Shown in pieces: positions 1 through 64,000 of a DNA stretch of 64,000 bases; positions within the stretch are counted from its first letter, which is position 1; each line of letters starts with the position of its first letter. This stretch comes from Thiobacillus denitrificans ATCC 25259 (GTDB lineage Bacteria; Pseudomonadota; Gammaproteobacteria; Burkholderiales; Thiobacillaceae): NCBI RefSeq assembly GCF_000012745.1, contig NC_007404.1:2728001-2792000 (forward strand), read 5' to 3'. The notes beneath the pieces were generated by a model. The model searched no databases. It saw only the letters and a list, made by a program, of their open reading frames with translations, and was not told the origin of the DNA. The translations under genes were made by a program, and so were the position numbers.

Positions 1-1333
1 GGGCGAGGTCGAGGCAGGGCAGCAAGCGGCCCATGTAGTGCGCTTCGCGGGCAGCGAGCCACATGCGCCCCTCTTCGTCCTCGAAGCGGGCGAGCAGCGC
101 GGTCAGGCGCGCGAGGTCGTCCGGCGCGAGCCGCTGCAAGGCGGCGCCCATCCCGGCGCGCTCGGCGAGCCGAGTCAGGGACTGGGCGTGACGGCGCGCC
201 TCGATTTCGCGCTTGCGCTCGAGATAGCGCGGCAGTAGCCGCGCGGTGCGCGCCGGCCTGCGCGCAGCGATCGCGTCCTCGACCGCGTGCGCCATCTCTG
301 GCAGCACCCGCCCGCCATGGAATTCGCGGCACAGATAGGCTTCGGCCGGATTCGATTCGACGCGGCGCGCGAGTTCGGCGAGGTTGGCCGGCGTGCCCGC
401 GCGCGCCGCGTGCTCGCGCAGCAACGCGAGACCGAGCACGAGCCGGATCGCGAGGTAGTCGACGAGGTCGGCCGGGTAGCGGCGCGTCCAGTGGTAGTGC
501 TTGGCGCCCGAACGCCAGCGGATGAACCCGGCCCAGCCATGCAGCCGCGTCAGCTCGCAGGTGAAGTGGTTCATCCAGTCGTCCTCGGGCACGCCGAGTT
601 CGCCCATGACGTGGCTGATGATGCCTTCGGGCGTGTCGTCGACGGCGAGGATGCGCTTGATGTGCAGGCCGCGGATGAAGAGGCGCAGATTGCGCCGCGC
701 GACCGCGCTCCAGGCCCTGAACAGACCCTGCTCGCGGCCGGGCATCTGCCAGACCGACTGGCCCTCGTCGAAGAAATCGAGGCAACTCTTGATCACCAGT
801 TCGTCGAGCGTCGCGCCGATCTCGGTGCCGAACAGCAGATCGAGCATGGCGTAGAGCGGCCGCCCGGGCGGCATGTCGCTGCCGACCTGGGCCGCCAGCG
901 CCCCGCTCGGGATCTCGCGCGCCGGCAGCGCGGCGCCCCTGAGCACGGCGTGGACGTCGGCCGCGTCGGCGAGCGTGGGCGGCGCACCGAGCGGCGTTTC
1001 GACGTCGGTCAGGAGCGTCAGGAGCAGGCGCTCCAGGTCGAGGCCGGCGACCTCGGGCTGGTCCGCGCAAAAGCGCGCGACCTGCGCCGCGAGCACCGTG
1101 GCGTCGACCCGGCCGGCGGCGAGGTAGGCCTGCTGGCGCGCGCGCGGCAGGAAGCCGTGGGCACGGAACAGCCGCTCGCCCATCGCGACGGCCTGCTCGA
1201 ACGGCAGATGCTCGAGGCCGTAGAGCGGATTGTGGTGGATGAAGGTGCGCATCGGCCAGAAATACGGGATCGGTTCGCCCGCAACATGGACCAGAGCACG
1301 AATCTTGAGGCGCCGCCCGAGTGCCAGCGTCAT
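1..1333 (-). CDS. dabA: DabA-type inorganic carbon transporter subunit (DUF2309), 3' end outside window
   Basis: The reading frame runs open from an ATG at 1333 to the window edge, about 444 codons, so the C-terminal part is missing. The N-terminal half carries the PYFWPMRTFIHHNPL block typical of DUF2309/COG3002. DabA is the carbonic-anhydrase-like, zinc-binding cytoplasmic partner of a membrane proton-conducting subunit, and the pair accumulates bicarbonate. The start overlaps the stop of the upstream membrane gene by 4 bp, and dabB precedes that gene, so the three form one operon. The zinc-ligand residues cannot all be checked in the visible part. Family call is firm; substrate (CO2/HCO3-) is inferred from the family. 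Confidence 0.88.
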   Translation of the reverse strand, partial: MTLALGRRLKIRALVHVAGEPIPYFWPMRTFIHHNPLYGLEHLPFEQAVAMGERLFRAHGFLPRARQQAYLAAGRVDATVLAAQVARFCADQPEVAGLDLERLLLTLLTDVETPLGAPPTLADAADVHAVLRGAALPAREIPSGALAAQVGSDMPPGRPLYAMLDLLFGTEIGATLDELVIKSCLDFFDEGQSVWQMPGREQGLFRAWSAVARRNLRLFIRGLHIKRILAVDDTPEGIISHVMGELGVPEDDWMNHFTCELTRLHGWAGFIRWRSGAKHYHWTRRYPADLVDYLAIRLVLGLALLREHAARAGTPANLAELARRVESNPAEAYLCREFHGGRVLPEMAHAVEDAIAARRPARTARLLPRYLERKREIEARRHAQSLTRLAERAGMGAALQRLAPDDLARLTALLARFEDEEGRMWLAAREAHYMGRLLPCLDLA

Positions 1334-2067
1334 CGCCAGCCTCCTGTCAGCACCAGACCGGCCACCGCGAGGCCGCCCAGCGCACCGGCGTAGACCAGCG
1401 TCGACACGCGACCGATATCGGCGGGCGAGGCGCTCTGCGCCGGGCCGAAGAGGAAGCCCTGCAGCAACCGCGTCGCGGCCCAACCCCAGACCAGCCAGAT
1501 CACGAGCACGCCCGCCGCACCCGCCCCGTCCAGACCGTGCAGCACCTGCAGGAGCGCGAAGAAGCCCGGAAACGGCGGCGTCGCCACCGCCGCCAGCACG
1601 CTCAGCGCGAGCACGCCCGAGAGTCGCGGTAGACCGCCGAGGAGGCCGCCCTGCAGCCCGGCGTAGGCGGCACCGAAACGACGGTTCAAGGGCCGCGCGA
1701 GCACCGCCATCAGCGCGGTGGGCAGGCTGAAACCGAGGACGAAGGCGTGCAGCGCGGTCGCGTCGCCGCCCGCGAGCACCCACGCCAGCGCGAGCGCCGA
1801 CGTGGCGAGGAAACCCGCCCAGCGGCCCATGTCGCGCACGGTCAGCAGGCGCAAGGCATAGAAGGCCGAGGTCGCCAGCGCCCACGGCAACAGGTAGGAC
1901 GGGAGCTCCTGCGGCGCGCGCTGCAGCAGCGCGACGCCGAGCTGGGGCCAGACCAGCAGCAGCGCGCCGCGTGCGAGCGGATCGTGCAGGCGCGCGAGCG
2001 CGGCGTTCAGCACGATGCTCGCCGGGAAGAGCGGCAGGAACAGCGCAATGATCGCGAGCGTCGTCAT
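1330..2067 (-). CDS. Multi-pass membrane protein of the DAB operon (NuoM/MrpD-like fragment)
   Basis: A 245-residue, strongly hydrophobic protein starting MTTLAIIALFLP, with many predicted membrane helices and small-residue-rich loops. The ATG at 2067 overlaps the end of dabB within a couple of bases, and its own stop overlaps the dabA start by 4 bp, so translation of all three is probably coupled. It resembles part of a proton-translocating antiporter module (complex I NuoL/M/N style), but I see no complete antiporter domain. Two-gene dab operons usually lack this gene; a third membrane gene occurs in some lineages. Its role, perhaps an accessory channel subunit, is inference. Confidence 0.7.
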   Translation of the reverse strand: MTTLAIIALFLPLFPASIVLNAALARLHDPLARGALLLVWPQLGVALLQRAPQELPSYLLPWALATSAFYALRLLTVRDMGRWAGFLATSALALAWVLAGGDATALHAFVLGFSLPTALMAVLARPLNRRFGAAYAGLQGGLLGGLPRLSGVLALSVLAAVATPPFPGFFALLQVLHGLDGAGAAGVLVIWLVWGWAATRLLQGFLFGPAQSASPADIGRVSTLVYAGALGGLAVAGLVLTGGWR

Positions 2068-2068
2068 G

Positions 2069-3748
2069 TCACACCCACCTGAACCAGACGTTGAGACGCC
2101 TCGACAAGGCCAGCACGGCCTGCGTGAGCCAGGCGTAGACGTCGGCGACGTAGAACTCGCGCGACAGCAGCGAATACAGCGCGAGGCGCAGCGGCGAGGC
2201 GGGGCCGCTGCGCGCACCGCCGTTGGCCGTCGCGTAATAGGTGGCGAGCCATCCACCGACGACCGCGGCGGTGAGGATTGCGGCGAGGACCTCGAAGGTG
2301 CCGAGCGGGATGCTCGCGGCGGCGTAGAGGCGATCGCTGAAGCCGCGGTCGGGGTAGAGGAAGACGTCGAAGGCGTGGCCGATCCAGGTGTAGCCGGCGA
2401 CGACGATGACGAGCGACAGGATGATCATCGCCATCATTCGCCAAGGGCTGCCCGCGCGCAGGCGGTAGGTCACGAACAGCAGCTGCGCCCCGGTGACCCA
2501 GCCGAAGAACAGCAGGATGATCGCGCCCTGGCGTCCGACGAAGTCGTCGTCGACGAGCCAATGCGAGAGGCCGAGGATGGCGAAGGGCACGACGACGGTC
2601 AGCGCGGCCGCAGCGACCCAGGGCAGCCGGTACGCGACCGGCTTGCGTTCGACGACGAAGGTGTAGACGTCGTCGTGCGGCACGCCGTCGTCCTTGCGCG
2701 CGTTGCCGATCACGCTGCCGGCGCCGAGGAAGAGCGTGCCCTTGAACAGGCCGTGCGCGATGAGATGGTAGATCGCGAGCGAAAACGCGCCGACGCCGGC
2801 CTCGACGAACATGAAGCCCATCTGCCCCATGGTCGAATAGCCGAGCGACTTCTTGATGTCGTTCTGCATCAGCATCAAGACCGAGCCGAGGATGGCGGTG
2901 ACGAGGCCGACCGCGAACACCAGGTGCAGCACCTCGCCCGCGTGCACGAACACCGGCGCGAAGCGGTTGAGGATGAAGCCGCCGGCGTTGACGATGCCGG
3001 CGTGCATCAGCGCCGACACCGGCGTCGGCCCTTCCATCGTGTAGGGCAGCCAGGTGTGCAGCGGAAACTGCGCCGAGCGCGCGAACGCGGCGAGTGCGAC
3101 GAGCAGCGCGACGACGGTCTCGAGCGGCATCCCCAGCACGACGTGCGCGCCGGGGGCGGCGGTGATGCTGTCGAAGAGCTCCGGCAGCGAGGTCGTGCCG
3201 TAGGCCCGGTAGAGCAGAACCGCGGCGAGGATCAGCGGCAAATCGCCGAGCCGATAGGTGAAAAACGACCAGAAGGCATAACGCTGGGCCGCCGGCCGCA
3301 CCGTGTCGTGAGCGAGCAGGAAGTAGAGCAAGACGCCGATCAGGTGCCAGGCGACGAGCAAGGTCACGAGGTCGCCCGCCGCGACCATCAGCAGGATCGC
3401 CGCCGTCATCAGGTCGAGCAGGACGTAGAAGCGCGCGTAGCCGGGCTCCTCGGCCATGTAGCGCACGGCGTAGACGTGCACGACGAAACTGATGCCGGCG
3501 ACCATCAGCGTCATCAGGCTGGCGAGCGGATCGAGGTAAAGACTGCCCCAGGCGCGCTCCAGCGCGTACCAGCGCGGTTCCCCTTCGAGCAGATAGGCAC
3601 CGAGCGAGACCGCGGCAAGCAGAAAGGTCAGCGCCGCGAAGCCGACGCTCACCCGCGCTGTCGCACGGCGTGCCCGGTGAGCGAAAAGCGCGATGGTCAG
3701 GGCCGAGAGCAAGGGCAGAACCGGGAGCAATATGCTCAGCTTGTCCAC
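2069..3748 (-). CDS. dabB: DabB-type membrane subunit (NADH-quinone oxidoreductase subunit L-like)
   Basis: A 559-residue protein with a GTG start at 3748, preceded by a GGGAGGGA ribosome-binding site. It has a proton-conducting antiporter domain (PF00361 type) with the conserved helices around LPYTMEGPTPVSALMHAG and the lysine-containing helix near NDIKKSLGYSTMGQMGFM. NuoL-like proteins outside a nuo operon and next to a DUF2309 gene are the membrane half of the DAB bicarbonate accumulation complex, which uses the proton motive force. No other complex I genes lie nearby, which argues against a respiratory role. First gene of the minus-strand operon. Confidence 0.87.
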   Translation of the reverse strand: MDKLSILLPVLPLLSALTIALFAHRARRATARVSVGFAALTFLLAAVSLGAYLLEGEPRWYALERAWGSLYLDPLASLMTLMVAGISFVVHVYAVRYMAEEPGYARFYVLLDLMTAAILLMVAAGDLVTLLVAWHLIGVLLYFLLAHDTVRPAAQRYAFWSFFTYRLGDLPLILAAVLLYRAYGTTSLPELFDSITAAPGAHVVLGMPLETVVALLVALAAFARSAQFPLHTWLPYTMEGPTPVSALMHAGIVNAGGFILNRFAPVFVHAGEVLHLVFAVGLVTAILGSVLMLMQNDIKKSLGYSTMGQMGFMFVEAGVGAFSLAIYHLIAHGLFKGTLFLGAGSVIGNARKDDGVPHDDVYTFVVERKPVAYRLPWVAAAALTVVVPFAILGLSHWLVDDDFVGRQGAIILLFFGWVTGAQLLFVTYRLRAGSPWRMMAMIILSLVIVVAGYTWIGHAFDVFLYPDRGFSDRLYAAASIPLGTFEVLAAILTAAVVGGWLATYYATANGGARSGPASPLRLALYSLLSREFYVADVYAWLTQAVLALSRRLNVWFRWV

Positions 3749-4151
3749 TGCGTGATCCCTCCCCGTTCAAGAATCGCCTGGCGGCCGCAAGTGAACGAGC
3801 GCCAAAACCATAATGAAAATGTGGCAATTGCTTCGCCCACGCTGCGCCTGGCTTATCGACTCTGCGGGCGCAAACGTCGACAGTCCGCACGGACGCGGCC
3901 TTTGCTGCAATCCTAGTGGCGCGTACCCATAGACAACAGTCGTAATTTTTTATAGGAACGATAAACGAGAACGTATGAGAGACACTGGGAGGCCGCGCTG
4001 GTCCCATGCAGGCGAGCCGCGCGTTGCGCCGCCGCGTCCGCTGCGTCTAGAATCACGGCGTCGGGGTACCGGTTCCCGGCATCCGGGTTCCGCCCGCAAG
4101 ACGTGTCACGTCCAAGCCTGGTTTTATCCACTCTCGGCTGGAGAACGACTC
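3749..4151. promoter_or_regulatory. Divergent intergenic region between dabB and chrA
   Basis: About 400 bases without a convincing gene. It must hold the promoters for dabB (leftward) and chrA (rightward). On the plus strand TTGCGC at 4024 and TAGAAT at 4048-4053 are 18 bp apart, a moderate sigma-70 candidate for chrA. An AT-rich patch lies at 3943-3970. No LysR-type regulator gene adjoins, and no clear CbbR site was identified. Confidence 0.35.
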
Positions 4152-5498
4152 TTGGACACTGCGCGAACGCTTCCTTTTCCCCCGCCCGCCCCCGTGAAGC
4201 TCGGAAGCGCGCTCCGCTACTGGCTCAAGCTCGGCTTCGTCAGCTTCGGCGGCCCGGCCGGGCAGATCGCGATGATGCATCACGAGCTCGTCGAGAAACG
4301 GCGCTGGATTTCCGAGCACCGCTACCTGCATGCGCTCAACTACTGCATGTTGCTGCCGGGACCCGAGGCCACGCAGCTCGCGATCTATGTCAGCTGGCTC
4401 CTGCACGGCACCCTCGGCGGTGTCCTCGCGGGCGTGCTGTTCGTGCTGCCGGGCTTCCTGCTGCTCGCGCTCCTCGCCGCGCTCTATCTCGCCTGGGGCG
4501 AGGTGACGCTGGTGCAGGGGCTTTTTTACGGCATCCGGCCGGCCGTCGTCGCGGTCGTGCTGTTCGCGGCCTGGCGCATCGGCAGCCGCGCGCTCAAGAA
4601 CGAAGTGCTCTGGGGCATGGCCGCGCTCGCGTTCATTGGCATCTTCGTCTTCGACATCGGCTTTCCCTGGATCGTCCTCGCCGCGGCACTGCTCGGTGCG
4701 CTCGGCGGCAAGTTCGCGCCGCATAAGTTCAGGACGGGCGGCGGGCATGGCGCCGGCCACAAGGCATACGGCGCGGCGCTGATCGACGACGATACGCCAC
4801 CGCCCGCGCACGCGCGATTCGCCTGGCGCCGCCTGCTCGCGACCAGCGGCGTCTTCGTGCTGATCTGGCTCGGCGCGATGCTGGCCCTGCGTGGTCTGCC
4901 CGAGCTGCAGCACATGGGCGACTTCTTTACCGGCGCGGCCTTCCTCACGATCGGCGGCGCCTACGCCGTGCTGCCCTATGTCTACGAAGGCGCGGTCGAA
5001 CAGTTCGGCTGGCTGAGCGGGGTGCAGATGATGGACGGCCTCGCGCTCGGCGAGACGACGCCGGGGCCGCTCATCATGGTCGTCACCTGGGTCGGCTATC
5101 TGGGCGGCGTGAGCAAGGAGATTCTTGCCGACCCGGTCGCCGCCGGGTTTGCCGGCGCGGCCGTCGCAACTTTTTTCACCTTCCTGCCGTCCTTCTTTTT
5201 CATCCTCGCCGGCGCCCCGCTGGTCGAGGCGACGCGCGGCGAGCTCAGGTTCACGGCGCCGCTCACCGGAATCACCGCCGCGGTCGTCGGCGTCATCGTC
5301 AATCTGGCGGTATTCTTTGCATGGCACAGCTTCTGGCCGCAGGGAAGCGCGGACGCGCCGTTCAGGGGTGATTTCGAGTGGTTTTCGGTCATCGTCGCGG
5401 TCGTCGCCTTTGTCGCGCTGTGGAAATACCGCGCCGACATCGTCAAGGTCATCGGCGCCTGCGCCCTCGTCGGGCTGGCGTATTCGTCATATATGTGA
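4152..5498 (+). CDS. chrA: Chromate transporter, ChrA/CHR family (long, two-domain form)
   Basis: A protein of about 448 residues if it starts at the TTG at 4152, which has GGAG eight bases upstream; a GTG at 4194 is the alternative. There is no in-frame ATG close to the conserved start. Two homologous CHR domains are visible: the first begins at WLKLGFVSFGGPAGQIAMMH with LLPGPEATQLAIYV, the second has FTGAAFLTIGGAYAVLPYV with GETTPGPLIMVVTWVGY. ChrA exports chromate from the cytoplasm, using the proton gradient in studied members. The downstream rhodanese gene starts 8 bp after the stop and is probably cotranscribed. No chrB regulator is adjacent. Confidence 0.88.
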   Translation: MDTARTLPFPPPAPVKLGSALRYWLKLGFVSFGGPAGQIAMMHHELVEKRRWISEHRYLHALNYCMLLPGPEATQLAIYVSWLLHGTLGGVLAGVLFVLPGFLLLALLAALYLAWGEVTLVQGLFYGIRPAVVAVVLFAAWRIGSRALKNEVLWGMAALAFIGIFVFDIGFPWIVLAAALLGALGGKFAPHKFRTGGGHGAGHKAYGAALIDDDTPPPAHARFAWRRLLATSGVFVLIWLGAMLALRGLPELQHMGDFFTGAAFLTIGGAYAVLPYVYEGAVEQFGWLSGVQMMDGLALGETTPGPLIMVVTWVGYLGGVSKEILADPVAAGFAGAAVATFFTFLPSFFFILAGAPLVEATRGELRFTAPLTGITAAVVGVIVNLAVFFAWHSFWPQGSADAPFRGDFEWFSVIVAVVAFVALWKYRADIVKVIGACALVGLAYSSYM

Positions 5499-5505
5499 GG
5501 ACAGC

Positions 5506-5883
5506 ATGGAACCCAAGATCATTCAGCCGCCGAAACGCTGTGGCTGTGCAAACCCCAGTGAGAAATGCGAGGAACTCGCGCGCACAATCCGGCCCGGGAA
5601 AGTCGACCCCGACGCGGTGCTGGTATTCGACGTGCGGCGCGAGGCCGACTACGCGGCGTCGAACGAGACCATTCCGGGCGCGCTATGGAAGAACCCCGAC
5701 AAGATCGACGCCTGGATCGGGGCCGTGCCGCGCACGCTCGACGTCGTGATCTATTGCGTGCGCGGCGGTGCGGTATCCAACGCCGTCGTCGACCGGCTTC
5801 ACGCGGCCGGCGTCAAGGCGCGCTACATCGAAGGCGGCCTCGAGGCCTACAAGGCCGCGGGCGGCAAGGTCGCGCGCAAGTAA
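5506..5883 (+). CDS. Rhodanese-like domain protein linked to chrA
   Basis: A 125-residue single-domain protein. The active-site loop is VIYCVRGGAV with Cys84 as the probable sulfurtransferase nucleophile, and the N-terminal CH2A-like segment VLVFDVRREADYAA and the C-terminal YIEGGLEAYKAAGG match rhodaneses. The loop lacks the usual CxxGxR order, so substrate preference may differ. It begins 8 bp after chrA. Rhodanese genes occur in some chr operons (called chrE), but whether this one contributes to chromate resistance cannot be told from sequence. An extra N-terminal cluster of three cysteines (residues 12, 14 and 21) is unusual. Confidence 0.78.
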   Translation: MEPKIIQPPKRCGCANPSEKCEELARTIRPGKVDPDAVLVFDVRREADYAASNETIPGALWKNPDKIDAWIGAVPRTLDVVIYCVRGGAVSNAVVDRLHAAGVKARYIEGGLEAYKAAGGKVARK

Positions 5884-5900
5884 GGCCCGGCAAAAAGTAG

Positions 5901-5929
5901 TTGACCAGTTTACTAGGTTATTCTATTGT
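5901..5929 (+). promoter_or_regulatory. Sigma-70-type promoter for tusE
   Basis: TTGACC at 5901-5906 and TATTGT at 5924-5929 with a 17-bp spacer, in an AT-rich island within otherwise GC-rich DNA. The expected transcript start lies about 25-30 bases before the ATG at 5964, leaving room for the GGAGAGAGAGCGGA ribosome-binding region. Confidence 0.7.
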
Positions 5930-5963
5930 TCGCGCTCGCTATTTTTGGAGAGAGAGCGGAATC

Positions 5964-6296
5964 ATGGAACGTGAAATCAACGGCAAGATGGTCGAAACCG
6001 ACCCGGAAGGCTATCTGGTCAATCTCGAAGACTGGTCGGAGGAGCTGGCCATCGAACTGGCCAAGGAAGACAAGCTGGAGCTCGGCGAGAACCACTGGAA
6101 GGTCATCCACTACATGCGCGACCAGTTCGCGCAGAACGGCACCGCGCCCAACCTGCGTTTCCTGCAGAAGGGCCTGAAGGAAGAATTCGGCAACGAATGG
6201 GGCGACAAGAAATTCCTTTTCGACCTCTTCCCCTTCGGCCCGGCGAAGCAGGCCGGACGCTACGCCGGAACGCCGAAGCCGACCGGCTGCGTGTGA
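5964..6296 (+). CDS. tusE: TusE/DsrC-family sulfur carrier protein with a single C-terminal cysteine
   Basis: A 110-residue protein with the family core (LEDWSEELAIELAKED, HWKVIHYMRDQF) and the C-terminal arm ending GTPKPTGCV, with the conserved penultimate Cys109. True dissimilatory DsrC has a second cysteine eleven residues earlier; here that position (98) is glycine. The protein is therefore TusE-like, passing persulfide sulfur for tRNA 2-thiouridylation, or a regulatory DsrC relative, rather than the sulfite reductase partner. It stands alone with its own promoter and terminator; no dsr or tusBCD genes are in view. Confidence 0.85.
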   Translation: MEREINGKMVETDPEGYLVNLEDWSEELAIELAKEDKLELGENHWKVIHYMRDQFAQNGTAPNLRFLQKGLKEEFGNEWGDKKFLFDLFPFGPAKQAGRYAGTPKPTGCV

Positions 6297-6318
6297 GCAA
6301 GGCAGCGAGCACCGTCTG

Positions 6319-6345
6319 AAAAAGCCCCGCTGCGCGGGGCTTTTT
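6319..6345. terminator. Bidirectional intrinsic terminator between tusE and the cupin gene
   Basis: A 7-bp GC stem (GCCCCGC / GCGGGGC) with a 3-base loop, flanked by A5 on the left and T5 on the right, so it can end transcripts from both converging genes. Confidence 0.88.
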
Positions 6346-6830
6346 CATTGCGGCCGCGCTCCCGCGTCGTCCGGCGCGCCGGCAAGCGCGTCGACGGGCG
6401 ACTCGAAGGCGATGAACAGCACGCAGGCGTCCCGGCCCTTGCAGGTTGCCGCGTGCGGGGCCCGCGCGGGTCCGTAGGCATAGGTGCCGGGCTTGAGCAC
6501 GACGGGTTCATGGCCGTCGTAACGGACATGGAGTTCGCCGGCGACCAGCACCATGCGCTCGGCCGAGGTGTGCCAGTGACGCGGAATCTCACTGTTGCCC
6601 GGGACCTTGAAGAAAACGTCGGCGTTGGCCTGCGCGGGGTCGCCGTGGAGAACCGCGATCGCGCAGCCCTTGGGCATGAAATCGGGACACCCGCCCCACT
6701 TCAGCCGCGTGTCGGTCGACGGCCGCGCAAGCGGAGCCTCCGCCGCAAGCACGTCCGCCGCACCGCTGGTCAGCAGCCCGACCAACACGATCAGCGCCGA
6801 CAGTCGGCGCACAGCCCTCGTCCCACCCAT
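6345..6830 (-). CDS. Exported cupin-domain protein
   Basis: A 161-residue protein with an N-terminal signal peptide (RRLSALIVLVGLLTSGAADVLAAE) and one cupin barrel. Metal ligands are suggested by the HWHTSAERMVLVAGEL motif (motif 1, two His and a Glu) and a later PHAA in motif 2. It would act in the periplasm; no substrate can be named. Two cysteine pairs (the CPDFMPKGC region and TCKGRDAC) may form disulfides. It is convergent with tusE and shares its terminator; the stop codon lies at the T-run edge. Confidence 0.75.
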   Translation of the reverse strand: MGGTRAVRRLSALIVLVGLLTSGAADVLAAEAPLARPSTDTRLKWGGCPDFMPKGCAIAVLHGDPAQANADVFFKVPGNSEIPRHWHTSAERMVLVAGELHVRYDGHEPVVLKPGTYAYGPARAPHAATCKGRDACVLFIAFESPVDALAGAPDDAGARPQ

Positions 6831-6941
6831 GTCTCTGCTCCTCGGTTGTGCCGGCGCGGGGATTCGCGGGCCAATGCCAGCTTAGACGAGCGCCGGCACG
6901 TTTCAATGACGGCTGCAGCGTCGACCCGGGTGTCCGCGGCC

Positions 6942-7286
6942 TTACGCGCTGCGAAACATGAAATACACCGCGCCGACGAGACACAGTGCGGCCCACAGGA
7001 AATCCCACTTCAGTTCGACCTTCATGTAGAGCACGGCAAACGGGACGAAGACCGAAAGCGCGATGACTTCCTGCATGATCTTCAGTTGCGGCAGGCTCAT
7101 CACGGTGAACCCGATCCGGTTGGCGGGAACCTGCAGCAGGTACTCGAAAGCCGCGATGCCCCAACTGGCGAAGGCGGCGACGATCCACGGCTGGTTGTTC
7201 ATGTCCTTCAGGTGCGCGTACCACGCGAAAGTCATGAACACGTTGGACAGCGTGAGCAGGATCAGGGTCTGCAGGGAAGCGGGCAT
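6942..7286 (-). CDS. DMT-superfamily small membrane protein (DUF486)
   Basis: A 114-residue protein with four hydrophobic segments, starting MPASLQTLILLTLSNVFMTFAWYAHLKDM. The sequence FEYLLQVPANRIG and LKWDFLWAALCLVGAVYFMFR are characteristic of the DUF486 family in the drug/metabolite transporter group. Function unknown. The reading frame extends further upstream, but that extension is non-hydrophobic and overlaps the purE promoter region, so the ATG at 7286 is preferred. Divergent from purE. Confidence 0.75.
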   Translation of the reverse strand: MPASLQTLILLTLSNVFMTFAWYAHLKDMNNQPWIVAAFASWGIAAFEYLLQVPANRIGFTVMSLPQLKIMQEVIALSVFVPFAVLYMKVELKWDFLWAALCLVGAVYFMFRSA

Positions 7287-7362
7287 GGTCGTCTCCGATG
7301 GCGCGCGCCATTGTAGGGGCGGCGCGCAGTAAAATGCCGCCTTTCGCATCGCAAGGACCGGC

Positions 7363-7849
<487 letters not shown>

Positions 7850-7860
<11 letters not shown>

Positions 7861-9004
7861 GGCGCAGCCGACGATGACTGCCCTGCCGATCCTGCCGGGT
7901 GCGACGCTCGGCATCCTGGGAGGCGGTCAACTCGGCCGCATGTTCACGATCGCCGCACGCACCATGGGCTACAAGGTCATGGTGCTCGATCCTGACTTCG
8001 CGAGTCCGGCCGGGCAGATGGCCGACGTCCACCTGCAGGCCGACTACACCGACCACGGCGCCCTGCGCCAGCTCGGCGCGGCCTGCGCCGCGGTGACGAC
8101 CGAATTCGAGAACGTACCGGCACAAAGCCTGATAGAACTCGCGAACCATTGCCGGGTCTCGCCCGGTGCCGCCGCAGTCGCGATCGCGCAGGACCGCAGC
8201 CACGAGAAATCCTGGCTCGCGCAGAACGGTTTCGCGACGGCGCCCTTCGCGCTGGTGTACAGCGAAGGCGACCTCGATGCGGCGCTCGCCGAGGTCGGCA
8301 CCCCCGCGCTGCTCAAGGTCGCGCGCTTCGGCTACGACGGCAAGGGACAGGCGCGCGTCACCGACCGCGACGGCGCGCGCGCGGCTTTCGCCGAATTCGG
8401 TGCCCAGCCCTGCGTGCTCGAAGGCTTCGTCAAGCTCGAAGGCGAGCTATCGGTCGTCCTCGCGCGCGACGACGCGGGGCATTGCGCGACCTTCCCCGTC
8501 GCCGAAAACCGCCACGAGCAGGGCATCCTCGACGTCTCGATCGTCCCCGCCCGTGTCGCCGATTCGCTCGCCGATGCCGCGCGCACGATGGCGCAAGACA
8601 TCGCAGGAAAACTCGCCTACGTCGGCGTCATGGCGGTCGAGTTCTTCGTCGTCGACGGTCGCCTGCTCGTCAACGAGATCGCCCCGCGCCCGCACAACTC
8701 GGGGCATTACACGCTCGACGCCTGCGTCACCGACCAGTTCGAGCAGCAGGTGCGCGCGCTATGCGGCCTGCCGCTCGGCGACACGCGCCTGCTCTCGCCG
8801 GTCGCGATGGTCAACATACTCGGCGACCGCTGGCACGACGGCGGGCCGCACTGGTCGGCGCTGCTCGCGCATCCGGCGATCAAGCTGCATCTGTACGGCA
8901 AGGAGACCGCGCGCCCCGGCCGCAAGATGGGGCACTTCAACGTGCTCGACACGGACGTCGAGGCAGCGCTGAAACTCGCCGAAGCGATGCGCGATGCGCT
9001 CTAG
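7850..9004 (+). CDS. purK: N5-carboxyaminoimidazole ribonucleotide synthase PurK
   Basis: 384 residues, ATP-grasp fold. N-terminal [29 protein letters not shown], central ATP-binding region with [15 protein letters not shown], and the metal/ATP motif [29 protein letters not shown] are all present. It carboxylates AIR using ATP and bicarbonate, supplying PurE. The ATG at 7850 lies inside the end of purE; an ATG at 7874 directly before the conserved region is an alternative start. The downstream DUF192 gene overlaps its end by 11 bp. Confidence 0.95.
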
Positions 9005-9431
9005 CCGGGTGTTGCGGCAGGCGGGCGGAGTCGCCTTCGCACTACTCCTGGCTGGCGCCGCCGACGCGGGCGGCGATTCGGCAACGCTGCGCGTCGGTCC
9101 CCACGTCTTCGAGGTCGAGGTCGCGGCGACGCCGCGCGCGCGCCAGCGCGGGCTCATGGGCCGCACCCACCTCGCCGCCGACCGCGGCATGCTGTTCGTC
9201 TTCGAACAGCCGGGCCGGCATTGTTTCTGGATGCGCGACACGCCACTGCCGCTGTCGATCGCGTTCATCGACGCGGCCGGGCGCATCGCGAACCTGGCCG
9301 ACATGGCGCCGCGCAGCGAGACGCCGCATTGCCCCAAGCGCGAGGTGCGCTACGCGCTCGAAGTCCGCCAGGGCGAATTCCGACGTCGCGGCATCCAGCC
9401 GCAAATGCGAGTCGACGGCCTGCCACGCTGA
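8994..9431 (+). CDS. DUF192 family exported protein
   Basis: A 145-residue protein with a short signal-like N terminus and a DUF192 domain: ARQRGLMGRTHLAADRGMLFVFEQPGRHCFWMRDTPLPLSIAFID is diagnostic. The biochemical role of the family is unknown. Translation starts inside the end of purK (11-bp overlap), so it is cotranscribed with the purine genes, though the link may be only positional. Convergent with the DUF3108 pair. Confidence 0.8.
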   Translation: MRSSRVLRQAGGVAFALLLAGAADAGGDSATLRVGPHVFEVEVAATPRARQRGLMGRTHLAADRGMLFVFEQPGRHCFWMRDTPLPLSIAFIDAAGRIANLADMAPRSETPHCPKREVRYALEVRQGEFRRRGIQPQMRVDGLPR

Positions 9432-9437
9432 CGCCGT

Positions 9438-10496
9438 TCAGGGCGCGATGGCCTGAATCTGCAGTTCGATCATGTTGCCCGCCTCGTCCTGCCTGAGCAG
9501 ACGCACGGGCAGATAGTGGCGGTCGATCGCGAGCCACGCCTCGAAACGCCCGTCGGCCTCGCCGACCCGTTCGAGGTGCAGCGTGCGCAGCGGGCCGAGC
9601 GCCGTGTCGAGCACGACCTCACCGCGCGATGCATAGCGGTATTCGCGCAGCTTCTTGCCGTTGAACACGGTGTAGCTCAATGGGCCGCCGCTTGCCGGGA
9701 CGTCGAGCGCGAGCTGGAAAAACAGGCTCAGCGCGTCCTGCGGCGACGTGCTGTAGCTGAAGTGGCGCGGGGCGCCGCGCACCGGCAGCAGGGTCAGCTG
9801 CTGCGCATCGAAGCGCGCGCTGCTGCGCCTGTCACCGCGCTGATCCCAGAATTCCTCGGGCTGCAGGCCTTGCGCGGTCAGCCGCCCCCGGCTCATCTGC
9901 ACGAACCGGCCACGGTAGAAGATGCCGGCCAAGCCGCTCGCCTCGGCGACGCTCGACAGGGTGTAGCGCTCGCCTTCGTTGACCCACAGCAGGCTCTGCT
10001 TCCCCGAGGCGATCCCGTAGCGCACGTCGAAACGCAGTTCGAGCCGCGACGGCAGGACACGCGCGGCCAGGGCCGGGGCCGTCTGGGCTTCCGGGGGCGG
10101 CGGTGCGGAAGTCTCGTCGGGCACGGCCACGTCCGGCAGCGTCGCGTGCCGGGCGGTCTCGTCGAGCGCGGGCGCGGCGGAAGGCGGCACCGCGAAGGCC
10201 TCGTCGTTGACGCTCTCGGCAGCCGCGATCTCCTCAGCCGCGGGCGCGGCGCGCTCGACAGGCGGACGGCTGACCTCGGGCGCTGGCACCGGCGGCGCGG
10301 GAACGACCGATGCAGACACGACGCGGGCGGCGGGCGCCGCAGGCGGCGCCACACTGCGCAGTTCGACTTCGAGCGCAGGCAGCGGCGGCGGAGCTTGCCA
10401 CGGCGAATGCGTCACGCCGACCGTGCCCACCAGACTCGCGTGCAGCAGCAGCGAGCCGGCCAGCGCGAGCCCGGCGCGCACGCGCGAGCGGATCAT
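9438..10496 (-). CDS. DUF3108 domain protein with proline/alanine-rich linker
   Basis: A 352-residue protein. An N-terminal membrane anchor (VRAGLALAGSLLLHASLVGTVGV) is followed by about 110 residues of low-complexity Pro/Ala/Val/Glu sequence and then a DUF3108 domain (LELRFDVRYGIASGKQSLLWVNEGERYTLSSVAEASGLAGIFY). The layout resembles TonB-like anchored proteins spanning the periplasm, but no TonB C-terminal domain is present. It begins 2 bases after the stop of the second DUF3108 gene, making a tandem pair with different N termini. Function not known. Confidence 0.7.
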   Translation of the reverse strand: MIRSRVRAGLALAGSLLLHASLVGTVGVTHSPWQAPPPLPALEVELRSVAPPAAPAARVVSASVVPAPPVPAPEVSRPPVERAAPAAEEIAAAESVNDEAFAVPPSAAPALDETARHATLPDVAVPDETSAPPPPEAQTAPALAARVLPSRLELRFDVRYGIASGKQSLLWVNEGERYTLSSVAEASGLAGIFYRGRFVQMSRGRLTAQGLQPEEFWDQRGDRRSSARFDAQQLTLLPVRGAPRHFSYSTSPQDALSLFFQLALDVPASGGPLSYTVFNGKKLREYRYASRGEVVLDTALGPLRTLHLERVGEADGRFEAWLAIDRHYLPVRLLRQDEAGNMIELQIQAIAP

Positions 10497-10497
10497 C

Positions 10498-11196
10498 CTA
10501 GCCCTTGACGTTCGCGCTCACGAGCCGCTGCTCGAGCGTGACACCGTCTTCCGTCACGCGGATCTGGATCGGCAGATTGGCGCGCCCGGGCGCGACCCAG
10601 ACCGTGATCGCCTTCTCGTCGGGCTTTCGCGTGATGCGCTGGTATTGCTGGGTCGCCAGGGCGCCGAGGGGGGTTTCGAGCGTCTCGCCGGGCTTGCGCA
10701 GATAGCGGTACTCGTTGAGGTCGCGCCCGCTCACGACCTGCAGCCGGTAGTCGGCCGCCATGCGCGGGGCGAACATGAATTGATAGAGCTGCGACAACTG
10801 GTCCTGCGCGCCGCTGCGCAGGCCGTCGACCTGCCGCGATTCCCCCTTGTAGCGGTAGGCGATGCGGTGCTGCTTCCAGTCGAGACGCGCGGTCGCGAGC
10901 TTGTGCGGCGCGTCGCTGCGCGCGTGTTCGAACTTCTCGGGGCGCAAACCCTGGCGCGTCACCGTCCCCGTGCTTTCGAGCCGGATCGTGCCGGGCCACA
11001 GGATCTGCAGCGCGCCGCGGGCGCGGGTCTCGCTCGTCAGCGTGTAGCGGTCGCCACTGCGGGTGAAGGTGTCGGTGACCTCGCCGAGCTTCTGGCCATT
11101 CCGATAAAGATCGTAGACGAGGCTCATCTGCTGCGGCGGCGCGGCGTGGACGGCGGCGGTGAGGAGGCTCGCGACAAACAGAAACGCTTTGATCAT
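10498..11196 (-). CDS. DUF3108 domain periplasmic protein
   Basis: A 232-residue protein starting MIKAFLFVASLLTAAVHA, a clear signal peptide, followed by a DUF3108 domain (MSLVYDLYRNGQKLGEVTDTFTRSGDRYTLTSETRARGAL). It shares the domain pattern with the next gene, suggesting an old duplication. An upstream in-frame ATG at 11211 would only add MPELT before the signal. It lies directly downstream of purN, a common neighbourhood in betaproteobacteria. No enzymatic motif seen. Confidence 0.75.
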   Translation of the reverse strand: MIKAFLFVASLLTAAVHAAPPQQMSLVYDLYRNGQKLGEVTDTFTRSGDRYTLTSETRARGALQILWPGTIRLESTGTVTRQGLRPEKFEHARSDAPHKLATARLDWKQHRIAYRYKGESRQVDGLRSGAQDQLSQLYQFMFAPRMAADYRLQVVSGRDLNEYRYLRKPGETLETPLGALATQQYQRITRKPDEKAITVWVAPGRANLPIQIRVTEDGVTLEQRLVSANVKG

Positions 11197-11242
11197 GGTC
11201 AACTCCGGCAATGGCAGGGATGCGTACGCTGCCGGGCGCAGA

Positions 11243-11884
11243 TCACGCCTTCTGGTCTGCGCTCGCCAACACGGACTGTGACGCCGGATCGCCGCGCAAG
11301 TTTACGCGCCCGTCCTCGATCGCGAGCCGTCCCTCGGCGAACCAGCGGACGGCCTCGGGGTAGATGCGATGCTCCTGCTGCAATACGCGCGCGCCGAGGA
11401 TCTCCGGTGTGTCGTCGGCGCGCACCGGCACCGCGGCCTGGATCACGATCGGCCCGTGGTCGAGATCGGCCGTGACGAAATGCACCGTGCAGCCGTGCAC
11501 CTTGACGCCTTCGGCGAGCGCGCGCTCGTGCGTTTTCAGGCCCGGGAACATCGGCAGCAGCGAGGGATGGATGTTGAGCAGCCGGCCTTCGAAGCGGGCG
11601 ATGAAGGCCGGGCTCAGGATGCGCATGTAGCCCGCGAGCACGACGAGGGCGGGGCGGTGGCGCTCGATTTCCTCGGCCAGCAGGCGATCGAAGCTTTCGC
11701 GGTCGGCATGCGCACGGTGGTCGAGCGCGCAGACCGCAATGCCGCGGTCACGCGCGTAGGCGAGCCCCGCGGCGTCGGGGCGGTTGCTGATGACGGCCGC
11801 GATCGTGATCGGCAGTCCGGCCTCGGCGATCGCGCGGAAGTTGCTGCCGCGCCCCGACAACAGGACGACGACGCGGCAACTCAC
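11243..11884 (-). CDS. purN: Phosphoribosylglycinamide formyltransferase PurN
   Basis: 213 residues. The GTG start at 11884 sits in a GTGA overlap with the purM stop, so translation is coupled. Folate enzyme motifs are complete: [47 protein letters not shown] with the catalytic Asn-His, and [19 protein letters not shown] with the catalytic Asp. It transfers a formyl group from 10-formyl-THF to GAR. The longer upstream frame is antisense to purM's C terminus and was discarded. Confidence 0.95.
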
Positions 11885-12927
11885 GAATACAGGACCTGCT
11901 CCGCCCCGGCGGGCCGCGCCACGATCTCGCCGATCTGCCACACGGTTTCGCCGCTCGCCTGCAGGTGCGCGACCGCGGACTGCGCGTCGGCGGCTGCAAC
12001 GACGACACACATGCCGATGCCGCAGTTGAAGGTGCGCAGCATTTCGCCGGGCTCGACGTTGCCGGCCTGCTGCAGCCAGTCGAAGAGCGGCGGGCGCGTC
12101 CAGCTGCTCGCGTCGATGCGCGCAGCGACGCCGTCGGGAAGGCAGCGCGGCAGGTTGCCGGTGATGCCGCCGCCGGTGATGTGCGCCATGCCCTTGACCG
12201 CGAGCGCCTGCATCAGGCTCAGGAGCGGTTTCACGTAAATGCGCGTCGGGGCCATCACGGCGTCGGCGAACGGTCGGCCGTGGAAATCGGAATCGAGGGC
12301 GATGCCGCTCAGTTCGATCAGCTTGCGGACCAGCGAATAGCCGTTGGAGTGGGCGCCGGACGAGGCAAGGCCGAGCACCACGTCGCCGGCTGCGACCGCC
12401 TGGCCGCCGATGACCTTGGACTTCTCGACGACGCCGACGGCGAAGCCGGCGAGGTCGTATTCACCGTCGGCGTACATGCCGGGCATCTCGGCCGTCTCGC
12501 CGCCGATCAGCGCGCAGCCGGCCTGCTCGCAGCCGGTGGCGATGCCGCTGATGACCGCTTCCGCGGTATCGAGCGCGAGTTTGCCGGTGGCGAAATAGTC
12601 GAGGAAGAACAAGGGCTCGGCGCCCTGCACGAGAATGTCGTTGACGCTCATCGCGACGAGATCGATGCCGATCGTGTCGTGGCGGTTCAGTTCGAACGCG
12701 AGCTTGAGCTTGGTGCCGACGCCGTCCGTGCCGGAGACCAGCACGGGCTCCTGGTATTTCCTCGAAATCTCGACCAGGGCGCCGAATCCGCCGATGCCGG
12801 CGAGCACTTCCGGACGCATCGTGCGTTTGGCGAGCGGCTTGATGCGCTCGACCAGCGCGTCGCCCGCGTCGATGTCGACGCCGGCATCTTTGTAGGAAAT
12901 GGATGACAACGTGGGCTCCAGCTGCAA
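11881..12927 (-). CDS. purM: Phosphoribosylformylglycinamidine cyclo-ligase PurM
   Basis: 348 residues. Typical AIR synthetase sequence: [25 protein letters not shown] at the N terminus, [68 protein letters not shown] and [16 protein letters not shown]. It closes the imidazole ring to give AIR. Upstream half of a purM-purN operon; it diverges from the AI-2E/purC frame, and the two start regions overlap near 12903-12951, leaving little room for separate promoters. Confidence 0.96.
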
Positions 12928-12950
12928 AAAAGTGCGTTATTTTACCGCCT

Positions 12951-14948
12951 ATGAATACGATCCGCCCGCTCAACATTCCCTGGCTGGCCCTCGGCGCAAC
13001 GCTGCTCGTCGCCGGCCTGCTGATCTATCTGCTCGGGCCGATTCTGACGCCTTTCCTCGCGGGCGCCCTGCTCGCCTACATCTTCGACCCGCTCGTCGAC
13101 CGGCTCGAGGCACGCCGCATCCCGCGCGCCGCCGGCACGGCCATCGTCATCGTGCTCGCGGGACTCATCCTGTTCGGCCTCCTGCTCGTCGCGCTGCCGC
13201 TCTTCCAGGGGCAGTTCGCCGAATTGAGCCAGCGCGTCCCCGCAGGGCTGGACCTGCTGCAGACGCGCTTCCTGCCCTGGGTCGAGCGGACTTTCGGGAT
13301 CGCGGTCAGCCCCCATCTCGACGGACTCAAGGCCTGGCTCACCGAGAAGGCGACGCAGCAGGGGGCGAACTGGCTGCCGCGGCTGCAGACCGGCGCGCTC
13401 GCGATCATCGGCGCGCTGGTCAACCTGCTGCTCATTCCCGTCGTCATGTTTTATCTGCTGAAGGACTGGGACGTCATCGTCGGACGCGTCGCCGCGCTCG
13501 CGCCGCGTCCCTGGCTGCCGGCGGCGCGGCGCATCGGCAGCGCGATGAACGCGGTGGTCGGAGAATTCCTGCGCGGCCAGCTCGCGGTCATGATCACGCT
13601 CTCGGTCTATTACAGCGTGGCGCTGTGGGCGGTCGGGCTCGATTACGCGCTGCCGATCGGCGTTCTGACCGGCGTGCTGTCCTTCGTGCCCTTCCTCGGC
13701 TTCGGCCTCGGCATGGTCCTCGCGCTGCTGGTCGCGCTGCTGCAGTACCCGGACTGGGTCGGCGTCGCCTGGGTCGCCGGGGTCTATCTCGCCGGGCAGG
13801 CGCTCGAAAGCTACGTCGTCACCCCGCGCCTGGTCGGCGAGCGCGTCGGCCTGCATCCGGTCGCGGTGATCTTTGCGCTCGCAGCCTTCGGCCAGTTGTT
13901 CGGCTTCGTCGGCGTCCTGCTCGCGGTGCCGCTCGCCGCGACCCTGCTCGTCGGATTGCGCGAATTGCGCGCCGTCTACCAGGCCAGTAGCTTCTACCGC
14001 GGCGGCTATAATCCCGGCTTTTCCGGTTCCGCCATGCCCGCCATGTCCGCCCCCCTCTCCGGCCAGCCCCTGTTCGAATCGCATATCGCCTCGCTGCCGC
14101 TCATCCACCGCGGCAAGGTGCGCGACATCTACGCGGTGGGCGACGACAAGCTGCTGATCGTCACGACCGACCGCCTGTCGGCGTTCGACGTCGTCATGCC
14201 GACGCCGATCCCGGGCAAGGGTGAGGTGCTGACGCGGGTCTCGGCGTTCTGGTTCGACAAGCTGCGGGCCGTCGTTCCGAACCAGACGCTCGCGATTGCG
14301 CCGGAAGCCGTGGTCGCGGAAGACGAAAAAGACCAGGTCGCGGGGCGCGCGATCGTGGTGCAAAAGCTCAAGGCGCTGCCGATCGAGGCGATCGTGCGCG
14401 GCTACCTCGTGGGTTCAGGATGGAAGGAATACCAGCGGAGCCAGTCGGTCTGCGGCATCGCGCTGCCCGCCGGCCTCATGCAGGCCGACCGCCTGCCCGA
14501 GCCGATCTTCACGCCGTCGACCAAGGCGGCGCTCGGCGCGCACGACGAAAACATCGCGTTCGAACAGATGGCCGAGCGCATCGGCGCCGAGCTCGCCGCC
14601 CAGGTGCGCGACGTCAGCCTTGCGCTCTACCAGGCGGCCGCCGAGTACGCGCGCACGCGCGGCATCATCATCGCCGACACCAAATTCGAATTCGGCCTCG
14701 ACGCGGCAGGCCAGCTGATGTGGATCGACGAGGCACTGACCCCGGATTCGTCGCGCTTCTGGCCCGCCGACCAGTACCGTCCGGGCAGCAATCCCCCGAG
14801 CTTCGACAAACAGTTCGTGCGCGACTGGCTCGAAGCGAGCGGATGGAACAAGCAAGCCCCGGGGCCGGCGCTGCCGGCCGACATCGTCGCGCGGACGAGC
14901 GAGAAATACCGCGAGGCGATGGTCCGCCTGCTCGGCGACGCTATTTGA
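12951..14948 (+). CDS. AI-2E family transporter (PerM-like) in continuous frame with PurC
   Basis: Starting at [19 protein letters not shown], roughly 350 residues form an AI-2E/PerM permease: paired N-terminal helices, a long soluble loop, and the C-terminal helices with [30 protein letters not shown] and [29 protein letters not shown]. After [13 protein letters not shown], where homologues normally end, there is no stop; the frame passes through [13 protein letters not shown] straight into SAICAR synthetase and stops at 14948 (665 codons). The product may be a membrane-tethered fusion, or two proteins using the internal purC start. A sequencing error at the junction cannot be excluded. Confidence 0.75.
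14006..14011 (+). promoter_or_regulatory. TATAAT box inside the AI-2E/purC junction
   Basis: A perfect -10 hexamer 22 bases before the first internal purC ATG (14034). No good -35 lies 16-18 bp upstream. It suggests purC can be transcribed independently of the permease portion. Confidence 0.4.
14034..14948 (+). CDS. purC: SAICAR synthetase PurC (internal start within fused frame)
   Basis: About 304 residues from the ATG at 14034 (or 301 from 14043). All PurC landmarks are present: [35 protein letters not shown], the [14 protein letters not shown] block, [27 protein letters not shown] and [14 protein letters not shown]. It joins CAIR and aspartate using ATP. The usual family start lies close to these ATGs, supporting internal initiation, but no strong Shine-Dalgarno is visible. 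Its end overlaps the convergent hydrolase gene by 8 bp. Confidence 0.93.
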
Positions 14949-15693
14949 GCGTCGCGTCGAGGAATTCGGCGACCGCCGCGACCATCGCCGCTTCGTGGCC
15001 GCTGAAGAAATGGTCGCTGCGCGGCACGACGACCTGCCGCGACGCCTTGTTCGCGAGGCTCTGCTTGCGTTTGGCGGCGTTTCCGAGCACCGGCGGCAGG
15101 TCGTTCTCGCCGTAGAGGTCGAGGATCGGCAGCCGCACGGCCGCGTAGTCGTCGTCGGGAATCCCGAGGCTCGCCCAGGCCTTGACCGCCGGGTCCGGTT
15201 TGCCGGCGAAATACACCTGGCTCATGCGCGACCCCATGCTGTGCGACACGATCGCGATCTCACCGTAGCCCTTCGCCTTGAGGAAGGCGACCGCCTCGGC
15301 GATGCGCTCGGCCGCTTCGGGAAAGGTCGGCGGGTAGGCCTCGGCCTTGGCATCGGCCGCGAGAACCGGCATCTGGATCGACAGCGATGCGAAGCCGCGA
15401 TCGGCCAGGTCGGTGCGCAGCGTGCCGATCAGGCCCCAGTCCGGATGAATGCCGAGGCCGTGGACGACGACGACGGCTTTGCCGCTGTCGCTCGGCGTGA
15501 ACAGGGCGAGAAACTTGCGATGGCCGCGCGGCGTCTGCAGATAGACCGGATCGCCGACGACCAGACCGGGGAGGATTTCGTCGGCCCATTTCTTCTCGCG
15601 GGCGTAGTCGGCGACCTCAGACCCGGCAACCGCCTGGGCGGTGACGAGTGCGGCCCAGAGCAGAACGGCCGCGCGTAGCAGGTTTTTCTTCAT
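14941..15693 (-). CDS. Exported alpha/beta-hydrolase (DUF3530-like)
   Basis: A 250-residue protein with a signal peptide ([22 protein letters not shown]) and an alpha/beta hydrolase fold: [22 protein letters not shown] (oxyanion region), [10 protein letters not shown] with the probable nucleophile Ser in an SHSMG elbow, [12 protein letters not shown] with an Asp, and SDHFFSGHE with the terminal His. DUF3530 proteins are of unknown substrate. Convergent with and slightly overlapping purC; divergent from rpfG. Confidence 0.72.
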
Positions 15694-15780
15694 GTCGGTC
15701 CCTCGTAGCGTTAAAGTTCACAATCAGGTTTTCCGCTAATTTACCGCAACCGTGGTCCTTACAATCGTCTCAAGTTCGAG

Positions 15781-16911
15781 GTGGCAAACGTGATCGCCAA
15801 ACCCCTGCGTATCGTGCCTTCTGCGGCCCCCGCCTCGCCGGAGCGGCACGGTCGCCCGCGCGGCGGGGCGCGTGTGATGATCGTCGACGACCGCGGGACC
15901 GCGCGCAGCCTGCTCGAAGGCCTGGCACGCACGCTCGAGCCCGGCGTCATCGTTCAGAGCTACGCGGACCCCTTCGAGGCGCTCGCGCAGATGCAGCTCG
16001 CGACGCCCGACCTCATCATCACCGACTACCGCATGCCCGGCATGGACGGCATCGAGTTCACGCGCAGGATCCGCGCCGAGCGCCGCCTGACCGACGTGCC
16101 GGTCGTCATCGTCACGGTCGTCGAAGACCGCCAGATCCGCTACCAGGCGCTCGAAAACGGCGCGACCGACTTTCTCACCCGGCCGATCGACCCGCAGGAA
16201 TGCCGCGCCCGCTGCCTCAACCTGCTCGCCCTGCGGCGCAGCCAGAAGGCGATCGCCGATCGCGCGATGTGGCTCGAGGAACAGGTCATGCAGGCGACGC
16301 GCGAGGTGCGGACGCGCGAACGCGAGACGCTGATGAAACTCGCGAAGGCCGGCGAATACCGCGACCAGGAAACCGGCAACCACATCGTCAGGATGGCGAA
16401 ATACGCCCGACTCATCGCCGAGGAACTCAAGCTCAGCGCGATGGAATGCGACGAGATCGAAGCCGCGGCGCCGATGCACGACATCGGCAAGATCGGCATC
16501 CCTGACGTGATCCTGCTCAAGCCCGGCCGGCACACGCCCGACGAGCAGCAGATCATGCGCCGCCACCCGCAGCTCGGTCACGAAATCCTCGCCGGCAGCC
16601 CCTCGCGCTACCTGCAGATGGGCGCGATCATCGCCCTCGGCCACCACGAGAAATTCGACGGCACCGGCTATCCGCAAGGTCTCGCCGGCGAAGACATCCC
16701 GCTCCCGGCCCGCATCGTCGCGGTCGCCGACGTCTTCGACGCACTCACCTCGGATCGCCCCTACAAGCGCGCCTGGTCGTTCCAGGACGCCTTGCAGTTC
16801 ATCCGCTCGGAAAGCGGTCGCCACTTCGACCCGGCCTGCGTGCGCGCCTTCGAGCGGCGCATCGATGCAGTCGCGGCGATCGCGCGCGAACTCAGCGATC
16901 CGCAGTCCTAA
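15781..16911 (+). CDS. rpfG: RpfG-type response regulator with HD-GYP c-di-GMP phosphodiesterase domain
   Basis: 376 residues from a GTG start. Residues 31-150 form a receiver domain with phospho-acceptor Asp82 (LIITDYRMPGMDG). The output is a full HD-GYP domain: HD at 233-234 in APMHDIGKIGIPD, and GYP at 296-298 in HHEKFDGTGYPQG. Such proteins hydrolyse cyclic di-GMP when phosphorylated by RpfC. The hybrid kinase gene follows 7 bases after the stop and the DSF synthase lies just beyond on the other strand, so the role in DSF signalling is well supported by context. Confidence 0.9.
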   Translation: MANVIAKPLRIVPSAAPASPERHGRPRGGARVMIVDDRGTARSLLEGLARTLEPGVIVQSYADPFEALAQMQLATPDLIITDYRMPGMDGIEFTRRIRAERRLTDVPVVIVTVVEDRQIRYQALENGATDFLTRPIDPQECRARCLNLLALRRSQKAIADRAMWLEEQVMQATREVRTRERETLMKLAKAGEYRDQETGNHIVRMAKYARLIAEELKLSAMECDEIEAAAPMHDIGKIGIPDVILLKPGRHTPDEQQIMRRHPQLGHEILAGSPSRYLQMGAIIALGHHEKFDGTGYPQGLAGEDIPLPARIVAVADVFDALTSDRPYKRAWSFQDALQFIRSESGRHFDPACVRAFERRIDAVAAIARELSDPQS

Positions 16912-16918
16912 GCGGCCC

Positions 16919-19444
16919 ATGAAGACCGCGCTTCATCAGCTATTGCCTGCATTTCTGCGGCGTCTTCTCAAACGAATAAAAGACCGGCCGGATTCAGAGT
17001 TCCAGCAGACGCTAATCCGCATTGTCATTGGGCTCGGGTTCCTGCTGTATTTCTCCCGGGATCTCGCGACGCTCGATGAGTCGACCCGCGAAATAGCCCA
17101 GCTTATTAGCGCGTTTTTCACCGCAATTGCAGTGGTGATCACAGCGCTTTCATTGACCAGCCTCAAAGTGTCTCCCCCGCGTCGGATTGTCGCGATGGCG
17201 CTGGATTACGCTACCTGTTCGTTTCTACTGACCTATACCGGGGAGGCGGGCAGCCCGCTGCTCGTCGTGTACCTGTGGGTAACGCTAGGCAACGGCTTCA
17301 GATATGGCGTTTTCTACCTGTATATCGCAGCTGCCATGGCGATCACGGGCTTCCTGCTCGTGCTTACCTACTCGTCCTATTGGAACAGCCACATGTCCAT
17401 CGGGCTGGCATTTTTGCTGTCCATGATCGCGGTTCCCCTTTATTCTGCATCGCTGCTGAAGCAGCTTCACTCCGCTGTTGAGCGGGAACGCAAGGCCAGC
17501 CTGGCGAAATCGAGCTTCCTCGCCAATATGAGCCACGAGCTTCGGACCCCGTTGAACGGCGTCATAGGCGTCGCCGACCTGCTTGCCGAGACGAAGCTCA
17601 ACAAGGAGCAAAAGGAGTTCGCGCAGATCATCCGCACCTCTGCCGACACCCTGCTCGAACTGATCGATAACGTGCTCGACATCTCGCGCATCGAGGCCGG
17701 TCGCATCCTCACAAGCAGCGAGGATTTCGACCTACACCGCGTCATCAACGGCACGGTCGCGATGATGGAAACGCAGGCCAACGCCAAGGGTCTCGTGCTC
17801 GCCGCGCACATCGCGCCGCAGACCCCGTTCCAGCTGCAAGGCGACGCGCCCCATCTGCGTCAGGTACTGATCAATCTGATCGGCAATGCCGTCAAATTCA
17901 CCGAGCACGGACGGGTCGACGTCTACGTCCGCCCGGTCGGACAGGGCAACCCCCAACGATTGCGACTCGAAGTCGTCGATACCGGCATCGGCATACCGCC
18001 CGACGCCCAGATCCGCATCTTCGACAGCTTCACCCAGGCCGACGCGTCGATCACCCGCCGCTTCGGCGGTACCGGCCTGGGTACGACGATCGCCAAGCAA
18101 CTCGTCGAAGCGATGGGGGGCGAAATCGGCCTGCACAGCCGCGAAGGCGAAGGCACGACTTTCTGGTTCGAACTGCCCTTCGCGCTGCGCAGCAGCGGGC
18201 AACCCGCCGAAGAACGGTTCGATGCACCAATGCGCGTCGCGCTCCTCGCGAGCGGCGACCTTGCCGATCGCATGCAAGCGGCGATCCGCGCTTGGGATGT
18301 CGAAGCAGTTACGCTCCGCAGCGCCGCGCAATTAGGCTCCCAACTGTCGGCATCTCCCGCGAGCGAGGCATCGTTCGGGGCGATCGTCGTGGAGCGAAGC
18401 CTGCTTCCCGCGGACCCGGTCGCCTTCCTGAGCCAGTTGCGCGAAGGCCCCGTTCGCTCGTCGCTGCCCGTGATCCTGATCGAATCAGACGCACGCATCC
18501 CACCTTCCGAGGACGCACTGCTGCTACGTGCAGGCTACGCCTCGGTGCTGCGATCGCCGGTCAACACAGGTCTTCTTTTCAACGCGATCCACGCCGTCAC
18601 AAGCCGGGAACTGCCGCCCAATGTCATCTCGCTCGCCAACCGCTTCCAGGCGCAGACCGCACAGGCGACCGGACTCAACATCCTGGTCGCCGAAGACAAT
18701 CCGGTCAATCAGCGCGTGCTGCGCGGCCTGCTCGAGCACGCGGGACACAAAACCACGCTTGCCCACGACGGCGAAGAAGCGCTCGATCTGCTCGATTCGG
18801 ATGGCGCGAGCTTCGATCTCGCGATCATCGACATGCACATGCCCGAGCTGTCCGGCCCCGAGGTGGTGCAGCGCTGGCGCTTCCTGGAAAAAGGTCATCT
18901 CCCGATCATCATGCTCACGGCCGACGCGCGCAGCGAGGCCGAGACCGCCTGCAAGGAAGCCGGGGCTGACGCCTTTCTGACCAAGCCGGTCAACAGCCGC
19001 GAGTTGATTGACGCGATCACACGGCTCGGGGTGCCATCGCCCTCGCCCGTCACTGCGCCGGCGGCGAAAGCTGTGCGCACCGGTGAACTCGACGAGACGG
19101 TGCTCGACGATCTCGCCGAGCTCGGCGGCGCCGAATTCGTGCGTGAACTCCTCGCGAGTTTCGAGGACGACAGCGCGCGCGCCCTGCGTGACGCAGAGTT
19201 CGCGCTCGTGGCCCATGAGTACGGCCAGTGGCATCATCACCTGCACATGCTGAAAGGCGGCGCCAGCGACGTCGGCGCGAATCTGCTCGCCGAGCGCTGC
19301 GCCGAAGCCGAACGCGTCAAACCTTTCGAGCTCGCCACCCCGCTCGCGCGCACCCGACTCGACGCGGTGCGGACCGCGCTCGAGGAAGCGCGAACTGCCT
19401 TGTCGCGCTACCAGGAGCGCCGCCTACGCGCTGAGCACAGCTGA
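16919..19444 (+). CDS. rpfC: RpfC-type hybrid histidine kinase, DSF sensor
   Basis: 841 residues. Several N-terminal membrane helices (about residues 30-180) form the signal-sensing module. The dimerisation/phospho-acceptor box FLANMSHELRTPLNG has His near 205; the ATPase has NLIGNAVKFTEHG and DTGIGIPPD. A receiver domain (ILVAEDNPVNQRV, Asp near 636 in IIDMHMPELSG) and a C-terminal Hpt domain with His near 775 (HHLHMLKGGASDVGA) complete the phosphorelay. DNA in the first 600 bases is visibly less GC-rich than the rest. The last 21 bp overlap rpfF in antisense. Confidence 0.9.
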   Translation: MKTALHQLLPAFLRRLLKRIKDRPDSEFQQTLIRIVIGLGFLLYFSRDLATLDESTREIAQLISAFFTAIAVVITALSLTSLKVSPPRRIVAMALDYATCSFLLTYTGEAGSPLLVVYLWVTLGNGFRYGVFYLYIAAAMAITGFLLVLTYSSYWNSHMSIGLAFLLSMIAVPLYSASLLKQLHSAVERERKASLAKSSFLANMSHELRTPLNGVIGVADLLAETKLNKEQKEFAQIIRTSADTLLELIDNVLDISRIEAGRILTSSEDFDLHRVINGTVAMMETQANAKGLVLAAHIAPQTPFQLQGDAPHLRQVLINLIGNAVKFTEHGRVDVYVRPVGQGNPQRLRLEVVDTGIGIPPDAQIRIFDSFTQADASITRRFGGTGLGTTIAKQLVEAMGGEIGLHSREGEGTTFWFELPFALRSSGQPAEERFDAPMRVALLASGDLADRMQAAIRAWDVEAVTLRSAAQLGSQLSASPASEASFGAIVVERSLLPADPVAFLSQLREGPVRSSLPVILIESDARIPPSEDALLLRAGYASVLRSPVNTGLLFNAIHAVTSRELPPNVISLANRFQAQTAQATGLNILVAEDNPVNQRVLRGLLEHAGHKTTLAHDGEEALDLLDSDGASFDLAIIDMHMPELSGPEVVQRWRFLEKGHLPIIMLTADARSEAETACKEAGADAFLTKPVNSRELIDAITRLGVPSPSPVTAPAAKAVRTGELDETVLDDLAELGGAEFVRELLASFEDDSARALRDAEFALVAHEYGQWHHHLHMLKGGASDVGANLLAERCAEAERVKPFELATPLARTRLDAVRTALEEARTALSRYQERRLRAEHS

Positions 19445-20326
19445 ACCCGCTCCGCTCAAGCTCTCGGCTTTACCGGTCTGCCGCGCAACCAAGCGCTCCA
19501 TCATGCGCAGATCTTTCGCCTCGAGCCGCAAGGCCGCGTCAACCCAGATTTCGGCGATCCGCATCAGTTCGTCATGCGCAATCGGCTGAGATACCTCGCG
19601 TGCCGCGCGCAAGGCGAGCGCGCCATTTCGTTGGCGCGCCTCCTTGCGAATGAATTCATAGACGGCCTGCTCGCCGCTTCCCGGCTCGGTAAGAACGTCG
19701 ACCGCTCCCAAGTCGAACATCTCCTCCGCGGAATAAAGCTTTCCGCTCAGGATCACCTTCTCCGCTTGGCCGTACCCGATCTTCCTACCAAGCAGGCTCA
19801 TCGCGCCCATGCCGGGGAACAGATTGAAAAGGATTTCCGGAAATCCCATCTTGGACCCCCGCTCTGCGATCAAGACGTTTGCCGAGAGTGCGCATTCGAA
19901 GCCCCCGCCGAGCGCGTCACCCTGGACCAACGCGATCGTCTTCAGGTTCGGACGGTTAAGATGCGAGGCGTTCAGAAACAGAGGGCGAATGCAGGCCTGC
20001 GCATATTTATACAAACTCTCGCGGTCCCGCGCCTCGATCAGCTGGCGAAACAGATTAAGGTCACCGCCCAAGTTGTAAACCCCCTGATGGGCGGACGCGA
20101 CCACGACATAATTCACGTCCGGACAATCGGGATCATCGACCCGCTTCGCGATCTCGCCAAACCAGTCGACGATCTCACGCAGCAAAACGCCTGTGAAGCA
20201 TGGGCGCGGTTCGGAGTTCATGTAACCCCAAGCAACCTGGCTATGCTCGTCGTAATAAGTGGTAAGTTGGTTGTAATTGGTCTGCTGGGGTTGCAGCGTA
20301 GAACGGACAGCTTGCAGGTGTGCCAT
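19424..20326 (-). CDS. rpfF: RpfF DSF synthase (crotonase family)
   Basis: 300 residues from the ATG at 20326, which has GGAG seven bases upstream; in-frame ATGs further out lack this. It is a crotonase-fold protein with both catalytic glutamates of RpfF enzymes, Glu144 (GGGFECAL) and Glu164 (GFPEILFNLFPG), spaced 20 residues apart as in the Xanthomonas enzyme. RpfF makes cis-2-unsaturated fatty acid signals by acyl-ACP dehydration and thioester cleavage. It is convergent with rpfC, with a 21-bp tail overlap. Confidence 0.92.
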   Translation of the reverse strand: MAHLQAVRSTLQPQQTNYNQLTTYYDEHSQVAWGYMNSEPRPCFTGVLLREIVDWFGEIAKRVDDPDCPDVNYVVVASAHQGVYNLGGDLNLFRQLIEARDRESLYKYAQACIRPLFLNASHLNRPNLKTIALVQGDALGGGFECALSANVLIAERGSKMGFPEILFNLFPGMGAMSLLGRKIGYGQAEKVILSGKLYSAEEMFDLGAVDVLTEPGSGEQAVYEFIRKEARQRNGALALRAAREVSQPIAHDELMRIAEIWVDAALRLEAKDLRMMERLVARQTGKAESLSGAGSAVLSA

Positions 20327-20500
20327 GAGGTATCTCCACGTCTCTCGTTGATCGGCCATGCGTCGGGTTTTCGGCATGTGGCGAGAGACTAGCGCGGGGC
20401 CTGAAAGCGCTCAAGCGACAATTCGGGTGGCGCGGTCAACCCCAAGATATGGGGCGCTAGGTAGGACTGACCCCTAGATCATGCGACGCGCGACCTACGC

Positions 20501-21307
20501 CTAGAACGTCCATACCATGCGCAGCGCTAGCGCAAACAGCAGCAACGCGAACACGCGCTTCAGCGTCCGGACGGGCATGCGGTGGGCCGTCCGTGCGCCG
20601 AGCGGCGCGGTCACTACGCTGCCGAGGACGATGCCGGCGAGCGCGGGCAGATAGACGAATCCCGCGCTCGCGGGCGGACGGCCCGTCACCCCGAGGCCGC
20701 CGAGGGCGTAGCCGGCCGTGCCGGCCAGCGCAATCGGAAAGCCGATCGCCGCCGAGGTTGCGATCGCGCGGTGCAACGCGACGTTGTGCCACAGCATGAA
20801 CGGCACCGACAAGGTGCCGCCGCCGATGCCGACCCAACTCGACACAGCGCCGATCACGGCGCCGGCGAGCGTCATGCCGGGGCGCGCCGGCAGCGCGCGG
20901 TGGGGCGCAGGCTTGAAGTCGAGCCACATCTGGAACGCCGCGTAGAACAGAAAGGCGACGAAAAACAGCTTCAGCAACAGGGCGGACACCTCTGCCGCGA
21001 GCAGCGCGCCGGCAAGCGTGCCGGCGAGGATGCCCGGCGTGATCCGGCGCACGAGTAGCCAGTCGACCGCGCCGCGCCTATGGTGCGCACGCACGCTCGA
21101 AAGCGAGGTGAACAGAATCGACGCCAGCGACGTCGCGAGCGCGACCTGTGGCTCGATCCCGGGTGCGAGGCCTTGCCCCTGCAGCAGCAGGATCAGCACC
21201 GGCACGATGATGAGGCCGCCGCCGACCCCGAGCAGGCCGGCGACGAAACCGACGACCAGACCCAGCGCCCCGTAGGCGGCGAAGAGCGTCGGCGCTAGCT
21301 CGGGCAT
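20501..21307 (-). CDS. TauE/SafE family sulfite/organosulfonate exporter
   Basis: A 268-residue integral membrane protein with the family repeats: GLVVGFVAGLLGVGGGLIIVPVLILLL at the N terminus and GAVIGAVSSWVGIGGGTLSVPFMLW in the second half, each ending in a Gly-rich loop. It probably exports a small anionic sulfur compound, but substrates in this family vary widely. Monocistronic between rpfF and the EVE gene. A dyad (GTCGTA, 8 bases, TACGAC) lies about 90-110 bp upstream of the start at 21397-21416 and could be an operator. Confidence 0.83.
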   Translation of the reverse strand: MPELAPTLFAAYGALGLVVGFVAGLLGVGGGLIIVPVLILLLQGQGLAPGIEPQVALATSLASILFTSLSSVRAHHRRGAVDWLLVRRITPGILAGTLAGALLAAEVSALLLKLFFVAFLFYAAFQMWLDFKPAPHRALPARPGMTLAGAVIGAVSSWVGIGGGTLSVPFMLWHNVALHRAIATSAAIGFPIALAGTAGYALGGLGVTGRPPASAGFVYLPALAGIVLGSVVTAPLGARTAHRMPVRTLKRVFALLLFALALRMVWTF

Positions 21308-21396
21308 CGGGCAAATTTACGTGATGTCCTGAAGGACACCGGGCACGCCCATAATCGCGCAGGATTTTGGTCGACAGAGAAGTTTTGTGAGGGCGC

Positions 21397-21416
21397 GTCG
21401 TAGTGATTCATACGAC
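21397..21416. promoter_or_regulatory. Perfect 6-bp-arm dyad upstream of the TauE gene
   Basis: GTCGTA at 21397 and TACGAC at 21411 with an 8-base spacer. No T-run follows on either strand, so it looks more like a protein site than a terminator. Regulator unknown. Confidence 0.25.
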
Positions 21417-21492
21417 CCACCGAGCAAAATCTTTCATAGCGGGCAAGAGACCACCGAGCGCGCGCAGCAATTGCGAGTTGCCCGAGCTCACA

Positions 21493-21948
<456 letters not shown>

Positions 21949-21984
21949 ACGTATCCTTTGTTTTTCCTAGCCCTTCCTGGAAGC

Positions 21985-21998
21985 CCAGTAATTACTGG
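21985..21998. repeat. 14-bp perfect palindrome next to the attachment site
   Basis: CCAGTAATTACTGG shares the CCAGTAA of the attachment core and repeats it inverted. Candidate binding site for the integrase or the AlpA-like excisionase. Confidence 0.5.
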
Positions 21999-22047
21999 CA
22001 ACCCAAGCGGGCGTTGTGCTTGTTTGTTCCTGGTAGCGCCTATAGAA

Positions 22048-22080
22048 TCCCACCCAAATCCCCACCCACATTCCCACCCT
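22048..22080. repeat. Three TCCCACCC-type direct repeats before the integrase (arm sites)
   Basis: Copies at 22048, 22059 (one extra C) and 22072, about 11-13 bp apart. The same motif occurs twice near the other island end at 36763 and 36775. Location and spacing suggest integrase arm-type sites. Confidence 0.55.
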
Positions 22081-22090
22081 AGGAGCAGCC

Positions 22091-23422
22091 ATGGGAAGAC
22101 TTGCCGCCGTGACATGCGACACCGTGAAGCCCGACCCGAAGCGTGACCGCTTGCTCGGCGATGGTGACGGTCTGTTTTTGCGGATTCGACCGCACGGTAC
22201 GAAAACATGGGTAATTGAGTATGAGTTTCAGGGCCGTCGCACCAAATACACCATCGGTAGTTACTCGCGCAACGGCGCTCCAGGCGAGAGTATTCCAGAC
22301 TGGCTGGGGCACGGCCAGCAGTCCCTTACCCAGGCCCGGTCAATAGCCGGAAGTTGGAAAGCGGCGCGCAGAGGTGGCCACGACCCGGCGGCAGAGTGGG
22401 AAGCGCTGCAGGCCAAAGAAAAGCAAGCCGCGGCCGAACTGCAGGCGGCCCAGAAAGCCGAGCAACAGCAACCTACGGTCACGAACGCCATAGATTCCTT
22501 CATGCAGAAGATTATGGCCGGCAAAAAGAGCGCACCGGCGATCCGCTATCGCCTTGACCGGCTGGCTGCCCTGCTCGGCGACAAGAAAATTCGGGATGTG
22601 ACCCGGCAGGACGTGATCGCTGCCCTCGACACTATCGCCGAGGGGCTGCGGGAGGGGCAGACGGCCAAACAACTGGCAGGTGAGGTGTTGACCCAAGCCA
22701 AACGCGTCTGGCGTTTCGCAAGAGCGCGGGAATGGGTGTTGGTTTCCTGTGTGGAAGAACTAACCCGGCGGGACTTCGACGCCAAACCCCGTAAGCGCGA
22801 TGTGACACTGCGGTTCGACGAACTGGTCGTGGTCTGGCGAACGCTCGATGATCCCAGGAAATGCAAGGCCGACCCGGTGACGGTTGCGGCAATGAAATTG
22901 CTGATTTTGACCGGACAGCGGGAGAGCGAAGTTTGCGAGGCCCCCTGGAAGGAGTTCGACCTAGCCCAAGGGCTGTGGCGCATCCCCCCGGACCGCACCA
23001 AGGCGGGTCGCGCCCATCTCGTTCACCTCGCCCCCCAGGCGGTCAAGATCCTTGAAGATGTAAAGAAGATCACAGGAAAGGAACGCTTTGTTTTCGCTTC
23101 CCCCTTGAGGGACAAACAACCGGTCTATGGGCGATCCGTCAACAACGCCCTGAAGTCCCTATTTAGGAGAGGTATGTTGTCGAACGTAACTCCCTGCACC
23201 ATCCATGATTTCCGCAGGACGCTGGTAACCCGCCTCCCCGATCTCGGATTCGAACATTTTTTGGGTCACAAGATTGCCAACCATATGTTGTCAGGCGTGT
23301 CCGCCCACTACAACCACAACGCCTATGAAACAGATCGGGAGGCGGCACTGAAGGCATGGGCCGCACGCCTCGAAGTGCTGGCAACGGAAAACAACGTAAC
23401 CCAATTGCATCAAGCAGCATGA
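22091..23422 (+). CDS. int: P4-type tyrosine recombinase/integrase
   Basis: 443 residues with an N-terminal DUF4102-like arm-binding domain (LLGDGDGLFLRIRPHGTKTWVIEYEFQGRRTKYTIGSY), a core-binding region, and a catalytic domain with Arg277 (LTGQRESEVCEAPW), His372-x-x-Arg375 (IHDFRRT), His393 (FLGHK) and probable nucleophile Tyr407 (SAHYNHNAY). Intact by motif. AGGAG lies 7 bases before the ATG. It sits at the island end facing inward, as is usual for this family, and should integrate at the EVE start codon. Confidence 0.93.
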   Translation: MGRLAAVTCDTVKPDPKRDRLLGDGDGLFLRIRPHGTKTWVIEYEFQGRRTKYTIGSYSRNGAPGESIPDWLGHGQQSLTQARSIAGSWKAARRGGHDPAAEWEALQAKEKQAAAELQAAQKAEQQQPTVTNAIDSFMQKIMAGKKSAPAIRYRLDRLAALLGDKKIRDVTRQDVIAALDTIAEGLREGQTAKQLAGEVLTQAKRVWRFARAREWVLVSCVEELTRRDFDAKPRKRDVTLRFDELVVVWRTLDDPRKCKADPVTVAAMKLLILTGQRESEVCEAPWKEFDLAQGLWRIPPDRTKAGRAHLVHLAPQAVKILEDVKKITGKERFVFASPLRDKQPVYGRSVNNALKSLFRRGMLSNVTPCTIHDFRRTLVTRLPDLGFEHFLGHKIANHMLSGVSAHYNHNAYETDREAALKAWAARLEVLATENNVTQLHQAA

Positions 23423-23515
23423 TCGTTTTCGCCGCGCCTAGCCCGACAGGGCGAATACTGGGAACCCTTGCCCGACTGGCGCGGCAACCAACTCAAGGGG
23501 CGTGTAAGGGACGCC

Positions 23516-24400
23516 ATGTTTTTTTTAGATCAATTCGAGACGTTCGATCCGGTGTCGGGCGAGGTGCCATCCCACCCCTTTACGTATATGCCCGCTATCG
23601 CTTCGCGTGCGCGGGCAATCCTAAGATGCGGGGCAGATGAATGGTGCAGGGCAAAGCTCGCCTCGATTGCCAAACGAATTAATCGGGAACTTGACCGGTA
23701 TTTCAGCGACATCAAGATCTATGAAATTGAGCGCCTTCGCGAGCAGGCGGGGCTGTTGGAATCTATCGGGGGCGACCCCGACTGGCCACCGAACGAAGAA
23801 TATCTAGACATTCAGACCTGGGAAAACACAAGCGAGGTTGACGCGCTCAAATCCGTCGTTGAGAACCGCGATTCGCACCTCTTCTTCTCCAAAGACCCAC
23901 TACCAAAGTCAGAAGAGTACCCGGAGGGTAAAGACTATGAGCTGTTCGCGGTCCTTGCGCTGTGGATGCTGGCCGATGGCCTACGTTTCCTAAACACAAC
24001 GGCCGTAGGCTTAGCAATTGCAGGTGAATTCGCTCTAAAAGCGATGGACGCGGTTTGTTATGCCGAACACTTGCGTGAAGCTGAGTGGCTCGCTTCCTAT
24101 GTTGAGAAACAGGGCAACATCAAACTGACTGAAGCGCTGATAGAGCAGAAGAACGACGCGCAAAAACAAAAATCCGCCCTCGCTAAACGGCTAAACGTTG
24201 CACGTCATCAAAAGACAACCGAAGCAAAGGCAATGGCAATCGAAGAGTTCATGAAGGATCGCGACAGATTCCCCAGTGCCGAGAAAGCCGGTATTTATCT
24301 GGCCGACTGGCTTAGAGACCAGGGCCGCCCGTTCGAGCCAAGAACGGTTACCAGTTGGATTCGCGCTCACGCGACAGCAACGGGTTTCCGGTTTCGATAG
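23516..24400 (+). CDS. Hypothetical island protein next to integrase
   Basis: About 294 residues from the ATG at 23516 (MFFLDQFETFDPVSGE); a TTG at 23468 is possible, and the frame is open back to the integrase stop. The middle is predicted alpha-helical, with a helix-rich charged segment (ALIEQKNDAQKQKSALAKRLNVARHQKTTEAKAMAIEEFMKDRDRFPSAEKAGIYLADWL) and an end (FEPRTVTSWIRAHATATGFRFR) that looks like a DNA-binding helix pair. Not recognised as any named family. Its place between int and alpA suggests a part in element maintenance or control. Confidence 0.65.
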   Translation: MFFLDQFETFDPVSGEVPSHPFTYMPAIASRARAILRCGADEWCRAKLASIAKRINRELDRYFSDIKIYEIERLREQAGLLESIGGDPDWPPNEEYLDIQTWENTSEVDALKSVVENRDSHLFFSKDPLPKSEEYPEGKDYELFAVLALWMLADGLRFLNTTAVGLAIAGEFALKAMDAVCYAEHLREAEWLASYVEKQGNIKLTEALIEQKNDAQKQKSALAKRLNVARHQKTTEAKAMAIEEFMKDRDRFPSAEKAGIYLADWLRDQGRPFEPRTVTSWIRAHATATGFRFR

Positions 24401-24502
24401 CGGCCTCCGACGGAGACCGTACGGCCTCTACCGCGCAGTGTTCGGCATCCACCGGATAGGCCTTATTCAGCAAGCGCCATTCCATTTCAATGCGACCATG
24501 CA

Positions 24503-24521
24503 TTCCCGGATGGGCCGGGAA
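24503..24521. promoter_or_regulatory. Perfect dyad just upstream of the AlpA gene
   Basis: TTCCCGG, 5 bases, CCGGGAA, ending about 10 bases before the AGGAG ribosome-binding site of the AlpA gene. It may be an operator or a 5'-leader hairpin masking translation. Confidence 0.4.
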
Positions 24522-24543
24522 GCGCCTAACAGGAGCTTTAAGC

Positions 24544-24756
24544 ATGGCTGCACAACTCAAAACCGCCCTCACCATCCTGCGCCGTCGTCAGGTCGAGAAA
24601 CGTGTCGGGCTGACGCGATCCCCTCTCTACGCCCGAATCCAGGCTGGCACCTTTCCGAAACCCATTCGCCTCGGCAACGGCCGTGCGGTCGGCTGGATCG
24701 AGGCAGAAATTGACGCATGGCTTGACGAACAGATCGAAAAAAGCCGCAAGGCATAA
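24544..24756 (+). CDS. AlpA-family regulator/excisionase-like protein
   Basis: A 70-residue winged-helix MerR/AlpA-type protein: ILRRRQVEKRVGLTRSPLYARIQAGTFPKPIRLGNGRAVGWIEAEIDAWLDEQIEKSRKA is a textbook AlpA core with the WxxxEIDAWL end. AGGAG is 9 bases before the ATG at 24544. AlpA proteins control integrase expression or excision in P4-like elements. It heads a run of closely spaced small genes. Confidence 0.87.
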   Translation: MAAQLKTALTILRRRQVEKRVGLTRSPLYARIQAGTFPKPIRLGNGRAVGWIEAEIDAWLDEQIEKSRKA

Positions 24757-24767
24757 GGGGGATGATG

Positions 24768-24860
24768 ATGCACCTTCCCGAAAAGCAAGATCGCTTCGTG
24801 CCGGCCGCAGTCCCTGCGAAATGGGCAACGCTGGAGCGCCATGATGGCCAAGAAGACTAG
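24768..24860 (+). CDS. Small ORF overlapping the next island gene
   Basis: 30 residues (MHLPEKQDRFVPAAVPAKWATLERHDGQED), preceded by AAGGGGG. Three in-frame ATGs stand in a row (24762, 24765, 24768); the last is best spaced. It ends inside the following gene, overlapping by 20 bp, so it may serve as a translational coupling leader. No homology recognised. Confidence 0.35.
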   Translation: MHLPEKQDRFVPAAVPAKWATLERHDGQED

Positions 24861-25578
24861 CAAATCATTTGAATTACCAAGCGGGCATTACGTGGCCCTT
24901 CCTCACGCGCTGCTGGACAGCGCAGCTTTCATGGGGGCATCTCACAGGACGCGCTCCCTGATCGTGGAACTCATGCGCCAGCACAACGGGGTAAATAACG
25001 GCCACCTTCACCTCGCGCTCGGTTGGCTCAAGGCACGTGGGTGGGCGTCTGCCGACGGGGTCCAGAAATCAAAGCAAGAAGCGCTCGAGCGCGGCCTGAT
25101 CATCAAGACGCGCGAAGGCGGCCTGAATATCGGCCCGGACCGGTACGCGCTGACTTGGCTGCCAATCACAAACTTCGTCGGACTTCAGTTGTCGCGGCAG
25201 GACTATCATCCCGGCCGCTATCTCTTCATGGGCAAGCCGCCAGCCACCAGAGGCGAAAAACCGCCAGTACCTATTCGTCAGGCTGCCAAGCGCATCGTAA
25301 AACGCAGTGACTATTCCGTCGTGCGGAGCGACCCAGCACCGGCTGCCGGAATGGTGAAAGCCGTACCTATTCCGCCTGACGGAGCGAAAACCACCATTTT
25401 TTATGCTTCGGCCATTCCGCCCAACGGAAACAATGAATTGTTACCAATCCCCCGAGGGAGCTCTCGACGTGTAGTTGGTGCGCGAGGACGTAGTGGGAAG
25501 CGCAAACAGGCGCTCGCCCCCCAGAACGCGTCGGGCAATTTCCCTAATGATTTCGGCAAAATCCGGGAGAAACAATAA
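24841..25578 (+). CDS. Island protein with winged-helix-like N terminus (possible replication/control protein)
   Basis: 245 residues. The N-terminal 120 residues (YVALPHALLDSAAFMGASHRTRSLIVELMRQHNGVNNGHLHLALGWLKARGWASADGVQKSKQEALERGLIIKTREGG) read like a winged helix-turn-helix of the type found in phage and satellite replication proteins. The C-terminal half is basic, rich in Pro, Gly and Ser, and probably disordered. Repeated AIPP/PIPP-type motifs occur there. No helicase or primase motifs are seen. Its stop TAA is immediately followed by the next ATG. Confidence 0.65.
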   Translation: MMAKKTSKSFELPSGHYVALPHALLDSAAFMGASHRTRSLIVELMRQHNGVNNGHLHLALGWLKARGWASADGVQKSKQEALERGLIIKTREGGLNIGPDRYALTWLPITNFVGLQLSRQDYHPGRYLFMGKPPATRGEKPPVPIRQAAKRIVKRSDYSVVRSDPAPAAGMVKAVPIPPDGAKTTIFYASAIPPNGNNELLPIPRGSSRRVVGARGRSGKRKQALAPQNASGNFPNDFGKIREKQ

Positions 25579-26223
25579 ATGGGCGGTTTTGGGAGCGGGC
25601 GACGTTGCCAAGACGGCAAGGCGATTACACGCGACCGCCATGCGCTAGACGTGCGCCATCTCCAACGGAAAAATCTGCTGCGCCCAGGGCTCTTCTTCAG
25701 CCTGGACTGGAAACGCAACCGCCAGACGCTGGCCTCTAGCGTCGTTCGGGTAGAAGCTGACCAACTGGTAATGAGCTATCGACACCAGAACGTCGCCGGC
25801 GAATGGCAGGACAGAGAATGTCCCGTGCGGCTGGACTGGACGGCCTGCAACTATGGTGGCCAAAGGACATGGATGATCTGCCCTGCCAGCGGGTGCGGGA
25901 GGCGCGTGGGCGTGCTGTATCTGGGAAATACAGGTAATTTCGCCTGCCGGCACTGCTGCGAGTTGGTTTATGACACCCAGCGCGAAACGGATGGGCAGCG
26001 AGCAATGCGGCGTGTGAACAACATCCGAAAAGTACTGGGCTGGAGGCTTGCCCTTCTAAATGGCGGTGGTGAAAAACCCAGGGGAATGCAGTGGCGAACG
26101 TTCCGGAAGCTAAAATCTCAGCACGACGCACACCTCAGGTTGGCGCTAAACAAAATGGGCGAACGGCTTGGCATGGCGAGCCGGAAACTTGTCGGCCTGC
26201 AAAAGCGGTTGGATAAAGGGTAA
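25579..26223 (+). CDS. Zinc-ribbon hypothetical protein of the island
   Basis: 214 residues starting MGGFGSGRR. A zinc ribbon is formed by CPASGC and, about twenty residues later, CRHCC, followed by ELVYDTQRETDGQRAMRRVNNIRKVLGW and a basic C terminus. The N-terminal GGxGSGR and the ribbon recur in phage- and island-borne hypothetical proteins, but no function is known to me. It begins directly after the preceding stop, so the two genes are coupled. Confidence 0.7.
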   Translation: MGGFGSGRRCQDGKAITRDRHALDVRHLQRKNLLRPGLFFSLDWKRNRQTLASSVVRVEADQLVMSYRHQNVAGEWQDRECPVRLDWTACNYGGQRTWMICPASGCGRRVGVLYLGNTGNFACRHCCELVYDTQRETDGQRAMRRVNNIRKVLGWRLALLNGGGEKPRGMQWRTFRKLKSQHDAHLRLALNKMGERLGMASRKLVGLQKRLDKG

Positions 26224-26293
26224 AAACCAGCCAGGATCTCAGCTTCTCGCCCAAATAGCGCACATTTGGAACCGGTACCTCTTGTATCCCGGC

Positions 26294-26302
26294 TGGTATG
26301 AT
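26294..26302 (+). promoter_or_regulatory. Extended -10 promoter for the defence operon
   Basis: TGG followed by TATGAT (26297-26302) makes an extended -10 element (TGnTATGAT). Transcription would start around 26309, giving a very short leader before the AGGGAAG and ATG at 26325. No -35 at normal spacing, as extended -10 promoters allow. Confidence 0.5.
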
Positions 26303-26324
26303 CATGCGGTTATAGGGAAGAAAA

Positions 26325-28355
26325 ATGCGAACTGTTGTCCGCATGCGAGGAGCCCGGATTACAGCCATGAGTAAGAGCCACGAACTATCCAACTTCATCT
26401 GGAGCATCGCCGATCTGCTCCGCGGCCCTTACCGCCCACCACAATACGAACGTGTCATGCTGCCCTTGGTCGTACTGCGACGCTTCGATTGCGTCCTCGA
26501 AAGCACCAAGGATGCTGTGTTGGCCAAATATGCCCAGTACCAGGGCAAGCTGGAAGGCGACGCGCTAGACGGCGTGCTCAACAAAATTTCCGGACAGCGC
26601 TTTCACAATCATTCCCCGCTCAGTTTCGAGAAACTGAAGGGCGATCCGGATAACGCTCACCTGCATCTAGTCTCGTACATCAACGGCTTCTCCGAGAATG
26701 TCCGCAAGATTTTTGAGCGCTTCGAGTTCGGCAATGAAATCGAACGCATGCGCGAGCACAACATCCTGTTTCTCGTCATCAAGAAGTTCTGCGAGGTCGA
26801 TCTTCACCCCGGCGCCGTCGACAACATCGAGATGGGCCTTCTCTTCGAAGACTTGATCCGGCGCTTCAACGAACAGGCGAATGAGACCGCAGGTGATCAC
26901 TTCACGCCACGCGAGGTAATACGCCTGATGGTGAGTCTTCTGTTCATGCACGATGATGACTTACTCAGCAAGCCGGGCACTGTTCGCAAGATGCTTGACC
27001 CGACCTGCGGCACGGGCGGAATGCTTTCTGAAACCAGAAAATACTTGCGGGAACACCAATCCGGCGCTCGGCTGTTTGTATATGGCCAGGACTTTAACCC
27101 ACGCTCATATGCGGTAGCAGCGTCAGATCTGTTGTTGCGGACGAATCTCGCGGACGCCGAAACCTCGACAATCAAGTTCGGCGACACCCTGATTGACGAC
27201 CAATTCCCTGGCGAGCGGTTTGATTACTTCCTCGCCAATCCCCCATTTGGAGTTGACTGGAAGCGGCAGCAGAAGGATGTCGTGCGAGAGCATGAAAAGC
27301 AGGGTTTCGCTGGCCGTTTCGGAGCCGGTACGCCGCGCGTCAACGACGGTGCGCTCCTGTTCCTGCAACACATGGTCAGCAAGTTTGAACCGGTTGATCC
27401 CGCCAATAATCTAGATGGTTCCAGGCTGGCCATCGTTTTCAACGGTTCGCCGCTCTTCACCGGCGGCGCCGGCTCCGGTGAAAGCGAGATTCGCAAATGG
27501 ATCATCGAGAACGACTGGCTCGAGGCCATCGTCGCCATGCCCGAACAGATGTTCTACAACACCGGCATTGGCACTTATGTCTGGGTGGTTACCAACCGCA
27601 AGGAAGCTCGTCGCCGGGGAAGAATTCAACTGATTGATGGCCGCGACCGTTGGCAGTCGCTGCGCCGCAGTCTGGGCGACAAGCGTCGAGAGTTCTCCGA
27701 TGCCCACATCACGGATATCGTCCGCGAATATGGCGATATGCGCGACAACGCCACCAGCAAGGTGTTCGACAACGCCGATTTCGGCTACAACCGCCTGACC
27801 ATCGAGCGTCCCTTGCGCCTCGCATTCCAGATTACGCTCGAACGCAAGGAACGCTTCCTCGATGCTTGCCCGGAGCTGTTGAATGACCTTCAGGCCATCG
27901 ACAAAGCCATCGGCCGCGAAGCCAGTCTCGACTGGAATGCCATCTGGAAACAGGCGCAGCTCACCTTGAAGGAGCGCGACAGCAAATGGCGGGCGCCGCA
28001 GATCAAGGCATTCCGCGAGGCTTTCACGGAGATCAATCCGAAGGCCGAACCCGTCATTGCCAAGAAAGCCGGCGGCAAAGTCGAGTATGAACCCGATCCC
28101 AAACTGCGCGATTTCGAGAACGTGCCGCTCACGGAAGACGTGGAAGCCTATTTCGAGCACGGGGTACGCCCGCACGTGGCGGATGCCTGGATCGATCACG
28201 CCAAGACGAAGGTCGGGTACGAGATCAACTTCAATCGCCACTTCTACCGATTCACCCTGCCGCGTCCGCTGGCCGAGATCGATGCCGACCTGAAGCGCGC
28301 CGAAGAAGAAATCGTGAGGCTGCTGCGCGAAGTGACAGCGGAGTCGCGGGCATGA
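26325..28355 (+). CDS. hsdM: Type I restriction-modification DNA methyltransferase subunit HsdM
   Basis: 676 residues from the ATG at 26325, which has AGGGAAG four bases upstream; family similarity starts at MSKSHELSNFIWSIADLLRGP (ATG 26367), an alternative. The N6-adenine methyltransferase motifs are intact: SAM-binding DPTCGTGGML near residue 226 and catalytic NPPFG near 305. With HsdS it methylates the recognition site to protect host DNA. First gene of a six-gene overlapping operon; its stop overlaps the next start as ATGA. Confidence 0.94.
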   Translation: MRTVVRMRGARITAMSKSHELSNFIWSIADLLRGPYRPPQYERVMLPLVVLRRFDCVLESTKDAVLAKYAQYQGKLEGDALDGVLNKISGQRFHNHSPLSFEKLKGDPDNAHLHLVSYINGFSENVRKIFERFEFGNEIERMREHNILFLVIKKFCEVDLHPGAVDNIEMGLLFEDLIRRFNEQANETAGDHFTPREVIRLMVSLLFMHDDDLLSKPGTVRKMLDPTCGTGGMLSETRKYLREHQSGARLFVYGQDFNPRSYAVAASDLLLRTNLADAETSTIKFGDTLIDDQFPGERFDYFLANPPFGVDWKRQQKDVVREHEKQGFAGRFGAGTPRVNDGALLFLQHMVSKFEPVDPANNLDGSRLAIVFNGSPLFTGGAGSGESEIRKWIIENDWLEAIVAMPEQMFYNTGIGTYVWVVTNRKEARRRGRIQLIDGRDRWQSLRRSLGDKRREFSDAHITDIVREYGDMRDNATSKVFDNADFGYNRLTIERPLRLAFQITLERKERFLDACPELLNDLQAIDKAIGREASLDWNAIWKQAQLTLKERDSKWRAPQIKAFREAFTEINPKAEPVIAKKAGGKVEYEPDPKLRDFENVPLTEDVEAYFEHGVRPHVADAWIDHAKTKVGYEINFNRHFYRFTLPRPLAEIDADLKRAEEEIVRLLREVTAESRA

Positions 28356-30256
28356 CAGCTGTCGAGCTGCTCGAAAGCCTCAATCTACTCGACGAGCACG
28401 AGCGCATCGAGGCCAAGCGGGCCTCCGAGGCAGGCAAGTCGGTGCTGGAAACCGTCTGCGCCTTCGCCAACGAGCCGGGACTGGGTGGCGGCTGGATCGC
28501 GCTAGGAATCGTGCGCGAAGAGATGGCGCTTTTCCCGGCCTATGAGGTCGAGGGGATCACCCACCCCGACAAACTCTCGGCGGACATCGCCAACCAATGT
28601 CGCGATATGTTCAACATCCCGTTACGAGTGGATATCGCGACCGAAAACGTACACGGCAAGAACGTCGTCGTGGTCTTTGTCCCCGAGGCACAGCCGCAGG
28701 ACAAGCCGATCTTCTTCAAGGCGCAGGGACTGCCGCGTGGCGCATTCCGGCGCATCGGTAGCACCGATCAGCGCTGCACCGACGACGACATGGCCGTGTT
28801 CTACCAGGGGCGTCAGCAGGAAAGCTTCGACGCCGGCATCGTTGCCGATGCCACGCAGGATGATCTTTCGCCCGAGGCCATTGCCGATTACCGAAAATCT
28901 CGTGGCGATGCCAACCCGGATGCCGAAGAGTTGCGCTGGTCCGACGAGGAACTACTGCAGGCGCTCGGCAGCATGCGCCGCGACCAAAAGGGCGAATGGA
29001 AACCGACCGTTGCCGGCCTGATCCTGTTCGGCAAGCCCTCGGCCCTCCGCCGCTGCTTCCCCATGACCCGCGTCGATTACATCCGCGTGCCGGGCCGTGA
29101 ATGGGTACCCGACCCCGACCGGCGTTTCGATACCGTCGAGTTGCGCGACCCGCTGTTCCGCCTGATCCGCCGTGCCCAGGCCGCCGTGCTTGACGACTTG
29201 CCCAAGAGCTTCGGTCTGACCGAAGGCGAACTCCAGCGGCAGGACAAACCGGTGATTCCCCTGCGCGTCATCCGCGAAGCCCTGGTCAATGCCCTTATGC
29301 ACCGCAGCTACCGCAGCCACAGCCCGGTGCAGATCATCCGCTACGCCAACCGGCTGGAAATCCGCAACCCCGGCTTCTCCCTCAAATCGCCCGAGCATCT
29401 GGGCGAGCCGGGCTCCCAGCCGCGCAATCCCAAGATTGCCGCCGTGCTGCACGAGACCCGCTTCGCCGAAACCAAGGGCAGCGGCATCCGGGTGATGCGC
29501 GAGAGCATGGAACAAGCGGGCCTTACTCCGCCGCTGTTCGAGTCCGACCGGGGGGCTGACCAGTTTGTCGCCCGTTACTTCTTCCATCACTTCCTCGGCG
29601 AGGATGACATCGCCTGGCTCGCCCAATTCCGCGACCTGCATCTCTCCGACGAGGAGGCCAAGGCGCTGATCGTCGTCCGCGAGGCGGGTGCCATCGACAA
29701 CGCCACCTACCGGGAACTGAACAAGGTGGATGCCCTTGCGGCCAGCGGGGCCTTGCGCAGGCTGCGCGACGCCGGCCTGCTGGCCCAAAAGGGTCGAGGT
29801 TCCGCCACTTATTACGTGCCGACCGACCGCCTTGGGGCCGACGGAGATGGCTTACCGACCAAGTCGGATGCGTTGTCTACCAACCCCGAGGGCTTACCTA
29901 CCAACCCGGAAGCACTATCTGACAACCCCGAGGACTTGCCGACCAACCCCACCCCCGAGGAGGAAACCGCACGCCGGGCGCTCTTGGCCGAGTTGCCGGG
30001 CGACTTGGCGGCGCGCGTCGGCGCCCTGGGGCGCCGCAGCACCCCCGAGGAAGCTCAGGTCGTAGTCGTCGAGGTCAGCCGCCTGCGAGCGTGGCGGGCG
30101 GAAGAACTGGCCTTGCTACTGCATCGGAATTCTCGTCATGTGCGCAATACCTATCTGCGGCCCTTGATGCGGGACGGGCGATTGGTGATGACCAATCCGG
30201 ATGAGCCCAACGATCCGCAGCAGGCATATCGGGCAGCGGAGGTTCCCAGTGAATAG
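28352..30256 (+). CDS. AlbA_2/Schlafen-type domain protein with GHKL-like ATPase domain
   Basis: 634 residues. An N-terminal AlbA_2 domain (IEAKRASEAGKSVLETVCAFANEPGLGGGWIALGI and KPIFFKAQGLPRGAFRRIGS) is followed by an ATP-binding HATPase_c_4-like domain (IREALVNALMHRSY, LEIRNPGF, AETKGSGIRVMRESM), a winged helix, a linker of five 7-residue repeats, and a second helical C-terminal domain. Such proteins are often embedded in type I restriction loci, but their activity is unsettled. Starts inside the hsdM stop (ATGA) and overlaps hsdS by 8 bp. Confidence 0.82.
   Translation: MTAVELLESLNLLDEHERIEAKRASEAGKSVLETVCAFANEPGLGGGWIALGIVREEMALFPAYEVEGITHPDKLSADIANQCRDMFNIPLRVDIATENVHGKNVVVVFVPEAQPQDKPIFFKAQGLPRGAFRRIGSTDQRCTDDDMAVFYQGRQQESFDAGIVADATQDDLSPEAIADYRKSRGDANPDAEELRWSDEELLQALGSMRRDQKGEWKPTVAGLILFGKPSALRRCFPMTRVDYIRVPGREWVPDPDRRFDTVELRDPLFRLIRRAQAAVLDDLPKSFGLTEGELQRQDKPVIPLRVIREALVNALMHRSYRSHSPVQIIRYANRLEIRNPGFSLKSPEHLGEPGSQPRNPKIAAVLHETRFAETKGSGIRVMRESMEQAGLTPPLFESDRGADQFVARYFFHHFLGEDDIAWLAQFRDLHLSDEEAKALIVVREAGAIDNATYRELNKVDALAASGALRRLRDAGLLAQKGRGSATYYVPTDRLGADGDGLPTKSDALSTNPEGLPTNPEALSDNPEDLPTNPTPEEETARRALLAELPGDLAARVGALGRRSTPEEAQVVVVEVSRLRAWRAEELALLLHRNSRHVRNTYLRPLMRDGRLVMTNPDEPNDPQQAYRAAEVPSE
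29846..29950 (+). repeat. Five tandem 21-bp repeats encoding a heptad linker
   Basis: Five degenerate 21-bp units encode DGLPTKS, DALSTNP, EGLPTNP, EALSDNP and EDLPTNP. The protein pattern (acidic, x, Leu, Pro/Ser, Thr/Asp, Asn, Pro) is better conserved than the DNA, which suggests selection on the repeat rather than recent expansion. Confidence 0.8.
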
Positions 30257-31451
30257 TCAATCGCTGAGTGCTCCCATAAGCTGGCGCCGGATGAAGCTGA
30301 AGTACCTGGTTGCATTGAAAAGTGGAGAGGCCATTCCGGGAGAGTCAATCAAAGAGACTGGCGACTACCCAGTCTATGGAGGCAACGGTTTCCGTGGCTA
30401 CACCAACAGTTTTACGCACGAAGGCGAGCGCATCCTGATCGGTCGGCAAGGCGCTCTCTGTGGCAACATCAATTATGCGGAGGGAAAATTTTGGGCTACG
30501 GAGCACGCCATTGTTGCTACTCCGAAAACTAACTTCGAGACGGCCTGGCTCGGTGAAACCCTGCGGGTCATGAACCTCAATCAGTACTCGCAGTCGGCTG
30601 CGCAACCGGGTATAGCTGTAGAAGTCGTTGAGAACCTTGTGATTGCTGTTCCCCCAGAGGGGGAACAGCGCCGCATAGCAGATTCCTTGCACCAACTTTC
30701 AGCGCCGATTGACAAGCTGATCTTAGAAAAACAGAAACTGCTTACCCTACTTACTGAAAAACGCCGTACCGTCATCGCCGACTTTCTGATCAAGGGACTC
30801 AACAAGGACACACCACGCCGTGACTCTGACATTCCATGGCTCGGCGAGATTCCGGCCCATTGGAAAGTCGAACGTGCCAAGTGGCTTTTCACCGAGCGTG
30901 ATGACCGCTCCGATTCTGGCGACGAGGAGTTGCTGACGGTGTCACACCTGACCGGCGTCACCAGTCGCGCCGAGAAGGACGTGAACATGTTCATGGCCGA
31001 GAGCCTGGAAGGCTACAAGCGTTGCGAGGCGGGCGACTTGGTCATCAATACCTTGTGGGCATGGATGGGTGCGATGGGCATTGCACGCCAACCCGGCATC
31101 GTCAGCCCGGCCTACAACGTCTATCAGCCTGTGGCACAACTTGACCCGGAATACATTGATCTGCTGGTGCGCACTCCACGCTTTGTGGAGGAAATCACTC
31201 GCTATTCCAAAGGTGTTTGGTCATCGCGTCTGCGTCTATACCCTGAGGGACTCTACGAGGCATGGTTGCCTGTGCCTCCCCTTGATGAGCAGCGGGATAT
31301 CGTAGCCCGTGTGCAAGCCGAGACCAGGAAATTGGATGCCCTTGCGGAAGCCACCGAACGAACGGTTACCGTGCTCCAAGAACGACGTTCGGCATTGATC
31401 TCGGCCGCAGTGACCGGGCAACTTGATCTAGGGGACGCCCATGCAAATTAA
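30249..31451 (+). CDS. hsdS: Type I restriction specificity subunit HsdS
   Basis: 400 residues from a GTG at 30249 that overlaps the previous stop by 8 bp; the in-frame ATG at 30201 lies well inside the upstream gene. Two target-recognition domains are visible, the first around residues 15-140 (YPVYGGNGFRGYTNSF, ILIGRQGALCGN) and the second from IPWLGEIPAHWKVERAKWLF. Each is followed by a conserved coiled-coil spacer (EGEQRRIADSLHQLSAPIDKLILEKQKLLTLLTEKR and LDEQRDIVARVQAETRKLDALAEAT). Target sequence cannot be predicted by eye. Confidence 0.92.
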   Translation: MNSQSLSAPISWRRMKLKYLVALKSGEAIPGESIKETGDYPVYGGNGFRGYTNSFTHEGERILIGRQGALCGNINYAEGKFWATEHAIVATPKTNFETAWLGETLRVMNLNQYSQSAAQPGIAVEVVENLVIAVPPEGEQRRIADSLHQLSAPIDKLILEKQKLLTLLTEKRRTVIADFLIKGLNKDTPRRDSDIPWLGEIPAHWKVERAKWLFTERDDRSDSGDEELLTVSHLTGVTSRAEKDVNMFMAESLEGYKRCEAGDLVINTLWAWMGAMGIARQPGIVSPAYNVYQPVAQLDPEYIDLLVRTPRFVEEITRYSKGVWSSRLRLYPEGLYEAWLPVPPLDEQRDIVARVQAETRKLDALAEATERTVTVLQERRSALISAAVTGQLDLGDAHAN

Positions 31452-32877
31452 CCGCCTTACGCTGACCAATTTTCGCGGGTTGACGAATTCCGTCTTGGAC
31501 TTTGCGCCCGGGTTCAATCTGGTCGTCGGTGTAAACGGCGTCGGCAAGACGGCTGTCCTTGAGGCCCTGCGAATTCTCTTAGCGAAAGCCCTGCCGTCAT
31601 TTGCGGAGGTCAGAGGATTTCCGGGAATTGGCCTTACAAAAGATGACATCACCATTGATCGGAAGCAGGCTGCGATCGAAGTCAGCTTCACCCATCAAGC
31701 GCATACATTCTCACTGCTATTGAGCGACCAGCTTGAAGTAGTACGTGATGCCGTGGATGAGCAAAAGGGACTGAAGGACATACGAGATATCGACGAGCTA
31801 GCAAGCCTCCGCCATGGTCAGCGCCCAGAGCGAGGTGATCCCAGGTTGGAGGGAACGCTACGGGGCCAAACGAGCGAACGCCCCCGAGCATCTGGCCAAC
31901 TCAGCCCAACACCTGACAGGGCGCTTAAGAAATCGAAGCCTCAACCAATCGTGCTGTACTTTTCCGTGCGGCGCGCTGTTCCTAGTCCTGGTACTCCAAA
32001 GACAAAGGCCGGGACACCCTACCAAGGCATATTTGAGATCGAACGTGGCCTTGAACTGGGGAAAATCATCGAGTGGTGGAATAGCAAGGCAACGGTGGCT
32101 CGCGAAGCGCCTGACTCCCGCTCAGCCAAGCAATTAACGACGACATGCAACGCTCTGGAGCGGCTGCTCCCGCATTTGAGCGATTGGAAAGTCGAAGATG
32201 GGAATTTCACGGTTTGTAAAGTGGCAGACGTAGGAGTGTTGAACGACGAAAGCGGAGAGTTTGAAGTCAAACAGGAGACCCGACGCTTACCCGTTCAGTT
32301 CTTGTCTGATGGCGAACGTAGCCTAATCGCTATCGGAATTGACATCGCCTACCGGCTTGCATCATTGAATGAAGATTCAGAGACCCCTCTGGACGATGGT
32401 GAAGGCATAGTGTTGATTGATGAACTCGACCTGCATTTACATCCGCAATGGCAAAGAACGGTTGTCGAGTTACTACGCACCGCATTTCCCAAGCTTCAAT
32501 TTATCTGCACCACTCATTCGTTATTCCTGATCCAATCTCAGCGCATGGGCAATTTGATTCAGCTGGATCGCATCGGAGACGAAGAAGAATCCGCCGAGCA
32601 ATACCACAATCAAAGTATCGAAGACATCGCGGAAGAAGTTCAAGGAATAGATTTGCCACAACGAAGCAAACGACACGTTGAGTTGATGCTTGCGGCATCT
32701 GAATACTACAGAGCTTTGAAAAAAGCTGAAGACGACCCGAACATTCCTATTGAGGAGCTAAAGGAAAAGTATGAAGCTTTAAGTCTTCGATATTCCGCCG
32801 ATCCGTTGGTCGCTGCAGCATTGGATTTTCGATGGGAAACCTTCGTGTTTAAAAGAAACCATGCGACCCGTCGATAA
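31441..32877 (+). CDS. ptuA: Septu-like ATPase (PtuA family), AAA/ABC-type
   Basis: 478 residues. Walker A GVNGVGKT at 30-37 after an N-terminal INRLTLTNFRGL, an ABC-like signature LSDGERSLIAIG, and Walker B GIVLIDELDLHLHPQW followed by the switch histidine region TTHS. This is the RecF/SMC-like overcoming-lysogenisation-type ATPase class. The partner HNH gene overlaps its end by 17 bp, the arrangement of Septu (PtuA-PtuB) antiphage systems and of retron Ec78-type effectors; no reverse transcriptase is present here. Codon use is more AT-rich than in the hsd genes around it. Overlaps hsdS by 11 bp. Confidence 0.82.
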   Translation: MQINRLTLTNFRGLTNSVLDFAPGFNLVVGVNGVGKTAVLEALRILLAKALPSFAEVRGFPGIGLTKDDITIDRKQAAIEVSFTHQAHTFSLLLSDQLEVVRDAVDEQKGLKDIRDIDELASLRHGQRPERGDPRLEGTLRGQTSERPRASGQLSPTPDRALKKSKPQPIVLYFSVRRAVPSPGTPKTKAGTPYQGIFEIERGLELGKIIEWWNSKATVAREAPDSRSAKQLTTTCNALERLLPHLSDWKVEDGNFTVCKVADVGVLNDESGEFEVKQETRRLPVQFLSDGERSLIAIGIDIAYRLASLNEDSETPLDDGEGIVLIDELDLHLHPQWQRTVVELLRTAFPKLQFICTTHSLFLIQSQRMGNLIQLDRIGDEEESAEQYHNQSIEDIAEEVQGIDLPQRSKRHVELMLAASEYYRALKKAEDDPNIPIEELKEKYEALSLRYSADPLVAAALDFRWETFVFKRNHATRR

Positions 32878-33565
32878 GGGTAAGGATCTGGGGAGTTTCA
32901 AGCCTTACAACAAGGCCTGCGCTCCTTTGCAGGACAGGTTAGGAGAGTATTGTTCATATTGTGAGCGCTGGATTGCGGCCGCAATTGAAGTCGAGCACAT
33001 ACTCCCTAAGAAAGCCAATCCGTCTCAGAAGTATAGATGGAGCAATTTTTTGCTCGCCTGCAAGAATTGCAATACAGGCAAGGGATCTGATCAAATCATA
33101 GTGACCGACTACCTTTGGCCGGATTTAGACAACACCTTCTTGGCCTTCTGTTATGACGATGAAGGTCGCGCATACCCAAACCCTAGATTGCCGCCGGCGA
33201 TCCTAGAAAAAGCAAAAGCAACCTGGACGCTGACGAACCTAAACTGGCACCCAGACACTACATTCACCGGAATGGTAGCGCCGTCAGAGAAGGATCATCG
33301 GCATTCGCACCGAAAGCAGGCATGGATATACGCAAGCGACAAGCGCAATCAGTTGCTTCAGTACGACACGCCGGACAGAAGAGTATCGGTAGCGAAAGAT
33401 GCTCTTCAGCGAGGCATGTTTTCCGTATGGATGACGGTCTTTAACACCACATCTGAGTTGGATCGTGAAATACGAAGACTGCTAATAGAGAATTTTGTAG
33501 GAACAGCCACTAATTGTTTTGACCGGCTTGGCAATGCACATAGAAGCTCAACGGGTCAAATATGA
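32861..33565 (+). CDS. ptuB: Septu-like HNH endonuclease (PtuB family)
   Basis: 234 residues. An HNH core with structural zinc cysteines: CSYCERW (31, 34), EVEHILPKK with His46, and WSNFLLACKNCNTGKG with Cys67, Cys70 and Asn71. This is the layout of PtuB/retron-associated HNH proteins. PtuB cleaves DNA or tRNA-like targets under PtuA control in characterised members; the target here is unknown. The gene starts inside ptuA and ends in an ATGA overlap with hsdR. Its AT-rich composition matches ptuA, suggesting the pair moved as one cassette. Confidence 0.82.
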   Translation: MRPVDKGKDLGSFKPYNKACAPLQDRLGEYCSYCERWIAAAIEVEHILPKKANPSQKYRWSNFLLACKNCNTGKGSDQIIVTDYLWPDLDNTFLAFCYDDEGRAYPNPRLPPAILEKAKATWTLTNLNWHPDTTFTGMVAPSEKDHRHSHRKQAWIYASDKRNQLLQYDTPDRRVSVAKDALQRGMFSVWMTVFNTTSELDREIRRLLIENFVGTATNCFDRLGNAHRSSTGQI

Positions 33566-36500
33566 ATCCCAATGTCCAAGAATGCAGTTTCGAGGAAACA
33601 ATCGAGGCACATCTATTCGCCAACGGCTACGCATCGCTTCCAGCATCGGACTACGATGCAGCGCTGGCCTTGTTTCCCACTTCTGTACTCACCTTCGTCC
33701 GCGCCACTCAACTCAAGGAATGGGCCAAGCTAGAAGCCCTGCACGGCGCCAACACCGAAGCCACCGTCCTCAAAGATCTGACCCACTGGCTCGACACGCA
33801 CGGCACGCTTGCCGTGCTGCGCAATGGATTCAAGTGTTATGGCCGCACCCTGCGTGTTGCCTATTTCAAGCCGGCCCACGGCATGAATCCCGAGTTGGCG
33901 GCCCAGTACGCGGCCAACCGCGTTGGCGTCATCCGGCAGTTGCGCTACAGCCAGCGCAATACCAATGAGCTGGACCTGGTGCTGTCTATCAACGGAATTC
34001 CGGTGTTCACGGCCGAGCTGAAAAACCCGATGACCGGGCAGACGGTAACGAACGCTATTGCCCAGTATCAGCACGACCGCGACCACCGCGAGCCGCTGTT
34101 CGAATTCAAGCGCCGGGCGCTGGTTCACTTCGCCGTCGATACCGAGCAGGTGTTCATGACGACCCGACTGGCCGGCAGTGCCACGCATTTCCTGCCCTTC
34201 AATAAGGGGCTGGATGGCGGTGCCGGCAATCCGCCTGATCCGGCGGGCCGCGCTTATCGCACCGCTTATCTCTGGGAAGAGGTGTGGCAACGCGACAGCC
34301 TGCTGGACATTTTTGCGCGCTTCATACACTTGCAGGTGGAGGAGAAACGCACCGACGATGGGCGGAAGATCAAGAAGGAGACCATGATCTTTCCGCGCTA
34401 CCACCAGTTGCGGGCGGTGCGCGAGCTAGAAGACGCGGCAAGGACGGAGGGCCCCGGCCATAACTATCTGGTGGAGCATTCGGCGGGCAGCGGCAAGAGC
34501 AACACTATCGGCTGGCTGGCGCACCGCTTGGCCTCGCTGCACAATGAGTCCGACCACAAGGTATTCGATTCGGTAATCGTCATCACCGACCGCCGCGTGC
34601 TGGATCGCCAGTTGCAGGACACGATCTACCAATTCGAGCACCGACAGGGCGTTGTGCAGAAGATCGACGAGGACTCGCGGCAACTCGCCGAGGCGCTGAC
34701 CAACAGCGTGCCGATCATCATCTCCACTTTGCAGAAATTCCCTTTCGTTGCCCGGCAACTGGCCCGGATGGCCGAGGAGCGTAGGGAGGGGGCTGACGGA
34801 ATACTGCCCACCCGTCGTTGCGCGGTGATCATCGATGAGGCCCACAGTTCGCAATCCGGCGAGACGGCTACGGACCTCAAGGAAGTGTTGGGTGGCCACG
34901 TATTGCGAGAAGAAGCGGCGCGCTATGCCGTCGATGAAGGTGTCGACAACCTGGACGAGCTTTACCGCAGCATGGCCAAGCGCGGGCGCCAGACGAATCT
35001 CAGCTTCTTCGCCTTTACGGCCACCCCCAAGCACAAGACCCTGGCCGTGTTCGGGCGGGATGAGGCAGGCAAGGCCGGCCAACCTTTCCACCGTTACACC
35101 ATGAGTCAAGCCATTGAAGAGGGCTTCATCATGGACGTGCTGAAGAACTACACGACCTACGCCACCTACTACAAGCTGGTCAAAGCCAGCGAGGACGACC
35201 CCAACGTCGAGCGCAAGCAGGCCGCCAAGGCACTGGCTCGCTTCATGCGATTGCACCCCTACAACATTGCACAGAAGACTGAGGTGATGGTCGAGCATTT
35301 CAACGCGGTCACCCGTCACAAAGTTGGTGGCAAGGCAAAAGCAATGGTGGTGACCGGGTCCCGACTGGAAGCGGTTCGCTACAAGCTAGCCTTCGATGCG
35401 TATATCCGTGAGAAGGGTTATAGCTGGATCAAGACACTGGTCGCATTTTCCGGCGAGGTAGTGGATGACGAGCTGCCGGGCAAGACCTGGACCGAGGTCG
35501 GTATGAACGGAGGGATCAAAGAAGGGGTGCTGCCGGAGAAATTCGACTCGTCCGAGTACCAAGTGTTGCTAGTCGCCGAGAAGTACCAGACGGGCTACGA
35601 CCAGCCGCTGCTGCACACAATGTACGTCGACAAACGTCTCGCCGGCATTCAGGCGGTGCAAACCCTGTCGCGCCTGAATCGCATGCACCCGCTCAAGGAA
35701 GACACTTTCGTTCTGGATTTCGTGAACGACCGACAGGAGATCAAGGAAGCCTTCAAGCAATACCACGAAGGCGCCGAGATGGGTGAGGAAGCCGATCCGA
35801 ACCAGATGTACGCCATCAAGGCGGAACTGGATGCGTCGGGTATCTACCTGCTGGAAGAGATGCAGCGCTTCATCGGCATCTATTTCAAGCCGAAGCAGCG
35901 ACAAAGCCCTGCCGATCATCAGGCAATGAACGCCGCGCTTGATCCGGCCGTGGATCGCTTCCGGGCAGTGCAGGAGGAAGATGAGGAACAGGCCGAGTTA
36001 TGGCGCGGGAAGCTCAGTGCCTTCCGCAACCTCTACGCCTTCCTGTCGCAGGTCGCCCCCTACCAGGATTCCGATCTCGAGCGCCTGTATACCTTCCTGC
36101 GCTTTCTGTCGCCCAAATTACCCAAGCGCACCACAGGCCAACGCTACAGCTTCGATGACGAGGTGCGACTGGAGTATTACCGCCTGCAGAAGATCAGTGA
36201 GGGATCGATCAGTCTGCGTGATGGCAAGGCAGAACTGCTGGACGGTCCCGGCGAAGTCGGTTCCGGAGCGCGCCACGACGAAGATGTGCCGCTCTCAAGT
36301 CTGATCGATGTGATCAACGAACGGTTTGGCACGGACTTCACCGATGCCGACCAATTGTTCTTTGACCAGATTATCGAGGCGGCCATGGAGGACGGTTCGC
36401 TGCTCGAGGCCGCTGCCGTCAACCCAGAGGAGAAGTTTGCCCTGCTATTTGCTGGCCTATTGGAAACGCTGTTCATCGAGCGCATGGAGCAGAACGAGGA

Positions 36501-36591
36501 TATCTTTGCGCGCTTCATGAACGAGCGGGACTTTCAGAGCCTTGTCTCAAAATGGATTTCTGGGAAAGTCTATGCCCGACTCCGATCCTAA
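33562..36591 (+). CDS. hsdR: Type I restriction endonuclease subunit HsdR
   Basis: 1009 residues. N-terminal PD-(D/E)xK nuclease with Asp138 (NELDLVLSI) and Glu152/Lys154 (FTAELKN), an SF2 translocase with Walker A SAGSGKSNT near 308-316, DEAH at 425-428 and the later motif FTATPKHKTL, then a helical C-terminal domain that binds the methylase core. All key residues are present, so the restriction activity is probably intact. ATGA overlap with ptuB; it is separated from hsdS by the Septu-like pair. Confidence 0.95.
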   Translation: MNPNVQECSFEETIEAHLFANGYASLPASDYDAALALFPTSVLTFVRATQLKEWAKLEALHGANTEATVLKDLTHWLDTHGTLAVLRNGFKCYGRTLRVAYFKPAHGMNPELAAQYAANRVGVIRQLRYSQRNTNELDLVLSINGIPVFTAELKNPMTGQTVTNAIAQYQHDRDHREPLFEFKRRALVHFAVDTEQVFMTTRLAGSATHFLPFNKGLDGGAGNPPDPAGRAYRTAYLWEEVWQRDSLLDIFARFIHLQVEEKRTDDGRKIKKETMIFPRYHQLRAVRELEDAARTEGPGHNYLVEHSAGSGKSNTIGWLAHRLASLHNESDHKVFDSVIVITDRRVLDRQLQDTIYQFEHRQGVVQKIDEDSRQLAEALTNSVPIIISTLQKFPFVARQLARMAEERREGADGILPTRRCAVIIDEAHSSQSGETATDLKEVLGGHVLREEAARYAVDEGVDNLDELYRSMAKRGRQTNLSFFAFTATPKHKTLAVFGRDEAGKAGQPFHRYTMSQAIEEGFIMDVLKNYTTYATYYKLVKASEDDPNVERKQAAKALARFMRLHPYNIAQKTEVMVEHFNAVTRHKVGGKAKAMVVTGSRLEAVRYKLAFDAYIREKGYSWIKTLVAFSGEVVDDELPGKTWTEVGMNGGIKEGVLPEKFDSSEYQVLLVAEKYQTGYDQPLLHTMYVDKRLAGIQAVQTLSRLNRMHPLKEDTFVLDFVNDRQEIKEAFKQYHEGAEMGEEADPNQMYAIKAELDASGIYLLEEMQRFIGIYFKPKQRQSPADHQAMNAALDPAVDRFRAVQEEDEEQAELWRGKLSAFRNLYAFLSQVAPYQDSDLERLYTFLRFLSPKLPKRTTGQRYSFDDEVRLEYYRLQKISEGSISLRDGKAELLDGPGEVGSGARHDEDVPLSSLIDVINERFGTDFTDADQLFFDQIIEAAMEDGSLLEAAAVNPEEKFALLFAGLLETLFIERMEQNEDIFARFMNERDFQSLVSKWISGKVYARLRS

Positions 36592-36670
36592 ACCGATGGA
36601 CTCTATTGGCGAGCCGTACTTTAGCCCCGCGGGTGACTACTTCCACTGCCCCGCCGGCGCACCGTGCTGA
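36572..36670 (+). CDS. Short ORF at the end of the defence operon, possibly a truncated gene
   Basis: 32 residues (starts MPDSDPKPMDSIG, ends FHCPAGAPC), starting inside hsdR with a 20-bp overlap, as the other operon genes do. The length and sudden stop suggest a remnant of a seventh gene lost at the island edge, but coding status is unproven. Confidence 0.3.
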   Translation: MPDSDPKPMDSIGEPYFSPAGDYFHCPAGAPC

Positions 36671-36762
36671 AGGGAGCGCTAGAGAAAAGGTAACGCAGAC
36701 CAGAGGCTGGCCCGACCTACTTATCCAGCGGCACAGTCAGCAGGGGACAGACACCGCCCAAT

Positions 36763-36783
36763 TCCCACCCAATATCCCACCCA
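36763..36783. repeat. Two TCCCACCCA direct repeats near the far island end
   Basis: Copies at 36763-36771 and 36775-36783, the same motif as the triplet before the integrase. Consistent with paired arm-type integrase sites at both element ends. Confidence 0.55.
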
Positions 36784-36849
36784 AAACGACCACACGCTCG
36801 ATTTTCCCGAAAACGCCCCCCTTCCGAAGCCCTGTTTTCGCTAGATCGA

Positions 36850-36894
36850 TTACATCCTCTGCAAACCATATGCGCTACTCAGCCAGTAACGCAT
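36850..36894 (-). pseudogene. Severed 5' end of the EVE gene at the far attachment copy
   Basis: Codons 1-5 of the EVE gene (MRYWL) are duplicated here by the attachment repeat and read into island DNA, ending at TAA after 14 residues. This marks where the native EVE promoter and ribosome-binding site now point. Confidence 0.65.
36879..36894. repeat. Island attachment site, far end (att)
   Basis: Second copy of the 16-bp repeat. It lies in a larger imperfect inverted repeat, ATGCGCTACT (36870-36879) against AGTAACGCAT (36885-36894), one mismatch, with a 5-base centre, the form expected for a tyrosine-recombinase core. Confidence 0.85.
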
Positions 36895-37051
36895 GGTTTC
36901 AACAACTCCTTGGTCAAGTCGAAGGGGTTACGCAGGAGGGGGTTTCCGCGTGGACTCTACGGCGGCGGCTCGGCGCGCGAGGGCCTCGGTTCACGAAGGC
37001 CGCGCGCTCGCCGTCAAGGAAGCAAGTGCGGCGCGGCCGCCAGGCGGCGGC

Positions 37052-37933
37052 TCACGACCGCTTGATCAGCGTGCCGACGCCTTCGGGCGTCAACACCTCG
37101 AGCAGCAGCGCGTGCTCGACGCGGCCGTCGATGATGTGGGCGGTCTTGACGCCGCTGTTGACCGCGTCGACCGCGTAGCCGACCTTGGGAATCATGCCGC
37201 CGCTGATCGTGTCGTCGGCGATCAGATCGCTGATCTCGCGCGGCGTGAGCCCGGTCAGCAGCTTCTTGTCTTTGTCGAGAACGCCCGGGGTGTTGGTCAT
37301 GAAGATGACCTTCTCGGCCTGCAATACGCCGGCGATCTTGCCGGCCGCGACGTCGGCGTTGATGTTGTAGGCGTTGCCCTCGGCATCGGTGCCGAGCGGC
37401 GCCACCACCGGGATGAAGTCGCGCGCGTCGAGCACCTGGATGATCTCCGGATCGATGCCGGTGATCTCGCCGACCTGGCCGATGTCGAGCATCTCGTCGG
37501 CCTTCTCCTTGCTCTTCACGAGCATCTTCTTGGCGTGGATGAAGTTGCCGTCCTTGCCGGTGAGGCCCACGGCGCGGCCGCCGTGCTTGTTGATCAAGGT
37601 GACGATGTCCTGGTTGACCAGCCCGCCGAGCACCATCTCGACCACGTCGAGCGTCTCCTCGTCGGTCACCCGCATGCCCTGAATGAATTCGCTCTGCTTG
37701 CCGATGCGCTGCAGCAACCCCGCGATCTGCGGGCCACCGCCGTGCACGACGACCGGGTTCATGCCGACGAGTTTGAGCAGCACCACGTCCTTGGCGAACG
37801 CTTCCATCAAGTGACGTTCGGTCATGGCGTTGCCGCCGTACTTGATGACGATGGTCTTGTCGTAGAAGCGCTGGATGTAGGGGAGCGCCTCGGACAGGAT
37901 GTAGGCCTTCTCGGCGGCGGTGTGGACGGTCAT
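37052..37933 (-). CDS. argB: Acetylglutamate kinase
   Basis: 293 residues. N-acetyl-L-glutamate kinase with the phosphate-binding KYGGNAM near residue 34, [29 protein letters not shown], and [31 protein letters not shown]. It carries out the second step of arginine synthesis. The N-terminal [17 protein letters not shown] helix is typical of the hexameric, arginine-sensitive form. Before island insertion the EVE gene seems to have followed it in the same direction. Confidence 0.95.
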
Positions 37934-38145
37934 GACGGCTCCGGGTTCAGACTGGAGCGGATTTTACGCCAAGCGCAAAGGCGGCGCGAAGGGCCGATCG
38001 CGCGTCGTCGCGCCCCGCGGACGCCTGCGATGCCGGCCGCCGAAGCGGCCCCCGGGGCCGCCGGAACACCGGGCAGCCGGCGCCCCCAAGGCTCGACGCG
38101 ACAGCGAGGCGTTCGGTCTACCGTGGATACGCGCGTCTGGTCGAT

Positions 38146-38595
38146 TCAGTGGCCGTGCATCGTCCCCTTGCCGGGAGCGCGCGCCTCGGCCTTGACCTCG
38201 ACCGTCTGTTGCACGCCCCCGGATTCGATCACGAGCGTGAGCGGGATCACGTCCCCGGCGGCGATCGGCTTGGGCAGGTTCATCAGCATGATGTGCAAAC
38301 CGCCGGGCTCGAGCGAAACGGTCTTGCCGGCAGGCAGGTCGACCGCCTGGAGCTGGCGCATCCGCATGACACCAGCGTCCATCTTCATCTCGTGCACCTC
38401 GACGCGCGGCACCACGGGACTCGTCGCACTGAGCAGGCGCGCCGGCGCGTCGGTGCGGATCTGCATATACGCCGCGCTGACCTTCTGGCCGGGCATGGTT
38501 GCACGCGCCCAGGCGTCGGTGACGCTGACGTTGGCGGCCCAGGCGGGCAGGCTGGCGGCACTGGCCAGGAATGCGGTGGCAACAAGAGCTTTCAT
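38146..38595 (-). CDS. Periplasmic copper chaperone PCuAC
   Basis: 149 residues with a signal peptide (KALVATAFLASAASLPAWA) and a DUF461/PCuAC domain. Copper ligands follow the H(M)x10Mx21HxM pattern: VEVHEMKMDAGVMRMR and LEPGGLHIMLM. A His-rich C terminus (TMHGH) is also present. PCuAC delivers Cu(I) to cytochrome oxidase or other periplasmic copper enzymes. It begins 24 bases after the end of the copper receptor gene, so the pair is probably one operon. Confidence 0.9.
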   Translation of the reverse strand: MKALVATAFLASAASLPAWAANVSVTDAWARATMPGQKVSAAYMQIRTDAPARLLSATSPVVPRVEVHEMKMDAGVMRMRQLQAVDLPAGKTVSLEPGGLHIMLMNLPKPIAAGDVIPLTLVIESGGVQQTVEVKAEARAPGKGTMHGH

Positions 38596-38619
38596 CGGTT
38601 TCTCCTCAAGGTAGAGCCA

Positions 38620-40938
38620 TCAAAATTGATAATTCAGCGCAGTGTAGACCGAGCGGCCCATGCCGGGAACGGGGGTTCCCCACTGCGGCACCGTCTGGAC
38701 AGCATTCGCGGTCATTGTCGTACCCTGCCCCAGATAGGCGCCGCCGAGGGGATGGTAGTAGAGCCGGTCGAACACGTTCTCCACGCCGAAATCGAGGCGC
38801 ACCTGCTTCCACGAATGGCTGCCGCGCAGATTCAGGAGCGCGTAGCCGGGCGTTTCAATCTCATTGCGCATCGCGGACACGTCCTCCTTCCGGCTCACCA
38901 TCACCACTTCGACGGTGTTGTCCCAGCCGCGCAGCTTCTGCGTCAGGGCGAGCTTGCCGTTGAGCGGCATGATGTTGTACAGATTGTCGCCGGTGTCGCG
39001 GTTCTCACCCCGGGTGTAGTTGACCAGCCCCTTGAGGCCGAACTCGCCCCAGCCGGTCTTCGCCAGCGGCATCCTTCCCGACAGGTCGATGCCGTAGAGC
39101 TGCGCTGACTGGTTGACGAACTTGAGCACCGTGTACTGGTCGGTCACGAGCGTCGTGCTCGGTGCGTTCGCCGTCGCGTTCCACTGGACCGCGTCGATGT
39201 AGTCGGTGACGTAGGTGTAGTAGGGGGTCGCCTTGAACTCCCAGTTGCGATCGGCCGCGTGCCAGTCGAAGGTGGCGGACACCGTGTTGGCCTGCTCGGG
39301 TTCGAGGTCGAGGTTGCCGATGTAGCCGTTGCCGTCGCCGAACCAGTTGACCATCAGCGCCGCCATCTGCCACGTCGACCAGGTGTAGCGCTCGTGCAGA
39401 TTGGGCGAGCGCGTCTTGTGCGCAAAGCCGAACTCGATGTCACGCGTGGCGCTGGGTGTGTAGCGCGCAAGCAGGGTCATGTCCCAGTTGTTGTCGGTCT
39501 TGCCGTGGTCGGCATTGTTGAAGTTGGCGGCGTCGCGGGTCTGGTTGCCGCCGCTTGCTGCGGCGACGGTCGGGTAGATGTCCGTGTTGTAGCCGTGCAC
39601 GTCGCCGGTGTCCATGCTCACCCGCTCGAAGCGCACGCCGGCGAGCGTCATCCACTGTGAATCGAACTGCTTTTCCCATTCGGCGAAGACAGCCGCGCGA
39701 TCGCGCTCGCCCTCGTTGACGTTCCAGAAGGTGTAGGGCGCCATGCTCGCGCCGGAGGCCGGCCACCAGTCGTCGAGGCGGTAGCGCTGGAACTCGGTGC
39801 CGACACGCAGCAGATCCTGCTGCGTCAGGGCAATGTCGGCCTTGACGACAGCACCGGTATTCGTACTCGCCGTGTACATCGGCATGCCTGCGGCACACGC
39901 AGAGACGGGCAACGTCACTGTGCAAGGCGTGCCGTCGTAGGTCGCGCCGGGCGGGTTTTGATACCAATACTTCTTGTCGGCGCCGAAGTCCATGAAGTGA
40001 TCGACGTCCTCGTGGTAGACCCGCGCCTCCAGCTTGCCCCAGGCGAGGTCACCGAGGTAGCGCAGGTTCACGCGCTTCTGGTCGTTGCCGAGCATGTCCA
40101 TGCGCTGGTTCGGCCAAAGCTGTTCGGGCAAGTCCTGCAGGCCGAATTTAGCCTCGAACAGATGCGCGCCACCACGGAACGCCAGCCCCAGCGTGTGGTT
40201 ACGCGTGTCGTAGGCGGTCGAGCCTACCTCGTCAGCCGGCAGGGTGTGGCCCGGGTAGCCGGTGAAGCCCGGAGGCGTTCCCGCGACGAAGAGTCTGTCC
40301 TTGAAGTCGCCGCCGGCGACGTAGTTGTCCGACTGCGCGATGGCGCCGGTGTAGGAGATGTTGAAGCTCTCGGTCGCGTACGTCGCCGCGGCGTTTGCAC
40401 CGCGGGCGTTGCCGTTGCTGCGGTAGAACGCGCCGACCTCGCCCTTGACAAGGCTGCCCTCGTCCGGCTTGGCGAACTGGGGATCGGTCGTCTTGGCGAC
40501 GATCGAGCCGCCGATACTGTCGCCGCCCACGCTTACCGGGGCGATCCCGGCGTAAACCTCGAGCGACTCGACCTGCGAAGGATCGAGGTACGAGAGCGCG
40601 GGGTTCATGTGGTTGGGGCAGGCCGAGATCAGGTCCATGCCGTCGACCTTGATGCGCAATCGGTCGTCCGCCAGTCCCTGGATCGCGGGCAGGCTTGAGA
40701 CCCCGCCGCCACCGTACAAGTTGACGCCCGGCACGTCCTTGAGCAGGCTCGCCGTATCGCTGGTCGTCGCCCGCAGCGTGGACAGGTTCTCGACCCGGGT
40801 GGCGAGCGGCGCAGCATCTTCCTTGCCGACGACCTCGATGGCGGGCAGCTCCGTTTCGTTCGCGCTGACGGCCAGCGGTGAAAAGCCCGTCATGATCAGC
40901 AAGGGCAGGAGGCGCGGGGCGAATACGGGGGAATGCAT
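38620..40938 (-). CDS. oprC: TonB-dependent copper receptor, OprC/NosA family
   Basis: 772 residues. Signal peptide, then a plug domain (LPAIEVVGKED... LLKDVPGVNLYGGGGVSSLPAIQGLADDRLRIKVDGMD) and a 22-strand barrel ending in ALNYQF with a terminal aromatic. The ISACPNHMNPALSYLDPSQV segment includes a CxxxM pair (Cys107, Met111) that matches the copper-binding site described for OprC. It imports copper across the outer membrane and is linked to nitrous oxide reductase maturation in denitrifiers. A RegA-like site and an orphan terminator lie upstream. Confidence 0.87.
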   Translation of the reverse strand: MHSPVFAPRLLPLLIMTGFSPLAVSANETELPAIEVVGKEDAAPLATRVENLSTLRATTSDTASLLKDVPGVNLYGGGGVSSLPAIQGLADDRLRIKVDGMDLISACPNHMNPALSYLDPSQVESLEVYAGIAPVSVGGDSIGGSIVAKTTDPQFAKPDEGSLVKGEVGAFYRSNGNARGANAAATYATESFNISYTGAIAQSDNYVAGGDFKDRLFVAGTPPGFTGYPGHTLPADEVGSTAYDTRNHTLGLAFRGGAHLFEAKFGLQDLPEQLWPNQRMDMLGNDQKRVNLRYLGDLAWGKLEARVYHEDVDHFMDFGADKKYWYQNPPGATYDGTPCTVTLPVSACAAGMPMYTASTNTGAVVKADIALTQQDLLRVGTEFQRYRLDDWWPASGASMAPYTFWNVNEGERDRAAVFAEWEKQFDSQWMTLAGVRFERVSMDTGDVHGYNTDIYPTVAAASGGNQTRDAANFNNADHGKTDNNWDMTLLARYTPSATRDIEFGFAHKTRSPNLHERYTWSTWQMAALMVNWFGDGNGYIGNLDLEPEQANTVSATFDWHAADRNWEFKATPYYTYVTDYIDAVQWNATANAPSTTLVTDQYTVLKFVNQSAQLYGIDLSGRMPLAKTGWGEFGLKGLVNYTRGENRDTGDNLYNIMPLNGKLALTQKLRGWDNTVEVVMVSRKEDVSAMRNEIETPGYALLNLRGSHSWKQVRLDFGVENVFDRLYYHPLGGAYLGQGTTMTANAVQTVPQWGTPVPGMGRSVYTALNYQF

Positions 40939-41191
40939 GGCTCGATATCGTTGTCGTTAAAGAGGACCTGATTGTCCCTTTCGACACCGCGCCGGGGAAT
41001 GCGGCAAATCGTCGCAGCCGTGCGCCGCTCGATCCGCAAAGCCATGGCAAAAAAAATCCCGCCCAAGGGCGGGAGAGATCGGTCGATGTGCAGTCAGAAC
41101 TGCCCGATCACTCTAGGGCAGGCGCGGACGCCGCGCAATTGGACAAATTGTCGCAGCGGAGCACGCCGTCGAAGACGCATACAATTCGGCC
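40939..41191. promoter_or_regulatory. Divergent control region between oprC and regB
   Basis: Contains GCGGC-N5-GTCGC at 41001-41015, the spaced inverted motif bound by RegA/ActR-type regulators; a leftward intrinsic terminator at 41049-41073; a GACAAATTGTC palindrome at 41142-41152; and TACAAT at 41180-41185 directly before the regB ATG, so the regB transcript may be nearly leaderless. Confidence 0.5.
41049..41073 (-). terminator. Orphan leftward intrinsic terminator in the oprC leader region
   Basis: On the minus strand, stem CCCGCC/GGCGGG with loop CTTG followed by A and eight T residues. No minus-strand gene ends here; the oprC start lies 110 bases further along. It either ends a small RNA or acts as an attenuator of oprC. 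Confidence 0.75.
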
Positions 41192-42451
41192 ATGACGTCT
41201 GCGGACGATTCGACCCTGCTCTCCACGCTGCCGGCGCGTGCCCTGCTCGGGCGCCTGCTCGTCATGCGGGTCGCGCTGCTCGCGGGCGCCGGGGCAGGAA
41301 TCGGCTGGCTGCACTGGGGCCTCGGCATCCGCATGCCGCTTGCACCCATGGCCGCGGTGCTCGTGCTGATGGCGCTGTTCGCGCTGACCACAGCGTGGCG
41401 GCTGCGCCAGGACGTGCCCGCCACGCAGATCGAATTTCTTGCGCATCTGCTCGTCGACCTGACCGCGTTCGCCGTGCTCGTGTACTTCAGCGGCGGCGCG
41501 ACCAACCCCTTCGTATCGCTGATGCTGGTTCCGGTCGTGATCGCTGCGATCAGCCTGCGCGCGCCCTGGGTGTGGCTGCTTGCAGCGGTTGCAGGCGGCT
41601 ATTACGCGCTGCTGCTGTTCGCTTACCAGCCGCTCGCCGTGTCCGACCCGGTGGCCGCGTACGGCATGCACCTCGGCGGCATGTGGTTCAACTTCCTCAT
41701 CAGCGCGGGGCTGATAGCGAGCTTCGTCACGCGCATGCACGGCGCCTTGCGCAGGCGCGACCAGGAACTCGCATCGCTGCGCGAGAAGCAACTGCGCGAC
41801 GAACGCATCGTCGCACTCGGCACGCAGGCGGCACTCGCCGCGCACGAACTCGCCACCCCGCTCGCGACGATCCAGACGACAGCGCACGAGCTCGCTTCGG
41901 AGTTCGCGAACGATCCCGAGATCGGCGCCGACTGCCGATTGCTCGAACGCCAGGCGCGCGCGTGCAAGGACATTCTGACCCGGCTCGCGGCGCGCGCGAA
42001 TGACGGCACTACGCCCCCGGCGCAGCCGCTGGCCGAATGGCTGGCCGGGCTCGTCGAACGTTGGCAGATGCTGCGCCCCGACGCCGAGGTGGCGACGACT
42101 TTGCCCACGTCCGCGGCGGCTTTCGTGCCGCCCGACGGACTCGAGCAGGCCGTCATGAACGTGCTGAACAACGCCGCGGACGCCGCGCCGGCAGCGGTCG
42201 AGTTCCGCGCTTCCGTCGACGCCGACGCGCTCGTCATCGAAGTCGGCGACCGCGGTCCCGGCTTCACGCCCGAACAGAAGGCCCAAGCCGGCCGCGTGCT
42301 GTTCAGCGGCAAGGCGGGACGCGGCTGGGGCGTCGGCCTCGCACTGACCCATGCCACGCTCGAACGGCTCGGCGGCAGCCTCACGCTGACCGAACGCAAG
42401 GGCGGCGGCTCGCGCGTGAGTATCCGTCTACCCTGGAGACCGCTCCCATGA
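41192..42451 (+). CDS. regB: RegB/PrrB/RoxS-type redox sensor histidine kinase
   Basis: 419 residues with about six N-terminal membrane helices. The quinone-sensing heptapeptide GGATNPF sits at 101-107, the phospho-acceptor His218 in ALAAHELATPL, and the redox-active cysteine position is present as Cys258 (RQARACKDIL). The GHKL ATPase has NVLNNAADAAP and VEVGDRGPGF-type motifs. RegB-type kinases sense the quinone pool and oxygen tension and phosphorylate RegA. It overlaps regA as ATGA. Confidence 0.93.
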   Translation: MTSADDSTLLSTLPARALLGRLLVMRVALLAGAGAGIGWLHWGLGIRMPLAPMAAVLVLMALFALTTAWRLRQDVPATQIEFLAHLLVDLTAFAVLVYFSGGATNPFVSLMLVPVVIAAISLRAPWVWLLAAVAGGYYALLLFAYQPLAVSDPVAAYGMHLGGMWFNFLISAGLIASFVTRMHGALRRRDQELASLREKQLRDERIVALGTQAALAAHELATPLATIQTTAHELASEFANDPEIGADCRLLERQARACKDILTRLAARANDGTTPPAQPLAEWLAGLVERWQMLRPDAEVATTLPTSAAAFVPPDGLEQAVMNVLNNAADAAPAAVEFRASVDADALVIEVGDRGPGFTPEQKAQAGRVLFSGKAGRGWGVGLALTHATLERLGGSLTLTERKGGGSRVSIRLPWRPLP

Positions 42452-42987
42452 ACTCTGTGATGCGCTTGTTGATCGTCGAGGACGATGTCGATTTCGCGAC
42501 GGCCCTCGCACGGGCGATGAAGAAACGCGGCTTCGAGGTCGCGCTCGCCCACGACGCCGTCGAGGCCGCCCGCATCGCCGCGCAATTCGTGCCGAGCCAC
42601 GCCGTGGTCGACCTCAAGTTGCCGGGCAAGTCGGGACTCGATGTCGTCGCTACGCTGGCCGCGCGCGTGCCGGCGCCGGCGATCGTCGTGCTGACAGGCT
42701 ACGCGAGCATCGCGACCGCGGTCGCCGCCGTGCGCCTCGGCGCGCGTCACTACCTCGCCAAGCCTGCTGACGCCGACGAGATCGTCGCCGCGCTGCTGCG
42801 CGACGAGCCCGACACGACGGTCGATGTCAGCCCGCAGCCGCTGTCCGTCGCACGGCTCGAATGGGAACATATCCAGAAGGTGCTGAACGAGCACGACGGC
42901 AACATCTCGGCGACCGCGCGCGCGCTGAAAATGCACCGCCGGACGCTGCAGCGAAAGCTCGAAAAGAACCCGCCCCGAACGGGCTGA
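42448..42987 (+). CDS. regA: RegA/PrrA/ActR/RoxR-type response regulator
   Basis: 179 residues: receiver domain ([10 protein letters not shown], Asp in [26 protein letters not shown]) and a short Fis-type helix-turn-helix output ([32 protein letters not shown]), the signature of RegA-class regulators. GGAG is 9 bases before the ATG. These regulators control respiration, nitrogen and carbon fixation genes in response to redox. Possible own binding site in the upstream intergenic region. Confidence 0.92.
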
Positions 42988-43088
42988 GGACCCGGCGCAC
43001 GTCGCGTCATCCTGCTGACAGATTCCGGGAATACGGTGGCAGCGTCGGCCCCGCCGACCCCTTCCCGCCCATCTTCACAGGAGCCCGC

Positions 43089-44390
43089 ATGTTCACCCCT
43101 CTCGCTTCCCGCCAAACCACGGCTGCCGTCGCCTTGCTGGTCGCCATCTCGCCGGTCTGGGCCGACGACCGGCATGACCACGACGATCGCCGCGGCGCCG
43201 TTGGCAACGCGCACAGCGTCCAGCTCGGCCCGCGTCCCTTCTTCCTCGTCGACGACATGCAGGGCGGTGCGCTCAAGCGCACGCTGCAGAAATGCGGCGA
43301 CGGCCCCTTCCGCAAAAGCGACTTCTCGATCGGGCACCGCGGCGCGCCTCTGCAGTTTCCCGAGCACACGCGGGAATCCTACGAAGCCGCCGCGCGCATG
43401 GGCGCCGGCATCGTCGAATGCGACGTGACCTTCACTCGCGACAAGCAGCTGGTATGCCGCCACGCACAGAACGATCTGCACACCACCACCGACATCCTCG
43501 CGACGCCCTTGGCCGCCAAGTGCACCAAGCCCTTCACGCCGGCCGTCTTCGACGCCGACGGCGCACTGTTGACGCCGGCATCGGCCGAGTGCCGCACCAG
43601 CGACATCACGCTGACCGAATTCAAGACGCTCCGCGGCAAGATGGACGCGGCGAACCCGCGCGCGACCACCGTTGCCGAGTATCTGAACGGCACCGCCGCG
43701 TTCCGCACCGACCTCTACGCCGGCCCGACGAGCGGTACGCTCATGACCCACGCCGAAAGCATCGCGCTGTTCAAGAAACTGGGCGTGAAAATGACCCCCG
43801 AGCTGAAGAGCGCGAGCGTGCCCATGCCCTACGACAGCGACGGCGACGGCGTCGGCGACTACACGCAGGAGACCTATGCGCAGCAGATGATCGACGAGTA
43901 CAAGGCCGCCGGCGTGCGCCCGCAGCACGTTTGGGCACAGTCCTTCGACATCCGCGACATCCGCTACTGGATCGCGCACGAGCCCGAATTCGGCAAGCAG
44001 GCGGTCTATCTGGACGACGCAGAGACCGTCGCCGAGTTGCCGGGCGCGGCCGAACTGCACGGCTACAAGGACGAAGGCATCAACATCGTCGCGCCGCCGC
44101 TGTTCGCGCTGCTTGACGTCGACGGCGGCGGCAGGATCGTCCCCTCGGCTTACGCGCAGAACGCCCGCGCCGCCGGGCTCGATATAATCACCTGGACGCT
44201 CGAGCGCTCGGGCATCCTGGCCGACGGCGACAACGGCTTCTACTACCAAACCATCGACCCGGCGATCGCACGCGAAGGCGACGTGATGACCGTGCTCGAC
44301 GTACTCGCGAAGGAGGTGGGCGTCCTCGGCGTCTTCAGCGACTGGCCGGCCACGACGACCTACTACGCCAGCTGCATGAACCTCGAATAG
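43089..44390 (+). CDS. Exported glycerophosphodiester phosphodiesterase
   Basis: 433 residues with a signal peptide ([20 protein letters not shown]). GDPD catalytic residues appear in [56 protein letters not shown] (His-Arg, Glu, Glu-x-Asp, His). A calcium-loop-like DSDGDGVGD lies mid-protein. It hydrolyses deacylated phospholipid head groups to glycerol-3-phosphate in the periplasm. Longer than cytoplasmic UgpQ, like periplasmic/exported homologues. Ends at a strong shared terminator. Confidence 0.87.
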
Positions 44391-44407
44391 CCGCGACGCC
44401 CATCCAC

Positions 44408-44437
44408 AAAAAACCGGCCGCGATTGGCCGGTTTTTT
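44408..44437. terminator. Bidirectional terminator between the phosphodiesterase gene and uppP
   Basis: A6, CCGGCC, 6-base loop, GGCCGG, T6; symmetrical, serving both convergent genes. Confidence 0.9.
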
Positions 44438-44454
44438 GTCTGTGCCTGTCAGGA

Positions 44455-45285
44455 TCAGTGCGTCACGCCCCAGTCTACGAGTCCGCTGTAGGCGGTCGCG
44501 AGCACGACGCCGCCGAACACGATGCGGTACCAGGCGAACACCGTGTAGTCGTGGCGGCTCACGAACTTGATCAGCGTGCGCACGGCGAACAGCGCGCTGG
44601 CGAACGACGCGACGCCGCCGATCGCGAACAGCGGAATGTCGCCGGCGTCGAAGAGCTGCCAGTTCTTGTAGAGGTCGTAGGCCGTCGCCGCGAACATCGT
44701 CGGGATCGCGAGCAGGAAGGAGAACTCGGCGGCGGCCTTGCGCGAGAGGCCGAGAAAAAGTCCGCCGATGATGGTCGCGCCCGAGCGCGAGGTGCCGGGA
44801 ACCATCGCGAGCGCCTGCGCAAAACCGACCGCGAGCGCGCGCCGCCAACCCAGATCGTCGACCGTCGGCGTGCTGACCACATGCTTGCGGCGCTCCGCCC
44901 ACAGGATCAGCACGCCACCGATCACGAGCGCCGACGCCACGACGATCGGATTGAACAGATAGCCCTTGATCTCCTTGTAGAAGAGAAACCCCAGCACTGC
45001 TGCCGGCAGGAAACCCGCCATCAGGTTGACGACGAGCCGGCGCGACGCCGGCTCGGTGTGCACGGTGCTCACAACGTGACGCAGCCGCACGCGATACTCC
45101 CAGACGACCGCGAGGATCGCCGCCAGCTGAATGGCGATCATGAAGACCTTGGCCTTCTCGCCGTTGAAGCCGAGCAGTTGCCCGGCGAGGATCAGGTGCC
45201 CGGTGCTCGAGATCGGCAGGAATTCGGTGAAACCCTCGACGAAACCGAGGATGAGCGCGTGCAGGATCTGGGTCAGGTCGGCCAT
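44455..45285 (-). CDS. uppP: Undecaprenyl-diphosphatase UppP/BacA
   Basis: 276-residue polytopic membrane protein. The two active-site motifs are intact: [27 protein letters not shown] near the N terminus and [35 protein letters not shown]. It recycles the lipid carrier for peptidoglycan and O-antigen synthesis and can confer bacitracin tolerance. No Shine-Dalgarno is evident before the ATG at 45285; an upstream terminator separates it from the cyclase gene. Confidence 0.94.
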
Positions 45286-45303
45286 GGCGAGGAGGTGGAC
45301 ACG

Positions 45304-45330
45304 AAAAAAGGCGCGCCGAAGCGGCGCGCG
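45304..45330 (-). terminator. Intrinsic terminator after the diguanylate cyclase gene
   Basis: On the minus strand an 8-bp stem (GCGCGCCG/CGGCGCGC) with loop CTT is followed by C and six T residues. A TATAAT on the same strand at 45341-45336 immediately precedes it. Confidence 0.8.
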
Positions 45331-45374
45331 CCTCGATTATACGCGGCGGTCGATCCGCGTTCGGCCGCGGCCGA

Positions 45375-47087
45375 TCACGCCGCGGCGACGCGTGTCTGGC
45401 CGCCGCTCGTAACCCGGTTGCGCCCCTGCTGCTTGGAAGCGAACAGGCACGCGTCCGCGGCCGCGATCAGCGAATCGAGCGTCGCATGGTCCGCGCGCTC
45501 GGCCACGCCGATGCTCGCGGTGACGGCCATCGTGCCGACACGGCCCGTCACGCTCAGCGCGGCGATCGACACGCGCAGCCGTTCCGCCAGCAGGGCCGCG
45601 TCGCGCAGGCCCGTTTCGGGCAAGAACACGATGAACTCCTCGCCGCCCCAGCGCGCGAGCACGTCGCCCTGGCGGACGGACTGTTTCAACGCGCCGGCGA
45701 CCGTCTTCAGCACCGCGTCGCCCTCAGCGTGACCGTAGCGGTCGTTGATCTGCTTGAAGTGATCGATGTCGAGCAAGAGGACGGAGGTGGCATGCGCGTG
45801 GCGCAGCGCATTGCTCCACGCCGCCGCGGTCATGCCGTAGAAGGCACGACGGTTGTTAAGCCCCGTCAGCGGATCGAGCTGCGCGAGCTGTTCGGCACGC
45901 AGCTGCTGCTCCTGCCCGACACGGAACTGGTAGGCGAGCGCAAGGGCCAGCAGCGTGGCATCGAACAGCATGCCGACCTCCACGGCGCGGAAGGTCCACG
46001 CGTTGTGCGGGACGAAGCCCCAGGTCGACAGCGTGGTCAGTGCCGCACCTACCATCGCCGCGAGCGCGGCGATCAGGAAATAACGCGCGGGTTTTTGCCC
46101 GGCGCGCACGGCAATCAAGCCAAGCGCGAGCATGAGGCCGGTGAACAGGAAGACGAAGCTGAACGACACCCACAGCGCGGCGACCTGGCGGCCCGCCGCG
46201 ACCGCCGCGACGAGCGCCGTGCCGAAAGCGGCGCTGTACACGAACACGGCGCGGCGAACCCGCGGAAAGAACACGCCGAGATCCAGAAAGCGAACGGCGA
46301 ACAGCAGACCGGCGGCGCCGTAGAGATACATCAGCACCGGGTTGGACCACTGCTGCCAGACGGTCGACTCGGGCCAGAGCCAGGCGTAGCCGTGGCCGGT
46401 ATAGGCGATATTCATCAGCATGAACATCGCCAGGTAGAACGCGTACGAAATGTAGCGGGCGCCACCCAGGCTGGCGTAGAGGATGGCGTTGTAGACCAGC
46501 AGCGCGAACAGGAAGCCGTATACCGCACCGTAGCTGAGTTCCTGCCGCGTCTGCCGCGCCGCGGCGGCTTCGCTGCTTTGCAGATACAGCGGAATCACCA
46601 TCGGGTCCGGTGTCTCGATGCGGATCAGCACGTCGCTCGCGCCGGGTGCGAAGACCGTATCGAACACGAAGTAGCGGCCGACGACTTCACGCGCGGCGTA
46701 AGGCAGACGGTCGCCGGCGAGGCGGTGCGCGACGAGCCGGCCCTGCTGCACGACGAAGACCTCGATACGATCGAGCCAGGCGGTCTCGATCGAGAGCCGG
46801 CGCTGGGCGACGGCCTTGGAAGGATTATCGACCGTGAAATGGATCCATGCCGGCGCCGCGCCGATACCGAAATTCAGCACCGGGCTGCTGCCCGGCGCGA
46901 AGCGCCCGGCGCGCGCCGCCGCCAGTGCGGCGCGCCACTCGAGCCGCCCCTGCTGCTCCTGCAGAAACGTGGTGGCGCGGCCGACCGCGGCGGGATGTTC
47001 GACCGCGGTCGACAGCGGCGCGCCCGCCGCGTGCGCGGCCCACACGCAGGCCAGCGCACCGAGGACGCGAAGCACCAGGTTCAGCAA
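45375..47087 (-). CDS. Membrane diguanylate cyclase (7TMR-DISM sensor, GGDEF output)
   Basis: 570 residues. Signal peptide, an extracellular 7TMR-DISMED2-type beta domain (about residues 40-180, WIHFTVDNPSKAVAQRRLSIE), seven membrane helices (about 185-385), then a GGDEF domain with LDPLTGLNNRRAFY, DIDHFKQINDRYGHAEGDAVL and the active GGEEF in RWGGEEFIVFLPETG. It should make cyclic di-GMP in response to an external ligand. No obvious RxxD inhibitory site precedes the motif. It may act in opposition to the RpfG phosphodiesterase elsewhere in the window. Confidence 0.9.
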   Translation of the reverse strand: MLNLVLRVLGALACVWAAHAAGAPLSTAVEHPAAVGRATTFLQEQQGRLEWRAALAAARAGRFAPGSSPVLNFGIGAAPAWIHFTVDNPSKAVAQRRLSIETAWLDRIEVFVVQQGRLVAHRLAGDRLPYAAREVVGRYFVFDTVFAPGASDVLIRIETPDPMVIPLYLQSSEAAAARQTRQELSYGAVYGFLFALLVYNAILYASLGGARYISYAFYLAMFMLMNIAYTGHGYAWLWPESTVWQQWSNPVLMYLYGAAGLLFAVRFLDLGVFFPRVRRAVFVYSAAFGTALVAAVAAGRQVAALWVSFSFVFLFTGLMLALGLIAVRAGQKPARYFLIAALAAMVGAALTTLSTWGFVPHNAWTFRAVEVGMLFDATLLALALAYQFRVGQEQQLRAEQLAQLDPLTGLNNRRAFYGMTAAAWSNALRHAHATSVLLLDIDHFKQINDRYGHAEGDAVLKTVAGALKQSVRQGDVLARWGGEEFIVFLPETGLRDAALLAERLRVSIAALSVTGRVGTMAVTASIGVAERADHATLDSLIAAADACLFASKQQGRNRVTSGGQTRVAAA

Positions 47088-47117
47088 GGCGCCAGCCCGT
47101 GGGTCGAGGGCGCTGAA

Positions 47118-49253
<2,136 letters not shown>

Positions 49254-49331
49254 GAGCGGGTCAAGGTAGCGGAAATGTGGAATAATTGCAAGGCAAGTCC
49301 CCGTCTAACTTATTGATATTCAAGGCCACGC

Positions 49332-49985
49332 ATGGACATCGAGCAAGCGCGCTACAACATGGTGGAACAACAGATCCGTCCCTGGGACGTGCTCAATCAG
49401 GACGTGCTCGACCTCCTGCTCAAGGTGCGCCGCGAAGATTTCGTGCCCGAGGCACACCGCCTGCTCGCCTTCATCGATATGGAAATCCCGCTCGGCCATG
49501 GTCAGACCATGTGGACCCCGAAGCTCGAGGCGCGCGTCCTGCAGGAAGTCGCGATCCAGCCGACCGACCGCGTGCTCGAGATCGGCACCGGCAGCGGCTA
49601 CCTGACGGCGCTGCTCGCGAGCCTGGCCGAAGAAGTCGTGTCGGTCGACATCCTTGCCGAGTTCACCGCGCAGGCGACGCAGAAACTGCACGCCCACGGC
49701 TTCGCCAACGTCGTTCTGCACACGGCGGACGCCGCCCGCGACTGGGATGACGGCGCGGGTTTCGACGTGATCGTGCTGACCGGCTCGACGCCGTTGCTCT
49801 CCGACGCGTGGCGCCGCCGCCTCAGGCCGGGCGGGCGGCTCTTCGCCATCGTCGGTGAGCCGCCGGTGATGCAGGCCCGGCTCATCACCAGCACCGGGCC
49901 CGGTGCGACGCGCAGCGTCACGCTGTTCGAGACCTGCGTCGCACCGCTGCTCAACGCGCCGCAACCGGCGGCATTCGTGTTTTGA
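49332..49985 (+). CDS. pcm: [20 protein letters not shown] O-methyltransferase-like protein
   Basis: 217 residues. PCMT fold: YNMVEQQIRPWDVLNQDVLDLL, LGHGQTMWTPKLEARVLQEVAIQPTDRVLEIGTGSGYLTALLA (SAM motif I), and VLTGSTPLL. The family repairs isoaspartyl residues. Relatives next to tolC in betaproteobacteria differ from E. coli Pcm in the catalytic loop, so repair activity is not certain. First of three codirectional genes with rhodanese and tolC. Confidence 0.87.
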   Translation: MDIEQARYNMVEQQIRPWDVLNQDVLDLLLKVRREDFVPEAHRLLAFIDMEIPLGHGQTMWTPKLEARVLQEVAIQPTDRVLEIGTGSGYLTALLASLAEEVVSVDILAEFTAQATQKLHAHGFANVVLHTADAARDWDDGAGFDVIVLTGSTPLLSDAWRRRLRPGGRLFAIVGEPPVMQARLITSTGPGATRSVTLFETCVAPLLNAPQPAAFVF

Positions 49986-49994
49986 ATTCGCGCC

Positions 49995-50312
49995 ATGCGC
50001 CAGCTTCGCCCGAGTGAACTCGCCGCCTATCTTGAAGCCGGACACGCGCCGACCCTGCTCGACGTGCGCGAGCGCTGGGAATGGAATCTGTGCCGCCTGC
50101 CCGACGCGATCCTGATTCCGATGGGTGAACTCGCCGCCCGCGTCGCCGAACTCGACCGGGACGCCGAGACCGTCGTGATCTGTCATCATGGCGTACGCAG
50201 CTTTCACGCCGCCCGCTTTCTCGAAGCGGCCGGCTTCAGCAACGTCGTCAACCTGTCCGGTGGCGTCGCAGCCTGGGCGGACGAGGTCGACCCGGCCATG
50301 GCGCGTTACTGA
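49995..50312 (+). CDS. Rhodanese-like domain protein
   Basis: 105 residues, single rhodanese domain with active-site Cys63 in VVICHHGVRS and the N-terminal LLDVRERWEWNLCRLPDA. Begins 9 bases after pcm and is followed 23 bases later by tolC. The pcm-rhodanese-tolC order is common in betaproteobacteria. Role of the rhodanese with the efflux channel is not established. Confidence 0.85.
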   Translation: MRQLRPSELAAYLEAGHAPTLLDVRERWEWNLCRLPDAILIPMGELAARVAELDRDAETVVICHHGVRSFHAARFLEAAGFSNVVNLSGGVAAWADEVDPAMARY

Positions 50313-50335
50313 GTCTTCCCCGGAACCGAGTCCAC

Positions 50336-51649
50336 ATGCCACTCAAGCCCCTGTTTCTTGCCCTGAGCCTCACGCTGGCGACCAGCGCCGGCGCCGCGAA
50401 CCTGACCGAGGTCTACCGCAGCGCACAGGCCTACGACGCGACCTTCGCGTCGGCGCGGGCCGCCTATCGGGCCGGGCAGGAGGCGGTCGCGCAGGGCCGC
50501 GCGGGACTGCTTCCCAACGTCGCGCTCGACGGCAACCTGCGCTACAACAGCCTTGATTCGAGCCTGCCCGGCGGCGACGCCGACTACGACTCCAATGGTG
50601 CCTCGGTCAACGCCGCCCAGCCGCTTTTCCGCAAGCAGAATTGGGTGCAGTACGCGCAGGCGAAAGAGCAGGTGAAGATCGCCGCGAGGCAGTTCGAGGT
50701 CGCCGAGCAGGATCTGATCCTGCGTGTCGCGCAGGCCTACTTCGACGTGCTGCTGTCGCAGGACACGATCGCGTTCATCAACGCGCAGAAGGCCGCGATC
50801 ACCGAACAGCTCGCGGCGGCCAAGCGCAACTTCGAGGTCGGCACCGCGACCATCACCGACACCCACGAAGCGCAGGCGCGCTACGACCTTGCACTCGCCC
50901 AGGAGATCGCCGAACAGAACACGCTCGATATCCGCCTGCGCGCGCTCGAAAAAATCATCGGCGCCCCGCCCGGCGCACTCGACCGCCTGGCCGAACCGGT
51001 GCGCCTTGCTCCGCTCGCGGGCACTATCGAGGAATGGGCCGATCGCGCCGCCGAAGGCAACCTGCAGGCGGAGATCCAGCGCATCGCGAAGACCATCGCC
51101 GACCAGGAAGTCGAGCGCAATCGCGCCGCGCGCTATCCCACGGTCGACGCGGTCGCCGGCTACAGCGTCAACAACAACCAGGCTTTCGGCAACCTGCAGG
51201 TCGATACGCGCGCCGCGAGCGTCGGACTCGAACTCAACATGCCGATCTACCAGGGCGGGCTGATCAGTTCGCGCGTGCGCGAGGCGGTCGCCAATCAGGA
51301 AAAGGCACGTCACGATCTCGAGGCCGCGATTCGTGACGCGAGCCTGCAGGCGCGCGAGGCCTATCTCAACGTCAGCAGCGGCGTCGCCCGTGTGCGCGCG
51401 CTCGAGCAAGCCTTGACCTCGACGCAGGCCCAGCTCGACTCGACCAAACTCGGCCTCGATGTCGGCGTGCGCACGAACCTCGACGTGCTCAACGCCGAAC
51501 AGCAGGTGCTCTCGGCGCGGCGCGACCTCGCCGCCGCGCGCTACGAATACCTGCTTTCGGGTCTCGCACTGAAGGCCGCGGTCGGCACGCTCGGCCCCGC
51601 CGAACTCCTAGAGATCGATCAGCACCTCCATCCGGTCGCCGCGCGCTGA
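50336..51649 (+). CDS. tolC: TolC-family outer membrane channel protein
   Basis: 437 residues with a signal peptide (FLALSLTLATSAGA). Two structural repeats of the outer-membrane efflux domain are seen, with NAAQPLFRKQNW, RVAQAYFDVLLSQD, NFEVGTATITDTHEAQARYD in the first and LNMPIYQGGLISSRVREA, GLDVGVRTNLDVLNAEQQVLSARRDLAAARYEYLL in the second. It forms the trimeric exit duct for type I secretion and drug efflux. No pump genes adjoin. Convergent with waaA. Confidence 0.93.
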   Translation: MPLKPLFLALSLTLATSAGAANLTEVYRSAQAYDATFASARAAYRAGQEAVAQGRAGLLPNVALDGNLRYNSLDSSLPGGDADYDSNGASVNAAQPLFRKQNWVQYAQAKEQVKIAARQFEVAEQDLILRVAQAYFDVLLSQDTIAFINAQKAAITEQLAAAKRNFEVGTATITDTHEAQARYDLALAQEIAEQNTLDIRLRALEKIIGAPPGALDRLAEPVRLAPLAGTIEEWADRAAEGNLQAEIQRIAKTIADQEVERNRAARYPTVDAVAGYSVNNNQAFGNLQVDTRAASVGLELNMPIYQGGLISSRVREAVANQEKARHDLEAAIRDASLQAREAYLNVSSGVARVRALEQALTSTQAQLDSTKLGLDVGVRTNLDVLNAEQQVLSARRDLAAARYEYLLSGLALKAAVGTLGPAELLEIDQHLHPVAAR

Positions 51650-51656
51650 GGCGCCT

Positions 51657-52919
51657 TCAGACCGGCACCAGGCCGGTGACGCGCGCGGCGGCGCCGCGAT
51701 GCTGCGCGGCGAACGCCCGCCCCGCCTCGCCCATGCGTTCGCGCGTCGCGCCGTCGCGCAGCAGGCGCAGCGATTCGCGCATCCACTCAGCCGCGTCGCC
51801 GACGCGAAGCGCCGCGCCGGCGGCGATCGCGAGCCGGGCCGCCTCGTCGAAGTTGAACGTGTACGGACCGACCAGGATCGGACGCCCGACGCTCGCCGCC
51901 TCGATCAGGTTCTGCCCGCCGAGCGGGACGAGGCTGCCGCCGACGAAGGCGACGTCGCACGCTGCGTAATACGCGAACAGTTCGCCGAGGCTGTCACCGA
52001 GCACGACGCGGGTCGCCGCGGCGAGCGGGTCGCGATCGAGTTCGCTGCGTCGCTGGTAGCGCAAGCCCGCCGCCGCGATCAGACCGGCGACTTCCTCGAA
52101 GCGTTGCGGGTGGCGCGGCACGAGCACAAGCAGGACGTCCGCATCGGCCGCCGCGAAGGCGTGCAGCAGCGCTGCCTCCTCGCCCTCGCGCGTGCTCGCG
52201 GCGAGCAGCACCGGCCGCCCGTGCCACGCCGCCTTCCACGCGGCACCGCGTTCGAGCAGCGCGGGCGGTGGCGCGATGTCGAACTTGAGATTGCCGGTGA
52301 CGCGCGCGGCGCTCGCGCCGAGTCTGAGCAGGCGCGCGGCGTCGGCCTCGGTCTGCGCGGCGACGATCGCCAGGCGTTGCAGGCTCGCGCGGGTCAGCGC
52401 CGGCAACTTCGCGTAGCCCTTGGCCGAGCGCTCGGACAAGCGCCCGTTCGCGAGCATCAGCGGCACGTTTGCGGCCGCGGCCGCGCGCACGAGATTCGGC
52501 CACAGTTCCGTTTCCATCAGAATGCCGACGCGCGGCCGTGCCCGGCGCAGGAAGCGCCGCACCGGCCACGCGTAGTCGTAAGGCAGATAAGCGATGTGTG
52601 CGAACTCCCCGTACAAGGCCTCGGCGGTCGCCCGCCCGGTCGGCGTCATGCAGGTCAGCAGCACAGGCCAGTCGGGATGGGCTTCACGCAGCGCGGCGAT
52701 CAGCGGCTGCGCCGCACGCATCTCGCCGACCGATACCGCGTGGACCCAGAGGGATTGTGCCGCCGGCACAGGGCCGCCGCCCAAGCGTTCGCGCCAGTTC
52801 CGCCAGTAGCCGCGCTCACGGCGTCCGCGCCAGAGCAGACGCAAGGGAATCAGCGGGGCGGCGACCAGCAGCGCGAGTCGGTAGAGCGTCCAGTCGAGAA
52901 TAAGGCGCGGCTTGAGCAT
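51657..52919 (-). CDS. waaA: 3-deoxy-D-manno-octulosonic acid transferase WaaA
   Basis: 420 residues from the ATG at 52919. A glycosyltransferase (GT30) with an N-terminal membrane anchor (LYRLALLVAAPLIPLRLLW), LWVHAVSVGEMRAAQPLI, the ILMETELWPNLV block with the catalytic Glu region, and GDSLGELFAYYAACDVAFVGGSLVPLGGQNLIEAASVGRPILVGPYTFNF in the CMP-Kdo-binding half. It adds Kdo to lipid IVA. Divergent from the sugar epimerase locus. Confidence 0.93.
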   Translation of the reverse strand: MLKPRLILDWTLYRLALLVAAPLIPLRLLWRGRRERGYWRNWRERLGGGPVPAAQSLWVHAVSVGEMRAAQPLIAALREAHPDWPVLLTCMTPTGRATAEALYGEFAHIAYLPYDYAWPVRRFLRRARPRVGILMETELWPNLVRAAAAANVPLMLANGRLSERSAKGYAKLPALTRASLQRLAIVAAQTEADAARLLRLGASAARVTGNLKFDIAPPPALLERGAAWKAAWHGRPVLLAASTREGEEAALLHAFAAADADVLLVLVPRHPQRFEEVAGLIAAAGLRYQRRSELDRDPLAAATRVVLGDSLGELFAYYAACDVAFVGGSLVPLGGQNLIEAASVGRPILVGPYTFNFDEAARLAIAAGAALRVGDAAEWMRESLRLLRDGATRERMGEAGRAFAAQHRGAAARVTGLVPV

Positions 52920-53029
52920 CGCGGGGATTGTAATGGGCGGGCGCCGCGCCGCCCAAGCCACGTCCTGACGGGGTGCTAGAATCGACGCCGCTTCGGGAGG
53001 CGGGACCGGCTCGCACCGGCCGAGCCATC

Positions 53030-53074
53030 ATGACGCTTCCCCTGCGCCCTCTGGAAAGACGGAGACGTCAATGA
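53030..53074 (+). CDS. Possible leader peptide with arginine run
   Basis: A 14-residue ORF (MTLPLRPLERRRRQ) whose TGA overlaps the next ATG as ATGA. It follows a GGCTCG/CGAGCC hairpin and a TAGAAT box at 52977. May only be a coupling device; coding is unproven. Confidence 0.2.
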   Translation: MTLPLRPLERRRRQ

Positions 53075-53163
53075 AAGTTCTTGTCGCAGGTTCCGGCGGC
53101 TTCAGTACCGGCCGCTCACTTCGCTCACTCAGCTTGCGCAAAGCGCAGGTCAGCCTTCTCTGA
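53071..53163 (+). pseudogene. Truncated start of a second epimerase/dehydrogenase gene
   Basis: A 30-codon ORF with a good ribosome-binding site (GGAG six bases upstream). Its first eleven residues, MKVLVAGSGGF, are the beginning of a Rossmann-fold sugar epimerase and resemble MKILVTGAAGF of the complete gene 17 bases downstream; the rest is unrelated low-information sequence. Best read as the remnant of a deleted paralogue. Confidence 0.5.
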
Positions 53164-53179
53164 AACCGGCGGACTCAAC

Positions 53180-54190
53180 ATGAAAATATTGGTTACTGGA
53201 GCCGCCGGTTTTATCGGCATGCACGTCGCGCAAATCCTCTTGCAGCGCGGCGACGAAGTCGTCGGCATCGACAGCCTCAACGACTACTACGACCCCGCCT
53301 TGAAGCTCGCGCGGCTCGAACAGTTGAAGCCGCACCCGAACTTCCGCTTCGTCAGGGACGACATCTCCGACCGCATGGTGATGGAGGACCTGTTCGAGAA
53401 AGGCCACTTCGACGCCGTCATCAACCTCGCCGCGCAGGCCGGCGTGCGCTACTCGCTGAAGAATCCGCACGCCTACGTGCAATCGAACCTGGTGGGCTTC
53501 GCCAACCTGCTCGAAGGCTGCCGCCACCATGGCGTCAAGCACTTCGTCTACGCGAGTTCATCGAGCGTCTACGGCGCCAATACAAAAATTCCGTTCTCGA
53601 CCCACGACCCGGTCAACCATCCGGTCAGCCTCTACGCTGCGAGCAAGAAAGCCAACGAGCTGATGGCGCACACCTACTCGCATCTCTACGGCCTGCCGAC
53701 CACGGGGCTGCGCTACTTCACGGTCTACGGCCCCTGGGGCCGGCCCGACATGTCACCGTGGCTCTTCACCTCGGCGATTCTCGAAGGCCGCAGCATCGAC
53801 GTCTTCAACCACGGCGACATGATGCGCGACTTCACCTACATCGACGACATCGCCGACGGCACGGTCAAGGTCCTCGACCGCATCCCGCAGCCCGACCCGA
53901 ACTTCGATCACGCCAACCCCGACCCCGCGTCGAGCCACGCGCCCTACCGCGTCTACAACATCGGCAACCACACTCCGGTGCAGTTGATGGATTTCATCGG
54001 CACGATCGAGAAGGCGCTCGGGCAGGAAGCGCGGAAGAATTTCCTGCCGATGCAGGACGGTGACGTGAAGATGACCTACGCCGACGTCGACGATCTGATT
54101 CGCGATACCGGATTCAAGCCGGCGACGACGCTGGAGTACGGGATCGGCAAGTGGGTCGAGTGGTACCGGGGGTATAAGAACAGGTCGTGA
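53180..54190 (+). CDS. NAD-dependent epimerase, probable UDP-glucuronate 4-epimerase
   Basis: 336 residues, extended SDR fold. Glycine motif TGAAGFIGMHVA, then DSLNDYYDPALKLARLEQL, typical of UDP-glucuronate/galacturonate epimerases. Catalytic SSS and Tyr-x3-Lys (YAASKKANE) are intact, as are RYFTVYGPWGRPDMSPWLF and the RDFTYIDDI region. It likely supplies UDP-galacturonate for polysaccharide or LPS. The bactofilin gene downstream and waaA upstream fit an envelope role. Confidence 0.88.
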   Translation: MKILVTGAAGFIGMHVAQILLQRGDEVVGIDSLNDYYDPALKLARLEQLKPHPNFRFVRDDISDRMVMEDLFEKGHFDAVINLAAQAGVRYSLKNPHAYVQSNLVGFANLLEGCRHHGVKHFVYASSSSVYGANTKIPFSTHDPVNHPVSLYAASKKANELMAHTYSHLYGLPTTGLRYFTVYGPWGRPDMSPWLFTSAILEGRSIDVFNHGDMMRDFTYIDDIADGTVKVLDRIPQPDPNFDHANPDPASSHAPYRVYNIGNHTPVQLMDFIGTIEKALGQEARKNFLPMQDGDVKMTYADVDDLIRDTGFKPATTLEYGIGKWVEWYRGYKNRS

Positions 54191-54361
54191 GGAGACTCTG
54201 GCGAGCTGCCGGGTACCGACCTGTCGGAATTTTTTCGGCGCAACGCCGCGAAGAAGCGGGCTCGACAGGAAACGCTTCGCTCACGCTCCGCGCTCGCGAC
54301 TGAGCTCGAGAGGGCCGCACGCCGGAGCCGGCTGCAGCACTTTTGTACGATTTTCGACCCA

Positions 54362-54379
54362 TGTCGCAATCGAGCGACT
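54362..54379. promoter_or_regulatory. Dyad 1, candidate enhancer-binding site
   Basis: TGTCGC, 6 bases, GCGACT; half-sites complementary at five of six positions. Same architecture as the dyad at 54440. Confidence 0.45.
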
Positions 54380-54439
54380 TGCCAATTTCTTCTTATCCTA
54401 TTGTTTCGTAGGACAATTCCTCCAGCGGCGTTTCTCGCC

Positions 54440-54457
54440 TGTCGCACATGCGGGACA
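54440..54457. promoter_or_regulatory. Dyad 2, candidate enhancer-binding site
   Basis: TGTCGC, 6 bases, GGGACA. The full 18-mer matches its own reverse complement at 14 positions. It starts 78 bp after dyad 1 and about 95 bp before the sigma-54 element. Confidence 0.45.
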
Positions 54458-54532
54458 AGTCATCCCGACTTCTATGCGCCCTTCCCGCCCGCCATCGGTC
54501 CAGGCATTTGTTTTATCGGCGTTCTTTTTCTC

Positions 54533-54548
54533 TGGCTCAGCTCTTGCT
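54533..54548 (+). promoter_or_regulatory. Sigma-54 promoter for the bactofilin gene
   Basis: TGGC at 54533 and TTGC at 54544 with the exact 7-base gap of a -24/-12 promoter (TGGCTCAGCTCTTGCT). The predicted transcript starts near 54560, 68 bases before the ATG. Confidence 0.65.
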
Positions 54549-54627
54549 AAGTGAGGCGTTTGCGCCGCATGGCGCGCTGTTGCCGTAGCAGGCGTTTCTG
54601 TTAGCAGCTCACGGAGGAGAAGACCCG

Positions 54628-55302
54628 ATGCTCAAAAACTTCATGCAACCAGGGACCGGGACCGGTTCGAATTCATCCGGTTCGAATTCATCCTCGAACT
54701 CGTCCGGCGTTGACGCCACGCGGATGGTTCACTCGGGCTACCCGTCCAAACCCACCGACTCGATCCGCACGTCCGACGCGCCGAAGCAGGACACGACCAA
54801 CACGCGGAAGGCAGGATCGAACGACGAAGGCAGCAAGCTGATCGTGGGGCCCAACATCACGCTCAAGGGCTCCGAAATCACCGATTGCGACATTCTCTTG
54901 GTCGAAGGACGGGTGGAGGCTTCCATGAACAGCCGTGACATTCGCATCGCGGAAAGCGGGGTTTTCTCGGGCAAGGCGGAAATCGACGTCGCCGAGGTTC
55001 GCGGCCAGTTCGAGGGGGAGCTGACGGCGCGCAAGCGCCTCGTCGTCTACGCCACGGGGCGCGTCAGCGGCGTGATCCGCTACGGCGCGATGATGGTCGA
55101 GGAAGGCGGCGTCATTTCCGGCAACGTCGCGATGCTCGAAGACCCGAGCGACCTGGCCCCGGCCGCCGAGGCGACGGAAGCGGTCGCGGAAGCAGCACCG
55201 GAGCCCGCTCCGGAAGCGGCCGCCGAGAAGAAAACCGATCTCGAGGAAATCCTGTTCCACTCCACGGTGGCGCGCGCCGGACTGGGCAAGCGACGCGCCT
55301 GA
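54628..55302 (+). CDS. Bactofilin (polymer-forming cytoskeletal protein)
   Basis: 224 residues. A Ser/Asn/Gly-rich flexible N terminus (GSNSSGSNSSSNSS), a bactofilin beta-helix core at about 68-175 (LIVGPNITLKGSEITDCDILLVEGRVEASMNSRDIRIAESGVFSGKAEIDVAEVRGQFEGELTARKRLVVYATGRVSGVIRYGAMMVEEGGVISGN), and an Ala/Glu/Pro-rich tail. Bactofilins form nucleotide-free filaments that position cell-wall or polysaccharide machinery. GGAGGAG precedes the ATG. Expression is probably RpoN-dependent. Confidence 0.88.
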   Translation: MLKNFMQPGTGTGSNSSGSNSSSNSSGVDATRMVHSGYPSKPTDSIRTSDAPKQDTTNTRKAGSNDEGSKLIVGPNITLKGSEITDCDILLVEGRVEASMNSRDIRIAESGVFSGKAEIDVAEVRGQFEGELTARKRLVVYATGRVSGVIRYGAMMVEEGGVISGNVAMLEDPSDLAPAAEATEAVAEAAPEPAPEAAAEKKTDLEEILFHSTVARAGLGKRRA

Positions 55303-55410
55303 CTACGTCCCGCGCGAGGCTCCGCGGCGTCCTCTACGGTCGCTGGGACCCCGTGTCACCTTGGCAGTGCCACCCTCCCCGTTGCCCGTGGCGACTGCGG
55401 CGCCGCCGCG

Positions 55411-56151
55411 TCAGAGCTTGGCGCTGCGCCCGCCATCGACGGCCAGAATCTGGCCAGTGACGTAGTGCGTGTCCATCGCGAAGAAGCGCACCGCGAGCGC
55501 GATGTCGTGCGGGTCGCCGGCGCGCTTGAGCATGGTGTGCGAGACGATGCGCTGGCGCGAGACCTCGTCGAAGTTCGAATCGCCTTCGGGCCACATGATC
55601 GGTCCCGGCGCGATGCCGTTGACGCGCACTTCGGGCGCGAGTTCGCGCGCGAGTGACTTGGTCAGCCCGACGAGCCCCGCCTTGGCGACCGAATAGACGA
55701 CGTAGTTTTTCATCGGCCGCTCGGCGTGGATGTCGGTGATGTTGATGATGCAGCCGCGCCGTTTGCGCAGTTCGGGTGCCGCCGCCTGTGAGAGGAACAT
55801 CGGCGCCTTGAGGTTGCTGCCCATGAGATCCACCCAGTCGTCCTCGACGATGCTGCCGACCGGCGTCGGATAGAAGCTCGACGCGTTGTTGAGCAGCACG
55901 TCGAGGCCGCCGAAGGTCGCGACGGTCTGCTTGACCAGTGCGGGCAGCCCGTGCGTGTCGTGCAGGTCGGCCTGGATCAGCGCGACCGAATCGGCCCGCC
56001 GGGCGTTGAGCTCGTCCTGCAGGGCGCGGGCGTCATGCGCGGAACTACGGTAGTGGATCATGAGGTTCGCGCCGGCCTCATGCAGGAGTCGCGCCGACGC
56101 CGCGCCGACACGCCTGGCCCCACCGGTGATCAATACCACTTTGCCTTGCAT
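55411..56151 (-). CDS. Pteridine reductase-like short-chain dehydrogenase
   Basis: 246 residues, classical SDR fold: VVLITGGARRVGAASARLLHEAGANLMIHYRSS with the Arg-rich NADPH motif of pteridine reductases, VLLNNASSFYPTPVG, catalytic Tyr-x3-Lys in YVVYSVAKAGL (an Asp replaces the usual Ser in NITDIHAERP, as in pteridine reductases), and GIAPGPIMWPEG. It probably reduces dihydropterin or dihydrofolate. Divergent from the methyltransferase gene. Confidence 0.85.
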   Translation of the reverse strand: MQGKVVLITGGARRVGAASARLLHEAGANLMIHYRSSAHDARALQDELNARRADSVALIQADLHDTHGLPALVKQTVATFGGLDVLLNNASSFYPTPVGSIVEDDWVDLMGSNLKAPMFLSQAAAPELRKRRGCIINITDIHAERPMKNYVVYSVAKAGLVGLTKSLARELAPEVRVNGIAPGPIMWPEGDSNFDEVSRQRIVSHTMLKRAGDPHDIALAVRFFAMDTHYVTGQILAVDGGRSAKL

Positions 56152-56190
56152 CGGGATTCGCCCTTATAGTCCCTCGATTCCGCATTATCC

Positions 56191-57345
56191 ATGAACTCGA
56201 TGCTGCCCGTCCCCAGTCCCGACGCGCTTGCGCACAGCCGGCGCGTCGTCACCCATGTGCACGCGTTGCTCGACGCGGCCGGCGGCTGGATACCGTTTTC
56301 ACGCTTCATGCAAGCCGTCCTGTACGCGCCCGGCCTCGGCTACTACGCGGCCGGCGCGGCGAAGTTCGGCGCCGCCGGCGATTTCGTCACCGCGCCGGAG
56401 ATGACCCCGCTTTTCGGGCGCACGCTCGCGCACGCGATCGCACCCGTGCTGCGCGAAACCGGCGGCGACGTACTCGAACTCGGCGGCGGCAGCGGCCGGC
56501 TGGCGGCCGACCTGCTCGCCGAACTCGATACGCTCGGCGCCCTGCCCCCGCGTTACCGCATCCTCGAAGTGAGCGCCGACTTGCGCGCGCGCCAGCAGCA
56601 AACGGTCGCGACCGACCTGCCGCGGCTCGCCAGCCGCGTCGAATGGCTCGACGCCGTGCCCGAGCGCTTCAGCGGCGTGATCCTCGGCAACGAGGTGCTC
56701 GACGCGCTGCCGGCCGAGCTCGTGCACTGGACGGCAGACGGACCACGCCTGCGCGGCGTTGTGCGCAAAGGCGACGGCTTCGCCTGGGAGGACGGGCCGA
56801 TCGCCGACGACGCGCTGCGCGAACGCGCGACAGCCCTGGCGCTCGCGCCGGGCTACGTCTCCGAAATCAATCCTGCCGCCGAAGCGCTCGTCGCCTCACT
56901 CGCGCAGTGCCTCGTGCGCGGGCTGATCCTGATGATCGATTACGGTTTCGGCGCGCGCGAGTACTACCACCCGCAACGCAGCATGGGCACGCTGCGCGTC
57001 CATTACCGCCACCACGCTTTGGACGACCCGTTCTATCTCCCCGGCCTGTGCGACCTGACCGCGCACGTCGACTTCAGCGCGATCGCGCGCGCGGGCGTGG
57101 CGGCGGGACTGGAACTCGCCGGCTACACGAGCCAGGCGAGCTTCCTGCTGAGCGGCGGGCTCGCCGAACTGTTGATGCAGACGCCGCCCGAGGATGCGGC
57201 GACCTATCTGCCGCAGGCCAACGCCGTGCAGCGTCTGGTATCGCCGGCCGAGATGGGCGAACTCTTCAAGGTGATCGGGTTTACGCGCGGCGCGGTCGGA
57301 GAACTGGCCGGCTTCGCGCAAGGCGATCGCCGGCACACGCTCTAA
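56191..57345 (+). CDS. MidA/NDUFAF7-family SAM-dependent methyltransferase
   Basis: 384 residues. COG1565 features: IPFSRFMQAVLYAPGLGYYAAGAAKFGAAGDFVTAPEMTPLFGRTLA, SAM-binding DVLELGGGSGRLAADLL, ILEVSADLRARQ, VILGNEVLDALPAELV, MIDYGFGAREYYHPQRSMGTLRVHYRHHALDDPFYLPGLCDLTAHVDF. Mitochondrial relatives methylate an arginine of complex I; the bacterial substrate is not known. Stands between two oppositely oriented genes. Confidence 0.87.
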   Translation: MNSMLPVPSPDALAHSRRVVTHVHALLDAAGGWIPFSRFMQAVLYAPGLGYYAAGAAKFGAAGDFVTAPEMTPLFGRTLAHAIAPVLRETGGDVLELGGGSGRLAADLLAELDTLGALPPRYRILEVSADLRARQQQTVATDLPRLASRVEWLDAVPERFSGVILGNEVLDALPAELVHWTADGPRLRGVVRKGDGFAWEDGPIADDALRERATALALAPGYVSEINPAAEALVASLAQCLVRGLILMIDYGFGAREYYHPQRSMGTLRVHYRHHALDDPFYLPGLCDLTAHVDFSAIARAGVAAGLELAGYTSQASFLLSGGLAELLMQTPPEDAATYLPQANAVQRLVSPAEMGELFKVIGFTRGAVGELAGFAQGDRRHTL

Positions 57346-57378
57346 ACGCCGGGCCGCGCGACGCTGACTGGCGGCGGA

Positions 57379-58236
57379 CTACACCAGCGGCAGTTGCACT
57401 TCCTCTTCCTCGGGCGACAGGCGCGTGACGCGAACCGCGTGCAGGCGGCGGCTGTCGGCGCGCAGGATGCTGAACTGGAAGCCGTCGAACCTGACCGTCT
57501 CGCCGCGCTTGGGCAGATGGCCGAAGCGCGAGACGACGAGCCCACCGACCGTGTCGAACTCCTCGTCGGAGAAATGGGCGCCGAGGATCTCGTTGAAGTC
57601 CTCGATTTCGGTGCCGGCCTTGACGCGGAACACCCCCTCGTTCTCGCGGATGATGTTGTCCTCGGTCTCGTCGAAGTCGTATTCGTCCTCGATGTCGCCG
57701 ACGATCTGTTCGAGTACGTCCTCGATCGTCACGAGGCCCGCGACGCCGCCGTATTCGTCGACGACGATGGCGATGTGGTTGCGGTTGGAGCGGAATTCCT
57801 TCAGAAGCACGTTGAGCCGCTTCGACTCGGGGATGAATACGGCCGGACGCAACATGCCGCGGATGTCGCTATCGGACTCGGCGTAGTGGCGCAGGAGGTC
57901 TTTCGCCAGCAGGATGCCGATGACGTCGTCGCGGTCCTTGTCGATGACCGGGAAACGCGAGTGTGCGGTTTCGATGACGTGCGGGATGAAGGTCTCGGGC
58001 GCATCGTTGATGTCGACGATGTCCATCTGCGCGCGCGGGATCATGATCTCGCCGACGCGCATCTCGGATACCTGCAGCACGCCCTCGATCATCGCCAGGG
58101 CGTCGGCATCCATCAGGTTGTTTTCGTAGGCGCCGTGGAGCAGTTCGATCAACTGTTCACGGTCTTCGGGTTCGCGCATCAGCCAGTGCGAGAGGCGCTC
58201 GAGCAAGCTCGGTCTATGGCTACTTTCAGGCTCCAT
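57379..58236 (-). CDS. corC: CBS-domain protein of the CorC/HlyC family
   Basis: 285 residues: short N-terminal helix (LLERLSHWLMREPEDREQLIELLHGAYENNLMD), a CBS pair at about 65-190 (RVGEIMIPRAQMDIVDI, VDEYGGVAGLVTIEDVLEQIVGDIEDEYD), and a CorC_HlyC C-terminal domain (FRVKAGTEIEDFNEILGAHFSDEEFDTVGGLVVSRFGHLPKRGE). Linked to Mg/Co homeostasis. Last gene of the miaB-phoH-ybeY-corC operon, 5 bases after ybeY. Confidence 0.9.
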   Translation of the reverse strand: MEPESSHRPSLLERLSHWLMREPEDREQLIELLHGAYENNLMDADALAMIEGVLQVSEMRVGEIMIPRAQMDIVDINDAPETFIPHVIETAHSRFPVIDKDRDDVIGILLAKDLLRHYAESDSDIRGMLRPAVFIPESKRLNVLLKEFRSNRNHIAIVVDEYGGVAGLVTIEDVLEQIVGDIEDEYDFDETEDNIIRENEGVFRVKAGTEIEDFNEILGAHFSDEEFDTVGGLVVSRFGHLPKRGETVRFDGFQFSILRADSRRLHAVRVTRLSPEEEEVQLPLV

Positions 58237-58241
58237 CGGGG

Positions 58242-58685
58242 TCAGGAATGATAGGGATGGGGTATGTGGAAGCGTTTCAGTATAGCGGCTTCGCGTGTTT
58301 CCATTCGTTCGGCGTCGGCCGCGTCGACGTGGTCGTAGCCCTGCAGGTGGAGCACGCCGTGCACCGTCATGTGCGCGTAATGATGCCCGAGCGGCTTGCC
58401 CTGCTCGCGTGCCTCGCGCTCGACGACCGGCGCGCAGATCACGACGTCGCCGCCGAGCAGGGCGGGCGCGATCTCGCCGTATTCGAAGGTCAGCACGTTC
58501 GGCACATAGTCCTTGTCGCGGTAGGCGCGGTTGAGCGCCTGCGCCTCGTCGGCGTCGACGATACGCACGGTGATCTCGGCGTCGTGCTCGAGCGCCGCGG
58601 CGACCCAGCGCCGGATCTGGGCCCGGCTCGGCAGATCGTCGGCCCCACTCGCGAACTGCACCGCAAGGCGCAGCTCAGGCGCCAC
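58242..58685 (-). CDS. ybeY: Endoribonuclease/rRNA maturation factor YbeY
   Basis: 147 residues with the zinc motif HGVLHLQGYDH (three His) and the LNRAYRDKDYVPNVLTFEYGE block. It takes part in 16S rRNA 3' processing and ribosome quality control. The start overlaps phoH by 11 bp. Confidence 0.95.
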   Translation of the reverse strand: MAPELRLAVQFASGADDLPSRAQIRRWVAAALEHDAEITVRIVDADEAQALNRAYRDKDYVPNVLTFEYGEIAPALLGGDVVICAPVVEREAREQGKPLGHHYAHMTVHGVLHLQGYDHVDAADAERMETREAAILKRFHIPHPYHS

Positions 58686-59634
58686 GGCCGTCCACTTCTG
58701 CGCGGCGCGCAGCGTAGGCGTCGACGATGCGGCCGACCAGCGGATGGCGCACCACGTCCTCGGACTGGAAATGCGTGAAGGCGATACCGCGCACGTCGGC
58801 CAGCACGTCGTTCGCGTCCATGAGGCCGGATTTGACGTGCTTCGGCAGATCGATCTGGGTCGGATCGCCGGTCACGACCGCGCGCGCGCCAAAGCCGATC
58901 CGCGTCAGGAACATCTGCATCTGCTCCGGCGTCGTGTTCTGCGCTTCGTCGAGAATGATGAAGGCGTGATTGAGCGTTCGCCCGCGCATGAAGGCGAGCG
59001 GCGCGACCTCGATCGCATGGCGCTCGATCAGGCGCGTCACCTTGTCGAAGCCCATAAGGTCGTAGAGCGCGTCGTAGAGCGGGCGCAGGTAGGGATCGAC
59101 CTTCTGCGTCAGGTCGCCGGGCAGAAAGCCGAGCCGCTCCCCGGCTTCGACCGCGGGACGCGTCAGCACCAGGCGCTTGACCTGTTCGCGCTCGAGCGCA
59201 TCCACCGCACAGGCGACCGCGAGATAGGTCTTGCCCGTGCCGGCGGGGCCGATGCCGAAGGTGATGTCGTGGCTGCGGATGTTTTCGATGTAGCCGCCCT
59301 GGCGCGGCGTGCGCGCGCGCAGGTCGGCGCGCCGCGTGCGCAGCGCAGGGCCCTCGTCGTCGGGGCGACCGCGGGTGAGCTCGACGAGACCGAGCTGGAT
59401 GTCGTCAAGCGAGAGTTCGTCGTGTGCGCGGTTGTAAAAATGCTCGATCGCCTGCGCACCCTTCTCGGCCTGGGCGGCGTCGCCGCTGACCCGGAAGCTG
59501 GAGCCGCGACGGCCGATCGTGACATCGAACGCGGCTTCGATCTGGCGCAGATTCTCGTCCAGCGGGCCGCACAGGTTCGCCAGTCGCCGGTTGTCTTCCG
59601 GCGCCAGGCGCAGTTCAACGATGTCGGTTTTCAA
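58675..59634 (-). CDS. PhoH-family ATPase
   Basis: 319 residues. Walker [14 protein letters not shown] near residue 131, Walker B-like [16 protein letters not shown], and a KH-like N-terminal region ([41 protein letters not shown]). PhoH-like proteins (YbeZ) act with YbeY in RNA metabolism. Overlaps miaB by 4 bp and ybeY by 11 bp. Confidence 0.93.
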
Positions 59635-60971
59635 GTATGGAGGGTCTCCAGCGTGACGGCTTCGCCGCGCAGGCTATGCGGCAATGCCTGGGTGATCGTG
59701 ACGTCGACGAACTGGCCGAGCAGGCGCGACGGCCCCGCGAAATTGACGATGCGATTGTTGCCGGTGCGGCCGGCGAGCTCGTTCGCATTCTTGCGGGCTT
59801 GGCCCTCGACCAGGACGCGCTGCACGCTGCCTACCATCGACCGGTTCACACCCTGCGCTTGGGCCTCGATCCGAGCCTGCAGTCGCATCAGGCGCTGCGT
59901 TTTCAATTCCGCGCTCACATCGTCAGCATAGTCCGCCGCCGGCGTACCGGGGCGCTTGCTGTAAATGAACGAAAAGCTGGCGTCGAAGTTCAATTCCTCG
60001 ACGAGTTTCATCGTCGCCTCGAAGTCGGCCCCGGTCTCGCCCGGAAAGCCGACGATGAAGTCGGACGACAGGCAGAGGTCGGAGCGCTGTTCGCGCAATT
60101 TCCTGACGATGGACTTGAACTCGAGCACGGTGTGGCCGCGCTTCATCGCCGCGAGAATGCGGTCGGAGCCCGATTGCACCGGCAGGTGGAGATGCGAGAC
60201 GAGCTTGGGCAGCTTGCCGTAGCATTCGATCAGGCGCTGCGTCATCTCGCGCGGGTGGCTGGTCGTGTAGCGGATTCTTTCCACGCCGGGGATCTCGTGG
60301 ACCATTTCGAGCAGGAAGGCGAAGTCGGCCGTCCCGCCTTCGTCGAGCGCGCCCTGGTAGGCGTTGACGTTCTGCCCCAGGAGCGTGATCTCCTTGACGC
60401 CGCGCGCCGCGAGATTCGCGACCTCGGCGATCACGTCGTCGAAGGGGCGCGACACCTCTTCACCGCGGGTATACGGCACGACACAGAAGGTGCAGTACTT
60501 CGAGCAGCCCTCCATGATCGAGACGAAGGCCGCACCGCCCTCGACCCGTGCCGGCGGCAGGTGGTCGAATTTCTCGATCTCGGGAAAGCTGATGTCGACC
60601 TGCGCGCGGCCGGTCTCGCGGCGCTGAGCGATCAGTTCGGGCAGGCGGTGCAGCGTCTGCGGGCCGAACACGACGTCGACGAAGGGCGCGCGCGCGACAA
60701 TGGCCGCACCTTCCTGGCTCGCCACGCAGCCGCCGACGCCTATGATCAGGTTGGGGTTCGCCTGTTTCAGGTGACGCACCCGACCGAGGTCGTGGAAGAC
60801 CTTTTCCTGCGCCTTCTCGCGCACCGAACAGGTATTGAACAGGATGACGTCGGCGTCTTCGGGCGTCGACGTCGGCGTCAGGCCCTCGGCGGCATTGAGC
60901 ACGTCGGCCATCTTGTCCGAGTCGTACTCGTTCATCTGGCAGCCGAAGGTTTTGATGTAGATTTTTTTCAT
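59631..60971 (-). CDS. miaB: tRNA-2-methylthio-N6-dimethylallyladenosine synthase MiaB
   Basis: 446 residues from the ATG at 60971 ([20 protein letters not shown]). UPF0004 domain with three cysteines, radical-SAM motif [22 protein letters not shown], and a C-terminal TRAM domain. It thiomethylates A37 in tRNAs reading UNN codons. The longer frame upstream lacks family similarity. First gene of its operon, directly downstream of tRNA-Met on the same strand. Confidence 0.95.
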
Positions 60972-61043
60972 GCCGGGACAGTGAATAGACTGGGGGCAGG
61001 GATTTCGCCGCTGCATCGGTTAACGCGGCAACGAAATGGAATG

Positions 61044-61120
61044 TGGTGGTGATGAGTGGACTTGAACCACCGACCCCCGGATTATGAATCCGATGCTCTA
61101 ACCGACTGAGCTACATCACC
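61044..61120 (-). tRNA. tRNA-Met (CAT), elongator type
   Basis: 77 nt including an encoded CCA. Acceptor GGTGATG pairs with CATCACC; D-arm TAGCTCAGTCGGTTAGAGC; anticodon loop ATTCATAAT with CAT at 61086-61084; T-arm GGTTCAAGTCC. Elongator rather than initiator because the anticodon stem lacks three GC pairs. Confidence 0.95.
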
Positions 61121-61265
61121 TCGGGACTGCTTCTTCGGCGACCGACCGCCGAAAAGGCGCGCATTTTAGCCGACCGGGGGGCGCACTGTCAAAGCTAAAC
61201 CGCTGCCGGCGGGCACGCCTGCCCCACCACCTTATTCGCGAGACCGCTCGCCAGCGGGTTCGCAG

Positions 61266-61922
61266 TCAGGCCGCGTAGCCAAGCACTGCGAAGTAATGGC
61301 AGGCGGTGCCCGTCATGACGAACATATGCCAAATGAAATGGCCATATCTGAGCCGGGAATCGAGCGCGAAAAACACCACGCCCACCGAATAGGCCAGTCC
61401 GCCCGCGACCAGCCAGAGCAGGCCCGCAGTGGGCAGCCGCGCCATCAGCGGGTCGACCGCAATCACGACCAGCCAGCCCATTGACAGATAGATGGCCGTT
61501 GAGAGCATGGGATAGGCAACGCCATTGAACACTTTGAGCGCGATCCCGATAACGGCCAGCCCCCAGACGATCCCGAACAGCGTCCACCCCCATGGCCCGT
61601 GCAGCACCCCCAGTGTGAACGGCGTGTAGGTGCCGGCAATCAGCAGGAAGATCGCGGAATGGTCGATGACCCGAAACACCTGCTTGGCCTTGCGATGGGT
61701 GAGCGCGTGATACAGGGTGGAGGCCAGATATAGCAGAATCATGGCGGCCGCGAAAATGCTCGCGCCCACGACAAAGCCGGCGTCGCCCTGCCGCACCGCA
61801 TGCACCAGCAGAAACGGGGTGCCGACCAGGACCGCGATCAGCGCCAGACCGTGGCTGACGCTGTTTGCGATTTCCTCCCCGATTGATTGATCGAGTGCTG
61901 GGCGGGCGGCCATGGCGTGCAT
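61266..61922 (-). CDS. Hemolysin III family (PAQR-like) membrane protein
   Basis: 218 residues, seven predicted membrane helices. HlyIII signature residues are present: NSVSHGLALI, LYLASTLYHAL, VIDHSAIFLLIAGTYTPF and RYGHFIWHMFVMTGTACHYFAV, including the His/Asp set thought to bind zinc. Relatives (TrhA) influence membrane fluidity; haemolysis itself is not implied. No operon partner. Confidence 0.9.
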   Translation of the reverse strand: MHAMAARPALDQSIGEEIANSVSHGLALIAVLVGTPFLLVHAVRQGDAGFVVGASIFAAAMILLYLASTLYHALTHRKAKQVFRVIDHSAIFLLIAGTYTPFTLGVLHGPWGWTLFGIVWGLAVIGIALKVFNGVAYPMLSTAIYLSMGWLVVIAVDPLMARLPTAGLLWLVAGGLAYSVGVVFFALDSRLRYGHFIWHMFVMTGTACHYFAVLGYAA

Positions 61923-61974
61923 TGCGGTTCCCTTCCGGTCGGGGCCGCGCCGTCGGCCGGCGCGCGCATCGAGT

Positions 61975-62529
61975 TTACTGCGGCCGGAGGCGGGCCAGTT
62001 CGTCGAGCAGGCTGATCACCAGTTCGCGCCCGAGCGGACCCATGCCGGCGACCAGTTGATCGGCGTCGCGCTCGCCGTTGACCAGCCGGCGCATGCGCCC
62101 GCCGAGGAGCGCCATGTCGCCGCCCGCCTTCATCATCTGCTCGGCCATGTTGGCGAGCACCGACATCGCCTGGGCGTCGCCGCGCGCCGAGGCGTCGATC
62201 AGCGCCGCGAGCCCGGGCGCGGCGGCGCTGCCGTCGGGCTGTGCATCCAGCGGCGGAAGCGTCGCGGGATTGTCGAGACCGCGCAGGATGGCGTCGAGCA
62301 GAATCGTGTCCTCCTCGTCGAGCCCGAGCTTGATTGAGGGGTCGCGCCGGCCGTTGATCACGTGGCGCAATGCGGCGACCAGGCGCGCCCACCCCGCCTG
62401 CTCGGCGACGTCGAACTGTTTCATGAGCTCGGGCAGCTGGCTGCGATCGCGCAGCGCGTTGACGACGGTATGGATGAACGCGGCGTGGACGCGCAGGACT
62501 TGCTCGACGGCAGAGGGAAGCTGGGCCAT
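61975..62529 (-). CDS. Hypothetical betaproteobacterial protein
   Basis: 184 residues, mostly helical, no signal peptide or membrane segment: LPSAVEQVLRVHAAFIHTVVNALRDRSQLPELMKQFDVAEQAGWARLVAALRHVINGRRDPSIKLGLDEEDTILLDAILRGLDNPATLPP. Not recognised as a named family. It sits 36 bases after gluQ on the same strand and is probably cotranscribed with it. Confidence 0.65.
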   Translation of the reverse strand: MAQLPSAVEQVLRVHAAFIHTVVNALRDRSQLPELMKQFDVAEQAGWARLVAALRHVINGRRDPSIKLGLDEEDTILLDAILRGLDNPATLPPLDAQPDGSAAAPGLAALIDASARGDAQAMSVLANMAEQMMKAGGDMALLGGRMRRLVNGERDADQLVAGMGPLGRELVISLLDELARLRPQ

Positions 62530-62565
62530 GTTGGGTGAGGCGTTAGGGGTGAGGGGATTGTCCGG

Positions 62566-63471
62566 TCAGGGGGCAGGCTTGGCAACCACGGGGTGGGTCG
62601 GCACGTTTTCGATGTGCCAGTGAGTGCTCGCCCACGTGAGCAGTTCCGCCGGGGCGGCGCCCGCGAGTTCGCCCGGCGGCGGATGGCCGAGGGTGACGAG
62701 GGCCTGCGCCAGCGTGGCGTCCCGCCCGCGCTCCGGCAGAGCGGGGGCACGGGTCTGCTTCGAGAGCTTCTGCCCGGCGACGTTAGTGATGAGCGGAACG
62801 TGCGCATAAGTCGGCGTCGGCACGCCGAGCAGGCCTTGCAGATAGATCTGGCGCGGGGTGTTCCACAAAAGATCGGCGCCGCGCACGACGTGGGTGATGC
62901 CCTGGAAGGCGTCGTCGACCACCACCGCCAGCTGATAGGCGAACAGGCCGTCGGCGCGCTTGACGATGAAATCGCCGACCTCGCGGGCGAGATTCTGCTG
63001 CAGGTCGCCGTGGATGCGGTCGTGTAAGCGGATGCTCGCATCCGGCGCCCTTACCCGCCACGCACGCGCAACCGTGTCTGCGGGCAGGCCGTTGCGGCAG
63101 GTGCCGGGGTAGAGCATCTCGCCCTCGCGGTTGCGCGGCGCCTGCACGAGCTGGGCGCGCGTGCAGGCGCAGGGATAGGCCGCACCTTGCGCTTTCAGCA
63201 TGTCGAGCGCCGCGGCGTAGGCGTGGTCGCGCTGCGATTGCACCAGCACGTCGCCATCCCAGACGAGACCGTAGGCTTCCAGCTGGCGCAGGATGATCCC
63301 GGCCGCGCCGGGTTCGCAGCGCGGGCGGTCGAGGTCTTCCATGCGCACAAGCCAGCGCCCGCCGGCCGCGCGGGCGTCGAGAAAGCTGGCGACGGCGGCG
63401 ACCAGCGAGCCGAGATGCAGGGGACCGGTGGGCGACGGCGCAAAACGCCCGACGCAGGCTGCGGGATTCAC
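62566..63471 (-). CDS. gluQ: Glutamyl-Q tRNA(Asp) synthetase
   Basis: 301 residues from a GTG at 63471 in a GTGA overlap with cobS. Truncated class I GluRS: GRFAPSPTGPLHLGSLVAAVASFLDARA (HIGH-like HLGS), zinc ligands CACTRAQ and YPGTC, and KLSKQ (KMSKS-like). No anticodon-binding domain, as expected. It attaches glutamate to queuosine at position 34 of tRNA-Asp. Confidence 0.93.
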   Translation of the reverse strand: MNPAACVGRFAPSPTGPLHLGSLVAAVASFLDARAAGGRWLVRMEDLDRPRCEPGAAGIILRQLEAYGLVWDGDVLVQSQRDHAYAAALDMLKAQGAAYPCACTRAQLVQAPRNREGEMLYPGTCRNGLPADTVARAWRVRAPDASIRLHDRIHGDLQQNLAREVGDFIVKRADGLFAYQLAVVVDDAFQGITHVVRGADLLWNTPRQIYLQGLLGVPTPTYAHVPLITNVAGQKLSKQTRAPALPERGRDATLAQALVTLGHPPPGELAGAAPAELLTWASTHWHIENVPTHPVVAKPAP

Positions 63472-64000
63472 CCCGCGATTATGCCGCGCGCCAGCGCCAA
63501 CGAGACCCCCGCCAGCAGCAGGGCCGCGGATTCGCTCCATTCGATCCCCGCGCCCAGGATATCGCCGGTTTGTCCGCCGAGTTTGAGCCACATCCAGACG
63601 CCCCACAGCACGGCGGGAATCAAGGCGACGAAGGCGATCGGCGTGATGGCGCTGACGGCGGCCAGCGCCAGCCCGCCCGCGCCCCAGCCCGCGCGGTTGC
63701 CCTGCCAGGCGAAGCGTTCGCCCAAACCGGGTTTCAGCGGCGGCAGCAGCAGGGTCCAGCCCGCGGCCGCCCAGCGCGTCCAGGCCGGGATCAGCACGAG
63801 CGCCGGCCACGGCAGGTCGAGCGTCAGCAGCCAATGCAGCAGCACCAGCTTGGCGGCCAACTGCAGCACCAGCACGATGACGCCGAAGCTGCCGACATGC
63901 GGATCGGCCAGCACCGTCAGGAAGCGCGCGGGATCGCGGTGCGCCGCACCGAGCGCGTCCGCGGTGTCGGCCAGGCCGTCGAGATGCAGGCCGCCGGTGA
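63468..64000 (-). CDS. cobS: Adenosylcobinamide-GDP ribazoletransferase CobS, 5' end outside window
   Basis: The last ~177 codons of a polytopic membrane protein. The characteristic TGGLHLDGLADTADALG lies at the window edge, followed by DPHVGSFGVIVLVLQLAAKL and several helices. CobS joins alpha-ribazole to adenosylcobinamide-GDP in the final stage of cobalamin synthesis. Start is beyond 64000. Its stop overlaps gluQ as GTGA. Confidence 0.9.
   Translation of the reverse strand, partial: TGGLHLDGLADTADALGAAHRDPARFLTVLADPHVGSFGVIVLVLQLAAKLVLLHWLLTLDLPWPALVLIPAWTRWAAAGWTLLLPPLKPGLGERFAWQGNRAGWGAGGLALAAVSAITPIAFVALIPAVLWGVWMWLKLGGQTGDILGAGIEWSESAALLLAGVSLALARGIIAG

Follow-up and report, generated by a model that had tools for sequence, protein, structure and literature searches.

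In the extracts of the literature cited here, accessory genes embedded within type I restriction-modification (R-M) operons are described in several forms. The prrC gene lies in the EcoprrI operon, and its product, a single protein, is held sequestered within the complex of the type I enzyme (PMC3874165). A further extract refers to PrrC as an R-M guardian and describes activation of its homologue RloC by DNA breaks (PMC12707154). TgvAB, a two-gene defense system of VPI-2 in Vibrio cholerae which also occurs alone elsewhere, is embedded in a type I operon (PMC11411939), and in the RptR-regulated island DarTG2 or an ATPase gene pair occupies the hsdS-hsdR junction, termed a potential recombination hotspot (PMC12255303). 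In the corresponding extracts on Septu, related PtuAB pairs act as effectors without type I partners, and some of them cut tRNA-Tyr (PMC13096335, PMC11555353); for one Septu PtuAB, action on nicked DNA has been reported (PMC11555353), and the antiphage activity of another depends on both motifs (PMC13096335). Septu has itself been cited as embedded in another defense system, Hma (PMC12255303), which is reported to accompany Septu type I frequently (PMC8565338); in these guilt-by-embedding candidates Septu is paired with Hma and not with type I R-M. Among the literature matches listed, no published case of Septu within a type I operon was found.

The locus analyzed here lies in a 64,000-nt stretch of Thiobacillus denitrificans ATCC 25259 (NC_007404.1; hereafter the window), in which six consecutive plus-strand open reading frames (ORFs) at 26325-36591 form one tight operon in the order hsdM, AlbA_2 gene, hsdS, ptuA, ptuB, hsdR. 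Its ptuAB pair resembles Septu type I in joining an ATPase to an HNH protein, in its near whole-length PADLOC matches and in its Walker and HNH residues, and differs in its position inside a type I R-M operon and in the weak similarity of its PtuB to the solved Ec78 PtuB. As in EcoprrI, the type I R-M operon harbors an embedded ATPase-nuclease module, the arrangement of a PrrC-type guardian; here, however, the module comprises two proteins with HNH chemistry rather than one polypeptide, which sets it apart from PrrC homologues, and relatives of the window carry different PtuAB beside the same hsd genes. With the RptR-regulated island it shares the insertion point and an embedded two-gene module, although the modules there are others and the window was examined for RptR by family scans only. 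TgvAB, unlike the window pair, is a type IV modification-dependent restriction system and not Septu. The initial annotation had singled out the interposition between hsdS and hsdR as unusual, a view that the DarTG2 and ATPase pairs at the same junction, and the other embeddings of PrrC and TgvAB, do not sustain. Modules embedded at this junction have been published before; what is new is a Septu-rich HsdR clade and clean cassette exchange.

The reading we prefer, with a probability of roughly 0.6, is that of a type I operon on an integrative island, whose hsdS-hsdR cargo slot is filled by a Septu type I pair that is co-expressed with the restriction enzyme, forms its own complex and provides a second layer of defense.

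Organization of the operon

All five junctions overlap (by 4, 8, 11, 17 and 4 nt), which agrees with the initial annotation, as does the location of ptuAB within the restriction operon, borne out by gene positions and overlaps alike. The hsdM gene (26325..28355, +) shares 4 nt (28352-28355) with the AlbA_2 gene (28352..30256, +), and the latter shares 8 nt with hsdS (30249..31451, +), provided that hsdS starts at GTG 30249, just 5' of which lies a GGAGG; the alternative start at ATG 30201, which gives the longest ORF, would extend this overlap to 56 nt. The hsdS gene overlaps ptuA (31441..32877, +) by 11 nt (31441-31451), ptuA overlaps ptuB (32861..33565, +) by 17 nt (32861-32877), and ptuB overlaps hsdR (33562..36591, +) by 4 nt (33562-33565). 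Going by the usual HsdM N-terminus, we presume that hsdM may start at ATG 26367 and not at 26325. A scan of positions 25900-37000 for sigma-70-like promoters gave no match of that type, so that the earlier suggestion of a single promoter stands on gene packing. Third-position GC content (GC3) is 0.53 in ptuA/ptuB vs 0.72-0.75 in hsdM/hsdR. Two further ORFs were rejected as operon members: 36552-37178, without a family match in Pfam, PADLOC or NCBIfam, and 36893-38614 (+), also without a family match and antisense to the downstream AA_kinase gene.

HsdM matched Pfam N6_Mtase (2e-51) and HsdM_N (7e-23) and PADLOC PDLC03029 (7e-272), with an NPPF motif at 291 (numbered from start 26367), and HsdS matched Methylase_S (7e-23) and PADLOC Specificity_I (1e-84). 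In HsdR, matches to SWI2_SNF2 (2e-25), HSDR_N (4e-15), a T1R_D3-like region and TIGR00348 (7e-58, below cut-off) were accompanied by D138, E152 and K154, Walker A at 307 and DEAH at 425; with their roles assumed from the motifs, these residues fit both a PD-(D/E)xK-like nuclease and an SF2 motor. With HsdM, HsdS and HsdR genes together, gene content and motifs identify a predicted type I restriction-modification operon. The AlbA_2/Schlafen-type protein combines SLFN_AlbA_2 (2e-12) and HATPase_c_4 (2e-18) with a Fic-like_C region.

The description of the ATPase/HNH pair as PtuA-PtuB type was confirmed by PADLOC matches covering nearly the whole of both proteins. PtuA matched PDLC00271 (6e-85) and, among chains of solved structure, the Ec83 retron ATPase (3e-26) and PtuA 8ee4 (5e-25), and carries Walker A (K36) and Walker B (D327/E328) residues; PtuB matched PDLC00315 (6e-76), Pfam HNH (1.5e-7) and, weakly, the Ec78 PtuB chain (7e-4), and carries H46 and N62. 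Matches to the NCBIfam HsdM, HsdR and retron PtuA/PtuB models were all below cut-off. The adjoining ATPase and HNH genes correspond to Septu type I; retron I-A / Septu type II was rejected, as ptuAB has no reverse transcriptase gene beside it and a Pfam scan of the ten island proteins detected no RT domain. PtuB had no match in the plasmid and phage collections.

The putative integrative island

The operon is enclosed by a perfect 16-bp direct repeat, the att-like left copy of which (21933..21948) lies at the start of an EVE-domain gene and the right copy (36879..36894) 14,946 bp away; these are the only two copies in the window when up to 1 mismatch is allowed. Within the repeats are a tyrosine recombinase gene, the island integrase (22091..23422, +; Phage_integrase 6e-17, Arm-DNA-bind_3 8e-15, phrog_1 integrase 5e-46), and three ORFs of 310, 245 and 214 aa (23468..26223, +) that had no Pfam or PHROG match, the latter two having no PADLOC or NCBIfam match either. 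The other flank is an AA_kinase gene (37052..37933, -; 5e-47), which we take from its sequence to be argB, and in two relatives the argB-EVE site is found without the island. Integrase, direct repeats and the empty site in relatives identify the locus as a putative integrative defense island.

Occupancy of the hsdS-hsdR interval

The initial annotation had called for a search for the gene order in other genomes. Among 80 named PtuB loci, those kept from 197 relatives, the order hsdM-hsdS-ptuA-ptuB-hsdR, without AlbA_2, was present in at least 10, a lower bound since several of the 80 end at contig ends; one such locus, L056 (hsdM, hsdS, ptuA, ptuB, then the contig end), is not among the 10. 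The five-gene core thus recurs in other genomes, and for it the search does not refute the initial annotation; for the exact six-gene order it does, within the loci covered, as none of 18 further loci with a slot ptuAB showed it.

HsdR relatives were also sampled blind to Septu (the best 27 of 63 matches, own excluded, 13 of 22 and 8 of 8). The ptuAB pair was found between hsdS and hsdR in 8/11 members of the window's HsdR clade and in 0/35 relatives outside it (Fisher p about 6e-7, with relatedness ignored); of 59 HsdR rows this test omits 13 distant ones, all lacking ptuAB, and the 35 exclude L165 and L182, in which hsdS is unreadable. In one locus (L229) hsdS is a 179-aa piece, and the HsdR closest by identity (L230, about 89%) is an internally deleted remnant starting ~350 bp from a contig end, its slot unreadable. 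A near-absolute association was rejected: the 16/17 of a first tree combined loci selected through PtuB with others selected through HsdR, and in a second blind HsdR draw 2/4 had ptuAB, so that 8/11 is the figure given. On these counts ptuAB is the usual occupant of the slot in this clade.

The remaining three clade members hold IetAS, an OLD/GajA-like gene, and PD-Lambda-5-like genes with AlbA_2, respectively; outside the clade the slot contains TIR, GmrSD, CBASS-like, Mrr, Fic or unassigned genes, or is empty. Many of the occupants scanned against family libraries are known or candidate defense genes, and three kinds of PtuB were found there. A recurring slot, unlike occupants and the exchange of ptuAB described below together mark the hsdS-hsdR junction as a defense-cargo slot, one in which Septu, IetAS, OLD-like, TIR, GmrSD and CBASS-like modules substitute for one another, and in this HsdR family the interval offers a route to new defense genes. 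The many unrelated occupants and the empty slots are also what would be expected if the slot were a mere recombination hotspot and ptuAB a passenger deriving no benefit from its place, and the same junction has been called a potential hotspot in the extract cited above (PMC12255303). Such neutral insertion is nevertheless highly improbable, given the open ORFs, the intact motifs, the short overlaps on both sides of exchanged pairs and the contrast between 8/11 and 0/35.

The preference of one HsdR clade for ptuAB exceeds what a neutral slot would predict, and this counts against our preferred reading as well.

Exchange of the ptuAB pair

In two genomes of one genus (loci L170 and L171), HsdM, HsdS and HsdR are 98%, 94% and 98% identical, whereas PtuA and PtuB are 46% and 31% identical. 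The 95%-identical DNA stops about 20 bp beyond the hsdS stop and restarts 12 bp inside hsdR, and the exchanged pairs have short overlaps at both flanks. Near-identical HsdM/S/R with divergent PtuAB, and a break at the gene junctions, indicate that the cassette was exchanged. Between the two HsdR proteins 22/1011 positions differ, 6 of them at the C-terminal end and 5 within 758-777. Genomes whose restriction enzymes are nearly identical while their Septu cassettes differ amount to natural experiments, which help to tell shared expression from physical coupling of embedded defense systems, as co-location alone cannot, and the naturally exchanged cassettes are ready-made swap partners.

The PtuB tree forces at least 5 switches in embedded state and the PtuA tree 3; both were built by quick searches from divergent proteins and contain some long branches (1.64 for the window PtuA, with a long-branch warning for the PtuB tree). 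L224 and L225, added later, are absent from both, and L059 is without an adjacent PtuA of 300 aa. The PtuA tree places the window PtuA, those of 12 clade loci and that of L026 together in a set of 15, whose remaining row is stand-alone, and a stand-alone origin is clear for three cyanobacterial slot PtuAs only. A single main PtuA lineage that changes fast, or whose members replace one another, would explain most slot PtuAs, a point that weighs against our preferred reading. Co-divergence of PtuAB with the restriction enzyme was rejected on identities and trees.

One possible explanation for the embedding is a PrrC-like guardian, in which the HsdMSR complex holds PtuAB inactive or is monitored by it, and a phage restriction inhibitor brings about release, cutting of tRNA or DNA and arrest of the infection. 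The sequestration of PrrC in the EcoprrI complex and its citation as a guardian, in the extracts cited above (PMC3874165, PMC12707154), provide a precedent; PtuAB, like PrrC, joins an ABC-type ATPase with a nuclease, some PtuAB are described as cutting tRNA-Tyr, ptuAB is tied to one HsdR clade, and the majority of slot PtuAs group together. Near-identical HsdM/S/R sets, however, carry very different PtuAB, and the same clade's slot holds unrelated modules; exchanged cassettes and unrelated modules leave no sign of lineage-specific docking, and we consider a guardian rather unlikely. The same observations argue against the idea, raised at the outset, that HsdS/HsdR hold Septu in check within a single co-fitted machine.

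An additional scenario is coupling by signal and without docking, restriction yielding a trigger (ends or fragments of DNA, or the consumption of ATP by HsdR) that a generic PtuAB would sense, in which case any PtuAB would function alongside this HsdR. Both the clade preference and the exchange would be accounted for, and action on nicked DNA by one Septu PtuAB (PMC11555353) and activation of RloC by DNA breaks (PMC12707154), as given in those extracts, are in line with it. The embedded order was not seen in 70/80 PtuB loci, though, some of them ending at contig ends, and PtuAB would therefore not depend generally on this R-M family; we regard this scenario as quite unlikely.

Returning to the layered reading that we prefer, the sequence itself shows how tightly the operon is packed, that the slot recurs and that ptuAB was exchanged with tight junctions retained, and the slot pattern favors shared expression and layered defense and speaks against a co-fitted machine. 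PtuA and PtuB would be co-expressed with the restriction enzyme yet act as their own complex, in which PtuA, on sensing infection, would free the nuclease PtuB to attack tRNA or DNA. The pair could thereby act as a second line of defense when phages evade restriction by means of modified DNA or anti-restriction proteins, and embedding would let the genes share dosage and regulation and be transferred jointly, making it unnecessary for PtuAB to be matched to one HsdM/S/R set. A more speculative proposal, which we hold to be doubtful, is that this HsdR clade is a chassis running a Septu effector by default, versions of which, above all PtuB kinds, are replaced in place with junctions kept tight; the trigger would be a product of restriction or of its failure instead of enzyme contact, which would allow many versions of PtuAB to fit.

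The AlbA_2 gene

The six-gene order was rejected as a conserved system. The hsdM-hsdS junction is readable in 17/18 of the other slot-ptuAB loci (L034 ends before it) and holds AlbA_2 in 0/17, the window being the only one of these loci with AlbA_2 in that position. A search of 398 genomes with the AlbA_2 protein at E 1e-60 returned one match besides the window's own. AlbA_2 relatives occur in the hsdS-hsdR slot of other operons (L150, L159, L162, L181 and L222), upstream of hsdM in L225 and, in L213, between the hsdS-like gene and the hsdM-like gene of a different R-M. The gene is a probable second accessory gene of the operon, placed between hsdM and hsdS.

Organization of the operon and of its mobile island

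Six genes, hsdM, an AlbA_2/HATPase_c_4 gene, hsdS, ptuA, ptuB and hsdR, were identified by ORF analysis, Pfam and PADLOC as a gapless series on the plus strand of the window (26325-36591); the source genome is a single contig of 2,909,809 bases. ORF coordinates confirmed the overlaps of 4, 8, 11, 17 and 4 nt proposed in the initial annotation for the successive junctions of all six genes, the 8-nt AlbA_2/hsdS overlap holding only with the hsdS GTG start at 30249, upstream of which lies GGAGG. The proposal that the ATPase/HNH pair is of the PtuA-PtuB type was likewise borne out by near full-length PADLOC matches (PDLC00271 for PtuA, PDLC00315 for PtuB); HsdM also displayed such a match (PDLC03029), and inspection of the operon proteins revealed their catalytic motifs. 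In PtuB, H46 and N62 are spaced by 16 residues, as are H75 and N91 of another Septu, both reported in PMC13096335 to be required there; H46/N62 are the putative equivalents. The GC3 values differ between the genes (ptuA/ptuB 0.53, hsdS 0.61, hsdM/hsdR 0.72-0.75, AlbA_2 0.79), making the operon a mosaic. Within the AlbA_2 gene, approximately five imperfect 21-nt repeats (29846-29950) encode a Pro/Thr/Asn-rich linker (LPTNPEA-like).

The operon sits on a mobile island, which contains a tyrosine recombinase gene (22091-23422; Pfam and PHROG matches), has a GC content of 0.574 vs 0.669 for the remainder of the window, and is flanked by a perfect 16-bp direct repeat with copies at 21933 and 36879. 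The left copy forms the start of an EVE-domain gene and the right copy adjoins an argB-like gene. Among eight same-genus stretches examined, argB and EVE were adjacent in two (loci L207 and L211), each with one repeat copy, bearing one mismatch, at the EVE start, which is the empty integration site; argB was not found in five of the eight. In the remaining one, from another species of the genus (L210, 7570-10642), ~3 kb of other DNA separates argB and EVE, in the same place as the island, which marks the site as a likely integration hotspot. As a separate observation, approximately 120 bp beside the TauE gene (21351-21472), with matches at numerous scattered sites in genomes of the genus (~71-84% identity), constitute an intergenic repeat dispersed across that genus.

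Occupancy of the hsdS-hsdR junction

PtuB of the window's type is rare nearby, being found in 8 of 398 phylum genomes, its own included (E 1e-10), and, of 100 family genomes, in none but the window's own (E 1e-6). An alignment scan of named genomes yielded 197 PtuB relatives, and the 80 best were taken further. In 10 of these best 80 loci, ptuAB lies in the hsdS-hsdR junction (the slot) of the window's type I family, a count that other type I families may escape, the HsdM, HsdS and HsdR profiles having been derived from that family. The five-gene order hsdM-hsdS-ptuA-ptuB-hsdR is thus present in other genomes: Dankookia (L021), Corallococcus (L022), Phormidium (L025), Verrucomicrobia (L026), Pseudanabaena (L029), a cyanobacterium (L032), Porphyrobacter (L034), Rhodothermales (L038), a proteobacterium (L042) and Limnohabitans (L058). 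A ptuB-hsdR gap of 0.9-1.4 kb was seen in L022, L025, L029 and L032.

Loci were also sampled by HsdR, irrespective of Septu (the blind sample). Searches of 398 and 100 genomes provided 40 stretches, mostly best-scoring, with a readable slot in 38, and a second draw from 369 class genomes added 8. In an HsdR tree of 46 rows, the window HsdR belongs to a 21-member clade (support 100/100), with ptuAB in the slot of 18 members; ten of the 21 rows are non-blind, namely the window and nine PtuB-chosen loci (all ten except L026). In the blind sample, ptuAB occupied the slot in 8 of 11 clade members (L143, L144, L146, L147, L170, L171, L224 and L225) vs none of 35 loci outside the clade (Fisher p ~6e-7, ignoring kinship among loci), with the clade delimited after the first sample was known and the fresh sample alone giving 2 of 4. 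Identity to the window HsdR was 67-74% for these 11 and at most 61% for the 35. One of these 35, L173, encodes a solitary 610-aa AAA ATPase that scores weakly against the PtuA profile, and lacks ptuB; HsdR trees place the ptuAB of L026 as a separate insertion in a different HsdR clade. The HsdR nearest by identity, at ~89% across two long segments, is that of L230 (354-2413), a remnant with an internal deletion; the same-family genome that harbors it also carries the intact relative L170.

Exchange of the ptuAB cassette

The ptuAB cassette is exchanged within the slot. L170 and L171, from two genomes of one genus within the window's family, share 98% identity in HsdM, 94% in HsdS and 98% in HsdR, vs 46% in PtuA and 31% in PtuB. 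The 95% DNA identity of the two loci breaks off ~20 bp beyond the hsdS stop codon and returns 12 bp into hsdR; the sole part of the interval that aligns is 158 bp of ptuA. L021 and L143 share 90% identity in HsdR, 31% in PtuA and 25% in PtuB. In L025, L029 and L032, HsdR (95-96%), PtuA (86-97%) and PtuB (94-96%) are kept together while HsdS differs. A possible alternative, by analogy to PrrC (PMC3874165, PMC12707154), is that PtuAB would act as a guardian of the restriction enzyme; the occurrence of differing PtuAB next to near-identical hsd genes argues against lineage-specific docking.

At least three kinds of PtuB occupy the slot: the window's own kind (CSYCER...VEH), CCYC...IEHW (L144, L146, L147, L171), and CAYTG or CGYTG plus (I/V)EHL (L143, L170, L224, L225). 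The slot PtuBs scanned match PADLOC PtuB families; those of L144, L146 and L171 were assigned from their sequence only. A PtuB tree of 87 rows requires at least five changes of embedded state (ptuAB in the slot) on its starred branches and a PtuA tree of 86 rows requires three, single placements in both being unsure owing to long branches and quick searches. The window PtuB groups with Methylococcaceae and Gallionella PtuBs (99), in whose examined DNA stretches no hsd gene of the window's type I family was found. The three cyanobacterial slot PtuAs are nested among stand-alone PtuAs, but those of the window, L026 and a further 12 clade loci form a group with one stand-alone row (99); since most slot PtuAs fall together, PtuA needs fewer outside replacements than PtuB.

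With starts set by longest ORF, the hsdS/ptuA overlap is 4 nt in L143, L144, L146, L147, L170 and L171, as is the ptuB/hsdR overlap in L143, L146, L170 and L171. Because the junctions are tight across cassette versions, short overlaps are a property of the operon type and not of one PtuAB.

Pairs of defence genes embedded at the hsdS-hsdR junction, and a Septu within another system, have already been published (PMC12255303); no report of Septu inside type I operons was found in the literature searched, a scope outside which the main embedding preprint falls. What is new, and of use to specialists, is the HsdR clade rich in Septu, together with a cassette exchange that is precise at the gene junctions.

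Proposed function

At the level of sequence, the comparisons establish one gene string with intact motifs, a recurrent slot and cassette exchange. A single transcript would carry methylase and specificity first, cargo second and the restriction subunit last, and hsdR translation would be coupled to whichever cargo stands before it. PtuAB would form its own nuclease complex, triggered by infection. PtuAB of Septu EcB88 and retron Eco7 is reported to cleave tRNA-Tyr, and action on nicked DNA is reported for another Septu (PMC13096335, PMC11555353). The reading that fits best is that ptuAB would back up type I restriction as a second layer, acting on phages able to evade it. Were restriction itself to produce the putative PtuAB trigger, this would fit both the clade preference for ptuAB and the cassette exchange.

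Other occupants of the slot and neighboring positions

The slot carries mainly defence cargo. The clade exceptions hold IetAS (L145), a 639-aa OLD/GajA-like gene (L223), and PD-Lambda-5-like genes with AlbA_2 (L222). In L144, the sister of L145, ptuAB and IetAS are stacked as two modules in one slot; oriented with hsdR on the plus strand, IetAS spans 5820-9435 in L144 and 3913-7522 in L145, assigned in the latter by similarity. Scanned occupants outside the clade include TIR with FRG, GmrSD, Fic, an Mrr-type nuclease, M78 peptidase and AlbA_2, as well as DUF4268, DUF4357, HNH_2 and Bro-N, which have no defence assignment. The slot genes of L178 and L227 gave no match in the one library scanned for each, and no ORF of 110 aa was present in the slots of L153, L155, L156, L161, L169, L174 and L226. 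In the cyanobacterial L025, two genes follow ptuAB, one for a HigB-like toxin and the other matching a helix-turn-helix weakly. Also outside the clade, a CBASS-like pair, SMODS synthetase and SLATT_4 effector, lies between hsdS and hsdR in L175 (7464-8910).

The hsdM-hsdS junction is a second slot (L149, L151, L152). In these loci two gene families recur there, one of 376-412 aa, with PDC-M32A as its L149 member, and another of 126-161 aa. In L225, an AlbA_2-like gene (1899-3578; 559 aa, profile score 103) lies upstream of hsdM in an operon whose slot holds ptuAB. Two similar 135-aa ORFs (1621-2028 and 5002-5409) stand one on each side of the ptuAB cassette of the cyanobacterial L032 operon and are possibly traces of cassette insertion.
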